A stretch of DNA of 42,068 nucleotides, from the NCBI GenBank assembly GCA_945875545.1, contig CAMCKZ010000021.1, positions 1 to 42,068 of the forward strand. Reading direction: 5' to 3'. The notes under the pieces are model-generated. The model was given only the letters and a program-made list of their open reading frames with translations, ran no database searches and was not told the DNA's origin. Shown piece after piece: positions 1-42,068 of the stretch. The DNA is from Polyangium aurulentum. GTDB lineage: Bacteria; Myxococcota_A; Polyangia; Polyangiales; Polyangiaceae. Both the position numbers and the translations under genes were made by a program. How positions within the stretch are numbered: the stretch's first letter is position 1; every line of letters begins with the position of its first letter.

Positions 1-1469
1 GGATCGCTGCCATTCACCGCGCGGGGGAACCGTGCGAAGAGGCTCGCGCCATCGGTGCGTTGCTCGAGCGCGAAATCGGCGATCTGGGTGCCGAATTCGA
101 TGAAGCGCGGGCGGGCGAGGGCCCTCGAGACCCGCAGGAGGAACCATGGATTGCGGCCTCCACAACGGCCTTTGAATCGACGCGGGTCACGCGCGACGGC
201 ATTCATACCGCCCACATTCTCGGGCGCCGCGTGGGTGCCGTGGAGCGCGCGCTCGGGGCAGAGTTTTCCGCCCTGGCCGACGAGGGCCGAAGGCGCTTTT
301 TCCCAAGTCTTCACGGAGGCGAGTGGGCCGAGGCCGTGCACGCGGCGCTCCTGCGCAGTTGGGTCGTTCTGGTCGATCCCCACGGCGATTGGGCCCCGAA
401 TGGCGAAGAGGCCAGCGTGCTCGAACTGGACTTGGAGGGTGGAACGCCGAGTCCATTTTGGGTGCACTATGCAAGAACCGCCGTGGGTCTTCGCATCGAC
501 GAAGGGGCCGAGGGCGGATTCCGCGACGGCGACGTGGTGATCTCCATGGACGACCATGCGACCATGGGACTTTCGCCAGAGCAAATTGAGCAGTTGCGAT
601 GGCACCTTGCGTACACGCACAAGCCCTTTGCGGCGCGCGTGCTTCGGCCGGAGCCCCTTCGCGTTGAAACGCTGCGCATCGATCTCGCAAGCCCCGTCGC
701 CAGCGAGTTTCCCGCAGACGAATACCTGCATACTACAGTAATTCCCTACGGTGACGGGGGCGTGTACGTGGTCGCGATTCCCGACGTGCGCACGAATCTT
801 GGAGACGAGCTTGGCGCGGTTCTCACGAGCGCCCTGCGCCACAAAGCCCTTGGCATCGTGTTGGATTTACGAGGAAATGGCGGGGGCGCGACGGAGGGGG
901 CGGGCGGAGCGTTGGCCCATTTTCTACCGAAGGCGCCGCTCTTTGCGCTGCGTCGGCGCGACGGAACTCTGGAGGTGCAACAGGCCGGCGACGGCACCCC
1001 GGAGGCCGCGTGGAAAGGCCCCGCGGCGGTGCTCGTCGATGGTGCCACGGCGAGTGCCGCGGAGATGATTGGCGGGGCGCTTTCGGCCTACGGGCGAGCT
1101 CCGCTGGTTGGCGCCCAAACGTTCGGAAAGGGCTGCGCTCAGGAGTACCTCGACGACGCGGCGGAAGCGGGCGTGCTGCGCATTACAACGCTCGTTTACG
1201 CACTGCCCGACGGCTCGCCGGTGCAGCGGATCGGCCTGAAGCCGCGCATTCTCATCGACGAATGGCAGAAGAATTCGTCGGAGCGCGAACGCGATTTGCG
1301 TGGTGCCCCAAAGTCGTGGCAAGGCCCCGATGTGCGCGATCGGCGTCTGATGACGGACCTCGCCGGCGTGCACTGGCCCAGTCACTTGGGGCGCGTGGGT
1401 CCGTGCGCGGAGCCGTCAATTTGCAGGGCGTTGAAGCTCCTCGGAACACAAACGAGCGCGCGGCGGTGA
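1..1469 (+). CDS. S41-family C-terminal processing peptidase (5' truncated)
   Basis: The frame is open from the first bases of the window, so the N-terminus lies upstream; a TTG at 60 is only an internal possibility. The protein looks like a Tsp/CtpA-type serine protease, which cleaves C-termini of periplasmic or envelope proteins. A PDZ-like stretch (GFRDGDVVISMDD, about 511-550) is followed by the S41 core: the strand GIVLDLRGNGGG (about 850-890), then DGATASAAEM with the presumed nucleophile Ser at 1053-1055, then TFGKGCAQEY with the general-base Lys at 1128-1130. The Ser-Lys distance is 25 residues, as in E. coli Tsp. The tail after about 1290 looks non-conserved. It converges on the flagellin gene with a 64-base gap, in which I see no convincing terminator. 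The family call is firm; the substrate is unknown. Confidence 0.85.
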   Translation, partial: IAAIHRAGEPCEEARAIGALLEREIGDLGAEFDEARAGEGPRDPQEEPWIAASTTAFESTRVTRDGIHTAHILGRRVGAVERALGAEFSALADEGRRRFFPSLHGGEWAEAVHAALLRSWVVLVDPHGDWAPNGEEASVLELDLEGGTPSPFWVHYARTAVGLRIDEGAEGGFRDGDVVISMDDHATMGLSPEQIEQLRWHLAYTHKPFAARVLRPEPLRVETLRIDLASPVASEFPADEYLHTTVIPYGDGGVYVVAIPDVRTNLGDELGAVLTSALRHKALGIVLDLRGNGGGATEGAGGALAHFLPKAPLFALRRRDGTLEVQQAGDGTPEAAWKGPAAVLVDGATASAAEMIGGALSAYGRAPLVGAQTFGKGCAQEYLDDAAEAGVLRITTLVYALPDGSPVQRIGLKPRILIDEWQKNSSERERDLRGAPKSWQGPDVRDRRLMTDLAGVHWPSHLGRVGPCAEPSICRALKLLGTQTSARR

Positions 1470-1533
1470 TGGAAAACGCGCCTTGAACGGAACTATGGTG
1501 TACGAAAACTATACCACGTAATACGTAGCCTAC

Positions 1534-2415
1534 TCAGCCCTTGATCAATTCCAAAACGCGCTCGTTCGCGGCCATGGCGTGGAGCTGAACGGAGACCTTG
1601 GCGGCGTCGAGGATCTTGCCGCGGAGGCTGTTCGAAACCTCTTCCGCGACGTCTGCGTCGCGCAGGCGACTCTCGGCTTCGGCCATCCCCACGCGACTCG
1701 ATTGCGCGTTCGACGCCATGACGTCGAAGCCGTTCAGGGTGGCGCCGAAGCCCGCCTGTTTTTCGCTCACGGAGGCCATCGTTTTGTCGATGGCGTCCAT
1801 CGCCGCCCGCGCTCCGTCGGCCGTTGCCACGCTCGCTGGCGCGGGGGATGCCGGGGCGCCCCCACCGCCCAACAAATCTGTAAGGTTCGGCGCGGAAAAA
1901 TCCACGGAAAATGAATCGGCGCTGGACTCGCCCACTTGAAAAGTTTCGCTCGTAGAACCCGGGGCCGCAGGCACGCCGCCGGGTGCTGACGCGCGGAGCA
2001 CCTGTTTGCCGTTGAACGTGGTGGTGCCCTGAACGCGGGAGACCTCGTCTTGCAGCGACGCGAACTCGACCTGAATGTTCGCGCGGTCGTCGTCGTTGAG
2101 GGAGCCGTTTGCCGACTGGGTGGCCAGCTCACGCATACGTGAGATAGTTTCCGTCATCTCACCCAACGCACCGCTGGCGGTTTGAACCATGCCGACCGCG
2201 TCTCCGATGTTGCGCTCGGCCACCGCGGTTCCGCGCCTGCGCGCCTCCATGGCGTTTGCCACGCTCAGGCCCGCTGCGTCGTCCTTCGCGGAGTTGATGC
2301 GACGCCCACTCGATAAACGCGCGCTGGCCTCGTCGACGGCGTTGCGCGTACCGGCGCCCGTAGGACGGCCCGAGGAAATACCGCCCGTTAGGGAATTTGC
2401 TGGAAAAGTTGCCAT
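1534..2415 (-). CDS. Flagellin-like protein, isolated gene
   Basis: The 293-residue product carries the flagellin N-terminal signature ARLSSGRRINSAKDDAAGLS (about residues 31-50), followed by the helical D0/D1 region (AERNIGDAVGMVQTASGALG, MRELATQSANG) with TTTFNGKQVL closing D1N. A short, low-complexity Ala/Pro/Gly centre follows. The C-terminal helix (RDADVAEEVSNSLRGKILDAAKVSVQLHA...LELIKG) resembles flagellin D0C. Flagellin is exported by the flagellar type III system and polymerises into the filament. The first 30 residues (MATFPANSLTGG...) are unusual: the normal segment resembling SLxAQxNLxxxQ is not recognisable. No other flagellar gene is in the window. The ATG has only a weak ribosome-binding site. 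It could be a genuine filament protein encoded away from the main cluster, or a repurposed flagellin-like protein. Confidence 0.88.
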   Translation of the reverse strand: MATFPANSLTGGISSGRPTGAGTRNAVDEASARLSSGRRINSAKDDAAGLSVANAMEARRRGTAVAERNIGDAVGMVQTASGALGEMTETISRMRELATQSANGSLNDDDRANIQVEFASLQDEVSRVQGTTTFNGKQVLRASAPGGVPAAPGSTSETFQVGESSADSFSVDFSAPNLTDLLGGGGAPASPAPASVATADGARAAMDAIDKTMASVSEKQAGFGATLNGFDVMASNAQSSRVGMAEAESRLRDADVAEEVSNSLRGKILDAAKVSVQLHAMAANERVLELIKG

Positions 2416-2640
2416 GATATTGAACCAATTCTCATCGAATCAGGGAGCGAATCGGGGACTCGACCGCGGGCTTGCCGGGTCGGGGCGAACCTCTGCGAAA
2501 CAGTGAACGGTCCGCGCGAGCAAACCTTGAGGGGCCGGTTTCGCTTTTCTTGCGATGGCCGCGCGGTGCCTCAACGCGCGTTGTTTGCGGCGGGCTCGGA
2601 CTCATCGGCGCTGGCCGTCCCACGCGACGAAACATGCAGA

Positions 2641-3987
2641 CTACAAGAATGTGCCGTCCGCGTTCATCGGGGCGATCGTGAGCATAAAAGAGTGGGGTTC
2701 CCACGGGCCCTCGCGCGGGTCGAATGGGGCCTGCGGGTCGCCGAGATTGATCGCGCCAACGACAATGGACGCCACTCCATCGAGAGACTCGAACGTGGCC
2801 TCCACGTGGGTGTCTCGAGGCGGAACGGCGAAGCGGTGCGTGCGCATCAAGCGCCCGTTTTCGTCGATGAGTTGCGCAAAAAAATGAAAGCGCGCGTGCC
2901 CCTCCCAGTCCGCCGCGATGAGCAACGTCTTGGCTGCCGCGTGCTCGTCGCGGCCGCGATCAAACCGAAGCCACGTGATGCCCGTTGGCTCCACGGGGCG
3001 TGCGGCCAGGAGGCGCCTTGCGCGCGACGGAACGGGCTCATCCCAGCGAAAATCCAGGGTGCTGCGTCCATCCACCGTGCTCGAATGCTCGATGGCTTCG
3101 CGAAGGAGCAGCTCGTCGAAGCGGTCTCGTTCCTTCGCGCTGTCCGCGAAATTCTTCTGCAAAACGAACCACACGTCGCCCGCCGTGCGCCACGTCGTGC
3201 CGTCGTGGCCGCGAGCAGATTTTGCACTACTCGTCGTCAAAAGTGAGCCTGCGTGTGGTGAAAGTCGCTCGTCGAGCCACGCGAGAAATCGCCCGTCCGC
3301 CGCCTCGCGATCGCCGTGGGTGGGGCCGAGAATCGCGAACTCCGGGTCGCTCGAAGTGCGCACGGCCGCAAGCCCAAAGCGCAACGCGAGGGCGCGCGCG
3401 AGGGTCAAAGCCTCGGAAGAACTCGCCGCGGGGTTGCGCTGAAAAACCTGCAACTCCAAGACGCGCGCGGTCACCGACTCCTCGCTGCCATCCGCCGGGC
3501 CCAGGGCGACTACGCCGCGCGGGCCGGGGGTCAGTCGGTCGAAGCCGGCGGATCGCACGCCGCCCACGGCGCTCAGGACCACGTCCGCGGGGCCCTGAGA
3601 AAAGAGTGCATTCTGCATAGATGGGGGGAGACCGTCGAGGCGAACGTCCACGCGGTCCATGACTTGGAGAAGAGCCTCGGCCCCCGGGTCGTCTGCCGCG
3701 TGGAGGCACAAGCGGCCGCGAAGGGTGCAGCGACGAACGCTCGAATCCCAGTAAATTGCCTCGAAAACCGGCCTGCCGACGAGAAAGCTCTCGGGCGGGG
3801 CCGGCGCCACGATGGGCACCTCCACGCCGGCGTCATCGAGCGGAATCATCGTGCGCGCGATGCTCTGAGACAGCTTCTCGATGCTGCATGCGCTTATGCA
3901 CATGGACGCAATTAGGCCCAAGGCGGCGGTTCCGAAGGACGAAGTGCGCGCGCGAAGAGGACTCGTCTTTTTGCGCCCGGGCGTCAT
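2641..3987 (-). CDS. Predicted lipoprotein of unknown function, coupled to ruvB
   Basis: The 448-residue protein starts with a basic N-terminus and a hydrophobic segment ending in a lipobox (ISAC, Cys34), so it is probably a lipidated envelope protein. I recognise no catalytic domain. The body is soluble, mixed alpha/beta in character and has few Cys; the end ([10 protein letters not shown]) is polar. Its ATG overlaps the ruvB stop codon in an ATGA arrangement (3984-3987), so translation is probably coupled to ruvB. The likely order of transcription is purU, ruvB, lipoprotein. The pairing with ruvB may be no more than operon hitch-hiking. Confidence is high that it is a gene and low on any function. 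Confidence 0.75.
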
Positions 3988-5078
3988 GGGGTCGTGCGCG
4001 TAGCCGAGGTCTCGGCGACGAACAGAGGTCCATCGGAGGCCTTAAGGGCGCTCGGCGCTTCGAGGCCGAGGTGTGCCCAGGCCTTCTTCGTCGCGATGCG
4101 TCCGCGCGGCGTGCGGCCCAAGTAACCTTGCTGAAGGAGGAACGGCTCGTACACATCTTCGATCGTGTCGCGGGGTTCTCCGAGGGCAGCGGCGATGGTC
4201 TCAACCCCCACGGGTCCGCCCTCGTAGTCGACGCACAAGATACGGAGAATTCGGCGGTCCATTTCGTCGAAGCCCGCAGCGTCAATATCGAGCCTGTCAC
4301 TCGACCCGTGAACGACCTTTTCGTCGATGGCACCCGTGCCCAAAACCTCAGCAAAATCCCTCACCCGCCGCAATAGCCGGTTGGCAATACGGGGTGTGCC
4401 GCGAGACCGTTTCGCGATGGCCAGCGCGCCCTCTCCGGTGATGGGGACGCCGAGGATTGTGGCCGACCGCCGCACGATGCGCGCGAGCTCCTCGGGCGCG
4501 TAAAAATCGAGGCGCACGTGGTGACCGAAACGCGAATACAGGGGAGCGGTGAGAAGGCCCGTGCGCGTGGTCGCACCGACAAGCGTGAAGGGCGGAACGG
4601 GAATTTGAATCGCGCTCGCGAAGGCGCCGTCGCCGGTCATCACGTCAATGCGAAACTCGTCCATCGCGAGGTACAGGCTCTCTTCGACGACGGGACTCAG
4701 TCGGTGAATTTCGTCGACGAAAAGTACATCGTTGGGCCCAAGTTTGGTGAGCAGACCCGCGAGTGCGCCCTTGTGTTCGATGACCGGGCCCGTGGTCATG
4801 TGAAGTTGCACGTTCATCTCGGCGGCGAGAATTTGCGCGAGCGTTGTCTTGCCAAGACCTGGGGGGCCGCACAAAAGCACGTGGTCCAAAGGCTCCTGGC
4901 GTTGGCGTGCGGCTTGCACGAAGACGCGAAGGTTTCCCTTGTGTTTTTCCTGGCCAATGTAGTCGTCAAACGTTTTTGGACGCAGCGCCCGATCGAAGGG
5001 AACGTCTTCGTGGTGGGTGCCGCCGCCAATGATTCGCGGAGCATCTTCCGCCTCGGTGGGAGACTTGCGCTTGGCCAT
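3984..5078 (-). CDS. ruvB: Holliday junction branch-migration ATPase RuvB
   Basis: RuvB is the hexameric AAA+ motor that, with RuvA, drives branch migration of Holliday junctions in recombination and repair. All landmarks are present: Walker A GPPGLGKT (residues 71-78), Walker B VDEIH (about 121-125), sensor 1 GATTR (168-172), and [15 protein letters not shown] (about 227-241) with the sensor-2 arginine. A C-terminal winged-helix DNA-binding domain ends around [10 protein letters not shown]. The length (364) is slightly above the usual 330-350 because of short N- and C-terminal extensions. purU lies 32 bases upstream on the same strand and a lipoprotein gene overlaps its end. ruvA and ruvC are not in the window. 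Confidence 0.97.
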
Positions 5079-5110
5079 GGTGAGAACTCGTCGAGGCGTT
5101 TTTGGGGGGC

Positions 5111-6010
5111 TCAGAGAATGATCGTGCGTCGACCGTCGATGAAGACGCGCCGTTGCAAGTGAGCACGCACCGCACGCGCGAGGACTACGCGTTCCACGTC
5201 GCGCCCTACGCGCACAATGTCTTCGGGGCTCATGGCGTGGCTGACGCGGACGACGTCTTGCTCAATGATGGGGCCTTGGTCCAGATCGCGCGTGGCGTAG
5301 TGGGCGGTGGCGCCGGCCAGTTTGACCCCGCGCACGAAGGCCTGATGGTACGGTTTCGCACCCTGAAAGGCCGGAAGAAAACCGTGGTGAATGTTGATCA
5401 CCGGGGGCGCCGCTTGAAGAAATTCTTCGCTCAGCACTTGCATGTAACGTGCAAGTACAATGAGATTGACGTGGTGTTTTCGCGCCAGTTCCAAGAGCTG
5501 CTGTTCTTGGGCCGGTTTGGTCTCCCGAGTGACTGGAAGGCAGAAAAAAGGCAGGCGAAACGAATTGGCCACGGCCTCAAGATCCGGGTGGTTCGCGGCC
5601 ACGAAAGCGATCTCGCACGGCAGCTCGCCCTGCTGTTGCCGCAGCACCAAATCGTAAAGGCAAGCGGACTCGCGGGTGACAAAAATGGCCACGCGATCGG
5701 GGATGTCGGAGTAGCTCGACTGCCACGTGGCCTCGAGAGTTTGCGCCAACGTGTTGAAGGCTTCTTCGAGAGCGCGACGCGAGGTCGAGCCATCAAGCTT
5801 CGCGAGCGCTTGCGGCTGCGAGAGGCCTCCGAGGTCCACGACGATGCGCATGTAGAAACGCGAACCATTGCCTTCCAAGTCTTCGGCCGCGTGGTGACTC
5901 GCATCGACGATGTTCACGCCGAGTTCAAAAAAGAAGCCCGCGAAGCGAGCGACGAGGCCCGGGCGGTCCGGGGCGGATACCTGAAAGACGGCGTGAACGT
6001 TCGTAGCCAT
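5111..6010 (-). CDS. purU: Formyltetrahydrofolate deformylase PurU
   Basis: PurU hydrolyses 10-formyl-THF to formate and THF, balancing the one-carbon pool and supplying formate for purine synthesis. The N-terminal ACT domain (residues 1 to about 85, starting [20 protein letters not shown]) is the expected regulatory module. The formyltransferase-fold hydrolase domain contains [11 protein letters not shown] and [15 protein letters not shown], giving the catalytic set Asn206, His208 and Asp244. The length of 299 is close to the family norm of about 280-290. The gene starts 92 bases from the divergent glyS, so the promoters probably share that space, and it is likely first in an operon with ruvB. 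Confidence 0.96.
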
Positions 6011-6102
6011 GGGCGCGCGAAGACTACCAGAACCGGCGATTTGCTGCCTCCCGCGTTTCCCAGCATCGACGCTGAAGCGAGAAAACGCTAGGAGTCCGCG
6101 CC

Positions 6103-8235
6103 ATGTCCCAGTCGCTGCTCTTTGAGATAGGTGCCGAAGAACTTCCGTCGTCCTTCATCGACGCGGCTCTTGAGTCCATGCCAAAGCTTCTCGGCGACGC
6201 GCTGACCGCCGCACGAATCGGTCACGGCACCATTAACGCTTACGGCACGCCGAGGCGTTTGGCGTTGCATGTGGCGGGCGTGGCCGAGGGTCAAACGAAT
6301 CTCGACGAAGAGGTTGTTGGGCCGCCAGAAGGTGCAGCTTACAAAGATGGAGTGCCCACGCGAGCGGCCTCTGCTTTCGCAGAAAAGCTAGGAATTTCCC
6401 TCGCCGAAATCGTGGTGAAAGAGTTTCAGGCTTCGGGCCGTCAGAAGGCTGGGCGCTTTCTCACGGGGCGGCGCACCGAGGGCGGCAAAGACAGTTTGGC
6501 GATACTTGGGCCGCTCCTCGAACGGTTGGTCACGGCGATTCCGTTTCGCAAATCCATGCGCTGGGGCGCGGGCGAGGCGACGTTTGGTCGGCCCGTGCAG
6601 TGGCTCGTCGCGCTCCTCGGAGACAACCTCATTCCCATGACTTTCGCGGGCCTTGTGAGCGGCCGGCACACGCGAGGGCATCGGTTCCTGGCACCAGAAT
6701 CCTTCGAGATTTTGCACGCCGATGCGTACGTTGACCGCCTTCGCGCGGCCAAGGTTCTCGTCTCACGCCAAGAGCGCGAAGAGGTCATGCTGGCCCTCGT
6801 TGAGGCGGCAGCAAAGGCCCACGCGGCCGATTACGATCGCTTTCCGGCGCTCGTGGAGGAGAACGCTTCGCTCGTCGAGTGGCCCCACATCGTGGTGGGC
6901 AGTTACGAAGAGCGGTTTCTCGAATTGCCGGCCTCGGTCATACGTTCCGTAGCCCGAGGTCATCAAAAGTATTTCTGTATCCAGACGTCAGACGACGTTT
7001 TGAAGCCCTTGTATGTGGCCGTTGTGAATACGGCCGAAAATCCTGAGAATGTGGTGCGCGGAAACAACCGCGTGATGCGGGCTCGCCTGTCGGACGCGCG
7101 ATTTTTCGTCCAAGAAGATCGCAAAGTGCGCATGGACGACCGCCTTGCAAAACTCGAGGGCATTGTCTTTCACGCGCGCCTCGGCACCGTTCACGCGAAG
7201 GTTGTGCGCATGGAACGCCTCGTGGGTCTCCTTGCGGAGGCTCTCAACTTCACCCCCGGCGAGCGGAGTGAAGCGCTTCGCGCGACGCACCTTTGCAAGG
7301 CTGATTTGGTGAGCTTGATGGTGGGCGAGTTCCCTGAACTTCAAGGTCACATGGGGCGCGCTTACGCTCTGGCGCAAGGAGAAACGCAGGCGGTCGCCGA
7401 TGCCGTGCGCGATCACTACAAGCCTCTCGGCGCGGCCGATGGGCCCGCAGACAGTGCCGTGTCGGCGGCGGTGGCCCTGGCCGACAGGCTCGATACGCTC
7501 GCGGGTTGCCTCGGCGTCGGACTCATTCCGTCCGGTGCAGCGGATCCCTTTGCGCTTCGCCGCGCATGCCTCTCGCTTCAGCGCACGCTCCTTGAGCGCA
7601 CCTTCGATGCGCGATTTGCGGGGCTCAGTCTCGACGCGATGTTTGGCGCGGCCTACGACGGTTTTGAAGATGTCAAGCTTGAAATGGATAGGGCAGCGAC
7701 CCTCGCGCGCTGGGCGGAGTTTTCCAAGGAAAGACTGCGCGGAATTCTCTCGGCCAAGGCGTCCAATGCGGCCGCCGACGCCGTTTTGTCGGGCAGCTCG
7801 GTCGTCGGCGGGTCTGTGGGCCCGGCGGCCGCGTACCCGGTCTACGCGGCGCTGAAGGCAGAGGTTTTGGACGGTCTCGTGCAAACGAAGGCCCCGTGGC
7901 TCGAACACGCGCGCACCGTGGCCAAGCGGCTGTCGGGCATCGCGAAAGACGCCGCTCCCGTGCTTCACGGCGCGGGCGAGTTTACGAGCGACAGCGACAA
8001 GGCCATCGTGGGGCTCGTCCACGGCATCGACGAGCTGACCCAGTCGCTCGTGAGTCGCGAGGCCATTTCCAGGGCATACGCCTCCGCGGGTGAGCTTGCC
8101 ACCACGGTCGATCGCATCTTCACCGAGACGCTCGTGAACGATCCCAACGATGCCCTGACGGCGAAACGCCTCGCGCTTCTCTCCTACGGCGCGGCGGCTC
8201 TTCAACGCCTCGGAGACTTCACCCGGCTAGGTTGA
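6103..8235 (+). CDS. glyS: Glycyl-tRNA synthetase beta subunit
   Basis: This is the beta subunit of the bacterial alpha2beta2 glycyl-tRNA synthetase, which contributes tRNA recognition and is needed for charging tRNA-Gly. The N-terminus (LLFEIGAEELPSSFIDAAL) and the following YGTPRRLALHVAG are diagnostic. The HD-like central region (QGHMGRAYALAQGE, then DHYKP) and the segment VALADRLDTLAGCLGVGLIPSG (about 7470-7540) with DPFALRRACLSLQR also fit. The C-terminal DALR-type anticodon-binding region is present. The length of 710 is normal. The start is supported by TAGGAG (6090-6095) eight bases before the ATG. The alpha subunit gene glyQ, often adjacent in other genomes, is not in this window. 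The next gene follows after 15 bases. Confidence 0.97.
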   Translation: MSQSLLFEIGAEELPSSFIDAALESMPKLLGDALTAARIGHGTINAYGTPRRLALHVAGVAEGQTNLDEEVVGPPEGAAYKDGVPTRAASAFAEKLGISLAEIVVKEFQASGRQKAGRFLTGRRTEGGKDSLAILGPLLERLVTAIPFRKSMRWGAGEATFGRPVQWLVALLGDNLIPMTFAGLVSGRHTRGHRFLAPESFEILHADAYVDRLRAAKVLVSRQEREEVMLALVEAAAKAHAADYDRFPALVEENASLVEWPHIVVGSYEERFLELPASVIRSVARGHQKYFCIQTSDDVLKPLYVAVVNTAENPENVVRGNNRVMRARLSDARFFVQEDRKVRMDDRLAKLEGIVFHARLGTVHAKVVRMERLVGLLAEALNFTPGERSEALRATHLCKADLVSLMVGEFPELQGHMGRAYALAQGETQAVADAVRDHYKPLGAADGPADSAVSAAVALADRLDTLAGCLGVGLIPSGAADPFALRRACLSLQRTLLERTFDARFAGLSLDAMFGAAYDGFEDVKLEMDRAATLARWAEFSKERLRGILSAKASNAAADAVLSGSSVVGGSVGPAAAYPVYAALKAEVLDGLVQTKAPWLEHARTVAKRLSGIAKDAAPVLHGAGEFTSDSDKAIVGLVHGIDELTQSLVSREAISRAYASAGELATTVDRIFTETLVNDPNDALTAKRLALLSYGAAALQRLGDFTRLG

Positions 8236-8250
8236 TAGGCGAGGTAATCC

Positions 8251-8676
8251 GTGGCACATACGATAACGGTACGCGGGCTAGGGGCCAGTCCAGGGCGCGT
8301 GAAGGGTGTGCTCGTTTTGTCCGTCGCCGAGGCGGCGCGGCTCGGTCCCGCGAGGCCGGTCATTTTGGTCTTGCGCGATTGCCGGTCCGATGACGCGCGC
8401 GCCCTGGTAAATGCCGCGGCATTGGTGTCGGTGCGGGGCGGCGTGACGGGGCACGGGGCCATCATCGCGCGGGCCCTAGGCAAGCCGTGCATCGTCGCGT
8501 GCAGGCACTTGGATCCCAAACCTGCGGACGGCGAACTCGTGGTTCGGCCCGAGGGCGGGGAGCCGGTGGTCATTCGCGAGGGCGACGAAGTGGAGGTCGA
8601 CGGCGCGAAGGGCCTGATAACCGTGACCCTGGCCCTGGCCCTGGCCCTGGCCCTGGCCGGGGACAAGGTTGTGTAG
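8251..8676 (+). CDS. Stand-alone PEP-utilising-enzyme swivelling (phosphohistidine) domain protein
   Basis: The 141-residue protein consists essentially of the mobile phosphohistidine domain found in PEP synthase, pyruvate phosphate dikinase and enzyme I. The signature GGVTGHGAIIARALGKPCIVAC places the candidate phospho-acceptor at His68. Opening residues VRGLGASPGRVKGVLVL match the start of that domain. No ATP-grasp or PEP-binding domain is attached, so it could be a phosphocarrier or a partner of a separate enzyme. The GTG start has GAGG (8240-8243) seven bases upstream. The C-terminus carries (Leu-Ala)5, encoded by a six-base tandem repeat. It lies 15 bases after glyS and may be co-transcribed. 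A full-length relative with the same domain sits at 37249-39993. Confidence 0.8.
   Translation: MAHTITVRGLGASPGRVKGVLVLSVAEAARLGPARPVILVLRDCRSDDARALVNAAALVSVRGGVTGHGAIIARALGKPCIVACRHLDPKPADGELVVRPEGGEPVVIREGDEVEVDGAKGLITVTLALALALALAGDKVV
8627..8658 (+). repeat. Hexanucleotide tandem repeat CCCTGG x5 plus CC, inside a coding region
   Basis: Five perfect CCCTGG units and a partial sixth encode the alternating Leu-Ala tail of the swivelling-domain protein. Unit number changes would alter the protein by two residues per unit without shifting the frame. Confidence 0.95.
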
Positions 8677-8770
8677 CGTACGCGTATAGGATTGGTAAAG
8701 TATGCGGCAAGGCTGTTTGCCTCGTTACGTCGCGCTTCCTGTCCGCACCGCGAGCCGCTAGCGTGAGGGC

Positions 8771-9751
8771 GTGACCATTCGGATATTCGCGCTTCATCGC
8801 GGTGCCAACGCGGTGGAGGAGCATTCCCTGAAGGACGTGGCGGGGCTCGTATCCCGAGACGACGTGGTGCTTTGGCTCGACGTGAGGGGCCATGAGAGCG
8901 CGGTCGTGTGCGAGCGCGTGCTCACAGACGTCTTCAAGGTTCACCCGCTGGTGCTTGAAGACATGTTTCAAGACGCGCCGCTGCCCAAGGTCGAAGATTT
9001 TGACGACTACGCGTACATCGTCGTGCACGGCCTCGATCGGCGTTCGGAAGACCCGGAAAATACCACGACCATCGAGCTCGATTTGCTCGTCGGGCGACGC
9101 TGGCTCGTCACGCACCACACCGACAGCCTTCGCTCGACGGAGAGCGTGGAGGTGGAAATTCGCAAGAGTGCGAAGCTCTTCGCCAAGGGCCCATCGTTCC
9201 TTGCGCATGCAATCATCGACCAATTGGCCGACCACTACGGCCCATTGATGGACCGCTTTGAGGCCGACATCGAGGCCCTCGAGGTGACGGTACTCCAAGA
9301 AGACGACCACAATCCCACCGTGGAAATCTTCGCGCTTCGTCGCGCGCTCTCCAAAATAAAACGCGTCGCAGTTTACCAACAAGAGGTCGCTCGGCGGCTC
9401 GCGCGCGGCGAGTTCGATCACATTGAGGCGGCCGCTCTCCCATTCTTTCGTGACCTCGCCGATCACTTCGCGCGGGTCGCGGACCTCGCCGACAACTCCC
9501 GCGACACGCTCAACGCCATCTTCGAAACCTACCGAAGCGTGCAAAGCCAAAAGTTGAATGAAGTGATGAAAGTGCTGACCATTCTCAGCACCGTGATGCT
9601 GCCGCTCACCTTCATCGCGGGCATCTACGGAATGAATTTCGACGTCATGCCCGAGCTCCGCTGGAAGTACGGCTACGCGTTTGCGATCGCGCTCATGGTC
9701 GCCACGACCGCCACTCTCCTCATCTTTTTTCGTCGCCGACGCTGGTTGTAG
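8771..9751 (+). CDS. corA: CorA-family divalent metal (Mg2+/Co2+) transporter
   Basis: The protein is a pentameric inner-membrane magnesium channel. It has the long cytoplasmic N-terminal domain (HPLVLEDMFQDAPLPKVEDFDDYAYIVVHG, a typical CorA segment), the long stalk helix (about residues 190-265), TM1 ending in the selectivity motif Tyr-Gly-Met-Asn (286-289), and TM2 (about 302-320) with a basic tail RRRRW. At 326 residues it is full length. The start is GTG; a purine-rich GAGGG sits very close to it. Upstream are 94 bases with no evident gene. Downstream lies the repeat-rich gap. CorA proteins can also carry Ni2+ or Co2+, and Zn2+ export is known in the related ZntB, so the exact ion is inferred. 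Confidence 0.95.
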   Translation: MTIRIFALHRGANAVEEHSLKDVAGLVSRDDVVLWLDVRGHESAVVCERVLTDVFKVHPLVLEDMFQDAPLPKVEDFDDYAYIVVHGLDRRSEDPENTTTIELDLLVGRRWLVTHHTDSLRSTESVEVEIRKSAKLFAKGPSFLAHAIIDQLADHYGPLMDRFEADIEALEVTVLQEDDHNPTVEIFALRRALSKIKRVAVYQQEVARRLARGEFDHIEAAALPFFRDLADHFARVADLADNSRDTLNAIFETYRSVQSQKLNEVMKVLTILSTVMLPLTFIAGIYGMNFDVMPELRWKYGYAFAIALMVATTATLLIFFRRRRWL

Positions 9752-9772
9752 AAGGCCGACGCGCGCTTAGCG

Positions 9773-9834
9773 CCCTTTTCAGCGGCATAGACGCCGCTGC
9801 GGCTCACGCCGCCTCGCCGCCCGCTTCGGAAAAG
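9773..9834. repeat. 62-base direct repeat, copy 1
   Basis: Identical over 62 bases to 9972-10033. The unit begins CCCTTTTC and ends GGAAAAG, giving short terminal inverted repeats. It contains two small internal hairpins (GCGGC...GCCGC twice). It lies in the non-coding gap after corA, which otherwise holds hairpins and no gene. Confidence 0.95.
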
Positions 9835-9885
9835 TGCGCTACCTACTTCCCGGGGCTTCGCCCCGACGCCGCTACGCGGCTCCCC

Positions 9886-9907
9886 AAAATCGGCTCCCGC
9901 CGATTTT
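9886..9907. repeat. Perfect 9-bp hairpin in the gap after corA
   Basis: AAAATCGGC and GCCGATTTT form a perfect stem around TCCC. The T-rich 3' arm makes it a possible terminator for corA, but it sits 135 bases after the stop inside a repeat cluster, so it may simply belong to the repeat structure. Confidence 0.6.
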
Positions 9908-9910
9908 CTA

Positions 9911-9965
9911 GAGCAGTCCTCGGTCAGATACACCCCGATGGGGTCTATCTGACCGAAAACCGCTC
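9911..9965. repeat. Long imperfect palindrome, interspersed repeat element
   Basis: Two 26-base arms, GAGCAGTCCTCGGTCAGATA... and its near-complement, flank the trinucleotide GAT; 22 of 26 positions pair. The core GGTCAGATACACCCC / GGGGTCTATCTGACC has one mismatch in 15. Half of it recurs, 29 of 30 bases in inverted orientation, at 34821-34850. It sits between the two 62-base direct repeats and resembles a REP- or MITE-like element; no transposase is nearby. Confidence 0.85.
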
Positions 9966-9971
9966 CAACGC

Positions 9972-10033
9972 CCCTTTTCAGCGGCATAGACGCCGCTGCG
10001 GCTCACGCCGCCTCGCCGCCCGCTTCGGAAAAG
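9972..10033. repeat. 62-base direct repeat, copy 2
   Basis: Exact copy of 9773-9834, 137 bases downstream of it. Together with the hairpin and the palindrome, the two copies fill most of the 376-base non-coding stretch between corA and the small minus-strand gene. Confidence 0.95.
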
Positions 10034-10051
10034 CGCGCGGGAAAAATGCAC

Positions 10052-10092
10052 AAAAAGAAGCGCCGCACCCTTGTGCCGCACTTCTTTTTTTT
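10052..10092. terminator. Probable bidirectional rho-independent terminator
   Basis: The arms AAGAAGCGCCGCAC and GTGCCGCACTTCTT pair with two mismatches. An A-run precedes the stem and an eight-T run follows it, so it can act on both strands. It lies between corA (plus) and the convergent small gene at 10128-10346 (minus). Confidence 0.75.
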
Positions 10093-10127
10093 GGCCTCTT
10101 TCGTGTGAACGAGGCCCGAACGCTATT

Positions 10128-10346
10128 TTACGAGCGACGCTTTGCGGCGAGCTTTTGGGTCGCTTCGTCGAGAGCCTTGGCTAGCTCGGCTTCGACGGCA
10201 GCGCCGCGCGCCCACTGGCACGCCTTGATGAGCGTGGTCTTCGTGGTCTCGCAGACCTGAGCCTGACGATGACGCGAAAGCCCTTGAAAAGACTGCTGCA
10301 TTTCCGATTGGATGGCCCGAACGGCGGGGGTGCGACTGCCACGCAT
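10128..10346 (-). CDS. Small protein of unknown function (72 residues)
   Basis: I recognise no family. The product is soluble, Ala/Gln/Lys/Arg-rich and probably all-helical, with one Cys pair (VCETTK, KACQWARG). A strong ribosome-binding site, TAGGAG, sits seven bases before the ATG, and the gene ends just before a bidirectional terminator, so it has the layout of a real monocistronic gene. An overlapping frame on the same strand (10123-10491, 122 residues) has no comparable start signal. It could be a small regulatory or structural protein; nothing in the sequence shows which. Confidence 0.65.
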   Translation of the reverse strand: MRGSRTPAVRAIQSEMQQSFQGLSRHRQAQVCETTKTTLIKACQWARGAAVEAELAKALDEATQKLAAKRRS

Positions 10347-10544
10347 GGTGTTCTCCTAAAATTGAACGCGCACGATTAGCGACGCGCGCGCCTGAATGCA
10401 AGCTTTTTTCGAGATTCACCGTTGCGGTTGTGTCGATAAACCGCAAACCCCGCGACACACCCCAGCCGCAACTAATACTTCGTATGCCCATCGTATGCGT
10501 GCGGGAATCTTGCCGCCACTTCCCCTCCCTTTCCCAGCATCGAC

Positions 10545-10925
10545 CTAAGCGGCAGCGCGCTCGGAACTCCGCGACCGACGGTCAAGCACGTGCGCCGCCG
10601 TGACAACGACCAGCGGAATGACCGGGCCCGCCGCGTGCGCCGAATCGCCCGCAAGCAGGTGGCATGCGACCGCGCCGACAAGATCGATCGTGAAGCCGGC
10701 CCAGGCCCACTCGCGCCAAAACGCTGGAACCGCAGCGGAAAACTGCGTGACCAGCAGCGCCGCGACACCCACAAGTTTACCGGCCCCGAGGACCGTGCAG
10801 AAGTAGGCCGGCAGCGAAAGAACCGCCATAGATTCAAGCAGTTGCTGCGGTTGTACGATGTCGGCGACGGCGGAACAAGTCATCAACACAACGGCCAACC
10901 CGAGAAGTATTTTGTCCATTTTCAT
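10545..10925 (-). CDS. DoxX-like small membrane protein
   Basis: The 126-residue product has four hydrophobic segments (about residues 5-22, 33-62, 70-92 and 98-112), including LPAYFCTVLGAGKLVGVAALL, the pattern of DoxX-like inner-membrane proteins, whose function is poorly known (redox or quinone-related roles have been proposed for the family). The open frame extends further upstream, but I chose the ATG at 10925 because GGAG lies eight bases before it and the membrane domain starts there. It is divergent from the methyltransferase gene at 11020, with a 94-base shared upstream region. Confidence 0.75.
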   Translation of the reverse strand: MKMDKILLGLAVVLMTCSAVADIVQPQQLLESMAVLSLPAYFCTVLGAGKLVGVAALLVTQFSAAVPAFWREWAWAGFTIDLVGAVACHLLAGDSAHAAGPVIPLVVVTAAHVLDRRSRSSERAAA

Positions 10926-11019
10926 GAGCTTGCTCCAAAGCACAGCGCGCGCCGATCCGCGCCTGCTAACGCCGCGAACGCCGCCCGCCGGCGATCCCGT
11001 GGTAGGCCGCGACGGCATC

Positions 11020-11781
11020 ATGGCAGATGCGCTCGACGGCGAAGAATTGACGGTCGATAGTCTCACGGGTAGTTGGCGTATTACCCAGCGAAAAAGGGGG
11101 CATCGCCACTCGACGGACGATCTTCTCACGGGCTGGTATGCCGCGAACTGCGGGGTGGCTGTGCAACGTATATTGGACCTCGGCGCGGGCCTCGGCTCCG
11201 TCGGACTCTTGGCCCTGTCGAAGTTTCCCGCCGCGCGTTTGACCTCCATCGAGGCGCAAGAGGTGAGTTTCGCGCTCTTGGAACGCAACGTGAAACTGAA
11301 CTATCTTGAGGGCCGCGTGCGCACGATTCACGGTGATTTGCGGCACGTGAGCATCGAGGCGAGGGCCTTCGACCTCGTCACCGGAAGCCCGCCCTATTGG
11401 GACGTGAGCGAAGGCGTGCTCCCGGCCGATTCGCAAAAGGCCCACGCGCGGTTCGAGCTGCGCGGGGACGTGCGCGATTATTGCCTCGCCGCCGAGCGGG
11501 CCCTCGCACCCGGTGGCCGCTTCGTGTTCTGTTTTCCAAGCGTTCAACGGCCCCGCGCCGAACGGGCCGTTTCCGCCGCTGGGCTCGCGATTCTGCGTTC
11601 CCGAGACGTCATTCCGCGCGCCGGTTTGCCCGCGCTTTTCAGTCTTTTTTGCTGTGGGTGCCCGGAAGACAGCGTGCATACTGAGCACGTACGTGAAGTG
11701 GCTTATGTTGTACGTGACGCAGACGGAACACAGACGAAGGAACACGCGGACTCGCGCGCTCTCTTTGGCCTCGGTTTGTAG
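11020..11781 (+). CDS. TrmN6-like class I SAM-dependent N6-adenine methyltransferase
   Basis: The 253-residue protein has the Rossmann SAM-binding motif ILDLGAGLGSVGLL (about 11170-11215) and the amino-methylating catalytic motif Ser-Pro-Pro-Tyr at residues 123-126, a permitted variant of NPPY. The N-terminal RGHRHSTDDLLTGWYA resembles the start of TrmN6/YfiC, which methylates A37 of tRNA-Val1. The frame stays open back to 10858, but that would overlap the divergent DoxX gene and its ribosome-binding site; the ATG at 11020 sits just before the conserved region. The substrate could be another RNA or a protein, since RlmJ/PrmC relatives share these motifs. It converges on the PilZ gene with a 34-base gap. 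Confidence 0.8.
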   Translation: MADALDGEELTVDSLTGSWRITQRKRGHRHSTDDLLTGWYAANCGVAVQRILDLGAGLGSVGLLALSKFPAARLTSIEAQEVSFALLERNVKLNYLEGRVRTIHGDLRHVSIEARAFDLVTGSPPYWDVSEGVLPADSQKAHARFELRGDVRDYCLAAERALAPGGRFVFCFPSVQRPRAERAVSAAGLAILRSRDVIPRAGLPALFSLFCCGCPEDSVHTEHVREVAYVVRDADGTQTKEHADSRALFGLGL

Positions 11782-11815
11782 TCACGCGCGCTCACAAAAA
11801 TCATCAAGCGGGCCC

Positions 11816-12502
11816 TCACGAAGTGCGCAGGACAGATTTCAAGACCGCGGCAACGGTCGTCCACTCGGGCTCCACGAACCCCAACGCGACCCCTTGGGCA
11901 TCGCTCCGAACGACGCCCACCGGCACGGAAATATCTCCGTTTACCCCGGTAAAAGTCATGGTTCCCTTCGTTCCCAGGGGCGGCACCGCTCCCGCGCACG
12001 TGACGAGCGCGCCCGTGACGGAAATGTTTACGAGGGTTGCGTCGAGGGTCATTTTGCCGATCACGAGCCGCGCGGTGCCCGACGCGGGCATGCGCTTGCC
12101 CATGCGCCAGCCGCGTTCTTCGTCGCTCAAAAATGGCGCGCGAATGTCTTCGCGGAGGACGAGAGACACGGCCACGAGCACCGCCAAATCGACGATCAAG
12201 ATGGAGGCTTTGTAGGCAAAATTTCCCTGCGGGAGGCGCAGGCCGCTGTCGAACAAAAGCGCAAACGAGTAGAGAAAAAACAGGACAAAGCCCCAACGTC
12301 GACCCGAGTAGATTCCAATTCCCGCGAGGGGCGCGCCAAGAACGAGCGCTGCCCCGAAGGTGCCGAAACCGAGCAGCCATTGACGGGCCACAACCTCCAG
12401 CGAGTGGCCGCTGGTGAACGCCGCCTGCGCCACATTCGCGAGGGGGCTGACGATGTACGCCAGCGCGATGGCGCGAACAAGAGGGGGTCGTGTGAACATC
12501 AT
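11816..12502 (-). CDS. Membrane protein with C-terminal PilZ domain
   Basis: The 228-residue product has three or four membrane-spanning segments (about residues 8-28, 42-66, 70-84 and 100-116), followed by a cytoplasmic PilZ-type domain from about 140 to 215. The second c-di-GMP motif is visible as NISVTG (residues 159-164), but the first motif RxxxR is not: the equivalent region reads KRMPASGTAR. It may therefore bind c-di-GMP weakly or be a non-binding PilZ. The start is placed at the ATG pair just before the first hydrophobic segment; the frame is open upstream to 12730, but that stretch is basic and unlike protein. The 163 bases upstream hold no gene. Confidence 0.72.
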   Translation of the reverse strand: MMFTRPPLVRAIALAYIVSPLANVAQAAFTSGHSLEVVARQWLLGFGTFGAALVLGAPLAGIGIYSGRRWGFVLFFLYSFALLFDSGLRLPQGNFAYKASILIVDLAVLVAVSLVLREDIRAPFLSDEERGWRMGKRMPASGTARLVIGKMTLDATLVNISVTGALVTCAGAVPPLGTKGTMTFTGVNGDISVPVGVVRSDAQGVALGFVEPEWTTVAAVLKSVLRTS

Positions 12503-12665
12503 GGCGCGGGCAAGTCTACAGCGCCTTTCGCGAAGTGCGCGGCCCCATTTTCTTTCCTCCGCACGCCCGAAATCGACACCAAGAAGGAGCACCTTCGACG
12601 CGCGCGAAAAAGACTGGGCCCGGCGGAATTTGCCCGGGTTCCGCCGCGCATTTTGCTGCTTATTT

Positions 12666-13499
12666 TCAGAGTTTTGTGTTGAAGGCCATGTCGGCGCGGG
12701 TGACCTCGCCTTGGATGGTTCCGGCGGCATTCATGAAGAACGTGCTGCGCCCCTGGCAGTCGAGGTAGTCGACGGGCGGCGTGTCGGGGCCGCCCGCGCA
12801 AATCAGCACAAGGTTTTTCGTCGCCACGTTTCGCGCGGACGTCACGCGAATGAAGTCGAAACGATGGTCCGAGAGGCACGCGTTCCCGACCCCGCGGCAA
12901 AAGCTCGCATCCTCCGGATGGTTGTACCAGTGGCTCGGCGTCATCCCGCCCAGCGCCGCATTGCCCGCGATCTTCATAAAAAGACGCGTCATAAACGGTG
13001 CGGTGGCGGCAGCCGGCCCCGGGAGGTCGAGGCTGATGCCCTTCAGCGGCTTCTTGGTGAAATACAGAAACATGTAATGGAGTTTGGCGGCGAACTCCGC
13101 TGTCGGCTTCCCGTTGGCCTTCGTGAACTGGTCGAACATGACGACCGACATCGGCACGCCTTCTTCTGACGGCAAGTAGTGGTAAAGTTCCGAGAATTCC
13201 GTATCCGCGCCGCCCGACGCCTCAAGCCCCATGTACAGCCCCTGCACGCCGCCGGCCCCGCCATCGCTTCCCGTCCAGCGGTTCCACTTGTCGCGGGCCA
13301 AGGGAGCATGAACCTTCCGCACATCGCGCTCGGAGCCGTCGGAGAACTTCGACGACGAGTAGCGGTAAAGCGGCGACCCCATGGGCAGGGTGAGCGTAAT
13401 GTCCGGGTTGCTCCCCATTTCCGCCTGACTTGCACTCAACAGATCGTACGTCGCATCAAACGCCGCTTTGTAAACCGCAGGCGACTTAAGGTCAGGCAT
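12666..13499 (-). CDS. Uncharacterised protein, possible RES-like (NAD+ phosphorylase) fold
   Basis: The family is not certain. Residues 42-110 read like the core of a RES domain: SPLYRYSS with Arg46, then NRWTG and GVQGLYMGLEASGG leading to DTEFSELYHY with Glu104. RES toxins degrade NAD+ and need an Arg, a Glu and a Ser; a later Ser (PEDASF) is a possible third residue. The protein is longer (277) than most RES domains and I see no adjacent Xre-type antitoxin gene. The rest includes several Cys and a glycine-rich end. I placed the start at the ATG at 13499; an ATG at 13535 adds 12 residues, and neither has a clear ribosome-binding site. Confidence 0.55.
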   Translation of the reverse strand: MPDLKSPAVYKAAFDATYDLLSASQAEMGSNPDITLTLPMGSPLYRYSSSKFSDGSERDVRKVHAPLARDKWNRWTGSDGGAGGVQGLYMGLEASGGADTEFSELYHYLPSEEGVPMSVVMFDQFTKANGKPTAEFAAKLHYMFLYFTKKPLKGISLDLPGPAAATAPFMTRLFMKIAGNAALGGMTPSHWYNHPEDASFCRGVGNACLSDHRFDFIRVTSARNVATKNLVLICAGGPDTPPVDYLDCQGRSTFFMNAAGTIQGEVTRADMAFNTKL

Positions 13500-13788
13500 T
13501 TTACAATATCTTTCGAACTTTAATGGCAACGCCATTGAGGCAGACGTACAAAGGGCACTCTACCGACGGCCGTACTGGCACCAAGCGTCGCACGCCAACA
13601 GAAACGGGCTAGAGCGTGAGCTCCGATCGGCGGATTAGGGCCTATAAACCACGTCTGCAACACAAATTTACGCTCATCTGGCGACCAATGGCCATCGTTG
13701 CCCCTCACACCTCGCGGTCGGCAAGCGCGCTTTCTACGTTTTATCGATACCAAGCCTGTGCTAGGATATCCCCTCGGAATAGCCTCGA
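13500..13788. other. Divergent intergenic region, no gene seen
   Basis: About 290 bases between the RES-like gene and the FG-GAP gene, more AT-rich than the surroundings. TAGGAT at 13762-13767 could be a -10 element for the rightward gene, but no good -35 lies 17 bases upstream. I see no RNA structure or repeat. Confidence 0.4.
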
Positions 13789-15474
13789 ATGACCGACCGT
13801 CCCCTCGCCCCTTCACCGCCCCAAGTTGACCCCCACGGTTCCCCGCGCGCCGGCGTACTGGCGGGCGCGGCGGCTGCGACTCTCGGCATCGCATTTCTCG
13901 TCTGGGTCGGCGTGGCGAAATCCGACAAAACGCGGTCAGCCGTGCCGCACGATGGCTTGACCCCGAAAAAAGCTGCGACCTCGGTGGACGCCGGCACCCG
14001 CGATGCGGTGGAAGATTCCGGCCTCCCGGGCGATAAGCTCGCGGCCATTTACTGCGCGTCGTGCCATTTGTTGCCGCCCACAAACGCCGCAACCAAGGAG
14101 AACTGGGCCTTCACACTCAATCTCATGGGCTATTACTTGGGCGTCGAAAACGCGTCGTTTCGTGCGGGTTATCGATACGAAGAGTGGGCCGAGATGCTCG
14201 ATGCCGCGCGTCTGCCCGCCAAGCGCATGCTGGCATACGCTGCGTTTGAGCGCCTTCGCCGCTATTACCTCGACGCGGCCCCGGATGAAATGGGGGCCAG
14301 ACCCGTTCAAAACGTGCCAGAAACGGATCTGTTTGAGCCGCTGCCCAGCGACTACCGGCCCGCGCAAGGCGTGACCACGATGGTCACGATCGACTCGAAG
14401 CGCCGGCGAGTCGTCCTCGGCGACGCCTTCACGAGCAGTTTGGTCATCCTTGACGCCGGCGGCCGCACACAAAAGACGCTGGCCGCCCTGGGAATTCCCG
14501 TCGATCTCGCCATTCGCGGGGCCGACTACATCGCCACGCTCATCGGCGTTCTCTCCACCACGAACGCGCGTCTCGGCAGCATTGTCCGCATCCCAGCCGC
14601 CGCACCACACGCACATTCCGGCGCAACGCCCGAGGTACTGGTTCGAAACCTCTTTCGGCCGACCGCCTCCACATTCGCGGATTTGAACGGAGATGGCCTC
14701 GACGAAATCGTTTCGTCGCAATTCGGAAACCACCGCGGCCAGGTCTCGGTATTCGAGAGAAAGGCCCACACGTGGGAGGAACACATACTGCGAGTCCAGC
14801 CTGGAGCCATACGTTCCGAGGTTGCGGACCTCAACCACGATGGTCGCCCCGACATCGTCACGGTCTTTGCCCAGGCCGACGAGTCGGTTCACGTTTTTAT
14901 GAACGAGGGCAATCTCGTCTTTCGCGATGAAACGGTCATTCGCAACATCTCGTCGTTCGGTTCGTCGCACCTGCAACTCGTCGACATGAACGGCGACGGA
15001 GCCCTCGACGTGGTGCTGGCAAACGGCGACGACGGCGATTTGCCCGTGCACACGCTCAAGCCTTTTCACGGCATTCGCATTTACACAAACGATGGGCACG
15101 CGCGGTTTACGGAGAGCTTCTTCTACCCCATGTATGGTGCATACAAATCCGTCGCGGGCGACTTCGACGGCGACGGCAAGCCCGACCTCGCGGCCATTGC
15201 ATTTTTCCCCGATTGGGACGCGGTCAAGCCCGAGTCCTTCGTGCTTTTGCACCAAGGCGAATCCATGCAGTTTACACCCATGCGCGTGCGCGGCCTACCC
15301 GAGGGCCGCTGGGGTTGCATGGACGTCGGCGACATCGACGGCGACGGCGATCTGGACGTCGTTCTCGGCGGCATGTACGACCGCGTGGGCGTCCCGAACG
15401 ACACCGTGTGGAACCGCATTTCCAAGGGCCCGTTGGCCGTCGTATTGCGCAATCAAGGCACGCGCCGATGGTGA
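13789..15474 (+). CDS. Membrane-anchored FG-GAP/VCBS repeat protein with CxxCH haem motif
   Basis: A single N-terminal hydrophobic segment (about residues 22-42) anchors or exports the 561-residue protein. A short cytochrome c-like part follows, with YCASCHLLPP (Cys89, Cys92, His93) for covalent haem attachment and an Asn-Trp-rich stretch with Met ligand candidates. The remainder is a beta-propeller of FG-GAP-type repeats with calcium-binding loops such as DLNGDGLDE, DLNHDGRPD, DMNGDGALD, DFDGDGKPD and DIDGDGDLD. Similar haem/FG-GAP combinations occur in envelope proteins of Bacteroidota and Planctomycetota, with roles not well defined. A small exported protein gene follows after 40 bases and may share the transcript. 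Confidence 0.8.
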   Translation: MTDRPLAPSPPQVDPHGSPRAGVLAGAAAATLGIAFLVWVGVAKSDKTRSAVPHDGLTPKKAATSVDAGTRDAVEDSGLPGDKLAAIYCASCHLLPPTNAATKENWAFTLNLMGYYLGVENASFRAGYRYEEWAEMLDAARLPAKRMLAYAAFERLRRYYLDAAPDEMGARPVQNVPETDLFEPLPSDYRPAQGVTTMVTIDSKRRRVVLGDAFTSSLVILDAGGRTQKTLAALGIPVDLAIRGADYIATLIGVLSTTNARLGSIVRIPAAAPHAHSGATPEVLVRNLFRPTASTFADLNGDGLDEIVSSQFGNHRGQVSVFERKAHTWEEHILRVQPGAIRSEVADLNHDGRPDIVTVFAQADESVHVFMNEGNLVFRDETVIRNISSFGSSHLQLVDMNGDGALDVVLANGDDGDLPVHTLKPFHGIRIYTNDGHARFTESFFYPMYGAYKSVAGDFDGDGKPDLAAIAFFPDWDAVKPESFVLLHQGESMQFTPMRVRGLPEGRWGCMDVGDIDGDGDLDVVLGGMYDRVGVPNDTVWNRISKGPLAVVLRNQGTRRW

Positions 15475-15514
15475 CGACCCCCTCGCGTCGTCGCCGCCAA
15501 GAACCCGCAAGACC

Positions 15515-16114
15515 ATGAAAATCCGAAGACTACTTTTCGCATTATTCCTAGGGATTTCCCACGTTTCAAGCGCCAAGGGAACTTCCGACGAAGCCGCCAC
15601 CGAAGCGCCGGGCGCGGCGGGAAACGAGGCGCCGCGGAGCTACATTGGTCTGCGGGTCGGGGCGTCGAGCGGCATCACCACGGGGCAGCCCGAAGTGTGC
15701 GGCGAGCTGACCCCATTTGCCTTTCTTTCCATTCACGCGTGCGGCTCCGGCGCAGGGCTTTGGAGTTCGTCGAACGGCCGCGAAATCTCCCACTACCGCC
15801 TCGATTGGCATCTTCCGTCGGCCAAATTCGGAGGCGTCTTTGTAAAGGCTCTCGTAGGCGCAGGTCTCGCGGAACTTCAGCTCACAAGCGACGACCCAGG
15901 CTTCAAACTGGCCAGCACGGGCCCGCGCGGCGTTGAAACCGCGGGCCCCGAATTCGCCGGCATCCTTCGCGCCGTATTGCCGCTGGAACACGGTTTTGAG
16001 GGCATCGCCGACCTCACCGCGGGCCTCGCGTATTTCGCCCACGCGCCGGCCCTGGTGACGCCCCAGGCCCGGGTTCAGCCCTTTGTGGGGGTCAATGTCG
16101 GCCTCGCGTTTTGA
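15515..16114 (+). CDS. Small exported protein, outer-membrane beta-barrel-like
   Basis: The 199-residue product starts with a signal peptide (MKIRRLLFALFLGISHVSSA, cleavage likely near residue 20-22). The mature part alternates polar and hydrophobic residues with many glycines (GLRVGASSG, GVFVKALVGAGLAEL) and ends in VGVNVGLAF; a terminal Phe is typical of barrels recognised by the BAM machinery. I cannot name a family. The frame is open upstream to 15092, but that part overlaps the FG-GAP gene and is not protein-like. It probably follows the FG-GAP gene in one transcript. Confidence 0.65.
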   Translation: MKIRRLLFALFLGISHVSSAKGTSDEAATEAPGAAGNEAPRSYIGLRVGASSGITTGQPEVCGELTPFAFLSIHACGSGAGLWSSSNGREISHYRLDWHLPSAKFGGVFVKALVGAGLAELQLTSDDPGFKLASTGPRGVETAGPEFAGILRAVLPLEHGFEGIADLTAGLAYFAHAPALVTPQARVQPFVGVNVGLAF

Positions 16115-16148
16115 AGCGATGAGGGGGGCTCCTACGGCCCGGTCTCAG

Positions 16149-16221
16149 CGCCCTCGGCAGGAGTCGAACCTGCGACCAACGCTTTAGGAAAGCGCTGCTC
16201 TATCCACTGAGCTACGAAGGC
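16149..16221 (-). tRNA. tRNA-Arg, anticodon CCU
   Basis: The 73-base minus-strand sequence folds as a cloverleaf: acceptor GCCTTCG/CGAGGGC (one G-U), D-arm GCTC/GAGC, anticodon stem GCGCT/AGCGT with loop TTCCTAA, and T-arm GCAGG/CCTGC with loop TTCGACT. The anticodon CCU reads AGG (Arg). The 3' CCA is not encoded. It sits 34 bases downstream of one gene and 61 bases from the next; I see no integrated element using it as an attachment site. Confidence 0.96.
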
Positions 16222-16282
16222 GAAGCGCCCCCACTAGCGCGCTTTTGGCGAATAGAAAATCGCCCGGGCGAGTTGTGAGCCC

Positions 16283-17629
16283 TTAGGTCGCCGCTTGGTG
16301 CTCGTGCATCTTCGCGCCAATGGCTTTGCTGACCGCAAAAAGCACGAGGCCGGCGGCGGTGGTCGCGACGACGATCGCGCTAAAGAGCTGCACTTCTCCA
16401 AGTTTTTCCGACGATCCGCCGATGATACCCGCGAGGTAATTCGCCACAAAACTTGAGAGAAACCACACGCCCATCATGAGGCTCGTGAGTCTGCCCGGTG
16501 CCAAGCGCGACACCATCGAAAGGCCTACGGGCGATAGGCAAAGCTCGCCCACGGTGTGCAGAAAATACGCGCCGACAATCCACAGCATGTGGGCCTTGGC
16601 GCCGTGTTCCGTCTCTTTCGCGGCCCCAATCATGAGCACAAAACCCGTGGCCAAAAAGACCAGGCCAAACGCCATTTTCACCGGCGTCGAGGGGTCTTTC
16701 TTGAGGTCCGAAAGCTTGACCCAGAGGGCAGAAAAAAATGGGGCGAGGGTCAAGATAAACAGCGGATTAAGGGCCTGAAACCAGGTGGTTGGAATCAAGA
16801 AACCGAAGACTTCCCGATCGACTTTTTCAGCCGTGTACAGGTTCATGAGTCCGCCGGCTTGCTCGAAGGCGGCCCAGAAAAAGATGTTGAAAAATGCGAG
16901 CGTGAAAATGACGCCGAGGCGGTCGGTCTCGATAGGCGACAACGCCGCCTTCATCGGCACGCCACTTGTACCTGTAATCTGCACAGACTTGGGCGCCGGT
17001 CGGAGACCAACTTGCCCGAGAAGTTTTTTGTGCAGCGCCAAAAACGTGAGAAGGCCGAAGCCCATGCCGACGCCGGCGGAGGCAAAGCCCCAGTGCCATC
17101 CGAGCTTTTCTCCAAGGGTTCCGCACACGAGCGGCGACAAAAAAGCGCCCAGGTTGATGCCCATGTAGAAGATCGTGAAGGCACCGTCGCGCCGCGTGTC
17201 GGAGCTGTCGTAGAGGCCGCCCACCATGGTGCTGATGTTCGGCTTGAAGAGACCGTTGCCGATGATGAGCGCCGAGAGCGCCGCAAAAAAAGCGACGTGC
17301 CCCGGAACGGCCATCAAGAAATGGCCGATCATCATGATGACGCCGCCGATGAGCACCGCTCGCCGTTGGCCAAGAATGTTGTCCGCGAGCCACCCGCCAA
17401 GGACCGGTGTGGCGTAAACGAGAGCCGTGTATGCCCCGTAAATTTTCAGGGCAAATGCTTTATCCCACCCGAACCCGCCGCGCTCCGTGGCCGCCACCAT
17501 GTAAAGCGTGAGCAGTGCACGCATTCCATAATAGCTCATACGCTCCCACATTTCGGTGGCGAAGAGCAGGTACAGACCAGACGGATGCCCCGTCAGACGG
17601 GCGGGCTTTGAGGGAACGATCGAAACCAT
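16283..17629 (-). CDS. POT/PTR2-family proton-dependent peptide transporter
   Basis: This is an inner-membrane proton symporter for di- and tripeptides. The family motif ExxERxxYYG is present at the first helix (EMWERMSYYG), and the PTR2 signature region includes IIGNGLFKPNISTMVGGLY and GAFTIFYMGINLGAFLSPLVCG. About twelve to fourteen hydrophobic segments can be read. At 448 residues it is somewhat shorter than the usual 480-500. GAGGA lies four bases before the ATG at 17629. It is transcribed alone, in the same direction as the downstream tRNA. The exact peptide range cannot be inferred. Confidence 0.93.
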   Translation of the reverse strand: MVSIVPSKPARLTGHPSGLYLLFATEMWERMSYYGMRALLTLYMVAATERGGFGWDKAFALKIYGAYTALVYATPVLGGWLADNILGQRRAVLIGGVIMMIGHFLMAVPGHVAFFAALSALIIGNGLFKPNISTMVGGLYDSSDTRRDGAFTIFYMGINLGAFLSPLVCGTLGEKLGWHWGFASAGVGMGFGLLTFLALHKKLLGQVGLRPAPKSVQITGTSGVPMKAALSPIETDRLGVIFTLAFFNIFFWAAFEQAGGLMNLYTAEKVDREVFGFLIPTTWFQALNPLFILTLAPFFSALWVKLSDLKKDPSTPVKMAFGLVFLATGFVLMIGAAKETEHGAKAHMLWIVGAYFLHTVGELCLSPVGLSMVSRLAPGRLTSLMMGVWFLSSFVANYLAGIIGGSSEKLGEVQLFSAIVVATTAAGLVLFAVSKAIGAKMHEHQAAT

Positions 17630-17722
17630 GCGTCCTCACGCCTAGCGAATCGCGCGCGCGTTGTCGCGTTTCCTGCGTTCGTCCACCAACATGTGTCTCC
17701 CGTCGGCCACGCCCCGCGCAGC

Positions 17723-20629
17723 TCAACGCGGCGTGTGCGCCCGGGCCCCAAGATGCCCCGCCAACAGGCGCTCAAACGCCCACGATGGCACGCGGTCTGG
17801 CTCATCGAACTCGAAGCCCACGGTGCGTTTTGCCCACACCTCGGCGGTGCCGCGCGCAAGGGTTTTTCCAGGTGCTTCACTTCCTCCCCGAGGCGGAAGC
17901 CGCAGCTTCGTGCCTCTGAGAATGGCGGGAACGATGGCCCTAAATCCGGGTGCCACGCGCGACGGATCGAAAGCCTCGACAATCGGCGGCGAGACCGCGT
18001 CGGCCACGGCCAAGGGCCCGAGCCCGAGCAGAAGCTCGATGGTTCTGAGCACACTCGGCGTTGTGTAACGCGTCTCGGAACGAACGCCAGACGCCACGCG
18101 CCCCCCGGCGAAAAGCACGAAGCTCCGGTGACTATGCACGTGGTCCGAACCATTTTGCGCATCGTCCTCGGTGACGATAATCACTGTATTTTCCCAGTAC
18201 TTGCTCTCGGCCACGCGTTCCACCAAACGACCTATGGCGTAGTCGTGGTCAGCCATTTGCGTGTCCGGCGTGTCGACGCCGTCGATGGCCTTATCGAAGT
18301 GCCCAAAGTGATCGTGCGACAGGCGCACGAGGGACAGAGACGGGAGGTCACCGCGTTCGACGAAGCCCTCAAACTCGCGCTCCCACGCATGTATACGATA
18401 CACATCCGGAAACTTCTGATCGTAACACCTAAAATACGGGTCTGTGCGATTGACGAGCGACGCCCTCGTGGGAAACGCGACCCGCGTTGAGGTTTTCCAG
18501 GGTTCGCGCAGTTCCGGCGACAAGTAGTTGGGGTCTGTGGCTGGAAGGTGCGTGCGCGAATCGTCGCAAAAGAAACCGTAGTTCCGGACCGACAGACCCT
18601 TGCGGAGAGCTTCGTCCCACAAGAACCCGGCACCCCCGCCCTCCGCCGACTCCACGGCACCGAAGTCTTTGGCCCCGGGCAACAGATCTTCGTCGTCCGG
18701 GGTTGCGGCGTTCCAGAGCTTGCGCTCGGCGACGGTGGCGAGGCCCACATTGATGCCCCGATTGCCCCCTTCCCACGCGTACGCGTATTTGCCACGCTGC
18801 GCGTATTCCGCTGGAATTACCCGCTCAAGCCACTCGCTGGTCCGCGCGCCGGTCGACCAGGGCCACCCCTGTCCCGAGACGTCGCCGGTCACAAAAAAAT
18901 GGTCGAGGGCCACGGCGTCTGCCAGCGCGTGCTGATTCGGCGACAGCCCGCGGCCCCAGAGGAGGAGGTTGCGATCGCCGTCCACGCCGTCGAGATCCGC
19001 GAACAGTTGATCGAACGTGCGATTCTCTCCGATGACGTAGATCACGTGCGAAACTTGTTTGCGAAGTTCGGTGTAGATTGCAGGTTCTTCCTCGCCAAGA
19101 ACATCGAGGCGCGCGTTGTCTCGCACGATATCGGTTAGGGTTTTTACAAGTGTTTTATCGTTGCCAAGGAGATGCGTGTAGATTGCAGCCTCTTGCTCCT
19201 GCAGCGTAAAGCCGACGCCGCGGCCGAGGGTGTACGGGTTCTTGACAGCCACCTCGGGCAACGACCACGGGCCGAGCGGGTTCGGTCCGCCCTCGGTCTT
19301 TGCGGTACCGACGACGAGCGACGCCCCCTCGTGCACGAGCGTTGTGGGGTAGAAACCCGTGGGCATGAACGAGGCCACGCGGGCCTGGGCGACACCGTTC
19401 GTCAGATCGATGCGTGCGACCGCATTCGCACCACCGAGGCTGACCGCGAGTTCTCTCTCATCTGGGGAAAAAGCCAGGGCATTTGGTCCAGAAATCCGCA
19501 ATTTCGGGTGCAGCCCGACGGAGAGCCGACCGGTCACCACGAGCTTGCTCGCGTCGACAAAAGAGACCGCATCGGCGTTGGCCTCGGCGACGACGAGCGT
19601 CGCGCAGTCTTTCGTGACCGCGAGGGCCACAGGAAGGGCGCCCACTTTCACACGCCCAAGGACCCGTTCTTCCTTCACGTCGACGACCACAATTTCATCG
19701 TCGCGAAGCGACGCGACGAAAGCCCGATGACCACACGCGGCGAGGGCATACGGGGCCTCACCCCCGGCCACGCCCTTTCCTGGCCTAAGGTCGACACGGC
19801 GAACGGCGCCTGGTAAAGTACTGCTATTTTCGTGAGCGCCAGGTACTTTCGCGGCGGCACGCGGGAGCGAAAAAAAGGCCAGCGCGTCATTCCCGTGAAG
19901 GACAGCCATCGCCTTTTCGCCATCCGCCGACAGCGCCACCTCGCCCACAAACGGACCCGACCCGAGCCCGAGGCCGCCAAGTCCGTGGATGGTCTTGAGC
20001 CCCACATCGATGCGTGCAGTTTGCACAAACCCCGCTGCGCCCTCATCAAAGATGTAGAATGCATCATCTCCGCCGCCGCCCACGAGAAGCCGCCTGCCGT
20101 CTTTGGATGCGGAAATCCCGCCGAGCGATGCGGGAATGGGGAACGCTTTTTCCACCGCGTGGTCCCCATCGCCGCGGAGAATAAAGAGCCAATTTCCAGC
20201 TGTTTCGGGATGGTAGGCCCCGGCGCCATCGCTCGCACGATCGAAGCCCGTGGTGACAACCGCCAAATGCGCACCGGCGCGCGTCAATGAAGCCGGGAGG
20301 CCTGCGCGAAAGTCGGGTGCCACACGAAGTCCTGGGTTGAGATCCACGCGCACCGTTCCCGGAACGGCGTCACGGGTGAGAGTGAAACCGGTGGACAGCC
20401 CGACGATGTCGGTACCCGTCGCGGACCCCCCGGCGACGCGTTCGCCGGGCCCCAAAATCGGTCGAACGATGGTGGTGCCCAGGGAGCGAGAGACCGAACG
20501 TCCGTCGATAGTTGCGACGCGCGCGCCCTTTTGAGTGGGCGAAACGCAGGCGACGACGACGGGAATGAGCAACCCGGGCGCCCACGGTAACCGAGTCCAA
20601 CGAGCGAATGCCACGCGGAAAGAGCCCAT
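17723..20629 (-). CDS. Lipoprotein with YVTN-type beta-propeller and C-terminal phosphoesterase domain
   Basis: The predicted 968-residue lipoprotein starts with a signal ending LLIPVVVAC. Residues about 50-500 form a YncE-like seven-bladed propeller (repeats of the kind VGALPVALAVTKDCATLVVAEANAD). From about 525 comes a phospholipase C/acid-phosphatase-type phosphoesterase domain: HVIYVIGENRTFDQLF, DHFFVTGDVSGQGWPW, LSHDHFGHFDKA and VIIVTEDDAQNGSDHVHSHR, which supply the metal-binding Asp, Glu and His residues. It probably acts at the cell surface or in the periplasm on a phosphate ester. The frame is open to 20950, overlapping the divergent BtaA-like gene; I chose the ATG that gives the lipoprotein signal. 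The start remains uncertain. Confidence 0.82.
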   Translation of the reverse strand: MGSFRVAFARWTRLPWAPGLLIPVVVACVSPTQKGARVATIDGRSVSRSLGTTIVRPILGPGERVAGGSATGTDIVGLSTGFTLTRDAVPGTVRVDLNPGLRVAPDFRAGLPASLTRAGAHLAVVTTGFDRASDGAGAYHPETAGNWLFILRGDGDHAVEKAFPIPASLGGISASKDGRRLLVGGGGDDAFYIFDEGAAGFVQTARIDVGLKTIHGLGGLGLGSGPFVGEVALSADGEKAMAVLHGNDALAFFSLPRAAAKVPGAHENSSTLPGAVRRVDLRPGKGVAGGEAPYALAACGHRAFVASLRDDEIVVVDVKEERVLGRVKVGALPVALAVTKDCATLVVAEANADAVSFVDASKLVVTGRLSVGLHPKLRISGPNALAFSPDERELAVSLGGANAVARIDLTNGVAQARVASFMPTGFYPTTLVHEGASLVVGTAKTEGGPNPLGPWSLPEVAVKNPYTLGRGVGFTLQEQEAAIYTHLLGNDKTLVKTLTDIVRDNARLDVLGEEEPAIYTELRKQVSHVIYVIGENRTFDQLFADLDGVDGDRNLLLWGRGLSPNQHALADAVALDHFFVTGDVSGQGWPWSTGARTSEWLERVIPAEYAQRGKYAYAWEGGNRGINVGLATVAERKLWNAATPDDEDLLPGAKDFGAVESAEGGGAGFLWDEALRKGLSVRNYGFFCDDSRTHLPATDPNYLSPELREPWKTSTRVAFPTRASLVNRTDPYFRCYDQKFPDVYRIHAWEREFEGFVERGDLPSLSLVRLSHDHFGHFDKAIDGVDTPDTQMADHDYAIGRLVERVAESKYWENTVIIVTEDDAQNGSDHVHSHRSFVLFAGGRVASGVRSETRYTTPSVLRTIELLLGLGPLAVADAVSPPIVEAFDPSRVAPGFRAIVPAILRGTKLRLPPRGGSEAPGKTLARGTAEVWAKRTVGFEFDEPDRVPSWAFERLLAGHLGARAHTPR

Positions 20630-20781
20630 GACCCGGAGGGTACGCCCGTTTGAGGACGAGGCCGAGGCCCTCTGAATTCGCTGGAGCTCCGCCGAGTCCT
20701 TCTGCATGATGCAAAGCCAGCGTCGCCGGGCGCCTCGACAAGTGGGCCGGGAATCGCGAACGACTGGAAGCCAGGACCACC

Positions 20782-21909
20782 ATGCCCGAATCGATCGAGC
20801 GGCTATTTGCCGAGGGAACGCTACGCTACTCCCAAGTTTGGGAAGACCACCTCCTCGTCGAAGACGGCTTGAAGGCGGGCCCCGGCGACGACGTGCTCTC
20901 CATCGCCAGCGCGGGGTGCAACGTCCTCGGTCTGCTGCTTCGCGAGCCAAAACGCGTGGTCGCCATCGATCTCAACCCGAGCCAACTGAGCGTCGTTGAG
21001 TTGAAGCTGCGGGCCATCGAGCATTTGACCCACGAAGAATTCGTGAACCTGATCGGCATTCGCGAGGGCCTCGACCGCATCGCGCTTTACGAAAAAGTTC
21101 GGCCGCATTTGTCGGAGCGAGCACGCCAGTGGTGCGATGTGCGCGAGGGAGATTTCATCGCGGGTCTTCACTGGAGCGGCCGCCTCGAAGCGTTCTTTCG
21201 CGCTTGGCGCGAGGGCGGGCTTGGCCGCGTGCACAGCAAAGAAATCATCGACCAGATGCTGTCGTTTGAAAACCTCGAGGACCAGAAAGCCTTCTTCCTT
21301 GACCACTTCGGCACCGAGGGCGTTAAGCGCGAAATTGCTGCTTATTTCACGGTGGAACGCATTGGCGGCGAGGGGCGCGACGAGCGGCAGATGCGTTACG
21401 TCGCCGGCGCAGAAGACAAAAACGCGCGCCTCGCGAAGTACTTTTTCAATCGCTTCGCGACCATCTGCACCGCGACGCCGTCGTCACAAAATTGTTACCT
21501 CGAATCGATCTTGACTTCGCGTTACCGCAACCTCGAGAACATCCAGACCTACTTGCATCCGGCCAACTACGATCGACTGAAGTCGCTGGTGCCCCGCGTC
21601 GAACTCGTCAACGAAGAGGTCGGCGCTTACATCAAGAGTCAGCCCGTGAACGCGCTCAACAAGGCCAATCTTTCCGACCTTTTCGAGTACCTGAGCGAAG
21701 AGGTCTGCGAAGACATGTTTCGCACCATCGGTGAGCGATTTCGCGTCGGCGGGCGCATTATTTACTGGAACCTCTTCGTTCCCCGCTCGGCCCCGGAGCA
21801 CCTGCGCGCCCTTATCGCGCCGCAAGAGGCGGAAGCCCAAGCACTTTATGCGCGCGATCGCGCTCTCTTTTACAGCGCGTTCCACGTCGATGAGGTCCAG
21901 CCCCGATGA
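20782..21909 (+). CDS. BtaA-like S-adenosylmethionine:diacylglycerol 3-amino-3-carboxypropyl transferase (DUF3419)
   Basis: BtaA transfers the aminocarboxypropyl group of SAM to diacylglycerol in betaine-lipid synthesis; the wider DUF3419 family shares this chemistry. The SAM-binding region reads DDVLSIASAGCNVLGLLL (about residues 35-52) with VVAIDLNPSQLSVVELK (59-75). The middle has RNLENIQTYLHPANYDRL and the C-terminus GERFRVGGRIIYWNLFVP, as in family members. The length (375) is in the normal range. The start has AGGA five bases upstream. Its TGA overlaps the ATG of the next gene (ATGA at 21906-21909), which means translational coupling. The N-methyltransferase BtaB, needed to finish a betaine lipid, is not in the window, so the product may differ. 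Confidence 0.85.
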   Translation: MPESIERLFAEGTLRYSQVWEDHLLVEDGLKAGPGDDVLSIASAGCNVLGLLLREPKRVVAIDLNPSQLSVVELKLRAIEHLTHEEFVNLIGIREGLDRIALYEKVRPHLSERARQWCDVREGDFIAGLHWSGRLEAFFRAWREGGLGRVHSKEIIDQMLSFENLEDQKAFFLDHFGTEGVKREIAAYFTVERIGGEGRDERQMRYVAGAEDKNARLAKYFFNRFATICTATPSSQNCYLESILTSRYRNLENIQTYLHPANYDRLKSLVPRVELVNEEVGAYIKSQPVNALNKANLSDLFEYLSEEVCEDMFRTIGERFRVGGRIIYWNLFVPRSAPEHLRALIAPQEAEAQALYARDRALFYSAFHVDEVQPR

Positions 21910-24653
21910 GTGCCCGAAATGTTCGCGGCGACGACCGCAAATCCCGTCGTTTTCGCTTCCCCGACGATCAACTCCCAAATGTCAAGCTTGAACGCGACGG
22001 CACCACTTGGGTCGCTTTTTTGGCGGATATTTCCGAAGATGGCGCGATGGTGCGCCTTGAGGGTGAGGTGCCCGCGGTAAGGGCCACCGTCGACCTGGTG
22101 CTGACGGACTTCGTCGCCCTCGGAATCGCGCCACTGCACGGCATGACTGTGCATTCGGTGACCCACGCCTCGAACGGCACGAGCTCCGTCGTCGTCACCA
22201 CCGAAGGCGAAGAAAATAGAGCCGTGCTGTGGCAATTGGTTGAACTGTTGTCGGTTGGGGCCGCCGCCGCCGCGGGGCAAATTGCTCGCGACGACGTCCC
22301 GCGTATTCCTGGTCGCGGCACTTACAACGACGCCGCCCGGCGCGATCGGCTCAACTTTTTGCGAAAAGTCAGCGGCGCTAATCTCAGCGCCCTCGACGAA
22401 ACGCGCCTCGATCCGGAGCGCCTAAGCAGCAACATTGAGAACATGGTCGGCGCCATCGAGGTGCCCGTTGGCATCGGCGGTCCCCTGCTTTTTCGCGGCC
22501 AAGAGGCCCGCGGCATGATCTACGCGCCGATGGCCACCACCGAGGGAGCGCTCGTCGCCTCGGTCACCCGCGGCGCCACGGCCATCACGCGCGCCGGCGG
22601 CTGCATCACGCGCGTGCTCGGTCAACGCATGATGCGCGTGCCCCTCTTCGTGCTCTCGAGCCTCAACGGCGCGGTGATTTTTGCCCAGTGGATTCGCGAA
22701 CACGTCGACAAGATTCGCGACCAGGTTCGCCAAGTCACGCGCCATGGCAAGCTCGTTTCCGTGGAGCCCATCATTCAGGGCAACATGGTCAACCTGAACT
22801 TCCTCTACGAAACCGGCGACGCCGCGGGTCAGAACATGACCACAGCGTGCACGTGGCACGCCGTTCAGTGGATCGTCCGGCAAATGAAGTTCTTCCGGGA
22901 AATCGAGATCCGCGATTTCGTTTTGGAAGGCAACATGAGCGGCGACAAAAAAGTCACCTATGGGTCGTTTCTCAACGGGCGAGGCACGCGGGTTGTGGCC
23001 GAGGCATTCATCCCCGGCGACATCTTCAAGGACGTCCTAAAACTCGACCCCACAGCCTTCGTCAAAGGCATTGCACGGGCCCAGGCGGGCGGAATCGCCG
23101 TGGGCATGGTCGGCTTCACGATCAACGCGGCAAACGTCATTGGCGCGATGTTCACGGCGCTCGGTCAAGACATCGCCTGCGTGCATGAATCCTCCGTCGC
23201 GCAGCTTCACGCCGAAAACGTCGACGACGGCGTTTACGCCTCCATCGTTCTCCCGGCCCTCATCGTTGGCTCCGTGGGCGGCGGCACTCACTTGCCTGCG
23301 CAGCGCGCGCTTCTCGACAGCATCGGCTGCGTAGGCGCAGGAAAATCACAGCGTTTGGCGGAAATCATCGCGGGCTTTTGCCTGGCCCTTGACCTCAGCA
23401 CCGGGGCCGCGATGGCCTCGGGTCAGTTCGCGCACGCCCACGATCGCCTGGGCCGAAACCGCCCTGTCGAGTGGTTCTCCAAGAAAGATTTGACCCCCGC
23501 GTTCTTCGAGGCGGCCCTGCAAAAAAGCCTCGGTGACGCGGGCCTCAAAGTATCGGTCGTCGAGCCCGTCACGATGACCATGGGCTCCAGCATCATCGCC
23601 GATATTTCCAGTCGCAACATGGAGAAGCAGGTCGGGTTCTTTCCGATGCGTGCATATTACACGTCATCATCGGGCGAAGACTCCCATGTCGATGTCGTCT
23701 TGAAATCGAAGCCCCTCGACCAAGAAATCATCATGCTGGCCAACCGCATGGCGGCCATGTGCGGGCCGCGCGTGGCCACCGCCCACGACAAGGCGAAAGC
23801 GCGCACGGGTTTCTTGGCCTCGCACACGCGCGAGCTTGCCATTTACCGCCAAACAGACCCGCGCTTTGTGGCCCACACGCCCCGCGTTTTTCTGCTCTTC
23901 GAAGACGCAAAGCGCGAAGCCTACGTTCTCGGCATCGAGAAACTCTCGGGCCTGCTGCTCATGGATTCGGTCGAAGAGCCCGAAAAATGGACGCGCGCCG
24001 ACGTGCGCACGGTCCTCGACGGTGCCGCCGAACTCCACGCGATTTGGCTCGGTCGCGAGGCTGAACTCGCCGGGCAACCATGGATAGGCGAGATTCCGAG
24101 CACGAAGCAGCGCACCGAACTGCGTGAACTCTGGGACTCCCTAATCGTCCAAGCGTCCAGCGAATTCCCTGAACTTCTTAACCTCGAAGAAGCCGACCTC
24201 GTGCGCTCTTTTATCAAGACGACGCAGGCTTGGTGGCCCGAACTCGAGGCTATGCCTCGAACCCTCTGCCACAACGACTTCAACCCTCGAAACTTGGCGA
24301 TTCGCGCCGACGACAGCGGCACGAGACTCTGCGCCTACGACTGGGAACTCGCGACGCTCCACGTGCCCCAGCACGACGTGGGGGAATTTCTCGCCTTCGT
24401 TTTGCCCGCGGGCTTCGAGGCCGACCTGCTGTGGGAATACGTGGAATATGCACGCATTGCCCTGGAGAAAAGCAGCGAAAAGCCCATCGATGCCGCCCAA
24501 TGGAAGCGGGGGTTTCAGCTTTCCTTGCGCGACCTCGCGCTTGATCGCTTCGCCCAATACACGATGGCGCACGTCTTCAAACAGTACTCCTTTTTGGAGT
24601 ACGCGATGCGGAACCTCATTCGCATGATCGCGTTCGCGGAAGCGGCACCCTGA
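21906..24653 (+). CDS. PilZ - class I HMG-CoA reductase - APH/choline-kinase-like phosphotransferase fusion
   Basis: The 915-residue protein has three recognisable parts. (1) Residues 1 to about 115 are a PilZ domain with both c-di-GMP motifs, RKSRR (11-15) and DISEDG (41-46). (2) Residues about 140-585 are HMG-CoA reductase of class I type: IENMVGAIEVPVG with Glu178, ATTEGALVASV, GQNMTTACTWHA, EGNMSGDKK with Lys348, GQD with Asp422, GSVGGGTHLPAQ, and His512 aligning with the catalytic His, so the catalytic tetrad appears intact. (3) Residues about 590-915 form a kinase-like domain: VVLKSK (Lys600/602), TRELAIY (Glu643), CHNDFNPRN (Asp791, Asn796) and YDWE (Asp812). HMGR normally makes mevalonate from HMG-CoA with NADPH; the kinase substrate is unknown. 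The gene is coupled to the BtaA-like gene by a 4-base overlap. Confidence 0.88.
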   Translation: MSARNVRGDDRKSRRFRFPDDQLPNVKLERDGTTWVAFLADISEDGAMVRLEGEVPAVRATVDLVLTDFVALGIAPLHGMTVHSVTHASNGTSSVVVTTEGEENRAVLWQLVELLSVGAAAAAGQIARDDVPRIPGRGTYNDAARRDRLNFLRKVSGANLSALDETRLDPERLSSNIENMVGAIEVPVGIGGPLLFRGQEARGMIYAPMATTEGALVASVTRGATAITRAGGCITRVLGQRMMRVPLFVLSSLNGAVIFAQWIREHVDKIRDQVRQVTRHGKLVSVEPIIQGNMVNLNFLYETGDAAGQNMTTACTWHAVQWIVRQMKFFREIEIRDFVLEGNMSGDKKVTYGSFLNGRGTRVVAEAFIPGDIFKDVLKLDPTAFVKGIARAQAGGIAVGMVGFTINAANVIGAMFTALGQDIACVHESSVAQLHAENVDDGVYASIVLPALIVGSVGGGTHLPAQRALLDSIGCVGAGKSQRLAEIIAGFCLALDLSTGAAMASGQFAHAHDRLGRNRPVEWFSKKDLTPAFFEAALQKSLGDAGLKVSVVEPVTMTMGSSIIADISSRNMEKQVGFFPMRAYYTSSSGEDSHVDVVLKSKPLDQEIIMLANRMAAMCGPRVATAHDKAKARTGFLASHTRELAIYRQTDPRFVAHTPRVFLLFEDAKREAYVLGIEKLSGLLLMDSVEEPEKWTRADVRTVLDGAAELHAIWLGREAELAGQPWIGEIPSTKQRTELRELWDSLIVQASSEFPELLNLEEADLVRSFIKTTQAWWPELEAMPRTLCHNDFNPRNLAIRADDSGTRLCAYDWELATLHVPQHDVGEFLAFVLPAGFEADLLWEYVEYARIALEKSSEKPIDAAQWKRGFQLSLRDLALDRFAQYTMAHVFKQYSFLEYAMRNLIRMIAFAEAAP

Positions 24654-24703
24654 ACGAAAAACGGGTAATGCCCGGGCACGCTTTTTTTACTGTTCGGAGT
24701 CCC

Positions 24704-26053
24704 GTGAGCCACAGCCATTCTTTTGCCGCCAAATTCCTTGGGCCCGCGCTGGTCGCCGGCCTTGCGGTTGCCCTTTCGGGCCTCGGCTGCGGAGGTGTCG
24801 CGCTCGGCGATTCAACCCCAGACGGCGGCCTCGACGCCGACGGTGCCCTTTTTGACGACGCCTCCGTGCGGATCCCGGACGGCGCGCCGATGCCCGCAGC
24901 CGATGGTGCCACGCGGCCCGAAGGTGGGCCCCTTCCCCCGTTTGTCGATGGCGGCGGCGGCCCCATTTTGCAGGATGGGGGCGGCCCCATAGTGATCGAC
25001 GGTGGCCCGGTGATCCTCGTCGATGCGGGCCCCGGCGCCGGGTGCGCGGCACCGAGCGGGGTCTGCGGGGGCGTTTGTGTGCCCCTGCAAACCGACGGAA
25101 ACAATTGCGGCACATGCAATACGCGTTGCGCTGGTCGCACGGTCTGTTCTGCCGGTTCGTGTGTGTGTGTCCCCGGCGAGGCCTTGTGCAACGGTCAGTG
25201 CACCACAACGTCGAGCGATGCGCGCCACTGCGGCACGTGCAACAACGCTTGCGGCGCGAGCCAGGTTTGCTCGAATGGCGTTTGCACGACGCAATGCGGA
25301 GCAACTCAGCAAAATTGCAACGGTTCATGCGCAGACCTTCAAACCAACGGGCAAAACTGCGGCCGCTGCGCAAACGCTTGTGGCACAGGTCAGGTATGTA
25401 CGGCCGGGTCTTGCACCTGCGCCGTGGGCAATTCGTGCCGCGGCCAGTGCGTCAACTACACGACGGACGCGCAAAATTGTGGCGGCTGCGGCAACCAGTG
25501 CGGTAACGGCCAGGTGTGCAGCAACTCCGCGTGCATCTGCCCGGGAGGTACCACCGCGTGCGGCAACACATGCCGCAACCTCCAAAGCGACGCGCAAGCC
25601 TGCGGCTCGTGCGGAACCCAGTGCCCCGCAGCCGCACAGTGTCTGCTCGGCGTATGTGCGTGTCCCACCGGCGCCAGCGTGTGCGCCGGTGCCTGCACCT
25701 ACCTGCAAACGAGCCCGCGAAACTGCGGCAGCTGCGGCACTGGGTGCACCAATACCCAGGTCTGCAATGGCGGCACGTGCGGAACAACCTGCACAGGTGC
25801 CCTTACGAAATGCACGGGGGCTAACGGTGCCTCCGTCTGCGTTGATCTCCTCACAAACATCGGCAGCTGCGGCATCTGCGGTCAGGTCTGCGCGCAAAAC
25901 CTAGCGTGTGTGGGCGGGGCCTGCACGTGCGCGCCGCCGTTTATCATCTGCGCCGGTCGTTGCCTCGACCCACGCACCGCCCAGACCAACTGCGGTTCGT
26001 GTGGGTTCACGTGTGGCACCGGCCAAACCTGCCGCAGTGGCACCTGCAGCTAA
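24704..26053 (+). CDS. Cys-rich lipoprotein with tandem Stig1-like repeats
   Basis: A signal peptide ends in the lipobox LSGLGC (Cys29), followed by an Asp/Gly/Pro-rich linker and about eight or nine imperfect repeats of 34-38 residues with the pattern C...C...(D/N)xxxCGxCxxxC...xVCxxGxCxC. This is the Stig1-like repeat often annotated in Myxococcota surface proteins. The many paired Cys suggest disulphide-locked modules on the cell surface; the ligand is unknown. I prefer the GTG at 24704, with GGAG four bases upstream. An ATG at 24668 would add 12 residues but lies in a short GC-rich hairpin-plus-T-run (24662-24688) that may terminate the upstream operon. Confidence 0.8.
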   Translation: MSHSHSFAAKFLGPALVAGLAVALSGLGCGGVALGDSTPDGGLDADGALFDDASVRIPDGAPMPAADGATRPEGGPLPPFVDGGGGPILQDGGGPIVIDGGPVILVDAGPGAGCAAPSGVCGGVCVPLQTDGNNCGTCNTRCAGRTVCSAGSCVCVPGEALCNGQCTTTSSDARHCGTCNNACGASQVCSNGVCTTQCGATQQNCNGSCADLQTNGQNCGRCANACGTGQVCTAGSCTCAVGNSCRGQCVNYTTDAQNCGGCGNQCGNGQVCSNSACICPGGTTACGNTCRNLQSDAQACGSCGTQCPAAAQCLLGVCACPTGASVCAGACTYLQTSPRNCGSCGTGCTNTQVCNGGTCGTTCTGALTKCTGANGASVCVDLLTNIGSCGICGQVCAQNLACVGGACTCAPPFIICAGRCLDPRTAQTNCGSCGFTCGTGQTCRSGTCS

Positions 26054-26070
26054 GGCCCTGGTTAACCCGC

Positions 26071-26120
26071 TGCGACCGGGTGCCACCGGGTGTGACCGGG
26101 TGCGACCGGGTGCCACCGGG
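26071..26120. repeat. Five 10-base tandem repeats
   Basis: Units TGCGACCGGG, TGCCACCGGG, TGTGACCGGG, TGCGACCGGG and TGCCACCGGG follow directly on each other just after the Stig1-repeat gene and upstream of the metal-chelating protein gene. Units 1-2 and 4-5 are identical pairs, consistent with recent slippage. I see no coding role. Confidence 0.9.
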
Positions 26121-26173
26121 TGAGCCCATCTCCCGCTCCCCGAATGGCACATCCCGCGACAGCATGCACACCT

Positions 26174-26623
26174 ATGGACACACCCGAAGTAACCGAAGCC
26201 CCGCTCGTCCCCCGAATACGCACGTGCGACGGCTGCACCGCGTGCTGCGAAGGCTGGCTCACAGCCGACGTACACGGAAAGTACATGTATTCCGGGCGAA
26301 TGTGCCACTTCAAGGGCCCCGGTCACTGCACCATCTACGACCAGCGCCCCGGTTTGTGCGTGAACTTTCGCTGCGAATGGATAGACAACAACGACATTCC
26401 TGAATGGCTCAAGCCCAGCCTCAGCAAAGTCATCATGTACCGCCGCATGGTCAACGACATCGGCTACATCAATATCGTCGAAACCGGTGCCAAGATGGAT
26501 TCAACGCATTTGAATTGGATCATTCTACACGCACTCCAAAATGGGCTTAATATCCGTTACATGGTGGACAGCGGCTGGAATTTCATTGGCTCCCCCGAGT
26601 TTCTAGCGGCCATGAACCAATAA
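26174..26623 (+). CDS. CxxCxxCC-type zinc/iron-chelating domain protein
   Basis: The 149-residue product carries the signature CDGCTACC (Cys18, 21, 24, 25) followed by MCHFKGPGHCTIYDQRPGLCVNFRC, the pattern of the YkgJ-like putative metal-chelating family, whose members probably bind an iron-sulphur cluster or zinc. Biochemical function in the family is mostly unknown. The second half (residues 60-149) is a non-Cys helical region ending in FLAAMNQ. The start is uncertain: a GTG at 26120 inside the tandem repeat and an ATG at 26147 are in frame, but the conserved domain begins only after 26210. It ends two bases before the next gene's possible TTG start. Confidence 0.75.
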   Translation: MDTPEVTEAPLVPRIRTCDGCTACCEGWLTADVHGKYMYSGRMCHFKGPGHCTIYDQRPGLCVNFRCEWIDNNDIPEWLKPSLSKVIMYRRMVNDIGYINIVETGAKMDSTHLNWIILHALQNGLNIRYMVDSGWNFIGSPEFLAAMNQ

Positions 26624-26625
26624 TA

Positions 26626-28308
26626 TTGAAGTTATTGAGTCGACCAGCACAGACTGTGCCTGTCAGGCCACCCACGGATCGACGGCCAGCGGCGCGTCTG
26701 GCCCTGGCGGCGGCCCTTGCCCTCACGGCCGCGTGCGTCACGACCCGCGGGTCACTTTGGTACGAGACAGGAACAGCGAGCACCTGGAAAAGCCAAGAAT
26801 TTCAATGGCTTGAGACCGCTCTTGCGGATATCTTACGGGCGCGAGACATGGAGCCGATTGCGGACACGCGGATGGCAGCCGGGGCCTTGCAACTGGCTGA
26901 ATTCATTGCGAATGACGCGCATCACCGCCGACCAAGCACGGCCTCGGCGGATCGCCTGATGCGCGTTGCGGGGGTGCTCGAACACCGGTGGAATTTCTCC
27001 TCCTGGCGGGGGGTCGGTCCGCCGCCGGCCGCCGCGCTCGCCGCCTCTTTCGCGCGAAGCCTTGATGCGCCCACCGGAGCGAAAGTCGTGGCCTTTGGCG
27101 TTGCACGTGCCCCGGGCGCGGACGGCCGCGAAGTCGTGGTTTTGGCCTGGGCCCAGCGATTTGCGCACTTCGATGGGCCTATTGCGCGGGTGGCCGCCGT
27201 CGGGGACGTGATTCGTCTGCGCGGTGCGGGACGGGGACTTTCGGGCAATGTGTTACTCGCGGTGACCGCTCCAAACGGTGTTCTTTCGAACAAAACCGCC
27301 GGCGACGCGGGCCACATTGACGCCGAGGTTGTCGTCTCGCAACCCGGGCTTTGGCAGGTGGAACTCGTGGGAACCTTGGCGAATGGGCCCTTTCCAGTCG
27401 CGAATTTCCCCGTTTACGTGGCCGTTTCCGACGACCCAAAGGCGACGCCGCGGGATCATATGATTGTATCTGAATCCGCCTTTCGAGAAGAACTAATGAC
27501 CCTCGTCAACGCGGCGCGGAAGACCGCCGGGTGCCCAAGCCTTGACGACGACGCGCGCTTGACCGTTGCCGCCCGGGCTCACAGCCTTGCCATGCGCGAC
27601 GAAAAGTTTTGGGGCCACGAGTCGCCGCGGACGGGTTCTCCCTCGGATCGCGTGCGCTTCGCGGGCCTTTTGACCACGCGTTCCGGCGAAAATATCGCCC
27701 GCGGGCCTTCCGCCCAGGACGTGCACGAGAGCTTGATGGACAGCCCCGGCCATCGCTCCACCATTCAGTCGTGCGTATACACGCACGTTGGTCTGGGCAT
27801 CGTCGCGGGAGCCGCCCACGACGCGTCTGATTGGATTGTTACCCAAGAGTTCGCCCGTATCAATCCCACTATTGCAATCGGTGACGCGCTGCGAGACATC
27901 CTTTCTCGGGCGAATCACCAGCGCGCCGCGGCTGGACTCGCGGAGCTTCGTTGGGAGCTTCGCCTGGCGGAAGCCGCACAATTTGCAGCGGAATCGATGG
28001 TGAGCCCGGCTGCCGACGCCAACGCCACCGGCAAGTTGGCCCTCGCGCAATTGGCCAAGTCAGACGTGTGGTTTGCGCATTTAAATGCAAGTTGGGGCGA
28101 GCGCGATTCCATCGAGTCCACTTTGTCGCTAAAGTCCTTTTCCGCGACCGAGGTAGATAGCATTGGAATAGGAGTCGTTCAGGCGAGTTTAACCGGTAAG
28201 CCCACAAATCAATTGTTCGTCGTCGTCATGACAGCCCAAAGCGGATCGCGGCGGCAAAGCCATCCCGCGCGGCCACTTGCCCCGCAACAAAACCCGAAGG
28301 CCCCGTGA
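26626..28308 (+). CDS. CAP/SCP-domain lipoprotein
   Basis: The protein (up to 560 residues) has a lipoprotein signal ending ALTAAC (Cys37 from the TTG). The N-terminal half (about 40-280) is unrecognised and ends in an Ig-like or bacterial pre-domain (LRGAGRGLSGNVLLAVTAPNG). A CAP domain follows at about 285-400: LVNAARKTAGCPSL, VAARAHSLAMRDEKFWGHESP, GENIARGPSAQDVHESLMDSPGHR. A second region (about 425-530: LSRANHQRAAAGLAELRWELRLAEAAQFAAESM) looks like a degenerate second CAP copy. CAP proteins are secreted and have varied roles, including lipid binding. The start may be the TTG at 26626 or the GTG at 26656. Its stop overlaps the start of the MFS gene. Confidence 0.75.
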   Translation: MKLLSRPAQTVPVRPPTDRRPAARLALAAALALTAACVTTRGSLWYETGTASTWKSQEFQWLETALADILRARDMEPIADTRMAAGALQLAEFIANDAHHRRPSTASADRLMRVAGVLEHRWNFSSWRGVGPPPAAALAASFARSLDAPTGAKVVAFGVARAPGADGREVVVLAWAQRFAHFDGPIARVAAVGDVIRLRGAGRGLSGNVLLAVTAPNGVLSNKTAGDAGHIDAEVVVSQPGLWQVELVGTLANGPFPVANFPVYVAVSDDPKATPRDHMIVSESAFREELMTLVNAARKTAGCPSLDDDARLTVAARAHSLAMRDEKFWGHESPRTGSPSDRVRFAGLLTTRSGENIARGPSAQDVHESLMDSPGHRSTIQSCVYTHVGLGIVAGAAHDASDWIVTQEFARINPTIAIGDALRDILSRANHQRAAAGLAELRWELRLAEAAQFAAESMVSPAADANATGKLALAQLAKSDVWFAHLNASWGERDSIESTLSLKSFSATEVDSIGIGVVQASLTGKPTNQLFVVVMTAQSGSRRQSHPARPLAPQQNPKAP

Positions 28309-29519
28309 TGCGGACTGTGACCGCATCTGCACGGCTTCGTTCGCCCTTGCCGCCCACGGTTATTGCCCTCGGAATAACAAGCTTTTTCACAGACTTAGGC
28401 GCGGAAATGATCTTTCCGCTGCTGCCCATGTTCGTCGCCACCCTGGGCGCCAATCCCGCGTTCATCGGTCTCGTCGAAGGCCTCGCAGACGCAGGCGCGA
28501 GCATCTTGAAGCTCGCCATGGGCTGGGCCGCAGACAAGTTTGCCCATAAGAAGCCGTGGGTTCTTTTCGGATATGGACTCGCCGCGTTTGTGCGTCCATT
28601 GGTATTTTTTGCAACCGCGCCTTGGCAGGTGCTGGCGATACGCCTGACGGACCGCGTTGGAAAGGGCCTCCGCTCTACCCCACGAGATGTACTCTTGGCG
28701 AACGCGGTTTCACCGGAACAGTCAGGGCGCGCTTTCGGGTTTCATCGGGCGATGGACCATGCGGGCGCGGTCGTCGGGCCCATCGTGGCGAGCGCGTTGC
28801 TTGCGTGCGGCGTGCCGCTGCGCTTCGTTTTCGCGTCGGCGCTTGTGCCCGGCCTTTGCGCGGTCGTCGCCGTTTTGACCGTAAAAGAACGCGCGACGGC
28901 GAGGGCGGCCGAGGAGCGTCGCGCTACGACGACGGCCGGTCGCGAGGACGAACCGGTTCCCGGGTCGCTCAAGCAATATCTTGCAATCATTTGCCTTTTT
29001 GCCCTGGGAAATTCCACAGATGCGTTCTTGCTCTTGCGCGCCCATAGCATAGGCATTTCAATACTATCGCTGCCGTTTGTTTGGTCCGCCTTTCACGTGG
29101 TCAAGGTCGTGGTCGCGTATTTCGGCGGCTCGTGGTCCGATCGCCTGCCCCGGCATCGCCTCGTGGTGGCGGGCTGGGTGACGTACGCTTTGGTGTACCT
29201 CGGTTTCGCTTTCGCCAAGCAGACGTGGCATATTTGGGGGCTATTTTTGGTCTATGGTGCGCACCATGGCCTTTGCGAGCCCGCAGAGAAGGCCATGGTC
29301 CGCGATCTCGCGCCGGGCTCAGCGCTGGGGCGAGCGTTTGGGCTTTACAATTTCTCTGTGGGCATCATGGCCCTGCCCGCCGGCCTGCTCACCGGGTGGC
29401 TTTGGCAGGCATGGGGCCCCGTCGTGGCGCTCGGCGCGGGGGCTGCTACGGCGGGCGCGGCGACCGTTGCGCTGCTCGCATGGGGCGGCGCGCAGCGTCG
29501 GGTTATTTCTTCGGCGTGA
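28305..29519 (+). CDS. MFS transporter
   Basis: The 404-residue inner-membrane protein has about twelve hydrophobic segments in two halves separated by a charged loop (KERATARAAEERRATTTAGREDE). The loop after helix 2 reads GWAADKFAHKKPWVLFG, the MFS motif-A region, and RLTDRVGKGLRSTPRDVLL resembles a subgroup of MFS exporters. The substrate cannot be inferred. The GTG at 28305 (directly followed by an ATG) overlaps the stop of the CAP gene, indicating coupling. The 3' end overlaps the convergent RND exporter gene by 17 bases. Confidence 0.85.
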   Translation: MMRTVTASARLRSPLPPTVIALGITSFFTDLGAEMIFPLLPMFVATLGANPAFIGLVEGLADAGASILKLAMGWAADKFAHKKPWVLFGYGLAAFVRPLVFFATAPWQVLAIRLTDRVGKGLRSTPRDVLLANAVSPEQSGRAFGFHRAMDHAGAVVGPIVASALLACGVPLRFVFASALVPGLCAVVAVLTVKERATARAAEERRATTTAGREDEPVPGSLKQYLAIICLFALGNSTDAFLLLRAHSIGISILSLPFVWSAFHVVKVVVAYFGGSWSDRLPRHRLVVAGWVTYALVYLGFAFAKQTWHIWGLFLVYGAHHGLCEPAEKAMVRDLAPGSALGRAFGLYNFSVGIMALPAGLLTGWLWQAWGPVVALGAGAATAGAATVALLAWGGAQRRVISSA

Positions 29520-31872
29520 CCATGGGCTTCCACGCGAGAAGGAGCACCGGGGTCATGAAGAGATCCGCAAAAACGGCCGACGCGAGGGAGATGGCGAGCA
29601 GGGTTCCGAGGTGATGGAGGCCCACGAACTCACTCGCATTTAGCGTGAGAAAACCCAGGGAAACCGCGGTTGCGGTGATGAACATGGGCATGCCCGTGGA
29701 CGTCAATATTTCCTTCACAGCGATGGCGTGCGCGTCTTTTTCCCCTTGGCCCAAGAGCTCGGCGAGGCGCTCGCGAAAGCGCGCCAAAAACTGAATCGTG
29801 TCGTCGTCGGCGACGACCAACGTGATCGAAAAAACGATGACCGTGGAAGGCTTCACGTCGATGCCAAGGGCGGCCATCGCGCCCAGCGTCAAGAGCAGCG
29901 GCGACAGGTTCGGCACGAGCGCAATCAGCGCCAACCGCCACGACCGCAGCACAAAGAGAAACACGATAAACGAGGAAATAACCGCGCCGGCGAGGGACTT
30001 GGTAAGACCGCCGACGAGACTGTCGTAGATGCCATCGGCAACTCCGTAAATGCCCGTCACGCGCGCGCGCACGCCCGCGGCCTTCGCGTGTTCGTCGAGC
30101 CACGGCTTAAAGTCGTCGAGGAATTTTTTCGCCTGCGACGAGCCGTTGTCGGGAACGAGCGCCACCACCGCGGCCGAATCGTGATCCGTCGAAAGCACAT
30201 CGCGCAAGGCCTCACGGTCTTCGACCGCGTTCAGCTCCTTCACCGCGAGGCTTCGCTTGTCGGGGATTGGAGAGTTCTTCGCGACGTCTTCGCCTGCAAA
30301 TAGCCTGTGCGCCTTCTTCACGGCCCGCACATGCGAACCGGCGTTTTTGACGAGATCGCCGTGCTTGGTTTCGAGCTCGCGGACAACGTCGTCGAGAAAT
30401 TGAAGAACCTTGGGCTCGAGCATCGCTCCGTTCGGCGCGTACCCGGACTCGGGCAAACCCTCGACGTGGATGGCCATCGGAACACTCCCACCGGCACGCG
30501 CTTCGAGACGACGAATATTTTCCCACAGAGGTGAATGGGGCTTGAGGTCGTCGTAGGAAAAATACTCTTTACCAACGCCGCGTGATGCCACGGTGGCCAG
30601 GGCCAAAATGGCCAAAAATACAGCCGTTACGCGCTTTGGCGCATGCGTCACGACACCGTGAACCCACGCGATAAAGCCCGCCACAAGCCGCGCAATCCCT
30701 TTTTCTTGAGACGCGCCGTCGGCGGAATTCGCAGCAGCGGCCGGAGCCTCGGGCTTCATCAGCGTCATGGCGAGGGGCAGCACCGTGACGTTCGCGAGCC
30801 ACGTGAGGAGCATGCCGCCGGCCGTGACGAGACCAAACTGCTGAATCATCGTCATGTCCGCGAGGGCCAAACTGACGAACCCCGCGGCGATCGTAATTTC
30901 GGTCAGTAGGCACGGCCAAGCGCTCTCTTTGATGGCGTGGGAAACGGCCTCGGGCCAGGGTTTTCCCTTGGCAAAGCTCGCGCGCGCGTCGTTCACAATG
31001 TGCACGGTGTCGGACACCGAAATGATCATGCAAATGGTCGGCACGAGCTGCGTCATGATCTGCAGCGGCACGCCGATGGCCGCCATGAAGCCGAGCGACC
31101 AATGCACCGCCACGAGAATGGTCGCGAGGGCAGCCATCACCGCGCCCACACTTCGGAAGGTCGCGTAGAGCAGCGAGAGAATGACTGCGAGCGCCAACGG
31201 AAAGAGAATGGCGAGATCTTTGTTCACCAAAAACGTGAACGAGGGCCGAATGATGGGCAGCCCTGAGAGGGTGAGGCGCTCGTCGACGCCTTGGCCTTTG
31301 GCCAACGTTTCATGTGCAATAACAATGGCTTGCGCTTTTTTCAAAAAAGCTTGACGTGACTCTTCTTTCGAGGCCACGTCTTTTTGCAGCGTGACCGAAA
31401 CGTTCATCGAGCCGCCGTCCGGGTGCGCCAGGCCGTAGCGAAAAAGAGGGTCGGTGGTGGCGGTGTGCTTCGCCGCCTGAAGGTCCGCCGCCGACATCTC
31501 AAGGGGAAAAAGTTTCGTCAGCGCGATGCCCGCCTCGTCGCCGGTCACGTCTTGGGTGGAGCCCGGGCCCTGCACCGAGGCCACTTCGGGCATCGCTTTG
31601 AACGCAGCTTCGAGCGCGCGAATGCGTCCGAGGCCGCCCTTCGTGAAGACGTCCGGTGCCTCAAAAACCACGATCGCCTGCGCATCGTCGAAGGCAAAGG
31701 TCTCGCGGTAGTGGTCGTAGTCCGTGCGGCTTTGGTGCTGCTTCGGAAAGAAGAGCTCGATCGAGAGGTCGACCCTCAGACGCATGAGAGCCGTGCCTGA
31801 CAACAGCAAGAGGGCGACGACGAAGGCCAGACCACGACCGCGCTTTTCAATGAGAGAGAGAAGAAAGGCCAT
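29503..31872 (-). CDS. RND/MMPL-superfamily exporter
   Basis: The 789-residue protein has the duplicated RND layout: TM1 (about 14-34), a large periplasmic loop (35 to about 225), a block of five helices (about 228-400), then TM7, a second periplasmic loop and a second helix block ending in LLLAWKPMVTPKK. Motifs such as IISVSDTVHIVNDARASF and the second-half VVADDDTIQFLARFRERL carry the conserved acidic residues of proton relay in this family. It belongs to the group of predicted hydrophobe exporters (COG1033, HpnN-like), which move lipids. It follows the outer-membrane protein and LolA-like genes on the same strand, 146 bases downstream, suggesting one trans-envelope system. Confidence 0.87.
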   Translation of the reverse strand: MAFLLSLIEKRGRGLAFVVALLLLSGTALMRLRVDLSIELFFPKQHQSRTDYDHYRETFAFDDAQAIVVFEAPDVFTKGGLGRIRALEAAFKAMPEVASVQGPGSTQDVTGDEAGIALTKLFPLEMSAADLQAAKHTATTDPLFRYGLAHPDGGSMNVSVTLQKDVASKEESRQAFLKKAQAIVIAHETLAKGQGVDERLTLSGLPIIRPSFTFLVNKDLAILFPLALAVILSLLYATFRSVGAVMAALATILVAVHWSLGFMAAIGVPLQIMTQLVPTICMIISVSDTVHIVNDARASFAKGKPWPEAVSHAIKESAWPCLLTEITIAAGFVSLALADMTMIQQFGLVTAGGMLLTWLANVTVLPLAMTLMKPEAPAAAANSADGASQEKGIARLVAGFIAWVHGVVTHAPKRVTAVFLAILALATVASRGVGKEYFSYDDLKPHSPLWENIRRLEARAGGSVPMAIHVEGLPESGYAPNGAMLEPKVLQFLDDVVRELETKHGDLVKNAGSHVRAVKKAHRLFAGEDVAKNSPIPDKRSLAVKELNAVEDREALRDVLSTDHDSAAVVALVPDNGSSQAKKFLDDFKPWLDEHAKAAGVRARVTGIYGVADGIYDSLVGGLTKSLAGAVISSFIVFLFVLRSWRLALIALVPNLSPLLLTLGAMAALGIDVKPSTVIVFSITLVVADDDTIQFLARFRERLAELLGQGEKDAHAIAVKEILTSTGMPMFITATAVSLGFLTLNASEFVGLHHLGTLLAISLASAVFADLFMTPVLLLAWKPMVTPKK

Positions 31873-32018
31873 GGGGAATCTCAGAGCATTTTTCCCGCGT
31901 ATTTGCGGAGTTGGTGTCTTTTTCTGTCGCCGTAAAACCCCCGCAGCGGAGCTTCACCAGTGGTCATGTCCGCGGGCACCTGCGCCAATCTTTTATCACC
32001 TGGGTCATCTTGGCGTCG

Positions 32019-33845
32019 TCAGAACTTGCCCCGCGCCATCACGAACATTTGCGTATTGCGCGCGTAATACGCCGCATAGGAGCCCTCATCGCCCTCGAGC
32101 CACACGAGCCCGGCCCGCACATCCCACGTGGCCTCTTTCCAGGAAATTTGCGGTCGAAGAAGATACCCGCGCGGGTCCAAAACCGCGGCTCCGCGAAGCT
32201 CCACCTCGAGCTTGTCGCCAAACGTGTGCCGGACAAGCGCGCCCTGCGACAGGGTCGTCTCGCGAATGAAGAGGGTCGAGGCTCCCGCCCCGAGGTCGAT
32301 CCATTGCTGCGCGCTGGTTTCGAGAAGCACGAACGTGCCGTGCTCTCCCGGTTGCCACTCGATACCCACGACGCCGGTGGCCACAGGCGACAATCCCGCG
32401 CTGAAATCGCTGCGCAAAAAAGGCGCTCGCGAGTCGTATGCTCCCTCTATTTTCAGCACCACAGGCCCAAGCGCCCTAGCCACATCAAAGCCCAGATGCA
32501 TACGCCTTACGTACGTCGACATGACAAGGGGTGTTCCCTTCTCCGTCGCATCCAAAAAGGGCTTGGCTAGGCCCCCTACGGTCGTGAGGTCCGCGGAGGC
32601 GAAAGCCGCGGGCAGGTCTGGAGAGACGCGAAAAAATGGCTGCGTATGGAACCCGTAATGGGCGTAGAGCGCGCCGTCAAAACCGCGGGCCTCCCAGGCG
32701 AGGCGGGCCCCGGCGGAGGCCTCGGAAAAGTCCAACCGCGGCTTCTGAGTTTGCCCAAGAATTCCCGTGAATTCAGAGCGAAGCGTGGGGTCTACAAGCT
32801 TTCCAACGCGGTTCATCAGGTAGCGAACAGCGGCAGGCGCCGAAGGCTGAAGGAGCGCGCCGTTGGACCCCCAAATATCGAACGTATCGGGTGTAAAAAA
32901 AGGGGCCACGTGAAGCTGCAGCGAGGCCTGAGCGCCAAGGGGAAAGTCGGCGCGAGCGGCCATGGCGGGAAGGCGCTGCAGGGCGACGTCGGTCGTGAAA
33001 AGATCGCGAACGTCGCGCGCGTTCACGACATCGTTCGGGGCAAAGGCGTCGCTCTTTCCCCAGGAAATTCGCTGAAGACCGATGCGAAGGTCCATCACGC
33101 GCCCGTAGACACCAAGCCAGCCTTCGCGCACCACGCCTTCGAAACTTGTGCGCGGCGGACCGCCCGACGGGCCGTCAAAAGCCCCCGCGGTTGGCGACGC
33201 GTTGGCGTACACGCCGTAGCTCGCCGATGCCGCCACCGCGGCCTCAAAAGTCTTGCCGCGGCGGTAGCGCGCGCGCAGGTACCCTTGCAGATCGCCCGTC
33301 ACGCGATCGTAGGGCAACACCATCGCGTCTGCATCCGGAGCCCGGCGGTCGCTCTCGCCCATCACGCTGCTGCGAAAGCGGGCCCAACCTGAAAATTCGT
33401 AGCGACCTTCTTCCGCGGCCTGAGGCTTTACGGGCGGGGCGGCAGGCGCCGGCGTGTCCGATTCAAATACCTCCACGTCGTCATCGCCGACCTTTTGCGG
33501 ATCCTGTTTCGCGTCCTGTTTCGCGTCCTGTTTCGCGTCAGTGGACGACGCCGCGGTGCCCTCGCCAAGACCTTTGCCTTGAGGCAACGGCCCGGGCCTC
33601 TCGTTGGCCTTCGGAGGGAACGTTTTCCTGGGAACGGGCTCGTCATCGAGCTCGATGACCTCGGAGGGAAAGGCCCTCGTCGGTGCCCGCTTTGGTGCCC
33701 GCTTTGGCATCTTTTCGCGCATGCGACCCGGCGGGGGCCGCACGGGATACGGCGCCGCGGCTGCGGCATGGAAGGAAGTCCACACGGATACGGCCGCCAC
33801 GCCCGCCACAAAGGCGCCTGCGTGCCGCCGAAAACTCGCGTGCAT
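32019..33845 (-). CDS. Outer-membrane beta-barrel protein, DUF1302-like
   Basis: The 608-residue protein has a signal peptide (AGAFVAGVAAVSVWTSFHAAAAA), then a long low-complexity region rich in Lys, Arg, Pro, Asp and Gln (about residues 35-140, with KRAP and DAKQ repeats), then a beta-barrel ending in Phe (RNTQMFVMARGKF). The segment LRIGLQRISWGKSDAFAPNDVVNARD is characteristic of DUF1302-type outer-membrane proteins. In other bacteria these are found beside COG1033-type RND exporters and a periplasmic lipid-binding protein, as here. The start at 33845 lies seven bases after the stop of the LolA-like gene; the longer frame to 33896 would overlap that gene. Likely role: outer-membrane channel for a hydrophobic cargo. 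Confidence 0.75.
   Translation of the reverse strand: MHASFRRHAGAFVAGVAAVSVWTSFHAAAAAPYPVRPPPGRMREKMPKRAPKRAPTRAFPSEVIELDDEPVPRKTFPPKANERPGPLPQGKGLGEGTAASSTDAKQDAKQDAKQDPQKVGDDDVEVFESDTPAPAAPPVKPQAAEEGRYEFSGWARFRSSVMGESDRRAPDADAMVLPYDRVTGDLQGYLRARYRRGKTFEAAVAASASYGVYANASPTAGAFDGPSGGPPRTSFEGVVREGWLGVYGRVMDLRIGLQRISWGKSDAFAPNDVVNARDVRDLFTTDVALQRLPAMAARADFPLGAQASLQLHVAPFFTPDTFDIWGSNGALLQPSAPAAVRYLMNRVGKLVDPTLRSEFTGILGQTQKPRLDFSEASAGARLAWEARGFDGALYAHYGFHTQPFFRVSPDLPAAFASADLTTVGGLAKPFLDATEKGTPLVMSTYVRRMHLGFDVARALGPVVLKIEGAYDSRAPFLRSDFSAGLSPVATGVVGIEWQPGEHGTFVLLETSAQQWIDLGAGASTLFIRETTLSQGALVRHTFGDKLEVELRGAAVLDPRGYLLRPQISWKEATWDVRAGLVWLEGDEGSYAAYYARNTQMFVMARGKF
33503..33538 (-). repeat. Three 12-base tandem repeats within the DUF1302-like gene
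   Basis: CCTGTTTCGCGT is repeated three times on the plus strand and encodes DAKQ repeats in the linker after the signal peptide. A second short repeat nearby (about 33686-33712) encodes the KRAP repeats. Both make the linker length prone to change. Confidence 0.85.
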
Positions 33846-33852
33846 ATTGCAG

Positions 33853-34665
33853 CTATTCTTTCTCAAGAGCGCGCGCGGTAAACTCCTCGTCGGCAATCGT
33901 TCCCTCGGGTTTGACCTCGTCGAGAATGAGTTCTGTCGTGCGATTTTCCACGTGGTTTGTCACGAGGCTCTTCGTGATGAAGAGCTTGCCCTCGATCTTT
34001 TTCGCCTCTTTCGCCTCGATGGTTTTGACCGCTTGCCCGTTCGCCCCAAACGCGACGGTCTTCAGAGGAACGAAGTCTGTCGTGCGCGCCCACACTTCGA
34101 GGTGCCCGTACGGCGACTCACCCTTGGGCAACACATCGAGGTGGTAGCAATCGGCCTTTCCGACTTTCTCGATGCCCACAAGCTTGGCGGTGCCATCGCG
34201 GAGGTCGCGGCGGTCCATGTCGGCGTAAGAAAAGTCGGTCCCGGAGAACGACGCTTTTCGCGATGCCCCGGCAATTCGCTTGGTTTTCTTGAGTTCCGGA
34301 ATCCACAAAAAGCGGTCATCGTCGCCGTCGGATTTCTCGATCTGCAAGAAGGCCTGGCCCGCCAAATCGGCCGGTGCCGTGAAGCGCATAAGGCTTTTTG
34401 TGAGCCGCGGACCCGCCTTTCGCGACTTCGATTGAAAGGCCATCTCGCGCGGCGCGCCGCCTTGGGCCTTCACAATGAGACGGGCTTTCACATACGCGCC
34501 GCCAGACCCCCACGCGTCGTTCTCCAAAAGTTTTTCGACGATGGAGCTCGCCGAGGGATCCGCCGCCCGCGCGGGCGTGTGAACCAAAACCAGCGAATTT
34601 GCCGCCAATAGAGCGACAACAGAGCGCCGCCATGAGCCTTGCCGTCGAACGATACGATGGGCCAT
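33853..34665 (-). CDS. LolA-like periplasmic outer-membrane lipoprotein-sorting protein
   Basis: The 270-residue product has a signal peptide (RRSVVALLAANSLVLVHTPARA) and a single LolA/LppX-type beta-sheet domain. The stretch FLWIPELKKTKRIAGASRKASFSGTDFSYADM is typical of the 'outer membrane lipoprotein-sorting protein' family that accompanies RND exporters. Such proteins shield acyl chains while crossing the periplasm. The frame is open to 34779, but the upstream part is His/Arg-rich; the ATG at 34665 has GAAGGT seven bases upstream. It is the first gene of an apparent operon with the DUF1302-like barrel and the RND exporter. Confidence 0.85.
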   Translation of the reverse strand: MAHRIVRRQGSWRRSVVALLAANSLVLVHTPARAADPSASSIVEKLLENDAWGSGGAYVKARLIVKAQGGAPREMAFQSKSRKAGPRLTKSLMRFTAPADLAGQAFLQIEKSDGDDDRFLWIPELKKTKRIAGASRKASFSGTDFSYADMDRRDLRDGTAKLVGIEKVGKADCYHLDVLPKGESPYGHLEVWARTTDFVPLKTVAFGANGQAVKTIEAKEAKKIEGKLFITKSLVTNHVENRTTELILDEVKPEGTIADEEFTARALEKE

Positions 34666-34820
34666 ACGATACCTTCGTGGGTGATGCCGGCGGGGGTGTG
34701 CGCGGCGGATCTTGAGGTGTTGCCTTACAAAAGCCTCGGAGCGGCCCGCGTGACGCGGCGTGAACTGTGCACCGTGCACCGTGCAGATTAACGCAAGCCC
34801 GCTCCAAGCCGAGGGCTTTA

Positions 34821-34850
34821 GAGCGGTTTTCGTTCAGATAGACCCCATCG
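34821..34850 (+). repeat. Interspersed repeat, half-copy of the palindrome at 9911-9965
   Basis: GAGCGGTTTTCGTTCAGATA and the ten bases after it match the reverse complement of 9936-9965 at 29 of 30 positions. It lies in the 299-base divergent gap between the LolA-like gene and the acyl-ligase gene. That gap also holds a 7-base tandem (GTGCACC, about 34767-34785) and no gene. Confidence 0.85.
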
Positions 34851-34964
34851 AGTCGCGAACCCGGCGTCGCCCACCGCGCGCAGGCCGCCCCGACAAGACC
34901 CTTCATTTGCCCGCGCATCGAGCCGTATGCCCGTCGTCGACTTAGGGATACCCAGGAAAAACCC

Positions 34965-36398
34965 ATGACCATGAACTGCCTCACCATGGCGGCGGACCAA
35001 TTGGAGTCCCGCGGCGCGCAGATGGCCCTGTGGACGGAAGACGACGGGCCGGTCTCCTTCGCCGAAATGTTCGTTCTCACGCGCCGCGCCCAGGCCCTGC
35101 TCCAGCGCCAAGGCATTGGCCCCGGCGATCACGTGCTCCTTTTCGCCCTGCCCGGCCCGCGCCTCTACGCCATGATCATGGGCCTCCTCGGGCTTGGGGC
35201 CGCAGTGATGCTTGTAGAGCCCTGGATGCCCATAGAGCGCGTCGATCACGTGGTGCGCAGTACGAGACCCAAGGCCTTCTACGCGGGCTGGCTAGGCCGC
35301 CTGTGGGGCCTGCGCGTGAAGGCGATTCGCGAGATTCCGCTGCACCTCGGCCTCAAAGATTTTGACGCAGAAAAACCCCTTGACAAATTGCATATTCATG
35401 CATGCACCGGAGACGAGCGCGGCATCGTCACGTTTTCATCGGGCACGTCGGCGGCACCCAAGGGCGTTGTGCGAACCCATCGTTACATGACGGACATCAC
35501 GGAGATTCTGAACAAGTACGACCCGCCGGAGCAGCAACACGGGCCGGACCTCTGCCTCTTCGCGAACCTCGCCACGTTGCACATTGCCAATGGGCGCTCG
35601 GCGTATTTGATTCCGCATCACTGGAAGGGGCGGAGCCTTAAAAAGCTTGAGGCCGCCGCCGTGGCCGGAGGCCAAGAGCCCGTGTCGCTTATCTGCGGTC
35701 CAGCTTTTCTGAAGCATTTGCTGACGGTTGGCGGTTTTCCGAAGCTCGAACACATTCACGTCGGCGGCGCCCTCACGCCAACGTCGCTGTTTGAAGAGGC
35801 CTTCGCGCGGTGGCCCCACGCCCGCTTCACGCACATTTATGGGGGCAGCGAGGTTGAGCCCGTGGCGTTCGCCGATGGGCGCGTCGCCGTCGCAGAGAGC
35901 AAGGCCGCCGGTCTTTTTCACACGCTGTTTGTGGGCAACCCCATCGAAGAGCTGGCGATCGACATGCACGACGAAAAAGGCCCGTGGGTTGCTGGGCCAA
36001 ACGTATGCCCCGAGTACGTGGGCGCGAACGACGAAAACAAGAAGTACAAGCGCCGCGACGCCGACGGCCGCCTTTGGCATTTCATGGGCGATCGCCTCAA
36101 AAAGACCGACGCCGGTTACTGGTACGCGGGCCGCTCGTTTCAAGAGCCGGGCATCTTCGAGCTCGAAGAAAAGCTGTTTGCGCTCCTCCAGCGCGACAAG
36201 TTTTTTCTCCATCGCGATGAAAAAGGAGTGCTCTGCGTGATCGGCGAGGGCGTCAAAAAAGACCTCGCGAAAATGCAAGTACTGGCGCCCGAAGTGCTTC
36301 GCGCATTTGAGGTCACCCTCGTCGTAGACCGTCGTCATCGTGCACGAATCGATCGTGCCCACGCCCTCGGAAAGGCTGCAAAATGGCTCGCTGGCTAA
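34965..36398 (+). CDS. AMP-dependent acyl ligase (acyl-CoA synthetase-like)
   Basis: The enzyme belongs to the ANL superfamily, which activates carboxylic acids as acyl-adenylates. At 477 residues it is shorter than the usual 520-560. Motifs: phosphate loop TFSSGTSAAPKG (156-167), A5-like YGGSEVEP (292-299), and the ribose-binding Asp in FMGDRLKK (373-380). The C-terminal VVDRRHRARIDRAHAL resembles the OleC-type ending, but the position of the usual catalytic Lys appears to be Arg461. The substrate may be a fatty acid. The ATG has AGGA seven bases upstream; a second ATG lies six bases later. Its end overlaps the UbiA-family gene by 16 bases, and it leads a four-gene run. Confidence 0.85.
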   Translation: MTMNCLTMAADQLESRGAQMALWTEDDGPVSFAEMFVLTRRAQALLQRQGIGPGDHVLLFALPGPRLYAMIMGLLGLGAAVMLVEPWMPIERVDHVVRSTRPKAFYAGWLGRLWGLRVKAIREIPLHLGLKDFDAEKPLDKLHIHACTGDERGIVTFSSGTSAAPKGVVRTHRYMTDITEILNKYDPPEQQHGPDLCLFANLATLHIANGRSAYLIPHHWKGRSLKKLEAAAVAGGQEPVSLICGPAFLKHLLTVGGFPKLEHIHVGGALTPTSLFEEAFARWPHARFTHIYGGSEVEPVAFADGRVAVAESKAAGLFHTLFVGNPIEELAIDMHDEKGPWVAGPNVCPEYVGANDENKKYKRRDADGRLWHFMGDRLKKTDAGYWYAGRSFQEPGIFELEEKLFALLQRDKFFLHRDEKGVLCVIGEGVKKDLAKMQVLAPEVLRAFEVTLVVDRRHRARIDRAHALGKAAKWLAG

Positions 36399-37252
36399 TC
36401 TTCTTGAAAGAGCGCACGCCCATCGCGCTGCTGCTCCCGGTCGTCTTCGGCGTGTACTATTCGGCGCAGGCCGGCACGCAAAAACCCGGCTCGCTTTTCG
36501 CGTTCCTCGGCGCGCTCATTGGCCTCACGGGTTTTCTCGTGCTGGCCCGGCTGATGGACGAAAAGAAAGATTACCACAAAGACCTCGTGGCTCACCCGGA
36601 GCGCCCGCTGCCCCGCGGCTTGCTCACGGTGGCCGAGGTCGATGTGGCCATTTTGCGAAGTACGTGGGCCCTTTTTGGCGTCGCCGCAGCCTTCGCAGCC
36701 CTTGGGAATATCCCCGCCGGCGTTGGTTTCGCCGTCACCGTTGGCTACCTCTGGCTCATGTACCGCGAGTTCTATGTGGGCGAGTGGCTGGGGGAATACC
36801 CTATCCCGTATGCGGTAAGTCATCAGCTAGTCGTATGGCCGCTGTATGCGTACGTGTTTGCGCTCTTCGACCCTTCGAGCCTCGTCTCGAAACTCACCCT
36901 TGCCTACGGCCTTTGCACCATGGGTGCCTCCATGAGTTTGGAGATCACGCGCAAGCTCGACCCCCAAGCTCACCCCGCGCTAAAGACCTATTTGGTCATG
37001 TACGGCCCGGCGAAAACCTTCGCGCTTACCCTGGTTTTTGTGCTACTTGCGGGCTGTGGCGCGCATCTCCTAGGCCTCGAAAAACTCTTGTGGCCGGCCG
37101 AAGCTCTTCTCGTCCTTGGCGCCTCCACGGTCTTTTGGAAGCCCAGTGCGTTCAAGGCCGTTGAGGGACTTTCGGCCCTCTCGGTTCTCATTCATCTCTT
37201 CGGCCTCGCCATTGCCCAATGGGCAGGCTTCCCGCTCCCGGTGCATCCATGA
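36383..37252 (+). CDS. UbiA-family prenyltransferase
   Basis: The 289-residue integral-membrane protein has about eight or nine helices. UbiA enzymes transfer a prenyl group from a diphosphate, bound through Mg2+, to an acceptor. The first Asp-rich motif is DEKKDYHKD (residues 59-67), followed by AHPERPLPRG as in the subgroup with a DExKD signature. The second half has SLEITRKLDPQ in place of the usual second Asp motif. The acceptor is unknown; quinone, lipid or glycerol phosphate acceptors all occur in the superfamily. Its start lies inside the acyl-ligase gene and its stop overlaps the next ATG (ATGA, 37249-37252), so all three are likely translated together. Confidence 0.85.
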   Translation: MARWLIFLKERTPIALLLPVVFGVYYSAQAGTQKPGSLFAFLGALIGLTGFLVLARLMDEKKDYHKDLVAHPERPLPRGLLTVAEVDVAILRSTWALFGVAAAFAALGNIPAGVGFAVTVGYLWLMYREFYVGEWLGEYPIPYAVSHQLVVWPLYAYVFALFDPSSLVSKLTLAYGLCTMGASMSLEITRKLDPQAHPALKTYLVMYGPAKTFALTLVFVLLAGCGAHLLGLEKLLWPAEALLVLGASTVFWKPSAFKAVEGLSALSVLIHLFGLAIAQWAGFPLPVHP

Positions 37253-39993
37253 CCCCAGACTCCTTCTCGGTGCTTCTTGCCTCCGCCTCTGACGAATTGT
37301 TTGTGGCCCAAGGTGGCGGCAAAGCCAGGAATTTGGCTAAGCTCGTGAAGCTTGGGCATCGGGTTCCCGAGTTCTTTTGCGTGCCGGTTCCCTTCTTTGA
37401 TTCCTTCGTAGAACTCAATGGCCTGCAGGTGACCGTGCCGCCCGAGGGCGAGCTCGCAACCCTCGCCGAAGACGTCGACCGGCGCTTTGTCGCGGGCACG
37501 TTTCCGCAAGCCTTGCGCGACGCGATCGCGGCGGCTCTCGAGGCCCACGGCCTTCACAAAGGGTTTGTCGCGGTGCGCTCTTCGGGCCTCGACGAAGACT
37601 CCATCGAGCACAGTTTTGCCGGGCAATTTAGCTCGTATATGTACCGCCAAGGCGTCGACGACGTCATCGATGCCCTGAAGCGATGTTGGGCCAGCGGCTA
37701 TTCGGAACGGGCTCTTTCCTACCGCCGCGAGCGCGGGCTTACCGTGAGCAACATTCGCGTCGGCGTCGTGGTGCAACGCATGGTCGATGCGGAGGTTGCG
37801 GGCGTGGCATTCTCGCGCAACGCCATTGCTTTTTTGGACCGCGATCGCGCCATGGTTTCGAGCGTGTGGGGTCTCGGCGAGGGTCTCGTATCGGGAGAGC
37901 TCGATGCAGACTCTTTCCTGGTAAATCGCGATGGATCCAAGGTCGAAGCCACCATCGTCGACAAAGAACATGCCCTCCGCCAAGCGCCCGAGGGAGGCCT
38001 TCAAAAAGTCGCCGTGGTCGAGGAGCAGCGAAAGGTTTCATCGCTCACCGACGCCCAGGCCATCGAAGTTGCGCTGCTCGTCGTGAAGCTCGAAAAGGCC
38101 ATGGGCATCGCGCAAGATTGCGAGTGGGCCATCGTTGGCGGGCTTCTCTATTTGCTCCAAACGCGGCCCATCACAAACCTCCCGCCCGACGGCATTTTTG
38201 ACCCTGAGATTTCAGGACGCGAGCCAATTCTCTGGGATAACTCCAACATCATCGAGTCGTTCTGTGGCGTGACAACCCCCCTCACCTTCAGCCACGCATC
38301 GCGCGCCTATGCGGCCGTGTACGAGGTTTTCGCGCGGGTCATGGGTGTGCCCGAGGCGATGATCCAAGAGCACATTCCGATGTTCCGCAACATGCTCGGC
38401 TTCGTGCGGGGGCGCATCTATTACAACCTCGTTTCTTGGTACCGCTTGATCTTTCTGTTTCCGGGGTCGTCCACGAATTCGCAATTCATGGAAACCATGA
38501 TGGGCACGAAAGAGGGGCTAAAACCTGAGCTTGCGGCACTTTTCGAGTTCACCAAAAACCCGCCCAAGTACTCGGCGATCGAGCTCGTCTCGCTGGTGCT
38601 CAAGTCGGTGGGCCGCTTCGCAACGATCAATTCGATCATCGACGACTTCATGAAGAACGTCGCCCGCCGCTACGACCAGACCATGGCGATGAACATGGAC
38701 AAGATGTCCCTCGTCGCGGTGTACGACCACTACGAGCTCATAAACAAGGAGCTGCTCTTCAACTGGAAGGCTCCCATCATCAACGACACGCGGGTGATGG
38801 TCTTCTTCGGTCTCCTGAAAAAACTCACAGAAAATTGGGTTATGGAGAAGGCTGGAGACGAGGCCGCGTCGCTGCAAAATGATCTTTTGTGTGGCCAAGG
38901 CGACCTCGAGTCCACGGAGCCAACCAAGGCCTTGATGCGCATCGCCAAGCGCATCGACCAGGGCGACGCGCAGTACCGAAGCTGGTACCTCGGCGCGTCC
39001 AACGAGGAGCGCCGCGCGGCCATCTACGAGAGCGACACGAGCCACGCGGCATCGGTGGCCTTTCGCGCGTTCGTCAACAAGTACGGCTTCCGCTGCGTCG
39101 ACGAACAGAAGCTCGAAGAGCAGGATTTGCACGACGATCCGTCGTTTGCCCTCGAGGCCATCGGCAGTTACGTGGCGCGCAAAACCTACTCCATCGAAGA
39201 GATGGAAAAGCGCGAAGGGGTGATTCGCGATCGGGCCGAGGCCTTGATCCGCGACAAAGTCTCCGGCGTGCGATCCCTCATTTACAACTGGGTCCTCAAG
39301 AACGCGCGCAACGCCGTTCGCGATCGCGAGAACCTTCGGTTTCAACGCACGCGCACCTTCGGCCTCTGTCGCCGCCTCTTTCGCGCCACGGGTAAAAAGC
39401 TCTTCGAACTCGGTGCCATCGATGCGCCGCGAGACGTCTTTTTCCTCACAATTGACGAACTTTCGGGCTTCATCGACGGCCGCGCCACAAGCCTCAACTT
39501 GCGCGGGCTCGCCGCGCTTCGCAAGGCCGAGTACGTCAAGTACCAGGACGACCTTCCGATCCCCGATCGCTTCATCACCTACGGTGCCGCCGGCGCCTCC
39601 ATGCAGCACATCGGGGTTCTCCAAGACGCCGACCTCTTGAAGAACCTCCGGCACAGCGACGATCCGGACGTGCTCTACGGAACCCCGTGCTGCCCGGGCC
39701 AAGTCGAAGGCGTTGTGCGCGTTGTCAAGCAAATGCAAGACGCCTCCGGATTGAACGGAGAAATCCTGGTCAGCGAGCGCACCGATCCGGGCTGGGTGCC
39801 TCTCTATCCCTCGTGTTCTGGACTCCTCATTGAACGCGGTTCGCTCCTCTCGCACTCGGCGGTTGTGGCGCGTGAACTCGGCCTGCCCACGGTGGTTGGC
39901 ATCAGCGGCGGCCTCATGTTGAAACTCAAAACAGGCATGCGCGTGCGCATCGACGCCGGGCGCGGCGAAGTAAGGATTCTGCGCGATGAGTAA
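37249..39993 (+). CDS. PEP-synthase/rifampin-phosphotransferase-like enzyme
   Basis: The 914-residue protein has three parts. The N-terminal PPDK-type ATP-grasp domain (to about 320) shows GGGKARNLAKL, VAVRSSGLDEDSIEHSFAGQ, GVAFSRN and LLQTRPIT. The central part (about 330-810) is helical and matches no family I recognise. The C-terminal swivelling domain has GSLLSHSAVVARELGLPTVVG with phospho-acceptor His869. There is no PEP-binding TIM-barrel, so it is unlikely to be a true PEP synthase. This ATP-grasp/unknown/His layout is that of rifampin phosphotransferase, in which the middle domain binds the small-molecule substrate and phosphate passes via the His. The ATG at 37249 (overlapping the UbiA stop) is preferred to 37219. 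It overlaps the next gene by eight bases. Confidence 0.85.
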   Translation: MTPDSFSVLLASASDELFVAQGGGKARNLAKLVKLGHRVPEFFCVPVPFFDSFVELNGLQVTVPPEGELATLAEDVDRRFVAGTFPQALRDAIAAALEAHGLHKGFVAVRSSGLDEDSIEHSFAGQFSSYMYRQGVDDVIDALKRCWASGYSERALSYRRERGLTVSNIRVGVVVQRMVDAEVAGVAFSRNAIAFLDRDRAMVSSVWGLGEGLVSGELDADSFLVNRDGSKVEATIVDKEHALRQAPEGGLQKVAVVEEQRKVSSLTDAQAIEVALLVVKLEKAMGIAQDCEWAIVGGLLYLLQTRPITNLPPDGIFDPEISGREPILWDNSNIIESFCGVTTPLTFSHASRAYAAVYEVFARVMGVPEAMIQEHIPMFRNMLGFVRGRIYYNLVSWYRLIFLFPGSSTNSQFMETMMGTKEGLKPELAALFEFTKNPPKYSAIELVSLVLKSVGRFATINSIIDDFMKNVARRYDQTMAMNMDKMSLVAVYDHYELINKELLFNWKAPIINDTRVMVFFGLLKKLTENWVMEKAGDEAASLQNDLLCGQGDLESTEPTKALMRIAKRIDQGDAQYRSWYLGASNEERRAAIYESDTSHAASVAFRAFVNKYGFRCVDEQKLEEQDLHDDPSFALEAIGSYVARKTYSIEEMEKREGVIRDRAEALIRDKVSGVRSLIYNWVLKNARNAVRDRENLRFQRTRTFGLCRRLFRATGKKLFELGAIDAPRDVFFLTIDELSGFIDGRATSLNLRGLAALRKAEYVKYQDDLPIPDRFITYGAAGASMQHIGVLQDADLLKNLRHSDDPDVLYGTPCCPGQVEGVVRVVKQMQDASGLNGEILVSERTDPGWVPLYPSCSGLLIERGSLLSHSAVVARELGLPTVVGISGGLMLKLKTGMRVRIDAGRGEVRILRDE

Positions 39994-41080
39994 CCGAACC
40001 ATCGAGACCCTTTCTGCCGCTTTGGGCACTCGGACCGAAAGCGTTTTTCTCAACGAATTCGCTGCGTTTCCCCTCGCTTGCCGCGGGGAAGAATATCGCA
40101 TTGCGCTCTCGTCTGTAGGCGCAACGCTGTTCATGATGAACGCCGGTCTCACAGAGGTGCGCGAGGCCTGGCTCGTCAAGAGCGAGGGCCGCGTCGTGGG
40201 TCGTGTTCACGCGAACACGAGCTGGACGCGAGAAGGTGTAGGATACATCGGGTTTTACGAAGTCGACCTGCGCGAAACCGATCATGCCGACGTCGCGCGC
40301 GAGCTTCTTGGCGCCGCCACGACGTGGCTCGCGGGGCACGGCGCGCTCAAAGTCTATGGTCCGATCGACTGGTGCACCTGGTTTTCGTACCGTTTTCAGA
40401 CGGCCCAACCCGAGGGCTACAAGTCCGGGCGCTTTTTTTGGTGGGAGCCCGTGAACCCGCCGGAGTTCCTCACCCACTGGGAGGCCGCGGGTTTTGTCGC
40501 CGAGGAGCATTACCACACGAAGGCCGCGGAGCACAGCGCGACGGCCCCCATGTCGCTGACCTCAGACCTCATGAAGCCCGCCTACGATGCCGCTGTCGCC
40601 GAGGGTTACCGCTTTCGGCCGATGAAAGACGGCGACGATTTCATGAGCGAGGCCGAGGGACTCTACGAGGTAAACGCCAGCGGATTTGCTGGTAATTTTC
40701 TCTTTGAGCCCATCCCGTTCGCGCTCTACAAACAGACGATTTCGGGCATCGTGGGCAAGGTCGATTTTAGCCTTTCGTTTTGGGTCCACTCCAAAGACGA
40801 CCGCCCCGTCGGGTACATTTATTGTTTCGCCGACGGCGAGTACGCCGTTGGCAAGAGCGTCGTCATCATGCCAGGCCATCGTGGAAAGGCCATTTCGCCG
40901 GCGCTTATGCACCTCACGAGCCATCGGGCCGTCGAGCTCGGGATTCCAACGGCCGTGAGTGCGTTGATACGCCGCGGCAACGTGAGCGACCGCATTACCA
41001 GGACTGCCGAGGAGCACGCCGTGGCGCCGTGGCGCCATGAGTACGTGCTCTACGGCAAGAGCGTTACGCCGATTTCGTGA
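39986..41080 (+). CDS. GNAT-like protein, probable two-domain acetyltransferase fold
   Basis: The 364-residue protein appears to hold two GNAT-like halves. The first (about 20-170) contains EAWLVKSEGRVVGRVHANTSW and VGYIGFYEVD, then ARELLGAATTWLAGHGALKVYGPID, the layout of uncharacterised GNAT proteins that start with a similar 'YGP' segment. The second (about 205-360) contains DDRPVGYIYCFADGEYAVGKSVVIMPGHRGKAISPALM, with a pyrophosphate-binding-like RGKAIS. An acyltransferase role on a pathway intermediate is inference. The gene overlaps the kinase-like gene by eight bases and the convergent P450 by 17 bases. Confidence 0.65.
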   Translation: MSNRTIETLSAALGTRTESVFLNEFAAFPLACRGEEYRIALSSVGATLFMMNAGLTEVREAWLVKSEGRVVGRVHANTSWTREGVGYIGFYEVDLRETDHADVARELLGAATTWLAGHGALKVYGPIDWCTWFSYRFQTAQPEGYKSGRFFWWEPVNPPEFLTHWEAAGFVAEEHYHTKAAEHSATAPMSLTSDLMKPAYDAAVAEGYRFRPMKDGDDFMSEAEGLYEVNASGFAGNFLFEPIPFALYKQTISGIVGKVDFSLSFWVHSKDDRPVGYIYCFADGEYAVGKSVVIMPGHRGKAISPALMHLTSHRAVELGIPTAVSALIRRGNVSDRITRTAEEHAVAPWRHEYVLYGKSVTPIS

Positions 41081-42068
41081 CGCGCAGCTTGATGCTGCCA
41101 GGGCAGCGCAGCGTGAGATTGTTGACGTAGACGGGGGCCTCGGCCACTTCGAAGTGCGCGTAACGCTTGACGAATTCGCTGATGGCGACGATGGCTTCCA
41201 TTCGGCCGAGGCCCGCGCCGGCGCAAAAATGCGGCCCCGAGCTGAAGGACAAATGCTTGGCTCCGGGCTTGCGCGTGATGTCGAAAACATCCGGGTCCGG
41301 AAAGACGGACGCGTCGCGGTTTGCCGCCGCAAGAAACACCGACACGCGTTTGTCTTTTTCAAGGCGCACGCCGTTCCAGTCGAGGTCTTCGGAGACAAGC
41401 CTTCCGGTTCGGTGAATGGGCGGGTCGTAACGGAGAATTTCGTCAACGGCACCATCAATAAGAGCTGGATTTTCGCGGAGAAGCGCCGCTTGCGCCGGAT
41501 GGCGAGCGAGGGCGAGGAGGCCATTGCCAATGAGCGCCGTCGTCGTTTCGTGACCGGCGGCGAGGATCAAAATCGCGTTGCCGATGATGTCTTCGTCGGA
41601 AATATCGGGATGCTCGTCGCGCAGCTGCATCAGGTACGAGAGCAGATCTTCGCGCGGCGTCTCGCGGCGATCGGCGATGGCTTTGTTGAAGTACGCGTGA
41701 AATTTCGCCGTGGCCTCAAGGGCCGCAACGGCCACCGCGACATCGGTCGTGCGATCGATGAAGGCTGCGACGGCGTTCGTCCAAGCCTTGAGTTGCGTTG
41801 CATCGGCCAGGGGAAGACCAAGCATTTCGGAAATCATCGTGATGGGCAGTGGAAACGAAAGCTGCCTCACCACGTCGATCACGCCGTCATCGGGCATGGC
41901 CTCGAACAGGTGCCCGGCGACGACCTCGATGCGCGCTCGCCAGTTCTTGATCACGCGCGTGTCGAACGCCTTGACGACGGGCGTTCGCAACCGGCCATGC
42001 TCCGGCGGGTCGAGGTAGACCATGAAGTGCCCCATGATATCGAGCAGGGGCTTCAACCGCACCCGTGT
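41064..42068 (-). CDS. Cytochrome P450 (N-terminus beyond the window)
   Basis: The frame is open to the end of the window, so the N-terminus (roughly the first 70-90 residues) lies outside. The visible 334 residues contain the main P450 marks: AAGHETTTALI in the I-helix (oxygen activation), ILR of the ExxR motif in DEILRYDPP, PDPDVFDITRKPGAKHLSF, and the haem-binding loop FSSGPHFCAGAGLGRMEA with the thiolate Cys. It is a soluble, bacterial-type P450 (CYP107/CYP108-like), which hydroxylates or otherwise oxidises small molecules and needs a separate redox partner, none of which is in view. It converges on the GNAT-like gene with a 17-base overlap. Confidence 0.93.
   Translation of the reverse strand, partial: TRVRLKPLLDIMGHFMVYLDPPEHGRLRTPVVKAFDTRVIKNWRARIEVVAGHLFEAMPDDGVIDVVRQLSFPLPITMISEMLGLPLADATQLKAWTNAVAAFIDRTTDVAVAVAALEATAKFHAYFNKAIADRRETPREDLLSYLMQLRDEHPDISDEDIIGNAILILAAGHETTTALIGNGLLALARHPAQAALLRENPALIDGAVDEILRYDPPIHRTGRLVSEDLDWNGVRLEKDKRVSVFLAAANRDASVFPDPDVFDITRKPGAKHLSFSSGPHFCAGAGLGRMEAIVAISEFVKRYAHFEVAEAPVYVNNLTLRCPGSIKLRVTKSA

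Follow-up and report, generated by a model that had tools for sequence, protein, structure and literature searches.

A PilZ–HMG-CoA reductase-family–APH-kinase fusion in Polyangium aurulentum: a candidate reductase-kinase acting on a non-HMG acyl-CoA

Within the window, the 42,068-nucleotide stretch of Polyangium aurulentum DNA that we analyzed, a single protein (P0001) carries a PilZ-fold domain, an HMG-CoA reductase (HMGR)-family domain and an APH/choline-kinase-fold domain, and on balance we favor the view that it is a bifunctional enzyme that reduces an acyl-CoA distinct from HMG-CoA and phosphorylates the resulting alcohol, encoded in a lipid-type gene cluster. A phosphorylated alcohol derived from such an acyl-CoA, and not mevalonate, is its probable product, because the residues that bind HMG are replaced and the fusion recurs in a lipid-type cluster. 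HMGR is a textbook single-substrate enzyme; if our reading is right, its scaffold would have been reused as a general acyl-CoA-to-alcohol reductase, with catalysis kept, the HMG clamp replaced and a kinase fused. The protein comprises the following features.

21906..24653, plus strand: PilZ–HMGR-like–APH-kinase fusion, P0001, 915 aa (open reading frame, Pfam, recurrence in other Myxococcota)
21906..22316, plus strand: PilZ-fold domain, residues 1-137 (AlphaFold [AF2] model, Foldseek, sub-cut-off Pfam match)
21936..21950, plus strand: PilZ RxxxR motif, RKSRR, residues 11-15 (sequence)
22026..22043, plus strand: PilZ [D/N]xSxxG motif, DISEDG, residues 41-46 (sequence)
22338..23456, plus strand: HMGR-family domain, class I type, residues 145-517 (PF00368, E 5e-108; best solved relative 6hr7)
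22542..22544, plus strand: Glu213, catalytic Glu (human E559, Arabidopsis E265), in ATTEG (alignment)
22926..22928, plus strand: Glu341, replacing human Ser684 (Arabidopsis S390); Glu/Asp in 17 of the 17 fusions readable there
22947..22949, plus strand: Lys348, catalytic Lys (human K691), invariant
23076..23078, plus strand: Arg391, at the human Lys735 position; R/G/A/H/D/S, and never Lys, across all 18 fusions
23124..23126, plus strand: Asn407, replacing human His752; Asn in 18 of 18 fusions
23169..23171, plus strand: Asp422, catalytic Asp (human D767), invariant
23439..23441, plus strand: His512, catalytic His (human H866) (alignment)
23463..24650, plus strand: APH/choline-kinase-fold domain, residues 520-915 (PF01636, E 4e-11; AF2 model; PDB matches; invariant residues)

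The three-domain protein is real. Its 915-residue frame runs uninterrupted over exactly 21906-24653 of the plus strand, and HMGR-kinase fusions without internal stops occur at 17 other loci in eight Myxococcota families; beyond Myxococcota, the search consisted of one scan of genome contigs, whose reach was close relatives. An earlier note on this DNA had described the three domains in one protein, proposed a search for the same order across Myxococcota and named an assembly frameshift as one finding that would undo the idea. The single frame bears out the description, the search found the HMGR-kinase order repeatedly, and a frameshift origin is ruled out, since the fusion is intact in many genomes, two of them complete (G566 and G568). 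Our literature search on such fusions, on HMGRs with PilZ domains and on HMGRs with non-HMG substrates, with subscription papers mostly outside its range, returned nothing relevant.

By family profile and catalytic tetrad, the reductase domain belongs with the class I HMGRs (6hr7, plant HMGR1 8ecg/7uli, human HMGCR), sharing their fold family, their catalytic Glu, Lys, Asp and His, and the nucleotide-site motifs GGGT and DAxGxN. The four catalytic residues were present in every fusion with sequence at those positions. The note had called the tetrad intact, and so it is, with Lys348, Asp422 and His512 placed correctly; the Glu it named, Glu178, lies upstream within an SSNIENMVG stretch, and the true catalytic residue is Glu213. 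That description was also incomplete, since three pocket residues are replaced. In class I HMGRs, S684 and K735 contact and hold the HMG moiety (PMC9500038), whereas P0001 has E341 and R391 at these positions, has lost the H752 counterpart as well, and is joined to a PilZ domain and a kinase. Human Lys735 forms a salt bridge to the HMG carboxylate. The fusions retain other pocket residues (R590, S565, K692 and N755 in human numbering), and P0001 scores 305.7 bits against the TIGR00533 equivalog profile, under its cut-off of 441.8. Loss of the HMG clamp does not by itself point to a particular new substrate.

The kinase domain is equally well defined. Pfam APH matched residues 639-845 at 43.6 bits (cut-off, 23.2), the AF2 model of the domain has a pLDDT of 92, and Lys600, Glu643, Asp791 (in HND), Asn796 and Asp812 (in D-W-E) are each invariant among 19 relatives; Lys602, also listed previously as a kinase residue, exists but is not an invariant column. 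The fold and the HxDxxxxN…D site resemble those of APH, choline and EcKL kinases, such as corramycin phosphotransferase 8agy and the 25-hydroxy steroid kinase 9ft5, which acts on a hydrophobic alcohol. Choline, ethanolamine, homoserine, MTR and corramycin kinases were the closest solved structures in fold, and a PDB sequence search with the kinase alone returned chance matches only, with no close sequence relative. We rejected naming a substrate from these matches, whose spread (corramycin, choline, homoserine, steroid) is too broad. Nor is the APH fold proof that the kinase takes the reductase product, because APH-fold kinases act on many substrates.

Unlike those APH, choline and EcKL kinases, the P0001-type kinase is also found fused to thioester reductases (TRs), as the C-terminal domain of FAAL–ACP–TR–kinase proteins in other Myxococcota (L041, L059, L061, L062, L095 and L096). 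These proteins share the kinase and, at most loci, a PEP-synthase-like neighbor; in G369, G339, G291, G043 and G030, a homologue of this gene is no farther than about 7 kb from the TR-kinase gene. Their reductase, however, is a Rossmann NAD_binding_4 domain placed after a carrier protein and is not homologous to the HMGR domain; their loci have methyltransferase and PlsC neighbors, and we found no PilZ domain in them. In the kinase tree, each architecture occupies one side of a single branch. Because one kinase is fused to two non-homologous reductases and the PEP-synthase-like gene is common to both settings, reduction to an alcohol followed by phosphorylation on one chain is strongly, if indirectly, supported, which upholds the general idea of the earlier note if not its mevalonate version. 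The exchange of HMGR for FAAL–ACP–TR before the same kinase offers a directly testable handle on an uncharacterized lipid-type pathway in Myxococcota. A partial parallel is ElbD, a Myxococcus xanthus ether-lipid enzyme that, as one multidomain protein, both activates and reduces fatty acids in making lipids (PMC9131029). ElbD resembles the TR-kinase counterpart only: its acyl ligase, ACP, reductase and acyltransferase are absent from P0001, and no APH kinase or HMGR domain has been described for it.

Around the fusion, the window encodes the following genes.

20782..21909, plus strand: DUF3419 (BtaA-like) gene (PF11899, E 9e-60)
29503..31872, minus strand: MMPL/RND exporter; the fusions of L042, L050, L052 and L092 likewise have MMPL genes in their vicinity
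32019..33896, minus strand: DUF1302 protein (domain search), likely the outer-membrane partner of the exporter
33853..34779, minus strand: LolA-like outer-membrane lipoprotein-sorting protein (PF17131); also in L042, L046 and L050
34965..36398, plus strand: AMP-dependent acyl ligase, fatty acyl ligase/OleC-like (PF00501; best NCBIfam match PRK09274, below cut-off)
36383..37252, plus strand: UbiA-family membrane transferase (PF01040, E 3e-7, below cut-off; weak match to BchG chlorophyll synthase)
37219..39993, plus strand: PEP-synthase/rifamycin-phosphotransferase-like protein (PF01326 and PF00391)
39986..41080, plus strand: GNAT-family protein; in L089, L091 and L093 its homologues are close to the PEP-synthase-like gene

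The stop codon of the DUF3419 gene overlaps the fusion's start (ATGA), and DUF3419 genes are next to or near the fusion in L003, L045, L050 and L092 as well; G566 and G568 instead have a PS-decarboxylase/CDP-alcohol transferase pair nearby. Ligase homologues adjoin the fusion in L045, L050, L052, L055 and L092, and in G553, G129, G257, G447, G566 and G568 the fusion has the best PEP-synthase-like homologue no more than about 7 kb away. In alignment, the UbiA-family protein keeps its first Asp motif and has a degenerate second one. Sorangium-like methyltransferase genes were considered as UbiA fusions and rejected, as a simple gene caller seems to have placed their starts too far upstream, which would account for the additional N-terminal residues.

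In the pathway that we favor, the cluster's ligase would activate a carboxylic acid to a thioester, the HMGR-family domain would spend two NAD(P)H on reducing it to a primary alcohol, and the fused kinase would phosphorylate that alcohol with ATP. The phosphorylated alcohol would then enter a membrane lipid or lipid-like product built by the UbiA-family and PEP-synthase-like enzymes, receive an amine-bearing head group (through DUF3419 here and the decarboxylase/transferase pair in G566 and G568) and leave through the MMPL/LolA system. Counted against this explanation are the degenerate second UbiA motif, the distance of 10 to 13 kb, with unrelated genes in between, from the fusion to the ligase, UbiA and PEP-synthase-like genes of the window, and the absence of these neighbors at some fusion loci (the f38 loci L053 and L054, and L090).

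The PilZ domain probably controls the enzyme in this genus by binding c-di-GMP, which would place a lipid-building step under direct c-di-GMP control. Its fold is weak by sequence (Pfam PilZ E 0.018; 15.8 bits against a curated cut-off of 22.5) but clear by predicted structure: the AF2 model of residues 1-137 (pLDDT 80.7) had as its top solved Foldseek matches the c-di-GMP-binding PilZ proteins YcgR (5y6g), PP4397 (3kyf), MrkH (5kgo) and VCA0042 (2rde), at E 2e-4 to 1e-3. Both c-di-GMP motifs reported earlier are present. Alternatively, the domain may be only structural, leaving the enzyme constitutive, a view that concerns control alone and is compatible with every other reading. The sub-cut-off Pfam score would suit it, as would the degeneration of one or both motifs in most readable N-termini of the fusions and the apparent lack of the domain in L050. 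We nevertheless find it doubtful, given that both motifs are intact in fusions that are not all close in trees (the window, L003, L052 and L092), that the fold resembles c-di-GMP-bound structures and that this genome has at least nine clear GGDEF genes. From its motifs, c-di-GMP control is plausible in this genus; it is not family-wide, because, among the roughly 14 N-termini that could be read, just 4 keep both motifs intact.

Choline and ethanolamine kinases phosphorylate amino-alcohol head-group precursors, and the kinase of P0001, so close to them in fold, could act on a molecule other than the reductase product, for instance a precursor of that kind, with the fusion coupling two branches of one lipid pathway. 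The DUF3419 and decarboxylase/transferase genes nearby do suggest head-group chemistry. We regard this as unlikely, since the same kinase follows two unrelated reductases whose head-group neighbors differ, and use of the reductase product is the simplest account.

A bolder extension of the reductase-kinase reading, and an improbable one in our estimation, is that the cluster encodes a new pathway, gated by c-di-GMP, that turns a carboxylic acid into a transfer donor for UbiA. The ligase would make an acyl-CoA, the repurposed HMGR an alcohol and the fused kinase a monophosphate, which the PEP-synthase-like protein, as a dikinase, would convert to a diphosphate for UbiA transfer to a lipid acceptor. 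Plant phytol salvage follows a similar two-kinase logic, but the proposed route would start from an acid and use an HMGR with a changed substrate.

Characterized mevalonate kinases belong to the GHMP-kinase family. The earlier note's model, in which P0001 converts HMG-CoA through mevalonate to 5-phosphomevalonate under c-di-GMP control, draws on HMGR family membership, the catalytic tetrad, the retained pocket residues and an intact kinase site, but is very unlikely given that every fusion lacks Lys735 and has an acidic residue for Ser684, that the kinase is of APH family and fold and is interchangeable with a FAAL–ACP–TR module, and that a distinct mevalonate operon exists elsewhere in the genome. 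The "related acyl-CoA" that the note offered as an alternative fits the evidence better. Bulk isoprenoid supply is likewise disfavored as the fusion's role by that operon and the altered pocket. The separate HMGR and GHMP mevalonate kinase that the note had suggested looking for both lie in this one operon, which encodes a class II-type HMGR, the mevalonate kinase, a PMK-like kinase and a decarboxylase. A stand-alone HMGR was found in 15 of the 18 fusion-bearing genomes searched, the other three being 79-87% complete.

P0001, the fusion encoded at window positions 21906-24653 (+), is a stop-free frame of 915 residues in which Pfam places an HMG-CoA_red domain (145-517, 362 bits) and an APH domain (639-845, 44 bits, above cut-off), preceded by a PilZ domain (12-67) scoring below cut-off. 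When the N-terminal 137 residues were modeled with nine relatives, the result was a beta-barrel carrying a C-terminal helix, confident for the most part (pLDDT 80.7); its top solved-structure matches are c-di-GMP-binding PilZ proteins. The kinase domain, modeled at pLDDT 92, matched solved choline, homoserine, MTR, corramycin, and 25-hydroxy-steroid kinases. An earlier, sequence-only note had proposed a c-di-GMP-tuned HMG-CoA reductase (HMGR), acting on HMG-CoA or a related acyl-CoA, joined to a kinase, perhaps for mevalonate. Both PilZ motifs that it described were found, and it had correctly placed kinase residues Lys600, Glu643, Asp791, Asn796, and Asp812 and reductase residues Lys348, Asp422, and His512; its catalytic Glu178 was mistaken, this residue being Glu213. 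Directly after the fusion lies a cysteine-rich lipoprotein-like ORF (24668-26053), and the ORF at the matching place in a relative (L042, 1738-2823) matches a STIG1-like family.

The survey took in 379 Myxococcota genomes as a sample, 57 from the class to which G043 (a relative's genome) belongs, and 318 from the window's class. Besides the window, HMGR and kinase share a single chain at 17 loci; at an eighteenth, L055, the contig ends within the reductase side. Fusions occur in the genus of the window and in three more genomes from its family (two are complete, at 12 to 13.6 Mb; one has two copies), as well as in families f14, f23, f26, f36, f38, f48, and f54. Most surveyed genomes lack one, and the distribution is therefore patchy. 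The fusions that the 379-genome sample yielded outside the window's genus show 34 to 53% identity. In a tree, the fusion HMGR domains all cluster together, separate from the stand-alone class I-like HMGRs (support 93/99). The literature searched, with partial coverage, yielded no earlier description of such a protein.

The PilZ motifs are intact in the window and in L003, L052, and L092, partly retained in L047, and degenerate in the remaining relatives; L050 apparently lacks the domain, and where the L089 and L091 proteins start is uncertain. Because intact motifs occur in separate branches, their pattern suggests an ancestral c-di-GMP site that may have been lost repeatedly. The window's genome has 10 GGDEF matches.

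The earlier note's view that the HMGR active site is intact is borne out where catalysis is concerned but does not extend to HMG recognition. In an alignment including plant HMGR1 and 6hr7 as references, the fusions retain (human numbering) E559, K691, D767, and H866, plus R590, K692, and N755. Position 752 is Asn in 18/18 fusions, and each of the 17 readable fusions has Glu or Asp at position 684, an acidic residue that should disfavor HMG. Lys735 is absent from all 18, an adjacent one-residue alignment gap leaving its exact partner uncertain. Other stand-alone class I-like Myxococcota HMGRs also lack Lys735 (L056, 8017-9552; L057, 7896-9839; L063, 7894-8727). So does a stand-alone, noncanonical HMGR-like protein at L058 (873-8649; G353, contig C115) with Asp at the position of S684; it lies near an AMP ligase and two further proteins, one flavin halogenase-like and one type III PKS-like, possibly another case of an HMGR serving specialized metabolism. 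In a divergent HMGR-like group, DPEKR replaces the DKK loop (L037, 8130-9275; L044, 7999-9231; L043, 2-967), and the L037 gene neighbors arginase-like, PS decarboxylase, and fatty acid hydroxylase genes.

A role in mevalonate synthesis could also be weighed against the rest of the genome, where the earlier note had suggested looking for a separate HMGR and GHMP mevalonate kinase. Both are present, in one run on contig C20 with genes for a polyprenyl synthase, a diphosphomevalonate decarboxylase, and a phosphomevalonate-kinase-like GHMP protein; this HMGR is of class II type. An additional stand-alone HMGR was found in 15 of the 18 fusion-bearing genomes searched, the exceptions being less complete assemblies. 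Given this run and these HMGRs, the fusion looks dispensable for isoprenoid precursors.

The same kinase domain also ends a second kind of protein, TR-kinase, ordered AMP-binding, carrier protein, NAD_binding_4 thioester reductase, and kinase. G043 has both architectures, and one well-supported branch of the kinase tree (97/98) splits them. Since two nonhomologous thioester reductases precede one kinase, the reading that best accounts for the fused architectures is that the reductase makes an alcohol and the kinase then phosphorylates it. As the function of P0001 we somewhat favor a step of a lipid-type pathway in which a non-HMG acyl group undergoes thioester reduction and phosphorylation. 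The TR-kinase gene of G030 (L060, 3499-7769) is apparently frameshifted between reductase and kinase in the assembly.

A compact, full neighbor set accompanies the fusion at L092: PEP-synthase-like, UbiA, AMP ligase, DUF3419, and MMPL genes. All of these neighbors are in the window, where the DUF3419 gene overlaps the fusion's start codon (ATGA) and a ligase–UbiA–PEP-synthase-like–GNAT run, adjoined by MMPL, DUF1302, and LolA-like genes, lies 10 kb downstream. Two complete genomes of 12 to 13 Mb, G566 and G568, have PS decarboxylase, GNAT, and PEP-synthase-like genes near the fusion, and a PssA-like CDP-alcohol transferase was seen there in G568. Each has another PS decarboxylase elsewhere, so the one beside the fusion is a second copy. 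Their closest PEP-synthase-like homologue is ∼3 kb from the fusion; the odds that a given gene would lie no more than 5 kb away by chance are about 1 in 1,200 (a 10-kb span in 12.2 Mb). TR-kinase loci of G369, G339, G291, G043, and G030 have a PEP-synthase-like neighbor too. At the two fusion loci of family f38 the usual set was not seen, and the fusion is instead paired with a following gene whose end overlaps its own:

L053, 7046-8428: NTP_transf_5 nucleotidyltransferase gene
L054, 11042-12409: NTP_transf_5 nucleotidyltransferase gene

The second HMGR-kinase copy of G568 (L090, 2996-12416) departs from the usual surroundings: next to it are an NRPS condensation-domain protein and an AMP ligase. 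A cytochrome P450 gene at window positions 41064-42068 is truncated by the contig end.

Follow-up and report, generated by a model that had tools for sequence, protein, structure and literature searches.

Four overlapping genes lie on the forward strand near one end of the 42,068-nucleotide stretch of Polyangium aurulentum DNA analyzed here (contig CAMCKZ010000021.1; hereafter the window), and raise the question of whether they work together and what they might produce. They had been predicted to form a compact biosynthetic operon combining carboxylate activation, prenyl transfer, phosphate transfer and possibly acyl transfer, without a match to a known pathway.

Results

Conservation of the overlapping operon

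The operon consists of the following genes:

34965..36398, + strand: gene A, AMP-forming acyl ligase (477 aa; Pfam AMP-binding, 80 bits)
36383..37252, + strand: gene B, UbiA-superfamily prenyl/alkyl transferase (289 aa; PF01040, 2.7e-7)
37249..39993, + strand: gene C, dikinase of the RPH/PigC type with ATP-grasp and phosphohistidine domains (914 aa; PPDK_N and PEP-utilizers)
39986..41080, + strand: gene D, tandem GNAT acyltransferase (364 aa; PF00583, 40.5 bits)

Direct reading of the junctions confirmed the predicted overlaps, namely 16 bases between A and B, 4 bases (ATGA) between B and C, and 8 bases between C and D. For C, a longer mechanical ORF from 37219 is also possible, but the start at 37249 was preferred because it is favored by the relatives and by the ATGA junction. 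For A, the relatives use the second Met, at 34971. The 16-base overlap is identical in loci L011, L012, L013, L014, L015, L016 (counted from the upstream ATG at 9764), L017 and L019, and relatives among the Myxococcota, Chloroflexota and Gammaproteobacteria have it too. The order A-B-C-D is kept at approximately 29 to 53% identity, D being the weakest, in a MAG of the same genus (L012), in Caldilineaceae, in Gammaproteobacteria and in Bdellovibrionaceae, and the four-gene layout is therefore not due to chance. The conserved gene neighborhood supports the idea of a compact biosynthetic operon.

A larger cluster found in four phyla

The original prediction held as to the four genes but drew the boundaries too narrowly, as the functional neighborhood extends back to 20782. 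The whole cluster is about 20 kb long, adding to A-D a DUF3419 gene, an HMG-CoA-reductase (HMGR)-APH fusion and a lipid-export set:

20782..21909, + strand: gene E, DUF3419/BtaA-family SAM:3-amino-3-carboxypropyl transferase-like protein (PF11899, 203 bits)
21906..24653, + strand: gene H-K, class I HMGR-like domain fused to an APH kinase domain (PF00368, 362 bits; PF01636, 44 bits)
29503..31872, - strand: gene M, MMPL/HAE3 RND transporter (PF03176, 110 bits; TIGR00921, 203 bits)
32019..33896, - strand: DUF1302 porin-like outer-membrane protein, start uncertain (PF06980, 29.5 bits)
33853..34779, - strand: LolA-like periplasmic lipid carrier, start uncertain (PF17131, 163 bits)
41064..42068, - strand: cytochrome P450, cut by the contig end (PF00067, 110 bits)

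A, B, C and E, with D in most lineages, travel together in Myxococcota, Chloroflexota, Bdellovibrionota and Pseudomonadota, so that the predicted neighborhood is conserved in four phyla. Gene orders, strands and flanks differ among these phyla while the gene set stays the same. A homologue of E directly adjoins A-B-C-D in Caldilineaceae, gammaproteobacterial, alphaproteobacterial and most Myxococcota loci. In the cultured alphaproteobacterium Roseinatronobacter sp. S2, a plasmid carries B-C-E-X-D-A, X being a kinase candidate, as one overlapping operon; plasmid searches with C and E recovered this operon, and the search with B gave no matches. Several B-C-E-M clusters have neither A nor D nearby, and some clusters are devoid of D. 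Since D or both A and D are missing from some clusters, the reduced gene sets may make a simpler product.

UbiA-profile matches occurred in 87 of the 241 sampled Bdellovibrionota genomes and in 30 of 377 Myxococcota genomes. Among the latter, DUF3419 was present in 29 of the 30 genomes that carry B versus 76 of the 347 that do not (p = 8e-17). The A-D genes of the window appear to have been acquired horizontally from a Bdellovibrionota-like source.

M was found in 17 cluster loci, typically straight after E. On the strand that carries M and the LolA-like gene, the DUF1302 gene separates the two. In Bdellovibrionota clusters, PF17131 proteins lie beside E and FtsX/MacB neighbors are also present. 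The lipid-export set that accompanies the cluster thus comprises an MMPL or FtsX/MacB-type ABC permease, a LolA-like carrier and a porin-like protein. It thereby resembles the HpnN/BstA exporters and the LolA/LolCDE system, although the cluster scores far below the HpnN and BstA cut-offs.

The P450 gene, which had also been assigned to the cluster, is convergent to D, their 3' ends overlapping by 17 bases. It is kept at the same place in the same-genus MAG, and in several Bdellovibrionota clusters the operon itself contains P450 genes; they are absent elsewhere, however, and the P450 is probably an accessory gene.

Predicted activities of the core proteins

The P-loop, GDR and RHRxRIDR regions of A are conserved in 10 relatives. 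Among NCBIfam models, A matches the OleC-like PRK09274 best (118 to 147 bits), and one of the next-ranked models is OleC. By sequence, A belongs to the OleC/PRK09274 neighborhood, yet the scores of 43 bits in the window and 62 bits in L013 against the NCBIfam OleC cut-off of 900 indicate that it is no OleC. In Bdellovibrio (L112), an alpha/beta-hydrolase is fused to A, a lineage-specific arrangement.

The window's B protein scores 30.6 bits against PF01040, slightly below the gathering score of 34.2. DExxDxxxD and RPLP are invariant in 10 of 10 relatives, and the following G is kept in at least 9. The nearest solved sequence is that of DGGGP synthase (6m31), with an E-value of only 7e-5. B thus shares the first Asp-rich motif and RPLPxG with archaeal DGGGP synthase and chlorophyll synthase, its nearest solved sequences, but differs from both in its second motif, ExxRKxD, conserved in 10 relatives. 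Unlike for the archaeal enzyme, no glycerol-1-phosphate pathway genes were seen beside B.

The prediction of a PEP-synthase-like enzyme stood for the ATP-grasp and phosphohistidine domains of C (Pfam PPDK_N, 234 bits; PEP-utilizers, 70 bits) but not for its function. C ends after the phosphohistidine domain, and the PEP-binding TIM barrel (PEP-utilizers_C) is absent in the Pfam analysis. C is therefore not a PEP synthase (PpsA) but a dikinase of the RPH/PigC type. Its best PDB matches are 5hv2/5fbs; the region of the catalytic His869 is invariant in 11 divergent copies, and the ATP-grasp residues are kept as well. C has in common with RPH and PigC/RedH the ATP-grasp and phosphohistidine swivelling domains without the barrel. 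Its full-length matches to the PigC and RedH models (342 and 347 bits) are nevertheless far under the NCBIfam cut-offs of 1300 and 1350, and it does not reach that of rifampin phosphotransferase (307 bits against 999); it is closer to PRK06241.2-2 (868 of 883 bits). Furthermore, C is a fixed partner of UbiA and DUF3419 proteins, whereas the known enzymes serve in drug inactivation or pigment synthesis.

The AF2 model of D (pLDDT 79.6) matches the tandem GNATs 2wpw, 7q3a, MshD and FemX.

E is a member of the DUF3419 family, as is BtaA, the betaine-lipid (DGTS) synthesis enzyme that transfers the 3-amino-3-carboxypropyl group from SAM to the hydroxyl of a lipid. The SAM-binding motif SIASAGxN is present in all aligned sequences. 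In the tree, the cluster copies of E fall on one side of a branch with 100/98 support and the BtaB-linked copies on the other. We rejected E as BtaA proper on the basis of this separate clade and of the lack of a neighboring BtaB methyltransferase; the partners of E are instead UbiA, dikinase, ligase and GNAT proteins.

The core genes are accompanied by one lipid-alcohol kinase candidate, which is either an APH-HMGR-like fusion or a CdsA/phytol-kinase-like protein, and in other cases probably a DAGK-like one. The fusion is also found in clusters L053, L054, L066 and L134. In cluster loci, the HMGR gene sits beside E; the alphaproteobacterial clusters and most of those in Bdellovibrionota lack it. 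In the alignment, the catalytic positions E, K, D and H are conserved in the cluster HMGR, but GQD[IV]AC replaces the GQDPAQN of canonical class I enzymes. Its copies form a clade apart from housekeeping HMGR; a second HMGR is present in this genome, and the MEP enzyme DXR occurs in two cluster genomes. That the cluster HMGR is an ordinary mevalonate enzyme seems unlikely. A search for HMG-CoA synthase (PF01154) gave no matches, but this insensitive search is uninformative because it was also blank in genomes with housekeeping HMGR. The Bdellovibrionota neighbor F9 has as its best match PigE (4ppm; 9e-28), and it also matches the acyl-ACP reductase 6jzq. Gene position suggests that the kinases, and likewise the reductases, of different clusters are equivalent.

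As X had no match in Pfam or NCBIfam, it was assigned to a family by its motifs and by a moderate fold match. Its RKxxH and KSxxGS motifs are consistent with the CdsA/dolichol-phytol kinase superfamily. The first-ranked fold match is CdsA (4q2g; Z 8.6 over 158 residues, rmsd 4.0), followed by 4q2e (Z 7.8, rank 2) and CarS (5guf; Z 6.5 over 106 residues, rmsd 3.4, rank 4), Z scores that are moderate for a helical protein; the Foldseek E-value is only 3.6e-3. X was not found in the window's cluster, where the APH kinase is fused to the HMGR-like reductase.

A putative outer-membrane lipid pathway and its alternatives

We give about an even chance to the reading that the cluster, with the operon as its core, makes and exports an outer-membrane lipid not described so far, one with an amino-acid headgroup and a prenyl or alkyl chain. 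Membership in the cluster is documented by the neighborhoods; the order of reactions, the substrates and the product that we infer are as follows. An acyl thioester would be reduced to an alcohol by the class I HMGR-like reductase, or by the acyl-ACP-reductase/PigE-like protein in Bdellovibrionota; alternatively, a prenol may be taken over as the chain. The kinase candidate would convert the alcohol to a monophosphate, and C, via its phosphohistidine domain, would add the ATP beta-phosphate to yield an activated diphosphate, or activate another intermediate. Members of the RPH/PigC family also form phosphate esters and catalyze C-N or C-C ligation, so C is not necessarily a kinase that produces diphosphates. 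B would attach the chain to a polar acceptor, in the manner of archaeal DGGGP synthase; as UbiA enzymes normally require allylic diphosphates, it would be unusual for B to transfer an alkyl chain derived from a saturated alcohol. E would use SAM to attach a 3-amino-3-carboxypropyl (homoserine) group, A would activate a fatty acid, D would N-acylate the amine, and the finished product would move to the outer membrane.

Of the other explanations, the first is a prodiginine/tambjamine-like small molecule, which we regard as unlikely. C would be a PigC/TamQ-type ATP-dependent ligase joining a second unit to the amine or aldehyde that a PigE-like reductase forms, with A supplying an activated acid and B prenylating. 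The full-length matches of C to PigC and RedH and the best match of F9 fit such a route, and A-type ligases occur in prodiginine/tambjamine-like pathways. However, the scores of C are far below the PigC/RedH cut-offs and closer to PRK06241.2-2, bipyrrole, PLP and carrier-protein genes were not seen among the neighbors scanned, and the recurrent MMPL, LolA-like and FtsX genes suggest a membrane lipid.

An Ole-type head-to-head condensation is quite improbable. A would be an OleC-like beta-lactone synthetase, the fused Bdellovibrio hydrolase OleB-like and F12 OleD-like, yielding a hydrocarbon or beta-lactone lipid decorated by UbiA and C. This agrees with the OleC-like best match of A and with the hydrolase-ligase fusion, but the curated OleC models are missed widely, the fusion is confined to one lineage, and the OleA thiolase was not seen beside the cluster.

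Just as improbable is a prenylated aromatic or quinone-like cofactor. In that case A would activate an aromatic acid and B prenylate it, and the phytol-kinase-like X, C and B would correspond to VTE5, VTE6 and HPT of plant tocopherol synthesis. The CTP-type prenol-kinase-like X does adjoin UbiA in several relatives, like the VTE5-VTE6 phytol salvage that feeds UbiA prenyltransferases, and a route of polyprenol kinase and polyprenyl-phosphate kinase exists in plants (PMC9782597). In contrast, X was not found in the cluster of the window, and C, to which the second kinase step would fall, has domains unlike those of VTE6. Moreover, aromatic-biosynthesis or ring-methyltransferase genes do not recur, such pathways offer no role for the core DUF3419 gene, and the consulted passages of a quinone survey (PMC13386864) do not describe such a system.

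Ordinary local synteny of unrelated genes is hardly credible. Housekeeping synteny clearly accounts for the RNase D and Tad-pilus genes found repeatedly next to B-C-E clusters in Myxococcota, which we rejected as members, but not for the same set in four phyla despite different orders, strands and flanks, for the conserved overlaps or for the plasmid copy in a cultured strain.

Discussion

In line with the original prediction, no known pathway was found to match the cluster, and its genes do not sort into separate known ones. No publication describing it was found in open-access full text; the UbiA operon mentioned in the eLife lipocone paper is a different one. Returning to the outer-membrane lipid, a bolder version of that reading is possible but doubtful: an unknown lipid class, common in Bdellovibrionota and horizontally spread, for which a class I HMGR is repurposed as chain reductase, an RPH-type phosphohistidine enzyme makes the activated donor, UbiA forms an ether or alkyl linkage and the homoserine headgroup comes from a BtaA-like enzyme.

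If true, the cluster would account for a so far undescribed lipid of many predatory bacteria, and the pathway of a new membrane lipid, delivered to the outer membrane by a dedicated route, would become testable. It would give the HMG-CoA-reductase and rifampin-phosphotransferase folds a new job, and provide a function for many proteins annotated as 'phosphoenolpyruvate synthase', 'UbiA family' or 'DUF3419'.

Organization and conservation of the operon

The source genome comprises 3.5 Mb in 188 contigs, of which the window is one entire contig. Judged by its relatives, the genome falls in Myxococcota. The genes at this locus include:

34965-36398 (+): A, AMP-forming acyl ligase
36383-37252 (+): B, UbiA-superfamily transferase
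37249-39993 (+): C, ATP-grasp and phosphohistidine dikinase
39986-41080 (+): D, tandem GNAT protein
41064-42068: P450 gene, convergent, 3' of D
20782-21909: E, DUF3419 protein, 10 kb upstream of A
21906-24653: H-APH, fusion of HMG-CoA reductase (HMGR) and APH kinase domains, likewise 10 kb upstream of A

ORF coordinates and sequence confirmed the overlaps of 16 (A/B), 4 (B/C) and 8 (C/D) bases proposed in the original prediction, and the convergent P450 was also borne out, as an incomplete gene cut by the contig end.

Using B as a query against genome contigs, we found relatives in two MAGs of the same genus, in Caldilineaceae, in the gammaproteobacterium SZUA-272 and in one Bdellovibrionaceae bacterium. 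The A-B-C-D order was identical wherever locus sequence sufficed, with identities outside the genus of ~29-53% and the exact 16-base A/B overlap in eight loci. G016, more remotely related within the family, carries A and B; C and D are absent from its short contig. Neighbor comparison showed that E and HMGR also recur around these loci.

Elsewhere in the window, a phosphoesterase-like protein of 1075 aa (17723-20950, -) adjoins E; a distant relative adjoins the P450 in the same-genus locus L012, and the gene may thus be part of the cluster in this genus. An MFS transporter gene (28305-29519, +) has homologues in cluster loci L103 and L127, inside the operon in L103. Far from the cluster, a 141-aa protein (8251-8676, +) carries a phosphohistidine (PEP-utilizers) domain on its own. 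A 461-aa protein (24668-26053, +) gave four hits to the STIG1-like cysteine-rich family of plants.

Distribution across phyla

A profile of B matched 87 of 241 Bdellovibrionota, 30 of 377 Myxococcota and 5 of 301 Chloroflexota genomes. In the neighborhoods examined, C adjoins B almost invariably, E accompanies both in most, A is present in nearly all Bdellovibrionota loci, and D is found in about half of the loci. DUF3419 occurs in 29/30 Myxococcota genomes with B versus 76/347 without it (Fisher p = 8e-17, only a guide because the genomes are related). A Chloroflexota locus (L115) carries a single run H-B-C-E-X-D-A, where X is a putative CdsA/phytol-kinase-like gene. The alphaproteobacterium Roseinatronobacter sp. 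S2, a cultured strain from an alkaline spring, has the complete six-gene cluster on plasmid NZ_CP121116.1 in the order UbiA-C-DUF3419-X-D-A, overlapping at every junction (L163, 523-8507); this operon is the most tractable system for experiments.

Features of the encoded proteins

Domain searches identified A as an AMP-forming ligase (80 bits). Its closest models are PRK09274/OleC-like, which would fit an Ole-type condensation, but A falls far under their cut-offs, including that of OleC. B, a divergent member of the UbiA superfamily, scores 30.6 bits where the cut-off is 34.2; its motifs DExxDxxxD, RPLPxG and ExxRKxD are kept among relatives. The PEP-synthase-like label first given to C did not hold, as the PEP-binding barrel is absent despite PPDK_N and PEP-utilizers domains. 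The nearest solved sequences, 5hv2 and 5fbs, are both titled phosphoenolpyruvate synthase and are rifampin phosphotransferases. PigC/RedH models span the full length of C at 342-347 bits, as PigC-type ligation would predict, but their cut-offs are not reached. The phosphohistidine motif and ATP-grasp residues of C are conserved across 11 divergent copies. Domain searches and an AF2 model with structure matches identified D as a tandem GNAT.

Candidate kinases for lipid-like alcohols recur, and they are of three unrelated types. One, in Myxococcota and L134, is the APH domain of the HMGR fusion; the window copy reads HNDFNPRN and then AYDWE, the pattern of active APH kinases. The second is X, whose motifs (RKxxH, KSxxGS) and AF2 fold (pLDDT 87; matches to CdsA, Z 8.6/7.8, and CarS, Z 6.5) suggest that it belongs with the CdsA/dolichol-phytol kinases, a CTP-using superfamily. 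In Bdellovibrionota, the third type is probably a DAGK-like protein.

The recurrent reductase is the class I HMGR-like H, in 8 loci examined. In Bdellovibrionota, F9 is found instead; it matches 4ppm, the structure of PigE (9e-28), and the acyl-ACP reductase 6jzq (5e-7), and adjoins F12, an SDR/fatty-acyl-reductase-like protein. From their position, we infer that H and F9 fill equivalent slots. An export set also recurs: an MMPL (17 loci) or FtsX/MacB permease, a LolA-like carrier and a porin-like protein (DUF1302 in the window; F17 in Bdellovibrionota, similar by eye only).

Relation to housekeeping HMGR and BtaA

In a tree, cluster HMGRs fall separately from the housekeeping HMGRs that these genomes also encode; branch lengths there are rough because several housekeeping copies are too divergent for full-length alignment. 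An unlinked class I copy from Caldilineaceae is placed close to the cluster HMGRs. Cluster HMGRs retain the catalytic positions, with GQD[IV]AC in place of the canonical class I motif GQDPAQN. Two cluster genomes (G423, G621) have DXR of the MEP pathway and the cluster copy as their sole HMGR, which suggests, but does not prove, a role other than isoprenoid precursor supply. The second HMGR of the window's genome (G000:C20:15625-16734, L051) is too divergent for tblastn alignment to the cluster copy.

A 61-protein tree ruled out E as BtaA: a 100/98 branch divides cluster E from BtaB-linked copies, making E BtaA-like. Because their branch is long (1.98 changes per column), the Bdellovibrionota copies are the least secure members. 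In four Myxococcota loci (L174, L176, L181, L182), an extra DUF3419 gene adjoins a ~480 aa CdsA/phytol-kinase-like protein, on a different contig from the UbiA gene.

Evolutionary history and proposed function

In the C tree, the window copy and that of L012 are embedded in a clade rich in Bdellovibrionota copies (starred branches 100/99), to which Caldilineaceae and gammaproteobacterial copies also belong. Unlike C, E and H-APH of the window group with Myxococcota. The cluster thus looks like a mosaic, with A-D gained horizontally from a Bdellovibrionota-like donor; this reading is based on the C tree and assumes co-transfer of A, B and D.

To the directly established gene set, order, conserved catalytic features and export partners, we add a putative mechanism. 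A chain alcohol would be formed and phosphorylated, and C would activate it; B would transfer the chain and E the headgroup, A and D would carry out N-acylation, and the product would be exported to the outer membrane. Alternatively, the cluster could carry out a ligation of the PigC type or an Ole-type condensation, or could yield a prenylated cofactor.

The original prediction had recognized no known pathway, and we found no description of the cluster in the open-access full-text literature; all of its proteins fall into known superfamilies, and their combination appears new to description. The cluster is real and widespread, and synthesis and export of a lipid are its most likely role.
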